Below are positions 1-40,180 of a stretch of 40,180 nt of DNA, piece after piece. Location of the stretch: the IMG/VR virus record IMGVR_UViG_3300010883_022905, positions 1 through 40,180 of that record. One strand, 5' to 3'. The notes below the pieces were generated by a model that searched no databases, was not told the DNA's origin, and saw only the letters and a program-made list of their open reading frames with translations. The position numbers and the translations under genes were made by a program. Within the stretch, counting starts at the first letter, position 1. Each line of letters starts with the position of its first letter. Source of the DNA: a virus.

Positions 1-237
1 ATATGCAAAGCGGAATCTTTAAGAGTTAAGAACATTGGTGAATATTATCTTTTACGTCCCGCTCACGAAAAGATTGAAGATGGAAATGTAAATATTTTTG
101 ATTATACAAGTAGTGATGATATATTGACAGCTGACAGTTTAAGTAAGTATCTAGATAGTTTAGGACACTTAGACTTGAACTTTGACAAACACCCGGGCAA
201 AATTATTGAAGATATTGACACTAAATCTAAAAAATAA
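1..237 (+). CDS. C-terminal fragment of an unknown protein
   Basis: Frame 1 is open from the first base to a TAA at 235-237, giving the last 78 residues of a protein whose start lies before the window. The segment is hydrophilic and ends in a Lys-rich tail (DTKSKK). No family motif is recognisable. It ends 10 bases before the next start, so it is probably the upstream member of the same operon as the glycan genes. That it is coding is inferred from the open frame, the gene spacing and the AAAGGA ribosome site that follows its stop codon. Confidence 0.7.
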   Translation: MCKAESLRVKNIGEYYLLRPAHEKIEDGNVNIFDYTSSDDILTADSLSKYLDSLGHLDLNFDKHPGKIIEDIDTKSKK

Positions 238-247
238 AGGAACAGCA

Positions 248-1255
248 ATGATAGAAAGTAAAAAAGATTATATCCATTTAGAAACCAAAGCTTTTAGCGC
301 AGGTAATCTCGATACTCTTCGTATTGATACTAAAGACTGGAATGTTCTTTTTGATAAATCTTTAAAGTACAGTTACTTGACTTTAAATGATAAAATGATG
401 GTAACTGAGTTACCATTTAGATTTGAGCCTATGGCTTTAAAAAGTATTATTAACTATGAAGCAACAGAAAAAGCAAAGACTTATATAGCTAACAAAACAT
501 TTAAAAACAAGTCACTCCATAGAATGATCAAGTCTCACTTTTTCTCAATAGATCAGAATGCTTATGCACTAGCTCAACTTAGTAATTACTTTAAAGCAGT
601 TGGGAAATCAAATCGCAATGTGACTAAAGAGAAAGCACATGGCTTTGGCGAGATGGCACAAATAGTTTACGAAATAATAAATTCAAATATTGAAAGTCAC
701 GTTGAGGGCGAAGTGTTTGAATTTGGATGTTTCACAGGGATAGGTACAGCAAAACTATCAATAGCTTCAAATTTCATAGGTAAGAAACTATACACTTTTG
801 ATAGTTTTCAAGGACTACCTGGTGAACATTACTTCGAAGGTGAGCAAAAAACAATTTATTGCGAAAAAGATTATTGTGCATCAAAAGATTTAGTTGAGCG
901 AAATATTGCATTGCATGGTATACCTGATGATGTAGTACTGATCGAGGGTTACTTTTCTAATTCACTTGAAACTTTTTTTAAAAAGAACGAAGACATTAAG
1001 ATCGCAGCTTGTTTTATTGATGTTGATATTGCAAAATCAATTGATGAATGTCTAGATTTTGTAATTCCTCGACTTTCTCCAGGTTCAATATTGGCAATGC
1101 ATGAGTATAACGATCAAGACAATTTTAAAACACTACAAAAACATAATTTATTTAATAGTGAACTCTATGAAATTTACACAGTCAATCATAACGGAGACAT
1201 AAGCGAAGATTTAAATTCAAACTTATATGGGTGCGGAATACTTCGTAAAAAATAA
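248..1255 (+). CDS. TylF-like SAM-dependent O-methyltransferase
   Basis: A 335-residue protein whose second half is a class I methyltransferase of the TylF/macrocin O-methyltransferase type. The SAM-binding motif EFGCFTGIGTA begins near residue 158 and is followed by the typical YTFDSFQGLPG signature. Further on come a FIDVDIAKS strand and RLSPGSILAMHEY, matching the family's metal-site and motif III region. The first ~140 residues have no recognised domain. The ATG at 248 is preferred to an in-frame TTG at 182 because AAAGGA lies just upstream at 237-242 and the TTG start would overlap the previous gene. In a glycan cluster it probably methylates a sugar hydroxyl; the substrate is not known. 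Confidence 0.85.
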   Translation: MIESKKDYIHLETKAFSAGNLDTLRIDTKDWNVLFDKSLKYSYLTLNDKMMVTELPFRFEPMALKSIINYEATEKAKTYIANKTFKNKSLHRMIKSHFFSIDQNAYALAQLSNYFKAVGKSNRNVTKEKAHGFGEMAQIVYEIINSNIESHVEGEVFEFGCFTGIGTAKLSIASNFIGKKLYTFDSFQGLPGEHYFEGEQKTIYCEKDYCASKDLVERNIALHGIPDDVVLIEGYFSNSLETFFKKNEDIKIAACFIDVDIAKSIDECLDFVIPRLSPGSILAMHEYNDQDNFKTLQKHNLFNSELYEIYTVNHNGDISEDLNSNLYGCGILRKK

Positions 1256-1262
1256 AACTACT

Positions 1263-2024
1263 ATGACTATGATAAGTAAAAACACTATCAGTAAAGATTG
1301 CAAAATCAATAAAATCAATAACCCGTATAGTATATGGGTTATTGACAACTTTCTAACTGAAGGTATATTAGATAAAATACATCAACACTGGCCGTCTAGT
1401 AACGATTTAAGGTGGATATCAGGTTACAAAACAATAAATGGAAAAAAGAATATTCTTGAAGAAGGTCTACTAGCAATAAGTAAAATAAGTGACATTCCCA
1501 CACCCATTCAAAGTATATTTAATTTTTTCCATACAGACGAATTTACACACTATGTTCAAGCGTTGACCTGTCATAAACAATTAGTCAGTGATACTTCAAT
1601 GAGGTGGTCAGGTTTAAGAATAATGTTACCAGGGTCAAGTCAAAAAATACACAGTGACGCAAGAATTCATCCTGAAAACAAATTAAGGAAAGAAATAACA
1701 TGTTTGCTTTACCTGAATAAAGAGTATCAAAAAACTAAAGACACAGGGTGTTTAGAAATCTGGGATGATTCTATGACAAATTGCGTACACGAGATAGAGC
1801 CTTTAAATAATAGATTGGTTTTATTCGTAAATAATGACAAAGCTTATCATGGTGTACCGTTTGTTAAAACAGAAAGAAAAGCGATAACTTGGAGCATATT
1901 AACAAAGCAAGCTGCAACTTCAACACGTTCAAAAGCACTTTTTGTAAGTAGACCTCAAGATGATAAAAAGATTGGCCAATTAGGTTTGGAAAGAGCGTAC
2001 ATAAAAGATAAGGTGGTAAAATGA
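1263..2024 (+). CDS. 2OG-Fe(II) oxygenase, prolyl-hydroxylase-like
   Basis: A 253-residue protein with the jelly-roll iron-dioxygenase signature: H130-x-D132 (in KIHSDAR), a distal H196 (in AYHGVPF) and R205 about nine residues later, as expected for 2-oxoglutarate binding. The spacing LLYLN...GCLEIW...NNRLVLF fits the 2OG-Fe(II) superfamily. The start is ambiguous: an ATG at 1227 lies inside the previous gene, while ATGs at 1263 and 1269 follow its stop, and 1263 is chosen here. The stop overlaps the next start in an ATGA. It is probably a hydroxylase of a sugar or nucleotide-sugar intermediate. A protein substrate cannot be excluded. Confidence 0.8.
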   Translation: MTMISKNTISKDCKINKINNPYSIWVIDNFLTEGILDKIHQHWPSSNDLRWISGYKTINGKKNILEEGLLAISKISDIPTPIQSIFNFFHTDEFTHYVQALTCHKQLVSDTSMRWSGLRIMLPGSSQKIHSDARIHPENKLRKEITCLLYLNKEYQKTKDTGCLEIWDDSMTNCVHEIEPLNNRLVLFVNNDKAYHGVPFVKTERKAITWSILTKQAATSTRSKALFVSRPQDDKKIGQLGLERAYIKDKVVK

Positions 2025-3163
2025 AATATCCAATGTTTAAAGTTCATATTAATTCTGAAGAAGCTATAGAAGGTTTGACAAAAGTTTTAAATTCAGGTTT
2101 TTTTAATGAAGGTGCTCAGGTAAGCGAGTTTTCAGAAAAATTATCTAAAAAAATGGGTTATGAAAACATAATAATGACAAATAGTTGCACAAGCGCACTA
2201 ACAATGGCGCTAAAGTTGTCAAATGTAGGCTACGAAGATGAGGTAGTTACAACTTCAATGACATGTCTAGCAACAAACACTCCAATATTAAACTTAGGCG
2301 CTAAGGTTGTCTGGGCAGATATAGACCCTAATACAGGAAATATCTGCCCAGACTCTGTCGCAAAAAAAATAACATCAAAGACGAAAGCAGTTATGTGTGT
2401 TAATTGGGCAGGATTACCTTGTGACTTAGAAAGGCTTCTAGTAATATGTGAAGAAAATAACATAAAACTAATTCAAGATGCAGCACATGCTTTTGGTGCA
2501 AAGTACAAAAATAAAGATGTATCATTTTATGCTGATTATACTTGTTTCAGTTTTCAAGCAATTAAACACATGACAACTGGTGATGGTGGCGCTTTAATTT
2601 GCAAGTCAAGTGAAGATGCTACAAGAGCAAAAAAAATGAAATGGTTCGGTTTAGATCGTGAAGGCTCAAAAGATAAGAATGGTGAATGGAAAGGTCAGCG
2701 ATGGCATCTAGATGTTGAAGAAGCAGGATATAAGTTCAATATGAACAATATAACAGCTTCAATCGGTCTTACACAAATAAAGTATATTGATAAGATACTG
2801 ACTAGCCACAAGAATAATGCAGAAACATATAACAAACTATTTAGTATAAATAGTAAAATAAAACCTTTAGTATATCCTAAGGTTTCAGAACCATCTTTTT
2901 GGGTTTACACAATGATACTCGATGAAAGTATTGATAGAGACAGACTTCTAGAAAGACTAAATAATGCATCAATTGGTGCAGGCTTGGTGCATATACCTAA
3001 TCATAATTACACATGTTTTGCAGATAGTTTTGAAAATAATACACTAACAGGTGTAGAATACTTTAATAACCACCAAATATCTTTACCTTGCGGCTGGTGG
3101 CTGTCAAAAGATGATATTCAATTCATAGCAAGTACAATGTTAACAATGATAAGTGATGATTAA
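2021..3163 (+). CDS. DegT/DnrJ/EryC1/StrS-family PLP aminotransferase
   Basis: A 380-residue fold-type I aminotransferase of the sugar-aminotransferase family. Visible marks are TNSCTSAL near residue 53 (cofactor phosphate pocket), the IQDAAHAFGA motif at 151-160 with D153 and H156, and the catalytic lysine K182 in SFQAIKHMTTGDGG. The family transfers an amino group from glutamate to the keto carbon of a nucleotide-linked sugar. A strong AAGGTGG ribosome site precedes the ATG, which overlaps the previous stop by 4 bases. It probably makes an amino sugar that the acetyltransferase at 4497 could then acylate. The exact sugar is unknown. Confidence 0.92.
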   Translation: MKYPMFKVHINSEEAIEGLTKVLNSGFFNEGAQVSEFSEKLSKKMGYENIIMTNSCTSALTMALKLSNVGYEDEVVTTSMTCLATNTPILNLGAKVVWADIDPNTGNICPDSVAKKITSKTKAVMCVNWAGLPCDLERLLVICEENNIKLIQDAAHAFGAKYKNKDVSFYADYTCFSFQAIKHMTTGDGGALICKSSEDATRAKKMKWFGLDREGSKDKNGEWKGQRWHLDVEEAGYKFNMNNITASIGLTQIKYIDKILTSHKNNAETYNKLFSINSKIKPLVYPKVSEPSFWVYTMILDESIDRDRLLERLNNASIGAGLVHIPNHNYTCFADSFENNTLTGVEYFNNHQISLPCGWWLSKDDIQFIASTMLTMISDD

Positions 3164-4469
3164 GTTAAAGAACATATTTAATGCTTTTACACAAATGACT
3201 ATAGCTGATACAAAGTTATCTATCGATCCATGGATTACAAATGGAATTTATCACGGTTCTTGGCATTTAGATCCAAAAATTAACATAGCACACTCAAAGA
3301 ATTTTTTAAAAAGTACTGAATACTGCATTGTATCACATATTCATGAAGATCATTTTGATATTGCAGCTATTAAACAACTTTCAAAAAAATGTAAGATCAT
3401 ACTACCCAATCTCTGGCCAAATAATATTGTATCTAAAAGAAAATTACCTGGTAGGGAAATAATACTTGTTGATTTAAACGAACCGTATCGTTTAAAAGAT
3501 AATATAATAATAACTTTTATTGAACCTATGAACGGACAGGGTCACCTGATTAACAATAAAAAACCAGATAATAGTGACAACATTGTTTTAGATACAGGTA
3601 TATTGATAGAAAGTGATGATAAAAAAATATTACTTCTATGTGATAATTTTCCTTGGGATTTTAAAAAGTTAAGCTTAGAAACTAAAGATAATATAAAAGA
3701 TTGTGAAATGATATTTTTACCTTTTAATTCTTTTGCTGATGATTTTCCAATATGCTTTGACAACTTTAGTCAAAGTGAAAAATTAAAGATATCAACAAAG
3801 AGAAACAACCTAAGACTAGAAAAAATTACAGAATTTGTTAATTTTTTTACTCCAAAGTATGTTATACCTTACTCTTCTGATTTTTTTATAAAAGGTAAGC
3901 GTGCTAAAGAATTTGATACTTGCCATCCAGATATTTATAAATCTAGACATCTTTTTGCAAAAGAATTAAGCAAACACACAAGATCAAATATACTAGCAAT
4001 ATCAAACAATCAAACAATTGAAGTAACGAAAAAGTTAACACATATCACTGGTGATTATATAGAAAATAACTTCAGTCAAATTTGTGAAAATTTATTTTCA
4101 AACAAACCAAATGAAATTCATGAACCTGTTAACCGCGAAACTATCGACAGATTAATTCATATGTCTTCTGTAAACATGTTTGACAAAATGAAAAAATTAA
4201 ATTTAAAATCTAGTTGGTCAATTCAATTAGAGCTATCAGATCAAGAAAATAGAATTATTACAATTGATCCAGAAAGAAAGCTTACATTTGAGGGCATAAA
4301 TGATAGCAAGTATTTAAGATGCATTATTGATTCTGGACATTTGTCTGCATTGTTAAATTTTAAATCACACTGGGACAATGAAAGAATCTCATACAATCTA
4401 ACTTGGAAAAGATCAATTAATGAATATGAACCTAACATTAATAAGGCGATTAATTTCTTACACATATAG
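3156..4469 (+). CDS. Metallo-beta-lactamase-fold protein, CMP-sialate hydroxylase-like
   Basis: A 437-residue protein with the MBL metal motif H61-x-H63-x-D65-H66 (SHIHEDHFD), preceded by the DPWITNG strand typical of UlaG-like and CMAH-like proteins. The C-terminal ~120 residues (LRCIIDSGHLSALLNF, then HWDNERIS) resemble the lipid-transfer-like tail seen in CMP-N-acetylneuraminate hydroxylase relatives. No N-terminal Rieske cluster motif is present, so it is not a full CMAH. An ATG at 3156 is preferred to the GTG at 3153; both overlap the aminotransferase gene. Its context between sugar-modifying genes suggests action on an activated sugar acid or nucleotide sugar, which is inference. Confidence 0.75.
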   Translation: MIKLKNIFNAFTQMTIADTKLSIDPWITNGIYHGSWHLDPKINIAHSKNFLKSTEYCIVSHIHEDHFDIAAIKQLSKKCKIILPNLWPNNIVSKRKLPGREIILVDLNEPYRLKDNIIITFIEPMNGQGHLINNKKPDNSDNIVLDTGILIESDDKKILLLCDNFPWDFKKLSLETKDNIKDCEMIFLPFNSFADDFPICFDNFSQSEKLKISTKRNNLRLEKITEFVNFFTPKYVIPYSSDFFIKGKRAKEFDTCHPDIYKSRHLFAKELSKHTRSNILAISNNQTIEVTKKLTHITGDYIENNFSQICENLFSNKPNEIHEPVNRETIDRLIHMSSVNMFDKMKKLNLKSSWSIQLELSDQENRIITIDPERKLTFEGINDSKYLRCIIDSGHLSALLNFKSHWDNERISYNLTWKRSINEYEPNINKAINFLHI

Positions 4470-4496
4470 CGCAATTTAAGGATAGATAACTGAAAT

Positions 4497-5009
4497 ATGA
4501 ATAAAAAATTTTATTTAAGACAGGTAAATGATTTAGACCACAGTTGGCTAGTTGAGCTACACAATGATCCTCTAGTTCTTAAAAACATAACAAATCCTAC
4601 GCCCATAACACTACAACATCATTTAAAGTGGTGGGAAACAATAGATAACAAGAAAGAAATTAGAAATATTTTCTGTATAGACAATCAACGGGTTGGTTTT
4701 TGTAAGTTTTATAAAATTGATTATATTAACAAACACTGTGTTTTAGGTGCTGATATTCATATAAATTATCGAGGTATGGGTTATGCAAATAAAATGTGGA
4801 ATTTAATGTTAGACTATTGTTATGAAAATTTAGACTTACACCGTGTAGGTTTAACAACAGCGGCCTATAATAAGATAGGCCAACATGTTTATAGGAAAGT
4901 AGGCTTTAAAGTAGAGGGACATATTAAAGAATCTTTACTTAGAGACAGCATATATTACGATCAAATTTGTATGTATCATTTAAAAAATTGGAAAAGAGAG
5001 GTGAGATAA
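4497..5009 (+). CDS. GNAT N-acetyltransferase (RimJ/PseH-like)
   Basis: A 170-residue GCN5-related acetyltransferase. The acetyl-CoA loop is YRGMGYA at 91-97, followed by a helix and the family's VYRKVGFKVEGHIKE pattern near the C-terminus. The N-terminal LRQVNDLDHSWLVELHNDP is typical of the RimJ/RimL and PseH subgroup. An AAGGA ribosome site lies in the 27-base gap before the ATG, and the stop shares a base with the next start (TAATG). Downstream of a sugar aminotransferase, the natural reading is N-acetylation of the new amino group, as PseH does in pseudaminic acid synthesis. The substrate is inferred from position only. Confidence 0.88.
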   Translation: MNKKFYLRQVNDLDHSWLVELHNDPLVLKNITNPTPITLQHHLKWWETIDNKKEIRNIFCIDNQRVGFCKFYKIDYINKHCVLGADIHINYRGMGYANKMWNLMLDYCYENLDLHRVGLTTAAYNKIGQHVYRKVGFKVEGHIKESLLRDSIYYDQICMYHLKNWKREVR

Positions 5010-5800
5010 TGTTACAAATAGGCATACCTTGTGGCAGAAATTGTGAAAGTTATGTAAATTTTCTTCTGTATACGATAGAAAAGACAATTGACATAAATAC
5101 TGTTGAGATTATTTTAGCAATTAATGACGATGATGTGCAGTTAAATATTTTGCAGAAAGTTGCAAAAAAATATAAAAACATTAAATTCTTAGATGCTAGA
5201 AACAAAGGAGGTTTTTCGCTAGGACACTCTTATGCACTTGATAGGTTACTATATACTTTTGATAGTAGATATGCAATGTTCATTGACTGCGACATTGCAA
5301 TGTTAACAAATGACTGGGACAAAAAGCTATTAGCAGAAATGACAGATGATACAGTTATAGTAGGTTCTGAATATGATGGTGCAAAATATTTAGGCTTCCC
5401 AAATACTACATTCTGTTTGTTTGATGTGCAAGCACTCAAAGAAAAAAATATATCTTTTAGTCTTCCTGAACAAAAACATATAATTGTAGACGAGAAAAAT
5501 AGTTATATATTTGGCAGGGCGGCTGGTGAAAAAATCATGCTTGACACTGGGTGGGAACTAGTATACAAGTTAAAAAGTGCAGGTTTAAAAGGCATACCAA
5601 TGAAACTAGTTTCGCCTAGAATACCCGAAACAATACCCTATATGAAGTTTATGAAAAATGACATGAGGGGAGAAAGCTATCAATTAAAAAATGAACCAGT
5701 TTGTACACATATAGGACGGTCTTACACACGTAGTTTCGAAGATCCTATTGTAGTGTTATGGAGAAAAAGAGTGAAGGAGTGGTTAAATGGGCAAGACTGA
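5009..5800 (+). CDS. GT-A-type glycosyltransferase
   Basis: A 263-residue protein with the shape of a family-2-like GT-A glycosyltransferase: an opening strand LQIGIPCGRN, a VEIILAINDDD strand, and a metal-binding D93-C-D95 in MFIDCDIAML. The family transfers a sugar from a nucleotide donor using a divalent metal held by the DxD motif. The ATG at 5009, after a GAGAGGTGA ribosome site and sharing one base with the previous stop, is better than the in-frame ATG at 4967, which would overlap the acetyltransferase. No membrane segment is seen, so it is cytosolic or peripheral. Donor and acceptor are unknown. Confidence 0.78.
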   Translation: MLQIGIPCGRNCESYVNFLLYTIEKTIDINTVEIILAINDDDVQLNILQKVAKKYKNIKFLDARNKGGFSLGHSYALDRLLYTFDSRYAMFIDCDIAMLTNDWDKKLLAEMTDDTVIVGSEYDGAKYLGFPNTTFCLFDVQALKEKNISFSLPEQKHIIVDEKNSYIFGRAAGEKIMLDTGWELVYKLKSAGLKGIPMKLVSPRIPETIPYMKFMKNDMRGESYQLKNEPVCTHIGRSYTRSFEDPIVVLWRKRVKEWLNGQD

Positions 5801-6428
5801 TCCGTATTTAGTAGATTTTTATTTATCATTGTTGGGCCAGGAAAGTTACGAATCAGCTGGTTTTTTTGGCCAGTCAAATGATAACTTCTTAACTGCTAAC
5901 TTAAATTGTAAAAATAAAAAATATTTTGATTTAAGCTTAGACAATTGGAATATTAATGATTTACCGTATAACATAGAAGAAAAGTTTGATCTTATAGTAT
6001 GTACACGATGCTGCTATTTTGCCAAAAATCCAGAAGCAGTATTAGAATCATTTTCTAGCATGCTAAAAAAAGACGGAAAAATACTTGTTGACTGGGGTTT
6101 AGGTGATCATTGGCGTTTTGAAGATTTTAAAGTAGGTTGGGTAAAAAATGAAGAACAAGAATGGTGCTATAAAGAGGATAATTTTTTATGGTCGACAATC
6201 TGGCATGATTCATTTAGTAGTAGCCCAGAGGTTAAAAAATTTAAAGAGATGATTAAGCCATTCGGATACAATGAAGATTTAAGTAGTATAATAAAGAAAG
6301 AGGTACCTGTTGTTTTGAATATTGAAAGCTTGATAGCAAAGAAAACTTTTAGAAATATAAAATATTCAATTATGTCGCTTTGGCCTGATGCTCCTCAAAT
6401 GTATATTGCTTTAGTTTTGGGGAACTAA
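5787..6428 (+). CDS. Class I SAM methyltransferase-like protein with weak motif I
   Basis: A 213-residue protein resembling the methyltransferase type 11 family in its middle: EKFDLIVCTRCCYFAKNPEAVLESF, then MLKKDGKILVDWGLGDHW, which match motifs IV to VI. The usual glycine-rich SAM loop should come earlier but is not recognisable in the FLTANLNCKNKKYFDLSL stretch, so activity is uncertain. A good AAGGAG site (5774-5779) precedes the ATG. The gene overlaps the previous one by 14 bases and shares a base with the next. It may be a sugar or ulosonate methyltransferase, or a degenerate accessory protein. Confidence 0.65.
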   Translation: MGKTDPYLVDFYLSLLGQESYESAGFFGQSNDNFLTANLNCKNKKYFDLSLDNWNINDLPYNIEEKFDLIVCTRCCYFAKNPEAVLESFSSMLKKDGKILVDWGLGDHWRFEDFKVGWVKNEEQEWCYKEDNFLWSTIWHDSFSSSPEVKKFKEMIKPFGYNEDLSSIIKKEVPVVLNIESLIAKKTFRNIKYSIMSLWPDAPQMYIALVLGN

Positions 6429-7471
6429 TGAATAATTTAAATTTTGTCTTAACAGGCATGACATCCTTGAGATACTTTATACCGCTTGTTATTGCAGCAA
6501 AAAAGAGGAACATCACAAGTGTTTTTTATTTAGCCAATCATAACGGAAAATACAACTCAGTCAGACTTCCAGAAAACTTAAATTATTTGATGCAGATGTC
6601 AACTTTTTTAGAAATAAGATTTGAAGAATACAGTGATATAAATAGCTCAGTCGGTCCTGTTTTTCAAATTGAAGGTGACGGCTGGGAAGGTAGTAATACT
6701 AACTCAGGGAAGAAAATAGCGATAACATATATGTCAGACTACGCAATGAATGGCAGTTATCAAAAATATATTGAAAAAGTAGATCACGTTTTATTCCCAT
6801 CAAGAAAATTAGCTGAAGCTTATAATTGCAAAAGTCCTAAAAACATTTATGTTGGATCTCCAAAGTATGATTTTAAAATGTCTTCACGCGAAGAAATATG
6901 CAAAAAATACGGTTTAGACTCAAAAGATAGTTTTGTATTATATGCTTTTCCAAAAATTAGAGACAATAATGACGTAAATACAGCGACTATCGTAAATGAA
7001 GTTAAAAAAAGAGGCTTTAAGCTAATTTGCAAATCAAGACTTAAAGACACAATACCTGAAAAAGAAAAGGAGTATTTTGATAGTATATTCTACGATGTTA
7101 GCTGGTATCCACATACAACAATGGAGCTATTAAGCATATCAAACTTTTTAATAAACTTTGAGTCAACAACTTCAAAAGAGGCAATTCTTTTAAGAAAACC
7201 AATTTTAGATTTTAAGGTGAAACCATCTTCGAATAGCACGGGAGAGCGAATAGCAACATTTAGATTCTTGTATGATTATGCGTTTTATAGAAATATAAAT
7301 AAAGATGAAATTAATCAAGAAAACGTATCTAATGCTATAGACTTTCTTATGAATAAAAATAATACAAAACAAATTCAAGACTCCTTGTCAGAGTGTATAA
7401 AAAATGATTTTTTTGAAATTAAAGATACATGTAATAAAATTTTAGATATCGCATTCAATGTAAATCAATAA
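6428..7471 (+). CDS. GT-B-fold transferase, CDP-glycerol phosphotransferase-like
   Basis: A 347-residue protein with a two-domain GT-B layout: an N-terminal half starting LNFVLTGMTSLRYFIPL, then a C-terminal Rossmann-like half from about residue 170 (SFVLYAFPKIRDNNDV). A late motif, FLINFESTTSKEAILLRKP, resembles the donor-binding region of CDP-glycerol glycerophosphotransferases and UDP-GlcNAc 2-epimerase-fold enzymes. A cytidylyltransferase of the TagD type at 18990 could supply a CDP-linked donor, but the link is speculative. It is translationally coupled to the previous gene by a TAATG overlap. Confidence 0.6.
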   Translation: MNNLNFVLTGMTSLRYFIPLVIAAKKRNITSVFYLANHNGKYNSVRLPENLNYLMQMSTFLEIRFEEYSDINSSVGPVFQIEGDGWEGSNTNSGKKIAITYMSDYAMNGSYQKYIEKVDHVLFPSRKLAEAYNCKSPKNIYVGSPKYDFKMSSREEICKKYGLDSKDSFVLYAFPKIRDNNDVNTATIVNEVKKRGFKLICKSRLKDTIPEKEKEYFDSIFYDVSWYPHTTMELLSISNFLINFESTTSKEAILLRKPILDFKVKPSSNSTGERIATFRFLYDYAFYRNINKDEINQENVSNAIDFLMNKNNTKQIQDSLSECIKNDFFEIKDTCNKILDIAFNVNQ

Positions 7472-7492
7472 TTATTGTATTATTATAGGTCA

Positions 7493-8611
7493 ATGATGAG
7501 TGATAAATTAAACAAAACATTTAGCGGCTTTTCGCACAAAATATTCATAACAAACAAAAAGAAAAGTTTGCTTAAATCAAGATCAATAAAACAAGAAGAC
7601 GAAGTATTTAAAAACTTTAATAATGTAAAGTTTCCAAAAAATGCAATGGTTGAGCTGACAGCAGGGTGTAATCATTCCTGTGTTTTTTGCACAAATCCAA
7701 GAATGAGTATTAGTGGAAAAAATCTAGACATTGACTTGTATAGTAAATTTGTAAGTGATGCTGTAGCTTTGGGTTTAGAAGAAATAGGTTTTTATATGCG
7801 CGGAGAGCCTTTATTAGATAAAAGACTGGAGGAATTTGTACAAATAGCTTCAGACGGCGGCGTTAAGTATATCTACATAACAACTAATGGTGCATTAGCT
7901 GACATAGATAAAGTAAAAAAACTAGTCAATGCAGGTTTATCTAGTATTAAATTTTCAATCAACGCAGCAAGCAGAGAAAAATATAAACTCACGCATGGTA
8001 AAGATGAGTTTGATAAAGTTTTAAAAAACTTAAAAGATGTCTATGAATACAAAAACAAAGAAAAAAGCGATTTAAAAATAATGGCATCTTTTGTTGTAAC
8101 TAAATTTACAGAAGATGAAATAGAAGAATACAAAAAAGTTATCATTCCCTATGTAGACGATGCAAAAATTCTAGGTGTACACGGTCAAATGGGTCAAGCA
8201 TTGGAAGAATTAAAAATGCTGGAATCTACTAAGCTGACTGCTAATTTTGATAAAATAGACACATCAAAGCCCTGTCCGATGTTATGGAATAGAATTCATT
8301 TGACGCAAGACGGAATGTTATCTTTGTGTTGTGTAGACTACGATAATAATTTGATTTATGCAGACTTAAATAAAGAATCGTTAAAAGATGCATGGAATAA
8401 TCAAATAATTAGTGAAATGAGAAAGCGTCATATTGAAAAAACAATAGAAGGTACTTTATGTCACAAGTGCCTTTATGGTTCTAAAGACGCAATAAAACCA
8501 CTGCTGGAGCATGACTTTAAAAATAGAAAAAAATCTTTAGTTAAAAAGGGCGTAAAATCAGTTGTTGAAAGAATATTCAGTTTGAGAGACATCCATGATA
8601 AAAGTAAATGA
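7493..8611 (+). CDS. Radical SAM protein with SPASM-type C-terminal cysteines
   Basis: A 372-residue radical SAM enzyme. The 4Fe-4S motif C59-x3-C63-x2-C66 (GCNHSCVFC) is followed by MRGEPLLD, the GGE-like SAM strand, and ITTNGAL. The C-terminal region has the SPASM cysteine pattern (KPCPMLW, LSLCCVDYDN, TLCHKCLYG), which would hold an auxiliary cluster. ATGs at 7493 and 7496 follow a TATAGG stretch; a TTG at 7475 is also in frame. Radical SAM/SPASM enzymes make difficult C-H changes such as epimerisation, dehydrogenation or dehydration. Here the substrate is probably a sugar intermediate, given the cluster, but peptide modification is equally compatible with the domains. Confidence 0.88.
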   Translation: MMSDKLNKTFSGFSHKIFITNKKKSLLKSRSIKQEDEVFKNFNNVKFPKNAMVELTAGCNHSCVFCTNPRMSISGKNLDIDLYSKFVSDAVALGLEEIGFYMRGEPLLDKRLEEFVQIASDGGVKYIYITTNGALADIDKVKKLVNAGLSSIKFSINAASREKYKLTHGKDEFDKVLKNLKDVYEYKNKEKSDLKIMASFVVTKFTEDEIEEYKKVIIPYVDDAKILGVHGQMGQALEELKMLESTKLTANFDKIDTSKPCPMLWNRIHLTQDGMLSLCCVDYDNNLIYADLNKESLKDAWNNQIISEMRKRHIEKTIEGTLCHKCLYGSKDAIKPLLEHDFKNRKKSLVKKGVKSVVERIFSLRDIHDKSK

Positions 8612-9221
8612 TTTTAAAAAATTAGAAATTGCTGTAGTGATACCTGCAAGAGGCGGATCGAAAAGACTCAAAGATAAAAACATATATCCAGTCTTAGGTA
8701 AACCCATGATTAATTGGGTTCTTGAAGAAGTTCTAGCATCAAAGCATATTAATAGTGTGTATGTTACTAGTGAAAGTGAAAAAATACTAAATACTACGTT
8801 GAAAGATAAAAAAATAATTTGTATAAAAAGACCAAAACAACTATCTAGTGATGATGTTGAAAAAATGGATGCAATAGCACAAGCTGTAGAACACATAATT
8901 TCAGATTGCAATTTAAAAAATCCTGATATTGTAATCTCACTCCAAGCTAATTCTCCGTCATTGAAAATAGCTGATTTGGACAATGCAATTAATTTTTTTT
9001 ATGAAAATCTTTATCTTAAAAAACCTGTATGCGAACTAATTTCAATAGGGGAAGATAACTTACAAAATGCTTGTTTTAGAATAATGACACAAAAGACAGT
9101 ATTCCAAAAAACTTTAAGCACAAACGTGGGCGTGTACTTTACTAATTGTCATGATGTACACACAATAGAAGACGTAAAGATTGCAGAAGCACAAATACTG
9201 AGCAAACATGTTAAAATGTAA
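8595..9221 (+). CDS. neuA: CMP-nonulosonate (sialic acid-type) cytidylyltransferase, NeuA-like
   Basis: A 208-residue CMP-sugar synthetase. The nucleotide-binding signature IPARGGSKRLKDKNI spans 16-30, the LGKPMINWVLE segment follows, and VISLQANSPS matches the family's QPTSP motif. Near the end, THxxN-like elements are replaced by NVGVYFTNCHDVHTIEDV. NeuA-type enzymes couple CTP to the anomeric hydroxyl of a nonulosonic acid, giving the CMP donor. It is slightly shorter than typical NeuA. It overlaps the radical SAM gene by 17 bases and the next gene by 14. With the NeuB-like gene two positions downstream, it forms the end of a nonulosonate pathway. Confidence 0.85.
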   Translation: MIKVNDFKKLEIAVVIPARGGSKRLKDKNIYPVLGKPMINWVLEEVLASKHINSVYVTSESEKILNTTLKDKKIICIKRPKQLSSDDVEKMDAIAQAVEHIISDCNLKNPDIVISLQANSPSLKIADLDNAINFFYENLYLKKPVCELISIGEDNLQNACFRIMTQKTVFQKTLSTNVGVYFTNCHDVHTIEDVKIAEAQILSKHVKM

Positions 9222-10299
9222 AGTATACTTATCAGATGAAGGTTTTGGTCATTTAGTGCGACAAGAAGCTATTATAAAAAGCATGTTAAGATTAAATAAT
9301 AAAATACACTTCACAATACAGACAAAGAATAAATTTAAGTTTGCTGTTGAAAAGTTTTCAAACTATAAAAACATAAGTTATATTGAAAAATTCAATAATA
9401 TTGAAACAGTAAAGAATATTGATGGTTCTCTAAATCTTCAAAAGACAAGATACTATTTTGACAATTATCTTAATAATAGTGAAACATTTATCTTAGAAGA
9501 GCTCAAAGATTTTAATTATGATTTTGTCATTTCAGATGCAGTTCCTGAAGCCCATCAAATTGCAAAAATTGCCAAAGTTCCTTCTTTTTTAATCTTTCAC
9601 TTTAATTGGGCGTGGTTTTGTAAGAAAGTATTTCCAGATTTAAATGATGTTTCATCTCATATGTTAAAGATGTATAAGCATGCTAGTTTGACTTTCTTAC
9701 CTCCTCTTGAACCTTTAGAAACTACAGTCAATTTTAAGGATAACGGCACCAATGTACCATTTATTATAAATGATTTTGATAATTTTGATATTGTGCAAAC
9801 AAAAAAGAAAAAAATATTAATTATGGATAACGGCACATCAACATTATCAAAAATAATAATATCTAACTTTGACAAATTTGAATCACTAAATGATTATCAT
9901 TTTTATATACCGAAAAATCTTGCAAAAGCAGATGCTAGCAATATTACCCGTGTTGAGGGTGTAAAAAGAATTCATTCTCATATTCCAAAAATGGACGCAA
10001 TTGTAGCGAGAGCAGGCTATAATACATTAACAGAGTGTATAATATCAAAGGTACCCGCGCTCTTTGTAAATGAAACAAAGAATCCAGAAATAGCACACAA
10101 TATCAGTCAGGTTTTTAGTTTAGGCTTGGGTGGTAAAATGACTGTAAAAAATTACCAAGATAATTTTGTAAATTGTTTTGAAAGTTTTATGAAAACTGAT
10201 TATGATAACATTAAGAAAAATCTTAACAGTGCTAACTTTGAGAAAAATGGTGCTGAAGTTATAAGCAAGAAAATATTAAACTATTTAGGAAAACTATGA
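9208..10299 (+). CDS. PseG/MurG-like GT-B protein (nucleotide-sugar hydrolase or glycosyltransferase)
   Basis: A 363-residue GT-B-fold protein. The N-terminus KVYLSDEGFGHLVRQEAI has the GxGH-R layout of PseG, the UDP-sugar hydrolase of pseudaminic acid synthesis, and of GT28 enzymes. A C-terminal donor-site region reads MDAIVARAGYNTLTECIISKVPALF, as in MurG and PseG. It lies between CMP-transferase and NeuB-like genes, exactly where a pathway hydrolase would be expected, which favours the PseG reading. A glycosyltransferase role remains possible. It overlaps the next gene by 4 bases. Confidence 0.7.
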   Translation: MLKCKVYLSDEGFGHLVRQEAIIKSMLRLNNKIHFTIQTKNKFKFAVEKFSNYKNISYIEKFNNIETVKNIDGSLNLQKTRYYFDNYLNNSETFILEELKDFNYDFVISDAVPEAHQIAKIAKVPSFLIFHFNWAWFCKKVFPDLNDVSSHMLKMYKHASLTFLPPLEPLETTVNFKDNGTNVPFIINDFDNFDIVQTKKKKILIMDNGTSTLSKIIISNFDKFESLNDYHFYIPKNLAKADASNITRVEGVKRIHSHIPKMDAIVARAGYNTLTECIISKVPALFVNETKNPEIAHNISQVFSLGLGGKMTVKNYQDNFVNCFESFMKTDYDNIKKNLNSANFEKNGAEVISKKILNYLGKL

Positions 10300-11267
10300 A
10301 TAACAGTGTAAACATAATAACAGAACTTTGTCAAAATCACCTTGGCGATAGAGCATTACTTAGAAAAATGGTAGAAGAAGTTGCTTCAACAGGCGCACAG
10401 TACTGCAAGATTCAATCAATGCAAGTTGCTGATCTTACTTTTAGAAAAAGGTTTGAAACAGGAATCAGCGATAAAGATGGAAATATTACTACAATCAAAA
10501 GACCTTACAAACAAGAATACGAAAGACTTGCACCGTTAGATCTTTCTGATGATGATCATAAATATTTTATTGACATATGTCATAAAAACAATGTATTACC
10601 AATGACAACTGCATTTACAAGAAAAAGAGTTGAATTCCTAGCAAGTCTAGACTGGGGTCATAAAAATATAAAAATTGCTAGCTTTGATTGCAAATCAAAA
10701 CCTTTATTGAAGGACTTGGTTGATGCAGGTTTTGAGCATTTAATAATATCTACAGGTTCAACTTTTGATGAAGAAATAGCAGAAACAGCAATGTTTTTAT
10801 CTGAACTTAAGTGTAGATTTACTTTTTTGCATTGTGTATCTGTTTACCCTACACCGCTAAAGGAAGGACATACAGATAGAATAGAATACTTAAGAAGTTT
10901 TACAGATAGTGTAGGGTTTAGTGAGCATTCAAATTATGAGTTAGATGGTCTAAAACTTTCTACGATGGCACTGGATAGAAATATTGACTGGATAGAAAGA
11001 CATTTTACCTCTGTGGACAAAAGCAAGACAAGGGATGGTCCTGTTTCTTTAAATAAGGCACAATTGAAAGAATTGGTTGCGTTGACAAAACTAAGCAATA
11101 AACAACTTAAAGATCATATTTCAAAAAACATTACATTAGAAGAACAAAAGTCAATAACGGGCAATCAAAGCAGAAGTTTATCACCAGTTGAATTGTTAAA
11201 TCGTGATTATTACCATGGCAGGTTTGCTAACATAACTGGCGATAGTATTGCTTATAATTGGGAGTAA
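10296..11267 (+). CDS. neuB: NeuB/PseI-type nonulosonic acid synthase without a clear SAF domain
   Basis: A 323-residue TIM-barrel synthase that condenses PEP with an N-acyl sugar to make a nine-carbon ulosonic acid. Visible motifs are ITELCQNHLGD (E10, N14, H15), CKIQSMQ, the FLHCVSVYPTP strand, GFSEHSN and WIERHFT, all family hallmarks. The standard enzymes are about 345-350 residues and end in an antifreeze-like (SAF) domain that contributes to the active site of its dimer partner. Here the tail after SLSPVELL is short and not recognisably SAF. The barrel call is firm; the exact product (sialic, legionaminic, pseudaminic or other) is not readable from the sequence. Confidence 0.88.
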   Translation: MNNSVNIITELCQNHLGDRALLRKMVEEVASTGAQYCKIQSMQVADLTFRKRFETGISDKDGNITTIKRPYKQEYERLAPLDLSDDDHKYFIDICHKNNVLPMTTAFTRKRVEFLASLDWGHKNIKIASFDCKSKPLLKDLVDAGFEHLIISTGSTFDEEIAETAMFLSELKCRFTFLHCVSVYPTPLKEGHTDRIEYLRSFTDSVGFSEHSNYELDGLKLSTMALDRNIDWIERHFTSVDKSKTRDGPVSLNKAQLKELVALTKLSNKQLKDHISKNITLEEQKSITGNQSRSLSPVELLNRDYYHGRFANITGDSIAYNWE

Positions 11268-11268
11268 C

Positions 11269-12462
11269 ATGAAAGAAAAGTTTTTAATTAAAGAATTTGT
11301 TGAGATGTTACATTTTGACTTTAAAAATATATCAAATGATTTAAAAATAGAATTAAATGAATCTGAATCATCATACAGTAAAGTCTGGAAAGAACATAGT
11401 AGTAAGTTTGATAACTATATTATTAAAAATATTGAAGAGTTTGAGAATAATTTAAATATTTTTTTAAATGAAACAACTAAAGAAGACATATCAAGTCTAC
11501 TTTTAAAAGACAAAGAAAACTTAGCAGAATTATTAAACACTTTTGATAGTATTAGATTTAAATTGATTAATAATGATGAATATAACTCAAAGTTAGAAGC
11601 AAAATGTCTAGAACATCTAGTCAAAGATGGCTGTGCTATTTATAAAAGCTTATTTTCAGAAGAAGAACTAGCAGAGCTTTTAAAGTTTACTAAGGTTATA
11701 GAAGACGTACTTAATGTTGATATTAAAAAAGCTGGGTATGTTAATGTACAAGTTAATCAAAAAGGACAAATCACAAATATTTGGAACAGTTTTCAGAAAG
11801 TTGATGACGGCCAGTTGCGAATGCAATCAAAATCTGTTGGCTTTTTCCCACCAGGATCTGAAGTAATAATTAAAAATAAAAGTGTAAAAAGTATATTTGA
11901 GAATTGGTATGTAAATAGTAACTGCAATTTTCATAGAACAAATTTAGAATGGATTAGTAAGAGTGATACTAGTCATAATGGTTGGCATTTAGATACAGTT
12001 AGAGACCAGCTTAAAATAATGGTACTCTTGAATGATGTTGATTTAGATGCTGCACCTATTTTTTGTGCAAAAAAGTCGCACTTAAACAATACAGAAATTA
12101 AAAAAGAAACTATTCATGACTTGTTTGTTTCAGGGCACAGAAAAAGAAAAGAAGGCGTTTTTTATAAAAAACACGCAGCAGCTCTTGAGCACAGACATGT
12201 AGGTTACTTAACAGATAGTGACACTGATAATTTACCAGCTAATATCAATAATGACCCTATAGAAATAAAAGGAGTTGTTTTTGATAAGCTGGTCGGTACA
12301 GGAAAAGCAGGCGATTGTATATTTTTTGAGTCGATGGGGTTTCATTCAGGTAATAGATCAACTGACAAAACAAGGAAAACAATTGTACTTGTAGTTGATC
12401 CCGTTAACACATCCTTTAAGAATAAATTTATCGATAAATTCGCTGGGAAGGTAGGTGTTTAA
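11269..12462 (+). CDS. Phytanoyl-CoA dioxygenase (PhyH)-family oxygenase with N-terminal extension
   Basis: A 397-residue protein. From about residue 120 it follows the PhyH pattern: LVKDGCAIYKSLFSEEEL, the iron ligands H240-x-D242 (in GWHLDTVRDQ), and H359 in SMGFHSGNRSTDKTR with a following Arg for 2-oxoglutarate. The first ~115 residues are charged, probably helical, and match nothing I recognise. The ATG at 11269 after GGAG at 11261-11264 is better than the in-frame TTG at 11248. PhyH enzymes hydroxylate small molecules, including sugar and natural-product intermediates. This is the second iron dioxygenase of the cluster, adjacent to the NeuB-like gene. Confidence 0.82.
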   Translation: MKEKFLIKEFVEMLHFDFKNISNDLKIELNESESSYSKVWKEHSSKFDNYIIKNIEEFENNLNIFLNETTKEDISSLLLKDKENLAELLNTFDSIRFKLINNDEYNSKLEAKCLEHLVKDGCAIYKSLFSEEELAELLKFTKVIEDVLNVDIKKAGYVNVQVNQKGQITNIWNSFQKVDDGQLRMQSKSVGFFPPGSEVIIKNKSVKSIFENWYVNSNCNFHRTNLEWISKSDTSHNGWHLDTVRDQLKIMVLLNDVDLDAAPIFCAKKSHLNNTEIKKETIHDLFVSGHRKRKEGVFYKKHAAALEHRHVGYLTDSDTDNLPANINNDPIEIKGVVFDKLVGTGKAGDCIFFESMGFHSGNRSTDKTRKTIVLVVDPVNTSFKNKFIDKFAGKVGV

Positions 12463-13671
12463 ATGAATGTTTGTTTCTCAATTAATCGTGCAACTGATAT
12501 ACCTTTAGCACAAATTCTTTATTTAAAAAAACCAGACAATGTTAACATGAAGATTGTTGCTTCTGTTTTTTCTCATACTGATGAATACTACTGGAAAAAG
12601 AGTAAATCACTACAAATTTGGCTTCACGAAGAAGATATTAATCAACTACAAGAATATTTTGGTGAAGACTTTACTCCTTGTTATAATGTTAAAGAGTTTA
12701 GAGCACAGTTTAAAAGTTGCCAGATAGGAATATTTTCAGGAAGAGAACCCTTTATATTTAAAAATATTTGTTCAAAAATAGTTTGTTTAGACGTTGTAGG
12801 TGATTACTTTCATAGGTATCTAGACTTTTTAAGTATTGCAGACAAGCCAGAAAATATTAAAATTGTTATGAATTCCAGGCTATGGCTCGAACGTCATAGG
12901 TTTCGGTCTAGTTATATTGATACGATAAAAAAGCATGAAGATAAATTTTACTTTTGTGATCCTTGTAAAGACTATAAAACAATATTAGATGTGAAAGGCA
13001 AAGACGAAATTAAGAAAAATTTAGGAATACCTACTGACAAACCTATTGCATTTGTAAGTCTTAGGCGAGCTGACCCTCATCTGACAATGTTTGAAAGTAA
13101 TGAGAGTTTTTATAATGCTGCAATCAAAGGTATTGAAAAACTTAAAGATAAGGGTTTTTACATAATTTCTCGTCGAAGAAAAGGTGTTGATGACTTAAAA
13201 GTAAGACGTGTAAATTCACCAGTTCACACAAAATACGAAGAATTTTCAAAACTAATTGATTTTGAAATGGATGGGTGGGATGGTTTTCCTTCAAAGATAT
13301 GGATAGGTTGTTACATATGTGATGTTATGCTTATAACAGATATGACTGGGTTATCTAGAAGAGAAGGTACAATATTTGAAACACCAATATTGCTAACAGA
13401 TTATGATGAGCATGTATATAATAAGAATCTCAATGATAAGTTCGGTTGGGATGCTGGAATGAAAGATTTACATAATAAACAGCTTATGACAAACGTACAT
13501 GAGGAAGCTAGAACATTTATAAATTATAGTAAGCCGGGTAAAGATAGCAAAGTTTTTATAAGCAAGAAAACACAGTATAAAGAAAGAATGAATAAATACA
13601 AAAAAGATTGGCACCAAGGTAATGGGTCAAAAGAAATGTGGGATAATGTAATCTTAGATAATTGGGAGTAG
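12463..13671 (+). CDS. Putative GT-B-like transferase
   Basis: A 402-residue protein of uncertain family. A central strand DKPIAFVSLRRADPHLT opens a likely second Rossmann domain near residue 200. A later segment, VMLITDMTGLSRREGTIFETPILLT, looks like the acceptor/donor helix of CDP-glycerol-phosphotransferase-like GT-B proteins. There is no signal peptide or membrane segment. It begins directly at the previous stop (TAAATG). Given its neighbours it is probably a glycosyl- or glycerophospho-transferase, but this rests on fold pattern and context rather than a diagnostic motif. Confidence 0.5.
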   Translation: MNVCFSINRATDIPLAQILYLKKPDNVNMKIVASVFSHTDEYYWKKSKSLQIWLHEEDINQLQEYFGEDFTPCYNVKEFRAQFKSCQIGIFSGREPFIFKNICSKIVCLDVVGDYFHRYLDFLSIADKPENIKIVMNSRLWLERHRFRSSYIDTIKKHEDKFYFCDPCKDYKTILDVKGKDEIKKNLGIPTDKPIAFVSLRRADPHLTMFESNESFYNAAIKGIEKLKDKGFYIISRRRKGVDDLKVRRVNSPVHTKYEEFSKLIDFEMDGWDGFPSKIWIGCYICDVMLITDMTGLSRREGTIFETPILLTDYDEHVYNKNLNDKFGWDAGMKDLHNKQLMTNVHEEARTFINYSKPGKDSKVFISKKTQYKERMNKYKKDWHQGNGSKEMWDNVILDNWE

Positions 13672-13676
13672 TATAA

Positions 13677-14060
13677 ATGAAAGAATTTTTAAAATTAGTT
13701 GATGATCAAGAGCGAAAAGTGGTTGCTATAGACTTTGATGGGGTAATACATAGAAACTCAAAAGGTTTTTTTGATGGTACTGTTTATGATCCGCCTATTG
13801 AAGGTTCAATAAATGCAATAAAGGAAATGTCAAAAAAGTATGATCTGGTTATTTTTACTTGCAAAGCTCTAGAAGATAGACCTTTAATAAATGAAAAAAC
13901 AGGAATTCAATTAATAAACAAATGGTTACAAGACTACGAAATTAAAAAGTATATTAAAGAAGTGACTTTTATAAAGCCTAGGGCATTTTTATACATCGAT
14001 GACAAGGGTTACAGGTTCACAGGATGGAAAGAAGCACTTAGCTTTATTGAGGAATTATAA
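13677..14060 (+). CDS. Small HAD-superfamily phosphatase
   Basis: A 127-residue minimal HAD protein. Motif I is VVAIDFDGVIH with D19 and D21, motif II is LVIFTCK, and the last motif is FLYIDDKGY, giving the acidic pair for magnesium. YDPPIEGSINAIKEM is typical of small phage and bacterial HAD enzymes with no cap domain. Directly before an epimerase, a PEP-condensing synthase and a CMP-transferase, it could remove the phosphate from an ulosonate-phosphate, the step KdsC performs in KDO synthesis. It is shorter than KdsC and not an obvious orthologue, so this role is inferred. Confidence 0.8.
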   Translation: MKEFLKLVDDQERKVVAIDFDGVIHRNSKGFFDGTVYDPPIEGSINAIKEMSKKYDLVIFTCKALEDRPLINEKTGIQLINKWLQDYEIKKYIKEVTFIKPRAFLYIDDKGYRFTGWKEALSFIEEL

Positions 14061-14064
14061 TATT

Positions 14065-15069
14065 ATGAAAGTTTCGCCGTCATTATACTCTTCAAAAAAT
14101 AGTGTACTCGATACAGTAAAACTTGTCCGGACAACATTTTCCGACTATATGCATATAGACTTCTATGAAAAAGATATCGAAGAAATTAAAAAAGATATAT
14201 CTGTGATTAGAAAAAATTCTGATTTAAAAATTGATATGCATTTAATATGCAATAATCCAACTTTGTTTACAGCTGAACTCAAAGCAATTAAACCAGAGTA
14301 TGTCGCAATTCAGTTTGAGAGCCTTGAAGACGATCAAATGTTTATTTCAATGTTAAACGAGCTTCCAAACGTAGGTCTGGCATTGACACAAAAAACAAAA
14401 TTTAGTGACGTTGACATATTAATAAAACAAGCTGATTATGTTTTGTTAATGACAACTACACCTGGTGTTTCTGGCTTTAAATTTTCAAAAGAAAGTTTAA
14501 ATTGGATAAAGCGTTTTAAAGTAAAGTATCCAAGGAAGCGAGTGCATGTTGATGGTGGCGTTAATGACAAGGTCGCTTTAGAATTAAAGGCAGTTGGTGT
14601 TGATTGTGTAGTATCAGGTTCATATCTAATGAATTCCACATCAATGATTGCTTCTGTTTTAGCAATGAAAGGTTTTAGAAAGAACATTAAGGCATGCGAA
14701 TTAATGATTGACTTATGCTACTTACCTGTTGTTGAATACAAAGCTAATTTAAAAAATATTTTAATTGCAATCAACGAAGGACAGCGCGGCTTTGTTATAG
14801 TTGAAGATGAAAAAGATTGGGGTATTGTAACAGATGGTGATATTAGAAGATTTATGATAGAAACAAGTAGTGATAAGATATTTGAACAAAAATGCGCCAA
14901 TAAAATTATAAACAGTAAGCCTTTCTCTGTCAAGTGGGATGATAATTTTGAAACAATACTTAAACAGATGTTTGAATTGAAAATAGAAAAAAAGTTGAAA
15001 TTTGTTGTAGTAACCAAATATAATAGACCTGTAGGTATTTTGCCGATAGAAACAATAACAAAAGGATAG
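14065..15069 (+). CDS. Ribulose-phosphate 3-epimerase-like domain fused to a CBS-domain pair
   Basis: A 334-residue fusion. Residues 1-210 are a ribulose-phosphate-epimerase TIM barrel: VSPSLYS at the start, metal ligands H30-x-D32, H59 (DMHLICNNP) and D163 (HVDGGVN), the LMTTTPGVSGFKF phosphate loop and VVSGSYLM. All four metal ligands of the family are present. From about 225 a CBS pair follows, with GIVTDGDIRRF closely resembling the CBS half of KdsD/KpsF arabinose-5-phosphate isomerases. The ATG at 14065 after GAGGAA is preferred to an in-frame start at 13999. It probably interconverts a pentulose or hexulose phosphate feeding the next enzyme. The sensed ligand and exact substrate are unknown. 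Confidence 0.88.
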   Translation: MKVSPSLYSSKNSVLDTVKLVRTTFSDYMHIDFYEKDIEEIKKDISVIRKNSDLKIDMHLICNNPTLFTAELKAIKPEYVAIQFESLEDDQMFISMLNELPNVGLALTQKTKFSDVDILIKQADYVLLMTTTPGVSGFKFSKESLNWIKRFKVKYPRKRVHVDGGVNDKVALELKAVGVDCVVSGSYLMNSTSMIASVLAMKGFRKNIKACELMIDLCYLPVVEYKANLKNILIAINEGQRGFVIVEDEKDWGIVTDGDIRRFMIETSSDKIFEQKCANKIINSKPFSVKWDDNFETILKQMFELKIEKKLKFVVVTKYNRPVGILPIETITKG

Positions 15070-15071
15070 AA

Positions 15072-15893
15072 ATGAGTAATTGGAAATTTTCTAGAAAGAA
15101 TTTTAGTAAAACGCGTCATGTCAATGTAGGTAATTTGACAATAGGCGAAGAAAATAAAATAACTTTAATAGCCGGCCCGTGTAGTATTGAGTCATGGGAA
15201 CAAATAACAAAAGTTGCTGAAATGTTAAAGTCTTTAGGTTTGAATTATTTGAGAGCAGGATGCTTCAAACCCAGGACTAGTCCGTATTCTTTTCCCGGCC
15301 TTGAACACGAGGGTCTGAAGATGTTAGCAGAGATAAAAGATATATACGGATTAAAAATCGTAACTGAAGTTAAAGATGCCACACAAGTTGAAGATGTTGC
15401 TAAAGTAGCTGATGTAATTCAAATAGGCGCTAAAGCAATGTGGGATTACGGTATATTTAAAAAGCTAGCTGATCTAGATAATGCAGTTTTAATAAAAAGA
15501 TCTTTTGCTGCAACCACGCAAGAAAGCTGTCAAATGGCAGAATATCTTTTTAATGCAGAAAAATACAACGTGATGATATGTGAAAGAGGCATACGAACAT
15601 TTGAACCGAATTCAAGATTTACGCTAGATTTGTGCGGTGCAGCTTGGATTAAAAAAGAAACAAATATTCCGCTTGTTTTAGATCCTTCGCATGCAATGGG
15701 ATATAGCTACGGAGTACCTGAGTTGACACTTGCTTGTACAGCAACAAAACCATCAGCTTTGTTGATAGAAGTACATCCAGACCCCAAAAATGCTAAATCA
15801 GATGCTTCACAACAGTTAAATTTTTCTGAATTTAAGAAACTTTATTTAGATGTTAAAAAAGTAGCAGAAGCTGTTGGATGTGAAGTCATATGA
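15072..15893 (+). CDS. DAHP-synthase-type (class I-beta) 2-keto-3-deoxy acid synthase
   Basis: A 273-residue PEP-condensing aldolase. It carries AGPCSIES with C37, KPRTSPYSF at 66-74, ERGIRTFE at 171-178, DPSHAMG with H207, IEVHP with E233, and SDASQQL with D244, so the Cys/His/Glu/Asp metal set is complete. KPRTSPYSF is the DAHP-synthase form rather than the KDO-8-phosphate-synthase form. However, the usual GARNMQNF motif reads GAKAMWDY and LLKRG reads LIKRS, so the aldose-phosphate may differ from erythrose 4-phosphate. There is no regulatory domain. AAAGGA precedes the start. Its position between an epimerase and a CMP-transferase argues against an aromatic-amino-acid role. Confidence 0.88.
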   Translation: MSNWKFSRKNFSKTRHVNVGNLTIGEENKITLIAGPCSIESWEQITKVAEMLKSLGLNYLRAGCFKPRTSPYSFPGLEHEGLKMLAEIKDIYGLKIVTEVKDATQVEDVAKVADVIQIGAKAMWDYGIFKKLADLDNAVLIKRSFAATTQESCQMAEYLFNAEKYNVMICERGIRTFEPNSRFTLDLCGAAWIKKETNIPLVLDPSHAMGYSYGVPELTLACTATKPSALLIEVHPDPKNAKSDASQQLNFSEFKKLYLDVKKVAEAVGCEVI

Positions 15894-16591
15894 AAATAGT
15901 AGGTTTCATTCCAGCGAAAGGTAATAGTACAAGATTACCGTATAAGAATAAGAAAAAAATCTTAGGCGTGCCTATCTTTTTATGGGCTGCTAATAATTTA
16001 TCAAGAGTCATACCTAGAGGAGATATATACATTGATAGTGACGACAATGAAATACTTGAACTAGCTATATTAAACGGCTTCAATACAATAAGTCGACCAT
16101 CGTACTTAGCAAATAATGATACTGACGGCAATAAACTTTTAGAATGGGAAGCTAGTAATGTAGAAGATGCTGATATATACATCCAACATTTGCCACCCAT
16201 GATATTTTGTAAGAAAGAAACAATACAGAAAGGTATAAACGCTATCCGTTCAGGTTTTCAATCTACTGTGTATGTAAACGAAGAAAAAAGTTATATATGG
16301 AAGGACGAAAAACCTACTTACGATACAGATAATATACCTAATAGTTACAACTTAAAACCAACAACAACAGAATGTATGGGCTTGTATGTTGTTGATGCAA
16401 AAGCTTTTAAAAATTCAAAGAAAAGAATTAACAAAAAGTATAAAATCATCAATATTGATCACTTCGAAAGAAATGATATCGATTATGAAGATGATTTTAC
16501 ACAAGCAAGCGCATTAGCAGAATACTTTAAAAGAAACAAATATGAACAATATTATGAAGGAATAGAGACGATATATGGAAAACTTCAATAG
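15890..16591 (+). CDS. Second CMP-sugar (ulosonate) cytidylyltransferase
   Basis: A 233-residue nucleotidyltransferase of the NeuA/KdsB fold. The N-terminal loop FIPAKGNSTRLPYKNKK binds CTP, IYIDSDDNE follows, and IYIQHLPPMIF takes the place of the QPTSP strand. TTECMGLYVVDAKAF and IDHFERNDIDYEDDF near the C-terminus match the metal-binding end of CMP-sialate synthetases. It differs clearly from the NeuA-like protein at 8595, so the cluster probably activates two different ulosonic acids. It overlaps the DAHP-type synthase by 4 bases and the next gene by 17, placing it as the activating step of that cassette. Confidence 0.83.
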   Translation: MKIVGFIPAKGNSTRLPYKNKKKILGVPIFLWAANNLSRVIPRGDIYIDSDDNEILELAILNGFNTISRPSYLANNDTDGNKLLEWEASNVEDADIYIQHLPPMIFCKKETIQKGINAIRSGFQSTVYVNEEKSYIWKDEKPTYDTDNIPNSYNLKPTTTECMGLYVVDAKAFKNSKKRINKKYKIINIDHFERNDIDYEDDFTQASALAEYFKRNKYEQYYEGIETIYGKLQ

Positions 16592-17213
16592 AAGTATTTG
16601 GCAAAATGCATGCACGGGTATGATAACAGACGAGTGTGATACATTAAAGATAAATTATACTTGTTTGACTAATTACAATTCAAATTCAGACAGTCCTATA
16701 TTTTTCGGTAATGTTAGAACAGTTGACTTAGAAGTAGGCGACTATGTTGATGAAAACATTAGTCTAGGTTTAGGGTTTTTAGATGAGTTGGGTGTCGGTG
16801 ATGTCCTCTTTGTTAACGGTTCAAGTAAATTTGCTTATTTTGGCGAGCTAATGACAAGATACTCAATTAAGAAAAATATTGAAGGTGTTATAATAAACGG
16901 CGCTACCCGAGACAACAACTACACTTTTGGTAAAGACTTAGATATACTTTTTAAGATAAAGACACCTGTTGATATCAAAGGTAGGGGCCGAGTAAAATCA
17001 GTTGATACAAGCTTGATTATAGATGGAAACTCAATTCAATCTTTTAGTTTTGTATTTGCTGATAGTGATGGTGTTGTTATTATTAATAACAAAGATTTAA
17101 ACGTTGTTCAAAATGCTGTAAAATCTATAATAAAAAAAGAAAAAACTATAATTGAGGCAATTGAAAACAATGTTTCAATTAAGGACATAATTGATAATTT
17201 TAAATCATTTTAG
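16575..17213 (+). CDS. RraA/HMG-aldolase-family protein
   Basis: A 212-residue protein with the RraA-like fold: GVGDVLFVNGSSKFAYFGEL, then EGVIINGATRDNN with R112 and D113, and later VFADSDGVVII. The Arg-Asp pair and the Gly-Glu loop are the family's pyruvate- and metal-binding elements in 4-hydroxy-4-methyl-2-oxoglutarate aldolases. Other members regulate RNase E or have no known reaction. Here it closes a cassette that makes 2-keto-3-deoxy acids, which are pyruvate aldol products, so an aldolase role in making or recycling such an acid is plausible but unproven. Confidence 0.75.
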   Translation: MENFNRSIWQNACTGMITDECDTLKINYTCLTNYNSNSDSPIFFGNVRTVDLEVGDYVDENISLGLGFLDELGVGDVLFVNGSSKFAYFGELMTRYSIKKNIEGVIINGATRDNNYTFGKDLDILFKIKTPVDIKGRGRVKSVDTSLIIDGNSIQSFSFVFADSDGVVIINNKDLNVVQNAVKSIIKKEKTIIEAIENNVSIKDIIDNFKSF

Positions 17214-17226
17214 AAAAGGAAAAAAT

Positions 17227-18081
17227 ATGAAAATAGGGATTGTAGGTAATGGGTTTGTAGGCTCAGCAATTATGCATGGCTTTATCTTGCATACTGACGA
17301 CATAATGATTTATGATAAAGACCCGAAGCGGTCTACACATAGTTTAGGTGAATTGGTTTTACATTCAGACGTTGTATTTATTTGCGTCCCAACACCGATG
17401 TTCGAGTCGGGAGAATGTGATCTTTCAATTGTCGAGGGTGTTGTTGATGAAATAATGAACAACTATCCTCTCACACATAGACGTAAAAATCAAGTACTGG
17501 TAATTAAATCAACTGTTGTTCCTGGCACAACTGAGAATTTAGCAGCAAAATACCCTGAAATGAATTTTGTTTTTAATCCTGAGTTTTTAACTGAGCGGAA
17601 AGCAAGGTTAGACTTTATAAACACATCTAGGATTGTATTGGGTGGTAATGATAAAGCTTCATTGCGTAAGGTCGAAGATTTGTATAGATTAAGGTTTCCA
17701 TATACAAACATTATAAAAACAGATTTTGGAACTGCACAGTTAATTAAGTACATGGCAAATTGTTTCTTTGCGACTAAAGTTTCTTTTATGAATGAAATGT
17801 TTCAGATTTGTGAAGCAATAAACGGTAATTGGGATGATGCGCTTGAAGGTTTTATTACTGACGGGAGGATTGGAAATTCTCATATTGATGTTCCGGGTCA
17901 TGACGGAGATTTTGGTTTTGGAGGTAAGTGTTTCCCTAAAGACTTGAATGCAATGATTAAGAAAACAGAATCACTTGGCATCAAGGCCAGTGTTATGAAG
18001 GGCGCATGGGAGAAAAATAAAGAAGTAAGGCGTGACTTAGACTGGTATGACATACCCGGCGCGGTTAGTAAAAATGATTAG
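17227..18081 (+). CDS. ugd: Short UDP-glucose/GDP-mannose dehydrogenase lacking the C-terminal domain
   Basis: A 284-residue protein. The NAD-binding start KIGIVGNGFVGSAI, the FICVPTPM strand, STVVPGTT, NPEFLTER and the catalytic C235 in GFGGKCFPKDLNAM all mark a nucleotide-sugar 6-dehydrogenase. Usual family members run about 390-450 residues and have a C-terminal nucleotide-binding domain; only 49 residues follow the catalytic cysteine here. The next gene starts inside this one, so no lost remainder lies downstream. The ATG at 17227 follows an AAAAGGAAA ribosome site. The expected product is a UDP-hexuronic acid if the short form is active. Confidence 0.85.
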   Translation: MKIGIVGNGFVGSAIMHGFILHTDDIMIYDKDPKRSTHSLGELVLHSDVVFICVPTPMFESGECDLSIVEGVVDEIMNNYPLTHRRKNQVLVIKSTVVPGTTENLAAKYPEMNFVFNPEFLTERKARLDFINTSRIVLGGNDKASLRKVEDLYRLRFPYTNIIKTDFGTAQLIKYMANCFFATKVSFMNEMFQICEAINGNWDDALEGFITDGRIGNSHIDVPGHDGDFGFGGKCFPKDLNAMIKKTESLGIKASVMKGAWEKNKEVRRDLDWYDIPGAVSKND

Positions 18082-19000
18082 CGTTGTTACGGGCGGTTGC
18101 GGATTTATCGGTAGTCACATAGTAGATAAATTAATATTATTAGGGCATGAAGTCCGTGTTATTGATGATTTATCAGCACAAGAAAATGAAAGTTTTTATT
18201 ATAATATAAAAGCCCAGTATTTGTGTAAGGATATAGCTAAGGATGATTGTAGCTCCATTTTTAAAAATACTGATTATGTTTTTCATCTTGCAGCTAGAAG
18301 CAGAATTCAGCCGACTATAGGTTCGCCTAATGAGTGCTTCGAGGTCAATGTTGTAGGCACACAGAGGGTACTAGAATGGTCTAGGTTGAACTCTGTAAAA
18401 AGAGTAGTATATTCAGGTACGTCTTCCCTTTATGGTCACCAGAATCCAATACCGTTTGCACCGAATATGCCTTCAGACTGTTTAAATCCATACTCGATGT
18501 CAAAATGGATGGGCGAGCAAGTTTGTAAACTTTATAACCAACTTTACGGAGTACCAAGTATTGTACTTAGATATTTTAATGTATACGGGCCTAGAGAGCC
18601 TATTAAGGGTGAATATGCACCTGTCATTGGATTGTTTAAAAGACAAAATAAACGTGGAATCCCAATGACAATTGTTGCACCCGGAGATCAAAGAAGAGAC
18701 TTTACTTATATAGATGATGTTATCGAGGCAAATATTTGTGCAATGAATTCATCAGTTATTGATATCCCATACAAGATATACAACGTAGGGACAGGTAAAA
18801 ACTATTCTATGTACGAATTAGCTGAAATGATATTAAAAGGTTCAACATCTAGTGATAATATGCAGGAAGGACAAAAAATAGAAGTTATTGACCCAAGACC
18901 GGCTGAAGTTAAAGAAACATTAGCTGATATTAGAGAGACGATAAAAGATTTAGATTGGTTGCCGAAACATAGCTTGAAGGATAAAATAAATGCCTACTGA
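18074..19000 (+). CDS. Extended SDR sugar epimerase/dehydratase (UDP-glucose 4-epimerase-like)
   Basis: A 308-residue extended short-chain dehydrogenase. The NAD loop is TGGCGFIGSH near residue 6, HLAARSRI follows, then the catalytic SGTSSLYG serine region and NPYSMSKWMGE with the Tyr-x3-Lys pair. RRDFTYIDDV and YNVGTGKNYSM are standard for nucleotide-sugar epimerases. It overlaps the dehydrogenase gene by 8 bases, so a two-step pathway such as UDP-hexose oxidation followed by C4 epimerisation is likely. The exact substrate (UDP-Glc, UDP-GlcNAc or their uronic acids) cannot be read. Confidence 0.88.
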   Translation: MISVVTGGCGFIGSHIVDKLILLGHEVRVIDDLSAQENESFYYNIKAQYLCKDIAKDDCSSIFKNTDYVFHLAARSRIQPTIGSPNECFEVNVVGTQRVLEWSRLNSVKRVVYSGTSSLYGHQNPIPFAPNMPSDCLNPYSMSKWMGEQVCKLYNQLYGVPSIVLRYFNVYGPREPIKGEYAPVIGLFKRQNKRGIPMTIVAPGDQRRDFTYIDDVIEANICAMNSSVIDIPYKIYNVGTGKNYSMYELAEMILKGSTSSDNMQEGQKIEVIDPRPAEVKETLADIRETIKDLDWLPKHSLKDKINAY

Positions 19001-19451
19001 TTATTTAAATCAAGATCGTAAATCAATAGTAAAAAGAATAGGTTTAGTTGCCGGAAATTTTGATGTAATTCATCCCGGGTACGTAAGATTGTTTGAGGAC
19101 GCAAAAGAAAACGCATGTAATTTTCTAGTTGTTGCGCTACAAGGCGATCCCACAATAGAAAGACCTTACAAGTGCAAACCTGTCCAAAGTGTAGAAGAAC
19201 GTGAGTATATTCTTCGTTCTATTAGACATGTTGACGATATTGTTCATTATAACACTGAAAAAGAATTACTCGATATTGTTATAAATTTAAATCATTCTGT
19301 GAGGATTGTTGGGAGTGATTACAAGGATCTTGACTTTACAGGAAAAAAGCATGAAAAAGAAATTTACTACCATAATAGAAATCATAAATATTCATTAACT
19401 GATTTAAAAAAGAGAATAACTGAGCAGATGTTAGCGCAAGATAAAGATTGA
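18990..19451 (+). CDS. TagD/HldE-like nucleotidyltransferase
   Basis: A 153-residue cytidylyltransferase-like protein. GNFDVIHPGY at 22-31 occupies the position of the GxFDxxHxGH signature, and FLVVALQGDPTIERP, VEEREYILRSI, IVGSDYKDLDFTG and the final HKYSLTDLKKRI follow the glycerol-3-phosphate cytidylyltransferase pattern. The second His of HxGH is a Tyr here (Y31). The family makes CDP-glycerol, ADP-heptose or related activated alcohols. It overlaps the epimerase gene by 11 bases and is the last gene of the glycan run before the first sizeable gap. Confidence 0.8.
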   Translation: MPTDYLNQDRKSIVKRIGLVAGNFDVIHPGYVRLFEDAKENACNFLVVALQGDPTIERPYKCKPVQSVEEREYILRSIRHVDDIVHYNTEKELLDIVINLNHSVRIVGSDYKDLDFTGKKHEKEIYYHNRNHKYSLTDLKKRITEQMLAQDKD

Positions 19452-19508
19452 TATATACGTGTTATTAATGTAAAAATGACCAAATTTATGTTAAAATAAG
19501 TATAAATT
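19448..19508 (+). promoter_or_regulatory. Candidate promoter region before the nuclease gene
   Basis: The gap 19452-19529 is one of only three over 60 bases in the window. It holds TTGATA at 19448-19453 and TAAAAA at 19471-19476 with a 17-base spacer, a fair sigma-70-like match. TATAAATT at 19501-19508 resembles the T4 late box TATAAATA. In such AT-rich DNA, chance matches are common, so either element is tentative. A GAAGGTG ribosome site follows, just before the ATG at 19530. Confidence 0.35.
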
Positions 19509-19529
19509 AACATAACATGAAGGTGCAAA

Positions 19530-20372
19530 ATGAGTAACGAAACTGCGTTTCCCACAGGGAAACCTCACATATCTTTTTCTGAAGTTAAACAATGGAAAGA
19601 GTGTCCTTATAGACACAAACTAGTATATATCGATAAAATTGATACATTCGAACCCTCACCTTATCTTCATTTCGGAACAGCTGTTCACGAAGGCTGTGAG
19701 ACACTTCTAGAGAATCGAAGCGTCGACCGTGATAAAATAATAGGGGTAATGAAAGAAGAGTGGCAGAATGCTGGATATGAAAACCCAGCGTGGTATTCTA
19801 AGCAACCCGGATGGTATAAGCACCAACCTGTCGAAGTTTGGGAATCCTGGGCAAATAATATGTGGGATGAGGTTTTAGACTTTTTAGATAAAGAACTTCC
19901 AGACTGGGAATGCTTTGAGGCTGAGGAAAAACTTTATGAAGTAATTGATGATATAAAAAATCCACTCAGTTTCAAAGGGTTTATTGACGGTGTACTTAAA
20001 GTTCCAAAGAGAAGAGGTAAAGGATATGAGTACTGGATTATTGACTGGAAAACAGCTGGCGCTTGGGGTTGGAGAAGAGACAAGAAGCAAGACTTAGGAA
20101 TGACTGCACAATTAATTTTATACAAACACTTTTGGGCAAAAAAGCACAATATAGATCTAAAAGATGTACGCTGTGGTTTTGTTTTACTGAAAAGAGGTGG
20201 AAAAAAAGGAAAAGTGTGCGAGTTAGTAAAAGTGTCAGTAGGACCGAAAACTTATGAAAAAGGTGTTAAGCTAATGAGGAGCATGATAAGTTCAGTTGAA
20301 AAAGGAATGTGTATAAAAAATAGAAATAGTTGCAAGTTTTGTCAATTTTATCAGACAAAACACTGTACATAA
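19530..20372 (+). CDS. PD-(D/E)XK nuclease, Cas4/RecB-like with four cysteines
   Basis: A 280-residue nuclease. ISFSEVKQWKECPYRHKL near the start, the GTAVHEG helix, KGFIDGVLKV and WIIDWKTA give the His, Asp and D-x-K active-site pattern of the PD-(D/E)XK family. Cysteines C25, C268, C271 and C279 match the split four-cysteine arrangement that binds an Fe-S cluster in Cas4 and AddB. It probably acts as an exonuclease in phage recombination or host-DNA breakdown. No CRISPR array or other cas gene is nearby. It is separated by gaps on both sides, so it may be transcribed on its own. Confidence 0.88.
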   Translation: MSNETAFPTGKPHISFSEVKQWKECPYRHKLVYIDKIDTFEPSPYLHFGTAVHEGCETLLENRSVDRDKIIGVMKEEWQNAGYENPAWYSKQPGWYKHQPVEVWESWANNMWDEVLDFLDKELPDWECFEAEEKLYEVIDDIKNPLSFKGFIDGVLKVPKRRGKGYEYWIIDWKTAGAWGWRRDKKQDLGMTAQLILYKHFWAKKHNIDLKDVRCGFVLLKRGGKKGKVCELVKVSVGPKTYEKGVKLMRSMISSVEKGMCIKNRNSCKFCQFYQTKHCT

Positions 20373-20377
20373 TTTTG

Positions 20378-20406
20378 TTTACACAATTACTTTAATGTAT
20401 AAAATA
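20378..20406 (+). promoter_or_regulatory. Candidate late promoter before the glycosyltransferase pair
   Basis: The 86-base gap 20373-20458 contains TATAAAATA at 20398-20406, close to the T4 late box TATAAATA. TTTACA at 20378-20383 is close to a -35 box but only 14 bases upstream; TTGTTT at 20375 has a 17-base spacing but a weaker match. A gp55-like late sigma factor encoded at 23188 fits the idea of late promoters. The call rests on pattern only. Confidence 0.35.
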
Positions 20407-20424
20407 GTGTTCAAAAGAACTATT
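20403..20424 (+). other. Small bulged hairpin, possible terminator or leader structure
   Basis: AATAG-TG-TTC pairs with GAA-CTATT around an AAAA loop, giving eight pairs with a two-base bulge, and CTTTGTTT follows. It could be a weak terminator after the nuclease gene, but it overlaps the candidate late promoter, so it could equally be a leader hairpin or chance. Confidence 0.3.
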
Positions 20425-20458
20425 CTTTGTTTAAGACAATATATTACAGGGTGAGTAA

Positions 20459-21712
20459 ATGACTGAAGATGGAAAATTTAAAGTACTAGTACTTTCTGAT
20501 CATGCATTATCAACGAGTGGAGTGGGTACACAGACAAGGCACTTGATAGAAGGTTTGTTGGAAAAAAAATGCTGGTCTTTTAGGCAGTTTGGTGCTGCAT
20601 TAAAACATCAAGACTATAGGACAGTCGTAGTTAACGACGATTTTGTAATTAAGCCTATAGACGGTTTTGGTTCCCCAGACTTAATAAGAGTTACTTTAGC
20701 TACAGAGAAACCAGACTTGCTTTTTATCTTTACTGATCCTAGATTTTTTACATGGCTTTTTGATATCGAAGACGAGGTTCATCAAGTTTGTCCAATTGTC
20801 TGGTGGCATGTTTGGGATAATTACCCGTACCCTAACTTTAATGATTCTTACTATGAAGCAACTGATATGATTAATTGTCATAGTCATATGACTTATTCTA
20901 TGCTTAAAGAAGCTTATCCAGAAAAAACTAATTTTATTCCACATGCACTACCCAGTAATTTGTTTTTTCAAATGACTCCTGAGAAAATAAAAGAACATAA
21001 AATTAGTTTGCTTGGTAAAGATAGTGTAGATAATTTTGTTGGTATATGGGTAAATAGAAATGCTAAGAGAAAAAGACCGTCAGATTTACTGGATGCTTGG
21101 GCAAAATTTGTACAAAACTTAGAAAAGACGCATGGTCATAGAAAGGCAACATTAATAATGCATACTGAGCCATTAGATGGTGAAGGTCCTAACTTGTTTA
21201 AAGTAGCAGAAATGCTAGGAATTGAAAACAATGTTTGTTTTTCACGTGACAGGATAGAATTTGAAAAAATGAATGTATTATACAATGTATCTGACTTCTG
21301 TATTAATACTTCTTATGCAGAAGGTTTCGGCCTATCAACTTTAGAATCAATGACAACAGGTACACCTATTATTGCACCAAAAACTGGAGGCTTAACACGA
21401 CAAGTTGTTGATCATAGAGACGGTTCACATAATGGTGTTGCACTAGATGTAGACTTTAAAACACTTGTTGGAAGTCAATCAGTTCCATATATTTACGAAG
21501 ATTATGTGCATAATCATAATTTTGCAGGTGCAATGATGAAAATATTTGAAATGAGCAATACAGAGCGCAAGACTTTGTCAAGAAAAGTAAAGGCATACGC
21601 GAATGAAGAATTTAGTATGCAAAAAACCATTGATCTGTGGCACGAGTCAATGATCAAAACTATTGAAAACTTTACTAAAAATAGAAAAAATTGGAACATT
21701 GAGGAAATATGA
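20459..21712 (+). CDS. GT4-type glycosyltransferase
   Basis: A 417-residue retaining GT-B enzyme. The N-terminus LVLSDHALSTSGVGTQTRHL is the usual acceptor-side glycine loop. The C-terminal half has the E-x7-E donor motif in AEGFGLSTLESMTTGTPII, followed by the GG turn of KTGGLTRQV. Its nucleotide-sugar donor is unknown. It starts a new transcription unit after a gap and overlaps the second glycosyltransferase by 4 bases. Its place beside late genes, apart from the main glycan cluster, suggests a role late in infection, possibly virion or DNA decoration. It does not resemble the T4 DNA glucosyltransferases in any motif I can see. Confidence 0.88.
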   Translation: MTEDGKFKVLVLSDHALSTSGVGTQTRHLIEGLLEKKCWSFRQFGAALKHQDYRTVVVNDDFVIKPIDGFGSPDLIRVTLATEKPDLLFIFTDPRFFTWLFDIEDEVHQVCPIVWWHVWDNYPYPNFNDSYYEATDMINCHSHMTYSMLKEAYPEKTNFIPHALPSNLFFQMTPEKIKEHKISLLGKDSVDNFVGIWVNRNAKRKRPSDLLDAWAKFVQNLEKTHGHRKATLIMHTEPLDGEGPNLFKVAEMLGIENNVCFSRDRIEFEKMNVLYNVSDFCINTSYAEGFGLSTLESMTTGTPIIAPKTGGLTRQVVDHRDGSHNGVALDVDFKTLVGSQSVPYIYEDYVHNHNFAGAMMKIFEMSNTERKTLSRKVKAYANEEFSMQKTIDLWHESMIKTIENFTKNRKNWNIEEI

Positions 21713-22902
21713 TAAATAGAAAAAAAGTTTTATTGCGAGCACCGCTATTGACTAATAGTGGGTATGGTGTACATTCAAGACAGTTATTTACATGGTTACA
21801 CGGAAGACCCGACGTAGAATTAGTTGTAGAATGTTTACAATGGGGTAGAACAGCTTGGATGATTGACCAAGAACTAGAAAATGGTCTTGTAGGAAAGATA
21901 ATGGGTTGTTCTAAAGAATTTGATAAATCAAATATCGATATATCATTCCAGGTTCAGCTTCCTGATGAGTGGGACACAACTTTAGGTAAAATAAATATTG
22001 GTGTAACAGCACTAGTAGAGACAGACAGATGTTCTAGAAAGTGGGTAGAACAATGTAACAAGATGGATCATGTTGTTGTACCTTCTAAGTTTACAAAAAA
22101 CGTTTTAAGGCGTTCAGGTGCTGTAATAAAACCTGTTACTGTGATTCCTGAATGGTATAATCCACACTTGATTAATAAGAGTCAAGTTTCAAAAACATTG
22201 AATGACAGTAGATATGATATCATTAAAGAACCTTTTAATATTTTAATGATTGGCACTTTAACTAGTCAAGTAAAAGAAGACGATAGAAAGAATTTAGTAA
22301 ATACAATAAAATGGGTTTCAGAAGAATTTAAAAATAATGAAGATGTTGCAATCCTATTGAAAACTAATTTTGGAAAAGGTACTACGTTGGACAAGAAGCT
22401 GTGTAAAGAATACTTAAGTAAGCTCAAATCATCATTGGGCTTGAGTGCATTTCCAAAAATAAAGTTAATCCATGGTAACATGACTTCACAAGAAATCGCG
22501 GCATTATATAGTCATTCTAAAGTAAAGCTTTATGTGTCAGCTACGAGAGGTGAAGGTTATGGCTTACCTTTAATAGAAGCAGCTGTGACTGGACTTCCAA
22601 TCGTCGCAACAGGGTGGTCAGGACACTTACAATTTTTAAACAGAGAAAAATTTGGTTTTGTTGACTATACTATGACAGAAATTAGTGAATCTCGAGTAGA
22701 TGGTAGAATTTTTGAAAAAGGTTTTAAGTGGGCTGAACCATTAGAAGATAGCTTTAAGAAAGAAATTAGAAAAGTTTACGATGATTACAAAACAGCAAAG
22801 CTAAAAGCTCGTGATATGATGAAAGATATCAGGATCGAATTTAGCAGTGCTTCAATTAAAACTCAATATGATGAATTATTTGAAAGGTATTCTGAAAAAT
22901 GA
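21709..22902 (+). CDS. GT4-type glycosyltransferase (second of a tandem pair)
   Basis: A 397-residue GT-B enzyme. It opens with VLLRAPLLTNSGYGVHSRQL and has the E-x7-E donor motif in RGEGYGLPLIEAAVTGLPIV near residue 285. A VVVPSKFTKNVLRRSG segment is typical of family 4 N-terminal domains. It shares a general plan with the previous protein but little obvious identity, so the two probably act in sequence rather than being a recent duplication. It overlaps both neighbours by 4 bases. Donor and acceptor are unknown. Confidence 0.87.
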   Translation: MINRKKVLLRAPLLTNSGYGVHSRQLFTWLHGRPDVELVVECLQWGRTAWMIDQELENGLVGKIMGCSKEFDKSNIDISFQVQLPDEWDTTLGKINIGVTALVETDRCSRKWVEQCNKMDHVVVPSKFTKNVLRRSGAVIKPVTVIPEWYNPHLINKSQVSKTLNDSRYDIIKEPFNILMIGTLTSQVKEDDRKNLVNTIKWVSEEFKNNEDVAILLKTNFGKGTTLDKKLCKEYLSKLKSSLGLSAFPKIKLIHGNMTSQEIAALYSHSKVKLYVSATRGEGYGLPLIEAAVTGLPIVATGWSGHLQFLNREKFGFVDYTMTEISESRVDGRIFEKGFKWAEPLEDSFKKEIRKVYDDYKTAKLKARDMMKDIRIEFSSASIKTQYDELFERYSEK

Positions 22903-23216
22903 GTTTTGAAATAATACTTATTGGATTGTGTTGCTTATTCCTTTCTCTATCAATCTTTCTTGGCTGGAAACTTTATCAGTTTTCTATTATAATAATTAAT
23001 ATTGAAGATTCTATAGAAGAGTCTCTCGATATTTTAAACAAAAAATATGGTAAAATGAATGAAATACTTCAAAGACCTATATTTTTTGATTCTATTGAAG
23101 TTCGCCAAGTTATTGCTGATATTAGAGACTGTCATAATGCAATACTCGTAGTAGCTAATAAGCTTACAAAAAATATAGGGACGAAACGTGACGAGGCTGA
23201 AGAAAAAGACAGTTAA
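22899..23216 (+). CDS. Small membrane-anchored protein of unknown function
   Basis: A 105-residue protein with one hydrophobic segment at about residues 4-24 (EIILIGLCCLFLSLSIFLGW) and a charged, probably helical cytoplasmic or periplasmic part ending in KRDEAEEKDS. No cleavage site is clear, so it is probably a single-pass membrane protein. It overlaps the glycosyltransferase gene by 4 bases and the sigma factor gene by 29. No family is recognised. A role in lysis timing or membrane association cannot be judged from the sequence. Confidence 0.7.
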   Translation: MSFEIILIGLCCLFLSLSIFLGWKLYQFSIIIINIEDSIEESLDILNKKYGKMNEILQRPIFFDSIEVRQVIADIRDCHNAILVVANKLTKNIGTKRDEAEEKDS

Positions 23217-23940
23217 AAGATCAGAAAGTAAAACAAAGAAAAAGTTATACTTCGGAAAAGAAGCGCATAATGCAATTATTGCATATCAATCAACAGACTG
23301 TCGTAAAGAAAAAGAAAAGATATACGAAAAACAGATAAGACAATCTTTTCATAAACTAGTTGAAAATTTAATTTTTATTCATAGCTTTGCAAGAGATCCA
23401 GCTTCATTTCAAACTTTAAAATTTGATTGTGTAACGTTTTTGTATGAAACGCTAGAAAAGTTTGATCCTGCACGAGGATCCAAAGCTTTTTCTTATTTTA
23501 ACGTTTGCGCAAAGAATTTTTTAATTATCCAGTCAAACAAGAAAAATAAGAATGATCGTAGAAGTGTTAGCTTTGATGATTATGCAAACCTAAGTGCTAC
23601 TGATAAAAGAAGTATAGAAATATATAGTTACATGCCTTCGCCAGAATCTATATTAATTCAAAAAGAAGACCGCGATAGAATGTTTCAAGTATTAAAGATT
23701 ATCACTGGTAAAATAAATAATGAAAATGAAAAATTGTGTATACACGCAGTAACTAAGTTATTTAAGGATATTGATAGTTTAGAACTATTAAACAAGCGTG
23801 CAGTTTTTGTTTATTTAAGAGAAATCTCAGGTTTGAATCCAAAACAACTTTCAGTCGCAATGTCTAGCGTTAGAAAACACTTTAGAGAAATAGTTAAAAA
23901 TAATGATGAATATAAGTCTATGTTCAGGATGGGACTATGA
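23188..23940 (+). CDS. 55: T4 gp55-like late-transcription sigma factor
   Basis: A 250-residue protein with a sigma-70 region 2-like core at about residues 50-125: LVENLIFIHSF, then FLYETLEKFDPARGSKAFSYFNVCAKNFLI, which matches the helix that opens the -10 region and is diagnostic for T4 gp55 relatives. gp55 directs host RNA polymerase to TATAAATA late promoters with help from the sliding clamp and gp33. The start is a GTG at 23188 inside the previous gene, after an AGGGACG site; no in-frame ATG occurs nearby. The Lys-rich N-terminus may bind DNA. It overlaps the next gene by 4 bases. Confidence 0.87.
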   Translation: MTRLKKKTVKRSESKTKKKLYFGKEAHNAIIAYQSTDCRKEKEKIYEKQIRQSFHKLVENLIFIHSFARDPASFQTLKFDCVTFLYETLEKFDPARGSKAFSYFNVCAKNFLIIQSNKKNKNDRRSVSFDDYANLSATDKRSIEIYSYMPSPESILIQKEDRDRMFQVLKIITGKINNENEKLCIHAVTKLFKDIDSLELLNKRAVFVYLREISGLNPKQLSVAMSSVRKHFREIVKNNDEYKSMFRMGL

Positions 23941-24269
23941 AAAACAAAAATGATAAGATAAAAGAGTTTTCTGATTTACTTGACGGCCTTGAAAGCACAG
24001 AAGATAAAAAAAAGTTGTTATGGAAGGAATCATATCAAAATGCAATTGAAGATCGGGAAAGTGCATCAATATTGCTTAATGACTTGCTACTGTCAATTCC
24101 AGGTAATTCAGCAAATCACTCAACACATGGTACTTTGGCAACAAAATATCTTGAAAGAATGTCTAAGAGTAATGATCAGATAATTAAGTTGGCAGAACTT
24201 ATTGCAAAAGAACAAGAAAAACAGGACACAGTTTCGCCGGATGACATATTTAAAAGCATAGGAGAATAA
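23937..24269 (+). CDS. Small helical protein, possible gp33-like late coactivator
   Basis: A 110-residue, mostly helical acidic protein with an ISILLNDLLLSIPG-like hydrophobic helix in the middle and KYLERMSKSNDQIIKLAELIAKE after it. It ends in SPDDIFKSIGE, an acidic-hydrophobic tail of the sort that can bind a sliding clamp. T4 gp33 has about the same length and works with gp55, whose gene is directly upstream here with a 4-base overlap. No residue-level match to gp33 is certain. A terminase small subunit-like or other accessory role is an alternative. Confidence 0.5.
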   Translation: MKNKNDKIKEFSDLLDGLESTEDKKKLLWKESYQNAIEDRESASILLNDLLLSIPGNSANHSTHGTLATKYLERMSKSNDQIIKLAELIAKEQEKQDTVSPDDIFKSIGE

Positions 24270-24270
24270 C

Positions 24271-25932
24271 ATGTCAAGAAGAGGCAAAGACTATAGGTTT
24301 ATAAAGTCTGCACTTGGCAAGTTAGCCGGCGATGGTTTGTTGCAGTCTGATGATGATAAACTAGAGCGAGGCGTAGAATATAACTTTTTGGTAGGTATCG
24401 TTAATGATGTAATTTCAAATCCGTATACTTATCTAAGGAAGAAAGTTGACGCTGACAAGTCAATAACAGTGGGTGATATTCTTTCCGGACGCAAAAAAGC
24501 TAAAGACATTAATATCGGTATTGCTAACAAAGATTTAGTAGACACAGCACCAGTTAATTCGATAATTGCTCAGATAACTGATCCTGGTCGTTCAAATAAA
24601 GATGGCGAATTACCTGTACTTTGTTATCCTTTTTTTCCTTCTCATCTATCCTTACCTTTAAAACCTGGTGAATATGTCTGGCTAATAGAATGTGACATTA
24701 AAGGATCGAGAATGTATTATTGGATGTGTCGACAAGTAGGTCCAATACAAGTTGATGATTTAAACTATACTCATATGGAAAGACTGGTAAGGACGTCAAG
24801 GATAAAAGACGATTTCATAGCTAATTCAGGTGCATTAGTACCAAACTCAGAATCTTTAGATGAAGCAGTTTCACTGGATGGCGCTGAAGAATCAACAAAC
24901 GCAAGTTCATCATTTAGTAGAATATTTGCAAATTCAAATGCTTACCGTACTGAATTTACAGGTGAACCTGTACCTAGACTAGCAAAGGATTGCGCTGATT
25001 TATTACTACAAGGTTCAAACAATTCAGGTATTCACCTCACAACAGAAAAGTTCTCAAATCCTGAAGATATTAACTTTAAAAATACAAAATACACTGGGAA
25101 GACAAGTGAAGATGATGCGCCTCCAACAAGAAAACCCGATTCATCAGCAATTGATATTTTTGTTAAAAGAAAAAAGAATGATTTGGATAAAATCGTAGGT
25201 TTGCTAGATGATACAGAACAATATGATAAGATAAATACTGTTAAAAATAATTGTCAAAATGACTTTTATACTTATTTAGAAAATGACAAATTGGCCGCGT
25301 TAAGGTATCAAGACGACAGTGTATATGACAAAGAATTAATAGACGATAAAAGTGATGCTATTGATGTTGGCGCTCGTGTTTATCTTTCTCATAACTGTGA
25401 TGTTGATAATACATTTTTAATAAACTTTGATAATTTAGGAAAAAATGCAAAAGTAGGTCCATCCATAGTTACATTTGCACAACATAACAGAGTCATAGGC
25501 GACGAGGATGTTAGACTAGTCTCTAGGATGGGCCAATCTTTTATTGATTTAGATGAGAAGGGCAATATTATTGCGAAGGCTTCAAAGGATGATGGCCAAC
25601 AATTTTTAAGCTTAGGTGTAGATGGAACATCTAGATTGCAAGCAAAAAATAAAATACAATTAGTAGTAGGTAGTAGTAATGACGTCCTATTATCTGAGGA
25701 TTATGTTTTGGTTTCACAACTTGAGGCTTTGCTGACTCAAATTAGTATAAATTTAAAATTAATAGGCCCAGCAATTGACTTGGCAGCGACGAGTACAGCT
25801 GTCCCGGCAACTCTAGCTGCAGCAAAAGCAGGCGCTGCTTTAGGTAATATCGCAGCTCAAACTGCAGCTGCAGCAATAGACAGTTTTGTAAACGGTAGAC
25901 TATTAAGATCTTCGAATATTGTAGGTTGTTAA
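24271..25932 (+). CDS. Baseplate spike/hub protein with OB-fold-like domain
   Basis: A 553-residue structural protein. Around residues 110-160, LPVLCYPFFPSHLSLPLKPGEYVWLIEC has the OB-domain pattern of phage spike proteins. At about 230-250, EPVPRLAKDCADLLLQGSNNSGIHL matches a motif shared by baseplate spike proteins of large phages. Residues 395-480 look like beta-strand repeats (VRLVSRMGQSFIDLDEKGNI), and the end is Ala-rich. GGAG precedes the ATG. It begins the baseplate module and lies one gene before gp25. Orthology to T4 gp5 is not claimed. Confidence 0.72.
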   Translation: MSRRGKDYRFIKSALGKLAGDGLLQSDDDKLERGVEYNFLVGIVNDVISNPYTYLRKKVDADKSITVGDILSGRKKAKDINIGIANKDLVDTAPVNSIIAQITDPGRSNKDGELPVLCYPFFPSHLSLPLKPGEYVWLIECDIKGSRMYYWMCRQVGPIQVDDLNYTHMERLVRTSRIKDDFIANSGALVPNSESLDEAVSLDGAEESTNASSSFSRIFANSNAYRTEFTGEPVPRLAKDCADLLLQGSNNSGIHLTTEKFSNPEDINFKNTKYTGKTSEDDAPPTRKPDSSAIDIFVKRKKNDLDKIVGLLDDTEQYDKINTVKNNCQNDFYTYLENDKLAALRYQDDSVYDKELIDDKSDAIDVGARVYLSHNCDVDNTFLINFDNLGKNAKVGPSIVTFAQHNRVIGDEDVRLVSRMGQSFIDLDEKGNIIAKASKDDGQQFLSLGVDGTSRLQAKNKIQLVVGSSNDVLLSEDYVLVSQLEALLTQISINLKLIGPAIDLAATSTAVPATLAAAKAGAALGNIAAQTAAAAIDSFVNGRLLRSSNIVGC

Positions 25933-26000
25933 AAGCTCAGAAGATTAAGAAGTTAACAAGTAAACTACTTTGGTAGATAATTACTGTTAAGGGTAATATT
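25933..26000 (+). other. Short non-coding gap with weak hairpin before gp25
   Basis: This 68-base gap holds no gene. CTAC (25965-25968) and GTAG (25973-25976) flank a TTTG loop, with AGTAA and TTACT outside them, forming an imperfect hairpin. No TATAAATA box is present. AAGGG just upstream of the ATG at 26001 is the ribosome site. Confidence 0.35.
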
Positions 26001-26492
26001 ATGGGACATTCTCAATTTAATTTTAAGAGTAGCGGCGTTAGGACAACTGATCATCGTTTTACTAAAACACCACCGTCAACTGACAGACCAATTGGTATAA
26101 AAACACCACTAGAGGTAGGTGAAGACTTATTTAAGATGCATACTAGTCCTATAAGACAGCTAACTGATAACTTTAGGAACTTAATCATGACTAATCATGG
26201 CGAGCGACTTGGTATATTTAATTTTGGTGCAAATCTTAATAGTATAGTTTTTGAATACAGTAATTCTTCTAATTTTGAACAAGTTGTAGGTGACGCAATA
26301 ACAAATGTGACACAAAAATACATACCTAGTATTACAATAACAAACATAAGTTCTGTCTTTATTGATGAAGCGGAAAAGAACGATGCAAACAGAATAGGTT
26401 TGGCAAAAGTTAGAATTAGGGTTGACTATGTAATACCTAAATTTAAAAGTCCAACACTTGCGCTAGAAGTTGACTTAAGTCTTGGGGGATGA
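26001..26492 (+). CDS. 25: T4 gp25-like baseplate wedge protein
   Basis: A 163-residue protein of the gp25/GPW family. The centre carries MHTSPIRQLTDNFRNLIMTNHGERL, then GIFNFGANLNSIVFEY, which is the family signature: a helix that leads into the lysozyme-like fold used in the sheath-initiating wedge. The C-terminal strands (GLAKVRIRVDYVIP) fit the family as well. The N-terminal ~45 residues extend beyond the minimal domain. In contractile tails gp25 contacts gp6 and gp53; the gp6-like gene follows 3 bases downstream. Confidence 0.9.
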   Translation: MGHSQFNFKSSGVRTTDHRFTKTPPSTDRPIGIKTPLEVGEDLFKMHTSPIRQLTDNFRNLIMTNHGERLGIFNFGANLNSIVFEYSNSSNFEQVVGDAITNVTQKYIPSITITNISSVFIDEAEKNDANRIGLAKVRIRVDYVIPKFKSPTLALEVDLSLGG

Positions 26493-26495
26493 TAA

Positions 26496-28340
26496 ATGGC
26501 CAGAAACATTAAAAAAGAAGTACAAAAACACAAAGATCGAAGTTACACAAATAAAGATTTTAACTCATTACGGAATGAACTTCGAAGATACGCATTAACT
26601 CATTTCAGTGATAACGTAATTGATTTCTCTGATTCTAGCATGGGAGGTTTGATTTTAGACTTAGCTTCTTACGTTGGTGATGTAATGACTTTTTATATGG
26701 ATCATCAGTTTAATGAAAATTCTATAGAAAATGCTGTTGAAAGAAGTAATGTTGAGAGGCTGATTAGGGAAGCCGGACTAGAATTGCCTGGTGCATCACC
26801 TTCGTATTCTGATGTAAATTTATCGATAGTAGTACCTTCCCAACTAGTAAACGGTGAGTATGTACCTCAGGCAGCAGCATTACCAATTGTAAAAAGAAAT
26901 TCTGTTTTTAGCACGGCTACTGGTGTTGAGTTTGTACTTTTAGAAGACGTTAACTTTGGTCATCTCGATGATGAAGCAAGTTTGACTGCAAATGTTAGAA
27001 TTGGTGCACTAAGCAGCGGCAATCCTGTAAACTTTGTTTTGACAAAAAATGGTATAGCTTCTAGTTCAAAAATTACAACAGAAGCTATTACAATAGAAGA
27101 TAAACTTATACCTTTTAGAATGGTAACATTGGCGCAAGAAAATGTTACAGAAATTATCTCTGTAACGGATACTTTTGGCGATAGTTACTATGAGGTTGAT
27201 ACACTGTCTCAAGACACTGTATTTAAAACTTTTGAAAATAATTCTTATGATGCTACAGATGTTCCATTTAGAATGGAGCTTTTGCATGCACCAAAACGTT
27301 TTGTAAAGATTAGAAGCGCAAACACAGGAAAGACATCACTTAGATTTGGTTCTGGAAATGAATCAGCTTTTGATGAAGATGTTATTCCTGACCCTAGTGA
27401 ACATGCAATTAGACTGTTTGGCGATCGATCTTCACTTTCAACAGTAGCAATAGATCCTAATAGCTTTTTAACAACACAAACTTTAGGGATATCTCCGCAA
27501 AATACAACCTTATCCATAACATATAGATATGGTGGTGGATTAAGTCATAATGTTTCTGCAGGTTCAATAGCATCAGTAAAAGTTCTATTAACTAGTTTTA
27601 ATTCATCATTAGCAGCTTCAACTGAAGCTTCTGTTAGGGCTTCTACAGCAGTCATAAATCTGCGCAGAGCTTCAGGTGGTGAAGATGAACCAACTTTGGA
27701 AGAGTTAAGAAATGTTGCCATATTTAATAGGAATTCACAGAATAGAATTGTTACACGTGAAGATTTAATAGCGCGAGTATACTCAATGCCTTCAAATTTT
27801 GGTAGGGTGTTTAGAGTTGCAGTAGCTGACAATCCCAGAAATCCTCGAGGGGCTCAATTACATATAATATCGCGAACAAACAATGGTAACTTAGTTACCT
27901 CAACAGACACATTGAAACAAAACTTGGCAAAATATTTAAATAAGTTTAGATTAGTATCTGATGCTATTGACATTCTCGATGCAATTGTAGTAAATATCGG
28001 AATAAATTATTCAGTAACTGTTGAAAAAGGGTATAGAAGTCCAGTGGTATTAGGCGCTATTAGCTCAAAATTAGCAAGCTATTTTAATATTAGAAGCTTT
28101 CAAATAAACAAACCTATTATAGTTGGCGAAATAGAAAATTTAATATTAAATATCCCGGGAGTTGTTTCATTAATCAGTATTAACATTGTTAATAAAACAA
28201 ACGTGCAAGATAATAAAATATATGGTACATACAATTTCGACATCAAACAAAACTTAGATAGAGGTATGCTATTTCCACCTATAGGTGGGATATTTGAAGT
28301 AAAATATCCAAATGAAGATATTACCGGTAGAGGTGTATAA
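26496..28340 (+). CDS. 6: T4 gp6/baseplate J-like wedge protein
   Basis: A 614-residue protein of the baseplate J/gp6 type. The N-terminus YTNKDFNSLRNELRRYALTH, then DSSMGGLILDLASYVGDVMTFYMDHQFNE, is the conserved start of T4-like gp6. The C-terminal half has the J-family pattern TREDLIARVYSMPSNFGRVFRVAVADNP and a DAIVVNIGINYSVTVEKGY strand region. gp6 dimers form the inner ring that holds the wedges of the contractile-tail baseplate. A GGGGATGA ribosome site precedes the ATG. The next gene overlaps by one base. Confidence 0.9.
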   Translation: MARNIKKEVQKHKDRSYTNKDFNSLRNELRRYALTHFSDNVIDFSDSSMGGLILDLASYVGDVMTFYMDHQFNENSIENAVERSNVERLIREAGLELPGASPSYSDVNLSIVVPSQLVNGEYVPQAAALPIVKRNSVFSTATGVEFVLLEDVNFGHLDDEASLTANVRIGALSSGNPVNFVLTKNGIASSSKITTEAITIEDKLIPFRMVTLAQENVTEIISVTDTFGDSYYEVDTLSQDTVFKTFENNSYDATDVPFRMELLHAPKRFVKIRSANTGKTSLRFGSGNESAFDEDVIPDPSEHAIRLFGDRSSLSTVAIDPNSFLTTQTLGISPQNTTLSITYRYGGGLSHNVSAGSIASVKVLLTSFNSSLAASTEASVRASTAVINLRRASGGEDEPTLEELRNVAIFNRNSQNRIVTREDLIARVYSMPSNFGRVFRVAVADNPRNPRGAQLHIISRTNNGNLVTSTDTLKQNLAKYLNKFRLVSDAIDILDAIVVNIGINYSVTVEKGYRSPVVLGAISSKLASYFNIRSFQINKPIIVGEIENLILNIPGVVSLISINIVNKTNVQDNKIYGTYNFDIKQNLDRGMLFPPIGGIFEVKYPNEDITGRGV

Positions 28341-29866
28341 TGTATAGAATATTAACAGCTTCAAAAGACACGTATATAACAAATAAAATTATTAATAATA
28401 GCTTTAGAGCGACAGACGCTAATTTAGGTTCAGCAGGAACACTTGATTTATTTAAACTGTATGATGAAAACACAATAGGCTCAGAAACAAAACCTATAGA
28501 ACTAAGTCGTTTATTAATAAAATTCCCAATATCAGAGATTGCAAAAATGGATACAGACGGTGTCTTAGACATTACTGATAGTTCTTTTAAATGTACTGTA
28601 AAATTACATGATGTTTATGGGGGACAAACAACGCCAAGTAACTTTAAAGCGATATTGTTTCCTTTAGCTATTGATTTTGATGAAGGTCCAGGAATGGACG
28701 TTGTTAATTATTCAGACGTAAGTTCTTCTAATTTTATAACAGCATCAATTACAAATGGGAGCGCAGTTAAATGGTCAAAACCAGGTGCAATGTCTTCTGG
28801 GTCGCTAGGCGCATCAAATATTGATGTATATACAAGTGGATCATTATCACTCACAACAGGCCCGACAAACGTTTCTCTTTCTCCAGTACAAACATTTGAA
28901 ACTGGCAGAGAAGACTTGATTATTGATGTCACAAGAATTGTATCAGGTACAGTCTCAGGACAAATTCCTGACAAGGGTTTTTTGATAGCACTTTCTGGTA
29001 GTTATGAAAAGAATGAGTTTTCTTATTTTGTAAAGCGCTTTGCATCAAGAGATGTACAAGTTGCAGCACTAAGACCAAAATTAACAATTTCTTTTGATGA
29101 CAGTATGACAGATAGACATTCTGATTTTATCTTTAACGTGTCATCGTCACTATACCTCAGAAACTTTCAATACGGTACTTTGGCAAATATCGTAAGTAAT
29201 ACAGCAGGCGCTACTCTATCAGGTAAAGATTGTATGGTTGTTAAGCTGGAGAGTGGAAGTTTTAAAGAGACATACAAAGTTTCTCAAGTCTTGAATGGTA
29301 GACATAGACAAACAGGGGTTTATAGTGCATCTTTTGCAGTTTCTAGCTTTGACTCAATTTTATCTGAACAGGCAAATCTAACTGGCTCTATAACATTTAA
29401 TGAGGTTTGGACAAATACTGCAGAGACAATTACATTTTTATCATCATCACTTACAATTAAAAGAGCTAATCGTTCTATTACAAATACTCAAAATCAAAAT
29501 AATCTTTTAGTCACAGTGCTTAATGTTAACGACGAGTATAGAGCTGGAGAAATTGTAAATGTTAGAGTTTTTGCTGAAGACAGAGATCGTCCAGTTAGTT
29601 TTGTCCGAACGCCCTATGAAAAGAAAAGCCAAATATTTGCTGAGATGTATTATAGAGTTCGAGATGTAGTTGATGGTAAGATAATTATTGCTTTTGATAA
29701 GTCCAACAATTCTACAAAATTATCAACAGATAGTGACGGAATGTTTTTTGACTTTTATACAGATTCTTTACCTAGAGGGCGAATGTATGCTTTTGACTTT
29801 CTAATAAGAAGGAATGGAAAAGATACAGTAATAAAAGATGCAGCATCAAACTTTAAGGTTATATAA
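28340..29866 (+). CDS. Virion structural protein with DNRLRE-like N-terminal domain
   Basis: A 508-residue protein rich in Ser, Thr and Asp, with a beta-strand look throughout. The first ~230 residues (TASKDTYITNKIINNSFRATDANLG, then LSRLLIKFPISEI and FLIALSGSYEKNEFSYF) follow the pattern of DNRLRE-like carbohydrate-associated beta-sandwich domains. The C-terminal ~120 residues (LLVTVLNVNDEYRAGEIVNVRVFAED) look Ig-like. Translational coupling to gp6 (TAATG) and its place in the baseplate module make it a baseplate or tail component. No T4 counterpart is evident. Confidence 0.7.
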   Translation: MYRILTASKDTYITNKIINNSFRATDANLGSAGTLDLFKLYDENTIGSETKPIELSRLLIKFPISEIAKMDTDGVLDITDSSFKCTVKLHDVYGGQTTPSNFKAILFPLAIDFDEGPGMDVVNYSDVSSSNFITASITNGSAVKWSKPGAMSSGSLGASNIDVYTSGSLSLTTGPTNVSLSPVQTFETGREDLIIDVTRIVSGTVSGQIPDKGFLIALSGSYEKNEFSYFVKRFASRDVQVAALRPKLTISFDDSMTDRHSDFIFNVSSSLYLRNFQYGTLANIVSNTAGATLSGKDCMVVKLESGSFKETYKVSQVLNGRHRQTGVYSASFAVSSFDSILSEQANLTGSITFNEVWTNTAETITFLSSSLTIKRANRSITNTQNQNNLLVTVLNVNDEYRAGEIVNVRVFAEDRDRPVSFVRTPYEKKSQIFAEMYYRVRDVVDGKIIIAFDKSNNSTKLSTDSDGMFFDFYTDSLPRGRMYAFDFLIRRNGKDTVIKDAASNFKVI

Positions 29867-32800
29867 TGTCTAATAAGAAACTATTTGATCGATCACAAGG
29901 TAAGCTGTTCAAGCCTAGATTTTCTAGAAATAATAACGCAGCTTCAGGAATTATTACGTCACAAACTGATCAAAACATGAAGAATTTAATTTTTAAAAAT
30001 ACAAATCTAAGTAGTACTTCTTCTTATAGATACGGTGACAAACCACTTTTAGTATCAACACAGCAACTCCGTATTGACTGGAATCGATTTGAAAATCATA
30101 CTTTCTTCCATTCAGCTGTAGCTAATGTTAACGAAGCATTTGATAGACTTGTTAATTTTTATCCTTTTGAAAAAAGCGAAAAAGCACTAGAAATATTTGA
30201 AGACGGTTTAACGGGATATGAAAAATACATCTTAGACTCTTTTCCAAAAAATGTCGGCTATTTAAATTTTTCCGGAACAGTAGTCGGTGAAGGACTAAGT
30301 AATGGCACGCAGATAAGTGTGAAAGATAGGCGCGGCGCATCAATAAATAGTATTTCTGACAGAGTAGATGGTGCACCCGTCTTAGATCCAAAATTTCTAC
30401 CATTTTCTATTGAAATGTTTTTAAGAGTTCCCGCTCAAGTAAATGACAATCAAGTGATTGTTCAAAAATACAGTTCGCTGTCAAATAACTTTACTTTAGC
30501 TTTGTCACATTCAAACAGTACAAATACATGTAATGTTCTTTTTGGAATAACATCCGGATCGAATTATTTAGCTGTAAGTGGTTCAATTGAAAAAGGAAGT
30601 TTTAATCACATAACTGCATTTTATGATAGGTTAGGTGATCAAAAAGCAAAGCTTTTAATTAACGATACTATACATTCTTCAAGCTTGTCAAAGAAGTTTA
30701 ATAATTTAAAGTATAATGCAAGTAATCTAACAATAGGCGTAGGTAGTAATGCAAGAATAGACGGAAGTGTTTATACAGTAAAACACACTTTATCTGGTGC
30801 TATTGATGATTTTAGATACTTTCACTCTGTAGATCCCGTCAAAACAATTAAAAAAAGAAAATATCGAAGCTTTTATCCTAGTTCAGAAGATCCTACGTTA
30901 AAACTCTATTATCGCTTTAACGAGCCGTATGGTGTTTATGAAGGAAATGATATAGCTCTAGATTCTTCAGGTAATTCTTTACATGAAAAAATTGTTAACT
31001 TTACTGTTGAAAATAGACTGACAGGCTCTGATTCCCCTGTTTTATCTGAAGATGCTTACAGGAACCCTGTACTGTTTCCAACATTTGCCGCTGTCCAAAG
31101 TCTAAACACAACACTGTTAACTTCCGCTTCACTTTACGATGAGTACAATCCGAATCTTATAACAAAATTAGTGCCAAAGCATTATTTCCAAGACGGTACA
31201 GACTTTAGAGAATTCAATGAAGAATTAGATAGACTCGGTAAAGGTTTTCATACCTTCACTAGTAACAATCCTGGTTCTGGTCGTAGTGAATTACTAGGAC
31301 CTCAATTATTAATAAAACTTCTTCTAACATACGCAAAATTCTTTGATGAATTAAAATTAATGATAGATGGTATTACTAGTTTTAGACATACTATTTATGA
31401 TGATTATGACACAACACCTGATGTATTTTTAAGAGAACGCGCAAAAATAACAAATACTACACTACCCGATCTTTTCTCTGCAGGAGATATAAGTCAATAC
31501 ATACTTGGTATTGATTTAGGATTAGGTAAAGCAAAAGCAGTTAGATCTTTAAATGAAATACAAAATTTAATATGGCGAAGAATACTTTCTGAAGCGCCTA
31601 AGATGAATTTGCACAAAGGGACAGTTCATTCAGTTAAGAGCGTATTTCGACAGTCAGGAATTGAACCAGATAATATTTTCACTTTTAGAGAGTACGGTGG
31701 TTCAAAAGAAAAATCACTTGACGCTTCACGAGCAATTAAAAGAGACGTTTTTAGATTTTTAAGCTTTACCGGTTCACTAAATAAAACAACAACAGCAGTT
31801 GATGCACAAGGGTACCCTACTGATGCTGAAATACCTAAAATAAAGTCCGGATTCTTATCTGGTTCTAGAATTCAAATTGGTAATCCAAAGATTCGTGGTA
31901 CTTTCGTTAGCTCAAGCAACATACAATATCAACCACACGGAATAAGTAATAATAAGAGTGACGGACTTTTTACTTCTGGTAGTTTTACATACGAAGGATT
32001 GTATGATTGGGAACAGGGTTATAGCGGTGCAAAAGAAAGTTTAATAAGACTTCATGTGACAGGAACTTCTACACCTAGTGATTCTGAAGCTTGTGTAGCA
32101 AACTTAGTTGCATCTAATGACAAACTAACACTTTATTTAAAAGAAAGTCCAAGTAAATCTGTTACAAGTCAGTTGTTTCTAACGGGTATTAATATTTTTG
32201 ATAAAGATGTTTGGTATGTTTCTTTTGGAAGAAAAGCAGGACATGATTTAAATACATTTGGAACAAGTTCTTATTTTTTAAGAGCTGCTAAACAAATGAA
32301 CGGTGATATTATAGATCAATATGCAACAGCATCAATTCAGATGGATTATACTGACAGTGTTTTTTCAAATATTAGTAGTTATAACATATCTGGAAGTTTT
32401 TTATTGATAGGCAGCCAATCCTTATTAGGTGGTACAAAATTCTTAAACAATAGTTCAGTTTCTGATGCAAAAATTACTAATTTTCACGGTCTTGTAACAA
32501 ATAAAAGATTCTTTTCAAAAAATACAAATAGAAAGGAGTACTTGAATAGAGCAAGAAACTATGATAGTTACGGTGTTGATAATCCTGCAGTAAATTACAG
32601 TTTTACTAATGCAGCAACTGGCTCATTTGAAAGATTGATTCTTTACACAGATACAAAACAGAGTACACAAATAACAGACGCATCAGGTAATATAAGATTA
32701 TTTGACTTCTCTCAAAACAATCTCCATTTTCAAGGCAGCAACTTCAAACAATCAAAAAATGTAATGAAAAACTTAAGGGTTGAATTTGAAACATTGTCTG

Positions 32801-33360
32801 AAAATTTTGATTTAAACTATACACGTGACAAAATAAGGGTGAGATCATTTCAAGACGCAGACAATCTTGAACAAGGTTACTTTGCAACAACACCACCTGT
32901 TCATGAGGTTTTACCTTCTGAGGAAAGTCTTGATGATAATCGCTTATCATTAGACATGTCAGTTATGAGAGGTTTAAATGAAAACATGTTAAGAATGTTT
33001 AATAATTTTGATCCATTAGATGACGTTTTAGGGAAACCCAACTTAATCTTTGGTGAATCTTACGGTGACTTAAGACACTTAAGAGAAGTATATTTCAATA
33101 ATGTAATTGAAGTTTTGGACTTGCAAAAATATAGAGATTTGTTTAAGTGGCTAGACGGTTCTTTTACAGATGTTGTTTATTCTGTGATCCCAAGAACAAC
33201 AAACTTCTTAGGTGTAAATTTTATTTATGAATCAAATATTTTAGAAAGAAATAGATTTAAATACATGTATGATGAAATCTATATGAAGTCTGGTGAGCGT
33301 GATGGAGGAAGAGGAAACATATTCTTATCACAGTTTGTCGGAAAAGTTAAAAAGTATTAA
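29866..33360 (+). CDS. Large baseplate structural protein with two concanavalin/LamG-like domains
   Basis: A 1164-residue protein. At about 175-320 FSIEMFLRVP, FNHITAFYDRLGDQKAKLLIND and LSGAIDDFRYF follow the LamG/concanavalin jelly-roll pattern. A second such domain seems to lie at about 703-885 (GLYDWEQGYSG, KDVWYVSFGRKAG, FLLIGSQSLLGGTKF). The N-terminal LRIDWNRFENHTFFHSAVANVNEAF and C-terminal LFKWLDGSFTDVVYSVIPRTTNFLGVNFIYES parts look like assembly domains. The size recalls T4 gp7 but no clear homology is seen. The domains may bind glycans on the host surface. It starts with a one-base overlap. Confidence 0.72.
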   Translation: MSNKKLFDRSQGKLFKPRFSRNNNAASGIITSQTDQNMKNLIFKNTNLSSTSSYRYGDKPLLVSTQQLRIDWNRFENHTFFHSAVANVNEAFDRLVNFYPFEKSEKALEIFEDGLTGYEKYILDSFPKNVGYLNFSGTVVGEGLSNGTQISVKDRRGASINSISDRVDGAPVLDPKFLPFSIEMFLRVPAQVNDNQVIVQKYSSLSNNFTLALSHSNSTNTCNVLFGITSGSNYLAVSGSIEKGSFNHITAFYDRLGDQKAKLLINDTIHSSSLSKKFNNLKYNASNLTIGVGSNARIDGSVYTVKHTLSGAIDDFRYFHSVDPVKTIKKRKYRSFYPSSEDPTLKLYYRFNEPYGVYEGNDIALDSSGNSLHEKIVNFTVENRLTGSDSPVLSEDAYRNPVLFPTFAAVQSLNTTLLTSASLYDEYNPNLITKLVPKHYFQDGTDFREFNEELDRLGKGFHTFTSNNPGSGRSELLGPQLLIKLLLTYAKFFDELKLMIDGITSFRHTIYDDYDTTPDVFLRERAKITNTTLPDLFSAGDISQYILGIDLGLGKAKAVRSLNEIQNLIWRRILSEAPKMNLHKGTVHSVKSVFRQSGIEPDNIFTFREYGGSKEKSLDASRAIKRDVFRFLSFTGSLNKTTTAVDAQGYPTDAEIPKIKSGFLSGSRIQIGNPKIRGTFVSSSNIQYQPHGISNNKSDGLFTSGSFTYEGLYDWEQGYSGAKESLIRLHVTGTSTPSDSEACVANLVASNDKLTLYLKESPSKSVTSQLFLTGINIFDKDVWYVSFGRKAGHDLNTFGTSSYFLRAAKQMNGDIIDQYATASIQMDYTDSVFSNISSYNISGSFLLIGSQSLLGGTKFLNNSSVSDAKITNFHGLVTNKRFFSKNTNRKEYLNRARNYDSYGVDNPAVNYSFTNAATGSFERLILYTDTKQSTQITDASGNIRLFDFSQNNLHFQGSNFKQSKNVMKNLRVEFETLSENFDLNYTRDKIRVRSFQDADNLEQGYFATTPPVHEVLPSEESLDDNRLSLDMSVMRGLNENMLRMFNNFDPLDDVLGKPNLIFGESYGDLRHLREVYFNNVIEVLDLQKYRDLFKWLDGSFTDVVYSVIPRTTNFLGVNFIYESNILERNRFKYMYDEIYMKSGERDGGRGNIFLSQFVGKVKKY

Positions 33361-33372
33361 GGAGTTTAACTT

Positions 33373-34494
33373 ATGGCTGTTTATACCAACGCATTTTTTG
33401 TAGATGGCCTTGCGTCAGCAATCCCACCAATGTTAGTTTACGTAACGGGTTCGGGAGGCTCAGACTCAGGCGAATATGCGCCATTTTCCTTCGCCCGCTC
33501 CGTATCAACTTCTGCAACGCAAAGGATTGGATCTGCTGTTTTAAAAGAAAATCAAAAGATTAAGATTTTTGAAACAACAGACTTGGGTGTCGGCGTTAGA
33601 GTAGGAAATGTAACAATTTTTGAAAATGGAGACGGTGCAGACGTTTCTGGGTCGATAAAGACTTTTGATGGTTTTAGAACCGGTCGAAATATTAAAACTT
33701 TTGGACAGTTTGGTGGTTCATATAACGTACGACCAATGATTAGGATATCCCCAGAAGGTTTCTTTGAAAAGAATAGTGGGGAAAAAATTAATCATTTTGC
33801 TTCTTTTAATAGTTTTGGTATGGGGTTACATTATAAGATTGTTGGTGAAGATCATAAGCTTATTCCGTTTAACGATTTTTCAAAGTTAATTGCAAAAGAT
33901 CTAATGGGTAGAAAATCAGTATTTGCTTATCCTTTTGTTCATAACGACAAAGAGACTTTAAAACAATTTGTTGATCCTTCACATCCCGGAAATGATGGTG
34001 CAATTGATGTTTTTGAAGTAAGATACTCACTTGCAAACTTATCACCTGCAGATATTAGCTTGTATGGCTGTAAAGGAAGTCTACAATCCGGAGGTATTGA
34101 ATCAAGTAAGAAAGGCAGTACAATAATTGACAGTAAATATGAAATAAAGTCTAGACTAAACGCTACTTTTTTAGATTCGCAAGAATTAGAGTTTGGTACG
34201 TTTTCTTTCCCACAAATAGGCGTGACTGGTAGTTCTGGTTTTAAATTCCCACTTCCAGGTTTTATTGATGATAGTATGTACATATCTTCACCATTTGATG
34301 ACGCTGTTGATTATTTAAAAGGTAGTTATAAGTTTGCAACACTCTCAGCATCTATGGGCAATTTCCTATCAAGCTCTAGAAACAGTATTAGTGAGATAGG
34401 TACACGTTTTAAGTCGACAACTTGCGGGTTAGTATATGGAGAAAGTAATTCTTTTGGAACAGATTCAATTGCTTTCGGAGGTTTAAAGAAGTAA
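33373..34494 (+). CDS. Putative virion structural protein
   Basis: A 373-residue protein with no recognised family. It is rich in Gly, Ser and Phe, has short beta-strand stretches such as VRVGNVTIFENGDGADVSGSI, and lacks a signal peptide or membrane segment. AAGGAG at 33359-33364 is its ribosome site. The stop overlaps the next start by one base. Its place between two large baseplate-associated proteins and its composition make it a virion component. The sequence around 240-330 (LNATFLDSQELEFGTFSFPQIGV) suggests a beta-rich domain only. Confidence 0.65.
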   Translation: MAVYTNAFFVDGLASAIPPMLVYVTGSGGSDSGEYAPFSFARSVSTSATQRIGSAVLKENQKIKIFETTDLGVGVRVGNVTIFENGDGADVSGSIKTFDGFRTGRNIKTFGQFGGSYNVRPMIRISPEGFFEKNSGEKINHFASFNSFGMGLHYKIVGEDHKLIPFNDFSKLIAKDLMGRKSVFAYPFVHNDKETLKQFVDPSHPGNDGAIDVFEVRYSLANLSPADISLYGCKGSLQSGGIESSKKGSTIIDSKYEIKSRLNATFLDSQELEFGTFSFPQIGVTGSSGFKFPLPGFIDDSMYISSPFDDAVDYLKGSYKFATLSASMGNFLSSSRNSISEIGTRFKSTTCGLVYGESNSFGTDSIAFGGLKK

Positions 34495-37400
34495 TGCCAA
34501 AGATAACTAAAAACAGTATTTATAACTTAAATTCACAATTTCGATCAACAATTACTGATGACAGATATACCCAAAACGATGCTGACAATTTACTAGTCTG
34601 GATTAAAGGCGATAGTACATCTGCATTAATCGATCGATCTGTTAACGGACGCACAGTAACTGAAGCTAATTTAGTATCAGTTACTAATAATGAAATAAAA
34701 GATAGAAGCTATAATCAATCTTTTCAATCTGTTAACTTGAACGGCACAAATGCTACATTTAGTCTCCCAGATAGTAATGATTTATCTTTCGGCGACGGAA
34801 CTCATAATTCTTCATTTTCATTTTCCTCATGGGTTAGATTAACTGATTTAAGTGCAATACATGGTATCTTTGGAAAAGGATCTTCTACTTCGACCAGAGA
34901 ATACGGACTACAGATAGCAACATCCGGGAATATAGCCTTCACAATATACGATGAATCTTCTAACACTACTAGCAACTTTCTCGGAGAAACCGGAGTTATT
35001 GCAGCAGGAAATTGGTATCATATAGTTGTAACCTTTAGCGGCATACGATTCTCCGGGTCTAGCACACATGAATGTATAAAAGTTTATTTAGATGGCGTAT
35101 TACAAACTGGAACTACATCTACATCAGGTGGCTTTACAGCTATGGAGAACTTAAGTAGTAGATTGTACTTTGGTTTTGCCAATCTTCCGTTTGGCGATCA
35201 ATATCTAAAAGGTGATATCGCTGAAGTTGCAGTTTGGCGTAAAGAGTTAACAGCAAGTTCTGTGAAAGCTTTGTATCATAGAATGGGTTACGATGCTTAC
35301 GAGTCAGGATTTTTAAATAATCCCGTTAGAACAATCATAAGGGACAATGATAACAGTTCAGGGGCATACCCTACAGTACACAGATTGAACCCGAGAGGCA
35401 GTTCTGGTATATTATCTAATACTGTGTTTGATGATACAAAGGTAGTTAAATTTGGAAATGTAATAATTGACGATTTCACAATTGAAGAACCTGGTTTTTT
35501 TGAAAAACCAGTTGATTCAAATAAGTGGGTAGTCAGTACTTCTGCAGTAGTTGTGAGAAAAGAGTTTTCTCCCAGGTCAGATTTGGAAATGACCACTGGT
35601 GCAGTTGTCCTAGCAGGCGCAGGTTCTGGCGCTTCAGGAAGATGGCTACAAACTAAAAATAAAGTTTTAAATGCAACACTAACATTCTCACTATTGCGAG
35701 GCCCATATAATAATAAGGGTGCTTTGGCTAGATTTAAATTAAACTTAGCGCAAGGTATACACGGACTTGTTTCAGATGAATTTAAGTTACAAATAAGTAC
35801 AGATGGTACTAACTACACAGACGTCAATCTTAAAAATATTCATTTAGGAAGTAAAAATAACAAAATAGTTGATGAAACAAGAAGGTCTGTACTACCAAAC
35901 TTAACTTTATCATCATTTAGAAAGTCAATCTTCGGTTTGTCTAGTCCGCCAACAGGAGAACAATTTAGGCCCGTACTAAACTTTAAGCTTGACCCTATAG
36001 ACTTTGCATCTGTGACTAATGGTTTTGGGTCTTCTTTTTATATTCGATTTGTTCAGCCAAGAATAACTGATGCCACAACTGCTGTATGGGCAATTGGTAA
36101 TGTTAAGATTGTTTCTCGAGATCAACTAGTGACATACCCACACTTAGGAATGCAGGATTCTGCAACTTTGTATCATCTTTCACAGTCAATAGCTTTACCT
36201 AACTTTATTAGCCCAAATCGTGATTCTGCGATTGACAACTTTAGTAGTAGACTAACAACAACAGGTTCGTCAATTAAAGGGATAACAGATTCTGGCAAAC
36301 TACCTTTTGAAAGTCAGAAAATAAAGCCATTTAATGAAGAAAGTACAATAGAATATGAAAACACAGCTTTTTATGGCGCTGGAACAAGCGTAAGTGTATT
36401 ACCCGGGTTTAGTTCTCCTTTACTAAATAAAACAAAGTTTGAAATAAACTTAAATCAAGGTAGTCTAGAAACAAATGTTGGTCTCACAACAGTATTTCCA
36501 AGTAGTGGAGATGTTTCTGGCGATGGCCCACAATTGATGGTATATTGGAATAAAGCTAGAGGAACTTGGGAAAAGATAGGAAAACCTATTGGTCTGGCTC
36601 TGAATAATAAACCCACAGACGATCACTTTTCCATTAGCACGTTAGGTAATTTACAAACTTATCTCACATCTTCTGCAGTTGGTTTCGGTCCCACTTTAAG
36701 GGCAATTTTTACATCCAGTGATGGTGGAAACAGTTCCTCTAATGGTATAAAATTAATAGAACCATCCAATCAAGTTTTATCAGTAATCGGCAAACCTATT
36801 GATACTTTTTCTTTTCCATACGGGGCACAATATCATGCAACTTCAAGTCAACACATACAAGCAAAAGACCTTGGAATTACAAAACCGTTTGTTTTAGAAA
36901 AAACATCACTTGAATTTGATATTAGGCTTGAAATGGCTTCAAATACTGGTGTTGGTTTTGGTAATATGCAACAAACATACAATGAAAAATTTATGCATAC
37001 TAATAATGCATTAACGCCTTCTGCGCGCGGCGCTGTCACAGGCCTTAGAACTATATTACCAACATTTTTTATTCTTAGACAGAAAAAAGATAATTTTACA
37101 AAAAATGTTAAAGTTAATTTGGTACAAGGCTCAGAAATTACTGCAATTGAAAATATCACAACTAATTTTGAAATTACTACACCTGTTCGTCATTCATTAG
37201 TATCAGGTTCTGGTGGCGGTTCTGGTATTGGGACGATTGTAGACACATCAAGAGACTTAATCACTTATAAACAACCTTGTTTTATGTTCGAAACAGACAG
37301 TTGGAACGATACCAACTATGGTTTAACTGTATCACAAGTTCGAGATGCAGGTTACCCAGGTGATGAACATATAATCATAGATGCCGGCTCTAGTGACATC

Positions 37401-38846
37401 AACGGTTTCTTTGGATACACAGGGAGTATAAAATTAAATTCACCAGTAAAAGTATGTTCTAATTATCCGCCAGTGACAGCCTTAGTTGTGTCAGGTGTCA
37501 ATGGAGACCAACAAACTAGTCAATATAATCTGAAACTTTCAAAAGAAAACAATGATCGATCTCGTGGACTTAGTACTAGTCGAGGACTTGTTAATAACTT
37601 TTCTGGTTTTAAGTTGGGGAAAAAATTCGTACAACCTGCTTCTAGTTTTGGAGTGATGCCTATATTGATTAAAGGTCCTAGTTTAGAAGATATGGTAAAG
37701 TCATCGCCTTATGTGATCTTCCCTGAAGACGAATTAATTTTTGGGTGGCAGTATCCAATGCCAAGAGATCTCATTAATGGATTAGGTTCTGATAGTTATA
37801 CTGCGGGTTACAATAAGATGACTTTATTTGGTAATACAAAGTTAACTTTTTATGGTTCACAAGTAAAGAATGGAAAAGAGTTTCATGAGGGGTTAAATCA
37901 AAATTTGACATCTAATGCTGTTCATGAAGTTATTGGTAATGAACCTGTAGTTGACCAGTTTGACATTCCAGAGAGAGGTGAGTTAACTGGAAGTTTTGAA
38001 GAAACTCACTCCTACTCCTTGTTCAATAACCAGTTCATCGTCGGTGATCTTTTGTTTGATAGTTTTGAAACAAACTTTGGTAATCTTTCAGTAAAAAGGC
38101 TATTTGATATAGGTATGAAGCCGGGAACAAGAGTTAATAGTTTACCGACAGCAGGAGGCGGAGCTGGTCCCGGTAACAATACAGTGGGCCTTTTAGACTT
38201 ACCTAACGCCTCCGGGGATTACGCTCATATTAATAGATTTAAAAGAATGTATGATACGGAAAGGGTATATAGTGATGCGAGAATAATTGGTGACAGCCCT
38301 CGAGGACCTTTTTATGGCGGTGATGGAGGCCACAACACTGGTGAGCCTACTTTCACCCTCGCAGATAGGGGTATAAATAGGCGTTTCGGAACTGAAGTTG
38401 GTGATTATGGCAGCATGCAAACATATCAGGAAGCATATCTTGTAAGATTAGGCGGGAGTCCTAAATATTATTTTAATAGAAATAGTTATGGGCAATTTGC
38501 AGACTTTATAAGACAAGGTCTAGACGGAAAGTTTACAAGAAAGCTTAAACGGGTTCCTTTTGGTACAGTAACGTCACCAGCAGTTCGTGTAAGATTTGTT
38601 GAAGATGATTTTGACGAAGATGATTTAAATTTTAGAAAATTTAGTCTAGTAAAACCTAGTGATGTAGACAACACAGCATACGAGACATTCCAGAGTTCAA
38701 ACATAAGTCTATTCGCAACATCATCAGTTCCTTTTATAGAGGGTTGGTACTGGAATGCTACACCTTCCGCTGCAGCCACAGTTATTATAGAGTTTGATGG
38801 TCCAACAAATAGAAACTATAGTGTAGCAGCAGTTGAGGTCTCTTAA
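34494..38846 (+). CDS. Very large virion protein with LamG-like N-terminal domain
   Basis: A 1450-residue protein. Residues 77-265 form a clear LamG/concanavalin-like domain: VNLNGTNATFSLPD, FSFSSWVRLTDL, NWYHIVVTFSG, IKVYLDGVLQTG and GDIAEVAVWRKEL. At about 340-550 a second beta-sandwich is likely (LNATLTFSLLRG, FKLQISTDGTNYTDVNL, FYIRFVQPRI, AVWAIGNVKIVS), reminiscent of reelin-type repeats. The rest is long, beta-rich and unrecognised, with a Gly-rich stretch at about 1220. It resembles large virion proteins of marine T4-like phages in size and position. It may form an adsorption or tail-tip structure. Confidence 0.72.
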   Translation: MPKITKNSIYNLNSQFRSTITDDRYTQNDADNLLVWIKGDSTSALIDRSVNGRTVTEANLVSVTNNEIKDRSYNQSFQSVNLNGTNATFSLPDSNDLSFGDGTHNSSFSFSSWVRLTDLSAIHGIFGKGSSTSTREYGLQIATSGNIAFTIYDESSNTTSNFLGETGVIAAGNWYHIVVTFSGIRFSGSSTHECIKVYLDGVLQTGTTSTSGGFTAMENLSSRLYFGFANLPFGDQYLKGDIAEVAVWRKELTASSVKALYHRMGYDAYESGFLNNPVRTIIRDNDNSSGAYPTVHRLNPRGSSGILSNTVFDDTKVVKFGNVIIDDFTIEEPGFFEKPVDSNKWVVSTSAVVVRKEFSPRSDLEMTTGAVVLAGAGSGASGRWLQTKNKVLNATLTFSLLRGPYNNKGALARFKLNLAQGIHGLVSDEFKLQISTDGTNYTDVNLKNIHLGSKNNKIVDETRRSVLPNLTLSSFRKSIFGLSSPPTGEQFRPVLNFKLDPIDFASVTNGFGSSFYIRFVQPRITDATTAVWAIGNVKIVSRDQLVTYPHLGMQDSATLYHLSQSIALPNFISPNRDSAIDNFSSRLTTTGSSIKGITDSGKLPFESQKIKPFNEESTIEYENTAFYGAGTSVSVLPGFSSPLLNKTKFEINLNQGSLETNVGLTTVFPSSGDVSGDGPQLMVYWNKARGTWEKIGKPIGLALNNKPTDDHFSISTLGNLQTYLTSSAVGFGPTLRAIFTSSDGGNSSSNGIKLIEPSNQVLSVIGKPIDTFSFPYGAQYHATSSQHIQAKDLGITKPFVLEKTSLEFDIRLEMASNTGVGFGNMQQTYNEKFMHTNNALTPSARGAVTGLRTILPTFFILRQKKDNFTKNVKVNLVQGSEITAIENITTNFEITTPVRHSLVSGSGGGSGIGTIVDTSRDLITYKQPCFMFETDSWNDTNYGLTVSQVRDAGYPGDEHIIIDAGSSDINGFFGYTGSIKLNSPVKVCSNYPPVTALVVSGVNGDQQTSQYNLKLSKENNDRSRGLSTSRGLVNNFSGFKLGKKFVQPASSFGVMPILIKGPSLEDMVKSSPYVIFPEDELIFGWQYPMPRDLINGLGSDSYTAGYNKMTLFGNTKLTFYGSQVKNGKEFHEGLNQNLTSNAVHEVIGNEPVVDQFDIPERGELTGSFEETHSYSLFNNQFIVGDLLFDSFETNFGNLSVKRLFDIGMKPGTRVNSLPTAGGGAGPGNNTVGLLDLPNASGDYAHINRFKRMYDTERVYSDARIIGDSPRGPFYGGDGGHNTGEPTFTLADRGINRRFGTEVGDYGSMQTYQEAYLVRLGGSPKYYFNRNSYGQFADFIRQGLDGKFTRKLKRVPFGTVTSPAVRVRFVEDDFDEDDLNFRKFSLVKPSDVDNTAYETFQSSNISLFATSSVPFIEGWYWNATPSAAATVIIEFDGPTNRNYSVAAVEVS

Positions 38847-40180
38847 TGGGTAAAAAATTAAAGCAAAAAAAAGTATCTGATGCCAAAAAAGTTGATTATT
38901 ATAAAAAGACAAATTCTTTTGGGAACATTGAAAAGATTATTTTTCCAAACACTTTGCAAGTAGGCTTAGCTGATGATTTATTTGACTCAACCATAAGTGG
39001 TTCTATTCATGTAACACGACAAGGTTTGTCTTACCTTATTGCTGGTACAAACATTTCTATTGCATCGGGTTCAAACGGCCAAATAACAATAGCAGCTTCA
39101 ACATCAACATCTGCAGAAACAGTTACAGCTGAAACAGGCGATTTAACGTTAGACGCAGCAGCAGGATCTGTTATTATAACAGCAGCAGAAAATACTGCAG
39201 ACGCTATTTTGATTCATGCTGAACATTCAGGTGGCGGCATTGACTTTAAAGTCGGCAGTAGTGTAGTCGTTAGTATAGATACAAATTCTGTTGATATCGC
39301 ACAGCCTGTTAATATTGACGCAACAACAGCATCATCAAGTACTTCATCTGGCGCATTAGTTGTTGACGGTGGCGTCGGTATTGCTGCTGATCTTTATATT
39401 GGTGATGACTTAAATATTGCTTCTGATGATGCTGTTGTTAACCTCGGCAGTACAAGTATTTTTACATTGACACATACAAACACAAACAATACCGCACTTA
39501 TTTCTGCAAATCATAGACTTGCTTTTGGTGCTGCAGCAGATTATATCACAGGCGACGGGACAGATATCAGCATTGTAAGTTCAGGTGACGTCATTATTAC
39601 TGGTGATTTATTACCGGCCGCTGACGATATACATGACATAGGCTCTGCAACTGCTGCATGGCAAGATTTATTCCTTGAAGGTGATATAACATTAACTGAT
39701 ACAGGTAAAATTGTAACCACAGCAGGTAATTTAACTATAGAAGCAGAAGCTGCTGATGCAAAAGTAGTTATTAAAGGCGATCAAACTTCAGGAACGTCTA
39801 TACACATTGATGGAAACGCAGCGGCGGGATCTGAAGTTCAAATTGATGCAGGTATTCTAGATATTGATGTAACAGGCGCAGCTACTCTAGATGCAACTTC
39901 AATGACAACAACTGCAGCAACACAATCAATTGCAGCTTCAACTACACTTGGTATTACTAGTCCAGCAGTTATAATTGATTCCGCAGCTAGCGGAAAACCT
40001 GTTGTAACAATAAAAACAACACATACAGCAAAGACAGCTTCTGGTGAATTGCAATTCCTTAAGGACGCAGCAGACACAGAGGATGGTGAAATACTTGGTA
40101 AGATTACATTCTTTGGTGAAGACGAAGGAAACAATAGCACACAGTTTGCTGGAATTGTTGCTTCTATTAGCGAATCTGAT
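38846..40180 (+). CDS. Tail fibre protein, N-terminal 445 residues (continues past the window)
   Basis: The ATG at 38846 shares a base with the previous stop, and the frame stays open to the last base, so the C-terminus is missing. After a Lys-rich start comes GSIHVTRQGLSYLIAG, then a long Ala/Thr/Gly/Asp-rich region of short beta repeats. It includes the fibre-shaft motif ADDIHDIGSATAAWQDLFLEG and, near the end, ELQFLKDAADTEDGEILGKI, which in phage fibres often precedes a peptidase S74 chaperone tip. The region is visibly richer in G and C than the glycan genes. It is probably a receptor-binding or side fibre. Confidence 0.82.
   Translation, partial: MGKKLKQKKVSDAKKVDYYKKTNSFGNIEKIIFPNTLQVGLADDLFDSTISGSIHVTRQGLSYLIAGTNISIASGSNGQITIAASTSTSAETVTAETGDLTLDAAAGSVIITAAENTADAILIHAEHSGGGIDFKVGSSVVVSIDTNSVDIAQPVNIDATTASSSTSSGALVVDGGVGIAADLYIGDDLNIASDDAVVNLGSTSIFTLTHTNTNNTALISANHRLAFGAAADYITGDGTDISIVSSGDVIITGDLLPAADDIHDIGSATAAWQDLFLEGDITLTDTGKIVTTAGNLTIEAEAADAKVVIKGDQTSGTSIHIDGNAAAGSEVQIDAGILDIDVTGAATLDATSMTTTAATQSIAASTTLGITSPAVIIDSAASGKPVVTIKTTHTAKTASGELQFLKDAADTEDGEILGKITFFGEDEGNNSTQFAGIVASISESD

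Follow-up and report, generated by a model that had tools for sequence, protein, structure and literature searches.

A phage gene cassette predicted to make a CMP-activated ulosonic acid in Kdo order from non-orthologous parts

Introduction

Can the reactions of Kdo synthesis be run by enzymes other than the canonical ones, and why would a phage carry them? Both questions are raised by five adjacent genes in an IMG/VR viral record of 40,180 bases, called the window here. Gram-negative bacteria anchor their outer coat through a sugar, Kdo, whose four-enzyme synthesis is regarded as a hallmark found in nearly all of them and as an antibiotic target. The canonical enzymes are KdsD, KdsA, KdsC and KdsB, followed by the Kdo transferase WaaA. 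A sequence-only reading of the window had proposed that the five genes follow Kdo logic with non-orthologous parts, inferring the shared pathway from gene order and tight spacing. It had suggested searching bacterial and phage genomes for conserved co-occurrence, and named two outcomes that would refute it: a synthase serving the shikimate pathway only, and a gene order that is unique and random.

Results

Judging by its baseplate-wedge genes, the record belongs to a contractile-tailed phage. About 20 sugar-related genes were recognized in the window by domain searches, spanning 182 to 19451. A CMP-sugar synthetase outside the cassette and a NeuB-family synthase form a predicted sialic-acid-like pathway in its neighbourhood. 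The relevant features are as follows.

8595..9221, + strand: second CMP-sugar synthetase (CTP_transf_3, 7.5e-22; PseF-like)
10296..11267, + strand: NeuB-family PEP synthase (NeuB, 4e-39)
13677..14060, + strand: small HAD-family phosphatase, 127 aa (motifs AIDFDG/TCK/YIDD; PHROG 1238, E=1e-15)
14065..15069, + strand: ribulose-phosphate-3-epimerase (RPE) barrel with a KdsD-type CBS pair (Ribul_P_3_epim, E=8e-25; CBS, 2e-5; KpsF/KdsD C-terminal match)
15072..15893, + strand: DAHP-synthase (DAHPS) Ibeta-type PEP-condensing synthase, 273 aa (DAHP_synth_1, 5e-59)
15890..16591, + strand: CMP-sugar synthetase, NeuA/PseF type (CTP_transf_3, E=1.8e-9; PseF-like, 7e-12)
16575..17213, + strand: RraA-like protein, class II pyruvate-aldolase fold (Pfam RraA-like, E=5e-18)
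26001..28340, + strand: baseplate-wedge genes, gp25-like at 26001-26492 (PHROGs 261/43) and gp6-like at 26496-28340 (PHROG 219)

The five cassette ORFs (13677 to 17213) all lie on the + strand with near-zero spacing, and the CMP-synthetase ORF overlaps that of the synthase by 4 bp. Their adjacency and the families assigned to them earlier are correct, as judged by the ORFs, domain searches and HAD motifs. The mechanical ORF of the epimerase-CBS protein opens at 13999; we placed its start at the Met aligned with those of the homologues, 14065.

We required an RPE-family barrel with a His/Asp/His/Asp metal/acid quartet, and the window epimerase has both. The barrel and the four residues are common to the RPE family (PF00834, which includes allulose-6-P 3-epimerase), and the quartet is kept in 63/63 epimerase-CBS sequences. 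In contrast, the other pocket residues are uniformly changed: two of the three active-site Met residues are replaced by N and I, a Leu by Tyr, and PGFGGQ by PGQSGG/PGVSG. Also unlike the family, the module protein carries a fused CBS pair, and an ordinary RPE gene is present in addition in L101 and L132. The window protein scores higher with ribulose-phosphate 3-epimerase models than with allulose-6-P epimerase models, and its 89.6 bits against TIGR01163, the ribulose-5-P 3-epimerase equivalog, do not reach the cut-off of 212.6. Its match to the KdsD model TIGR00393 (SIS plus CBS) is confined to the CBS part. In an AlphaFold model of the L101 homologue (pLDDT 90), the best structural match of the CBS part is the CBS pair of the arabinose-5-P isomerase 4o9k. 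The protein is a candidate aldose-phosphate 2-epimerase in the place of KdsD, its substrate being inferred.

The synthase scores 277.6 bits against the DAHPS equivalog TIGR01361, above the cut-off of 267.75, and only 116.8 against the KDO8P synthase (KdsA) model TIGR01362, whose cut-off is 314 bits. Its acceptor motif is KPRTSPYS, which fits the required KPR(T/S). The fold, the metal and PEP residues and the KPRT motif are common to module synthases and DAHP synthase Ibeta (Thermotoga/Pyrococcus type; PRK08673, TIGR01361). Module synthases differ from the latter in their subfamily signatures GAKAM(Y/W)D, RFTLDLCG and SHAMGY, present in the window as GAKAMWD, RFTLDLCG and SHAMGY, and in their operon with the epimerase-CBS gene. 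The window synthase is 53-58% identical to the bacterial module enzymes. These carry an extra N-terminal domain, as DAHP synthase Ibeta does, whereas phage module synthases lack all or part of it, and the window synthase has no N-terminal ferredoxin-like regulatory domain. In the DAHPS tree the phage sequences sit on long branches and remain unplaced. We infer that the synthase takes the place of KdsA, its substrate again being inferred.

The window HAD protein gave a weak GmhB-like match in NCBIfam and none in Pfam and PDB searches. It is a candidate sugar-acid phosphatase in the KdsC role, outside the KdsC family. The CMP-synthetase is 33% identical to the CMP-synthetase half of a fusion protein in the phage contig L264. 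Plasmid matches to it lead to capsule clusters with NeuB and were rejected as cassette relatives. The RraA-like protein is 40% identical to its homologues in L264 and the phage L013, with GE-x20-RD conserved. The motif of HMG/CHA-type RraA aldolases is D-x20-R-D; E-x20-R-D is conserved in 3/3 of the phage proteins. Where RraA would fit in the reaction scheme proposed below is not clear, and any role there is inferred.

Scanning viral and genome collections for motifs of one or two of the proteins gave no matches. Relatives were found once the scan patterns targeted the subfamily motif SHA(M/T/S)GY; an artificial X-masked alignment served only to steer the pattern scan, and matches were confirmed with the real sequence. 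L264, which also encodes UvsX and UvsY, carries epimerase-CBS, DAHPS, a CMP-synthetase-KdsC fusion and RraA in the same order as the window; the cassette is more than a chance assembly. In L013 the order is RraA-RPE-DAHPS, and no CMP-synthetase is visible within the contig stretch examined. DAHPS/RPE matches in Listeria, Enterococcus and Staphylococcus 'phage' records were rejected as phage genes because they look like contaminating bacterial DNA; these sequences were used for generic comparison only.

Among the 80 top-scoring bacterial loci, epimerase-CBS and DAHPS genes are adjacent in 72, and a gene for a KdsC-family phosphatase (TIGR01670, score above cut-off) comes next in 55. One genome (G264/L195) has four genes in a row, kdsB-RPE/CBS-DAHPS-kdsC. 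When genomes were sampled by the epimerase profile alone, an independently found DAHPS adjoined the epimerase in 30 of 32. In 110 Chitinophagales genomes, epimerase-CBS occurs in 32 and KdsA in 68, and no genome has both (Fisher 2.8e-19). A KdsD match was found in 0/32 module genomes, compared with 20/24 KdsA genomes, while KdsB (TIGR00466) was found in 28/32 and 23/24, respectively; the four module genomes without a KdsB match are possibly incomplete assemblies. Tests for WaaA were positive in 12/12 module genomes. In Flavobacteriales, with 150 genomes among the matches listed, RPE-CBS occurs in 69, KdsA in 81 and both in none. Two Flavobacteriales genomes, G452 and G483, gave two weaker matches that were not resolved.

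Since KdsA and KdsD are excluded from module genomes and KdsB and WaaA are kept, the module looks like a non-orthologous replacement of KdsD and KdsA in many Bacteroidota, as far as comparison of genomes can tell. A genome that merely lacks KdsA need not have the module, because in a wider Bacteroidota sample KdsA is missing from 65/248 genomes and the module was found in only 2. Nor is the DAHPS subfamily exclusive to the pathway, because three KdsA-bearing genomes carry a member without the epimerase. The KdsB proteins of module and KdsA genomes are intermixed in a tree and have the same invariant residues, which points to Kdo or a close analogue as the probable product. We found no convincing group-specific KdsB residues that would separate C7 from C8 products, and a published account of KdsB-Kdo contacts does not settle the tail contacts.

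These results bear out the shared Kdo-like pathway, which is now backed by conserved Bacteroidota operons including the four-gene run, by mutual exclusion with KdsA/KdsD while KdsB and WaaA persist, and by a second phage with matching gene order and a CMP-synthetase-KdsC fusion. Sequence evidence gives strong pathway-level support to 'Kdo logic from non-orthologous parts'. The core pair co-occurs in bacteria and phages alike, and neither refuting outcome was met: gene order recurs in both, and most module host genomes have a separate DAHPS/chorismate-mutase-type (shikimate) synthase. The idea of a virus-borne route must be narrowed. The route is present in phages, but its epimerase-DAHPS core is mainly bacterial (Bacteroidota), with few phages. 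In addition, the window HAD is not of the KdsC type and RraA is linked to the module in three phages only.

Discussion

Gene content, gene order, co-occurrence, mutual exclusion and conserved catalytic residues are observations, within what sequence can establish; every substrate and product, the regulation, the phage use and the role of RraA are inferred. Although no biochemistry is available, we consider it very probable that the product of the cassette is a CMP-activated 3-deoxy-2-ulosonic acid, made in the Kdo reaction order with the first two catalysts unrelated or re-purposed. In the proposed pathway, the RPE-barrel/CBS protein would invert the stereocentre beside the sugar-phosphate carbonyl and so yield the aldose phosphate required; its most likely activity is that of an aldose-phosphate 2-epimerase, from ribose-5-P to arabinose-5-P or from erythrose-4-P to threose-4-P. 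Its KdsD-type CBS pair probably senses the CMP end product. The DAHPS-type synthase would join the aldose phosphate to PEP, and a HAD phosphatase would remove the phosphate (of the KdsC family in bacteria and L264, another small HAD in the window). The acid would then be activated by the CMP-sugar synthetase. In many Bacteroidota, the core would replace KdsD and KdsA and feed ordinary KdsB and WaaA. The phage would have taken a copy of the core, lost the synthase's N-terminal regulatory domain and gained a CMP-synthetase of its own as well as RraA; the set probably serves to decorate or remodel surface polysaccharide.

Neither the product's carbon number, eight as in true Kdo or seven as in an analogue, nor its stereochemistry has been shown. 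It is quite conceivable, though short of probable, that phage and hosts make ordinary CMP-Kdo, with the epimerase giving arabinose-5-P from ribose-5-P and the synthase re-tuned. The retention of WaaA and of a KdsB that intermixes with that of canonical genomes, its invariant residues unchanged, the use of KdsC-family phosphatases and the KdsD-like CBS pair agree with this. Two observations do not: the acceptor motif kept by the synthase is the four-carbon one, KPRT, and not KANRS/T, and the epimerase prefers ribulose-phosphate 3-epimerase models. Formally, the epimerase step to arabinose-5-P equals the 3-epimerization of allulose/fructose-6-P, with a substrate that has no C1.

A somewhat more tentative possibility is that the epimerase turns erythrose-4-phosphate (Ru5P lacking C1) into D-threose-4-phosphate, from which the synthase makes 3-deoxy-D-lyxo-heptulosonate-7-P; in many Bacteroidota KdsB and WaaA would attach the sugar to lipid A, and its CMP form would be made by phages. 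3-Deoxy-D-lyxo-heptulosonate is Kdo minus C8 with the same ring stereochemistry, and the synthase retains a four-carbon acceptor motif. If this holds, the inner-core acid of these Bacteroidota would not universally be Kdo, and the sugar would be a non-oxidised relative of plant Dha.

We think it unlikely that the product is a 7-carbon acid of shikimate stereochemistry, formed when an ordinary RPE raises Xu5P/E4P and DAHP is converted to DAH and CMP-DAH. The intact RPE catalytic residues and a synthase that exceeds the DAHPS cut-off and keeps KPRT would allow it, but the epimerase pocket is uniformly altered and L101 and L132 have a separate RPE gene. Moreover, DAH and Kdo differ in ring stereochemistry, and therefore an unchanged KdsB would fit DAH poorly. 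It is very improbable that the phage genes simply boost aromatic amino-acid flux next to an unrelated CMP-synthetase and RraA. The DAHPS annotation itself points that way, and a synthase without its N-terminal regulatory domain would be suited to overproduction; against it, most hosts have their own shikimate synthase, no other shikimate gene was recognized in the window and L264 includes the CMP-synthetase-KdsC fusion in its operon. Shikimate supply was rejected on this synteny and on the exclusion of KdsA/KdsD. That unrelated sugar genes merely happen to adjoin within a large polysaccharide island, as the roughly 20 sugar-related genes around them might suggest, is scarcely credible and is refuted by the order conserved in independent phages and bacteria.

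A CMP-ulosonate pathway in Kdo order, our preferred reading, shares with the canonical pathway its reaction logic, the CBS-fused first enzyme, PEP condensation and CMP activation, and its bacterial users and L264 share the KdsC-family phosphatase, the former also keeping KdsB and WaaA. It differs in having an RPE barrel for the SIS isomerase and a DAHPS-beta enzyme for KDO8P synthase and, in the window, a NeuA/PseF-like CMP-synthetase and a HAD that is not KdsC. Phage kdsA/kdsB cassettes, such as that of Synechococcus phage S-SCSM2R, are likewise phage-borne ulosonate genes, but they are annotated as canonical KdsA/KdsB and their synthases match the window synthase at only ~25%. Sialic, pseudaminic and legionaminic acid cassettes (NeuB, NeuA/PseF), one of which also lies in the window, share the CMP-synthetase family and the PEP-condensing logic; their NeuB-type synthases act on amino sugars, whereas the cassette synthase is of the DAHPS type. 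The open-access literature searched yielded no account of an RPE-CBS/DAHPS route.

The phage copies indicate a mobile route, sufficiently complete to bring its own CMP activation. If many Bacteroidota have replaced the first two Kdo enzymes, annotations such as 'no Kdo pathway', 'second DAHP synthase' and 'ribulose-phosphate epimerase' would be misinterpretations in large clades, and which inner-core sugar these abundant bacteria carry would become a question open to direct testing.

Results

The window, an entire IMG/VR record of 40,180 bases, contains baseplate-wedge genes, and a sugar-gene island occupies approximately positions 182-19451. The five cassette genes (13677-17213, plus strand) are real open reading frames, co-directional and overlapping or only a few bases apart. 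In profile searches, the epimerase protein combines a ribulose-phosphate-epimerase-like (RPE) barrel with a C-terminal CBS part that also matches KpsF/KdsD models, the synthase is a DAHP synthase (DAHPS) scoring above the TIGR01361 cut-off, the CMP-sugar synthetase belongs to CTP_transf_3 and the fifth protein is RraA-like. The sequence-only reading described the five genes correctly. The HAD phosphatase is identified only by its motifs and PHROG 1238.

Other parts of the island are also of note. A CMP-synthetase, a glycosyltransferase and NeuB form a second ulosonate pathway at 8595-11267, 2.4 kb upstream of the cassette; the phage therefore appears capable of making two CMP-ulosonic acids. 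A radical SAM/SPASM protein (7475-8611) and a DegT-type aminotransferase (2021-3163) suggest unusual aminosugars.

A later viral scan found a 10-kb contig that encodes UvsX and UvsY (L264), in which the gene order is that of the window:

3274-4239, RPE-CBS
4241-5176, DAHPS
5166-6365, CMP-synthetase fused to a KdsC-family phosphatase
6346-6987, RraA

The fusion directly supports a route from ulosonate phosphate through ulosonate to CMP-ulosonate. The one close contig from an earlier viral scan, L013, has adjacent genes for RraA (40% identity), RPE without CBS (31%) and DAHPS (53%); an acetolactate-synthase-type thiamine-diphosphate enzyme (8840-10645) follows this run in place of the CMP-synthetase. 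A different conserved cassette is present in IMG/VR phage contigs L015-L021 (e.g. L015 5907-10938, L018 6322-10096). It consists of a CTP_transf_3-GT2 fusion, one small ORF, a DAHPS-like protein in which FRAGTYP replaces KPRTSP, and a methyltransferase that appears to bear an N-terminal Cys-rich, zinc-ribbon-like stretch. This set, too, looks like a phage system for making CMP-ulosonate, one whose transferase is fused.

Scanning bacteria with the subfamily motif [LIV]DPSHA[MTS]GY revealed relatives at 462 genome loci, the best 80 nearly all from Bacteroidota. RPE-CBS adjoins DAHPS, together the module, in 72 of these 80; in 55, the next gene encodes a phosphatase of the KdsC family (scoring over the TIGR01670 cut-off). 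Because the ranking query joined RPE and DAHPS, adjacency is favored among the best 80. An unbiased estimate comes from 32 Chitinophagales genomes picked by the epimerase profile alone, in 30 of which the independently found DAHPS adjoins the epimerase. The module order recurs in Bacteroidota as well as in phage L264. One genome, G264, has the order kdsB, RPE-CBS, DAHPS, kdsC; kdsB adjoins the module at no other examined locus. Several module contigs bear non-Bacteroidota titles (Thalassovita, Kuenenia, Sphingomonadales, Rickettsiales); by sequence they group with Bacteroidota, and they look misbinned or misnamed.

None of 12 module genomes examined has KdsA or a KdsD match over cut-off, and all 12 have KdsB and the Kdo transferase WaaA. 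Each has a single DAHPS of the module type, and most add a second, DAHPS/CM-type synthase of ~360 residues (types verified by motif). Among 110 Chitinophagales genomes, epimerase-CBS occurs in 32 and KdsA (called by PF00793 score and frame length) in 68, never together (Fisher 2.8e-19). KdsD was detected in 0/32 module genomes versus 20/24 KdsA genomes (16 over cut-off), and KdsB in 28/32 versus 23/24. When a joined RPE-CBS/KdsA query was run against 199 Flavobacteriales genomes, 188 of 190 gave a single match; the 150 matches listed comprise 69 RPE-CBS and 81 KdsA. G452 and G483 gave two weaker matches, which are unresolved. Because shared ancestry is not accounted for in the Fisher values, these characterize the pattern without counting independent events. 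As a caveat, neither KdsA nor epimerase-CBS is found in 63 of the 248 genomes of a phylum-wide Bacteroidota sample; either these bacteria have no Kdo, or the genomes are not complete, or another pathway is in use. A further caveat is that in three KdsA genomes (G304, G295, G266) a DAHPS belonging to the module's subfamily stands alone (L218, L219, L220), without the epimerase; it has SHAMGL/F versus SHAMGY and is possibly an ancestral or shikimate form.

Discussion

The RPE metal/acid quartet (H31, D33, H58 and D159 in the bacterial homologue L101) is kept in 63/63 epimerase sequences, but uniform changes affect two of the three active-site methionines, one leucine, one histidine and the phosphate loop. 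Judged from sequence, RPE-CBS is therefore probably an epimerase acting on a different substrate. The AlphaFold model of L101 (pLDDT 90.2) matches RPE structures; its best match outside RPEs is the CBS pair of Methylococcus arabinose-5-phosphate isomerase (4o9k), a structure reportedly solved with CMP-Kdo.

The module synthase retains the KPRT motif of DAHPS at the position where KdsA in these bacteria reads (K/D)KANR(S/T), and signatures of its own lie close to the acceptor site. The extra N-terminal domain of the bacterial synthases (332 residues) is shortened in a 311-residue phage synthase and absent from phage copies of 273 and 275 residues.

The sequence-only reading inferred a shared ulosonate pathway on Kdo logic from gene order and spacing, and this is supported at the pathway level. 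A sugar phosphate would be converted to the correct aldose phosphate, condensed with PEP, dephosphorylated and activated with CMP. An RPE-type 2-epimerase could convert ribose 5-phosphate to arabinose 5-phosphate, giving true Kdo, or erythrose 4-phosphate to threose 4-phosphate, giving Kdo minus C8 with unchanged ring stereochemistry. The stereochemical argument rests on known sugar chemistry, with no computed result behind it. KdsB conservation points to a Kdo-like product ring and the KPRT motif favors a four-carbon acceptor. The two substrates are judged about equally likely. The role of RraA is unexplained; one guess is a C4 epimerase or an aldolase acting on the acid.

In many Bacteroidota the module appears to take the place of KdsD and KdsA, which makes the discovery broader than the original finding.
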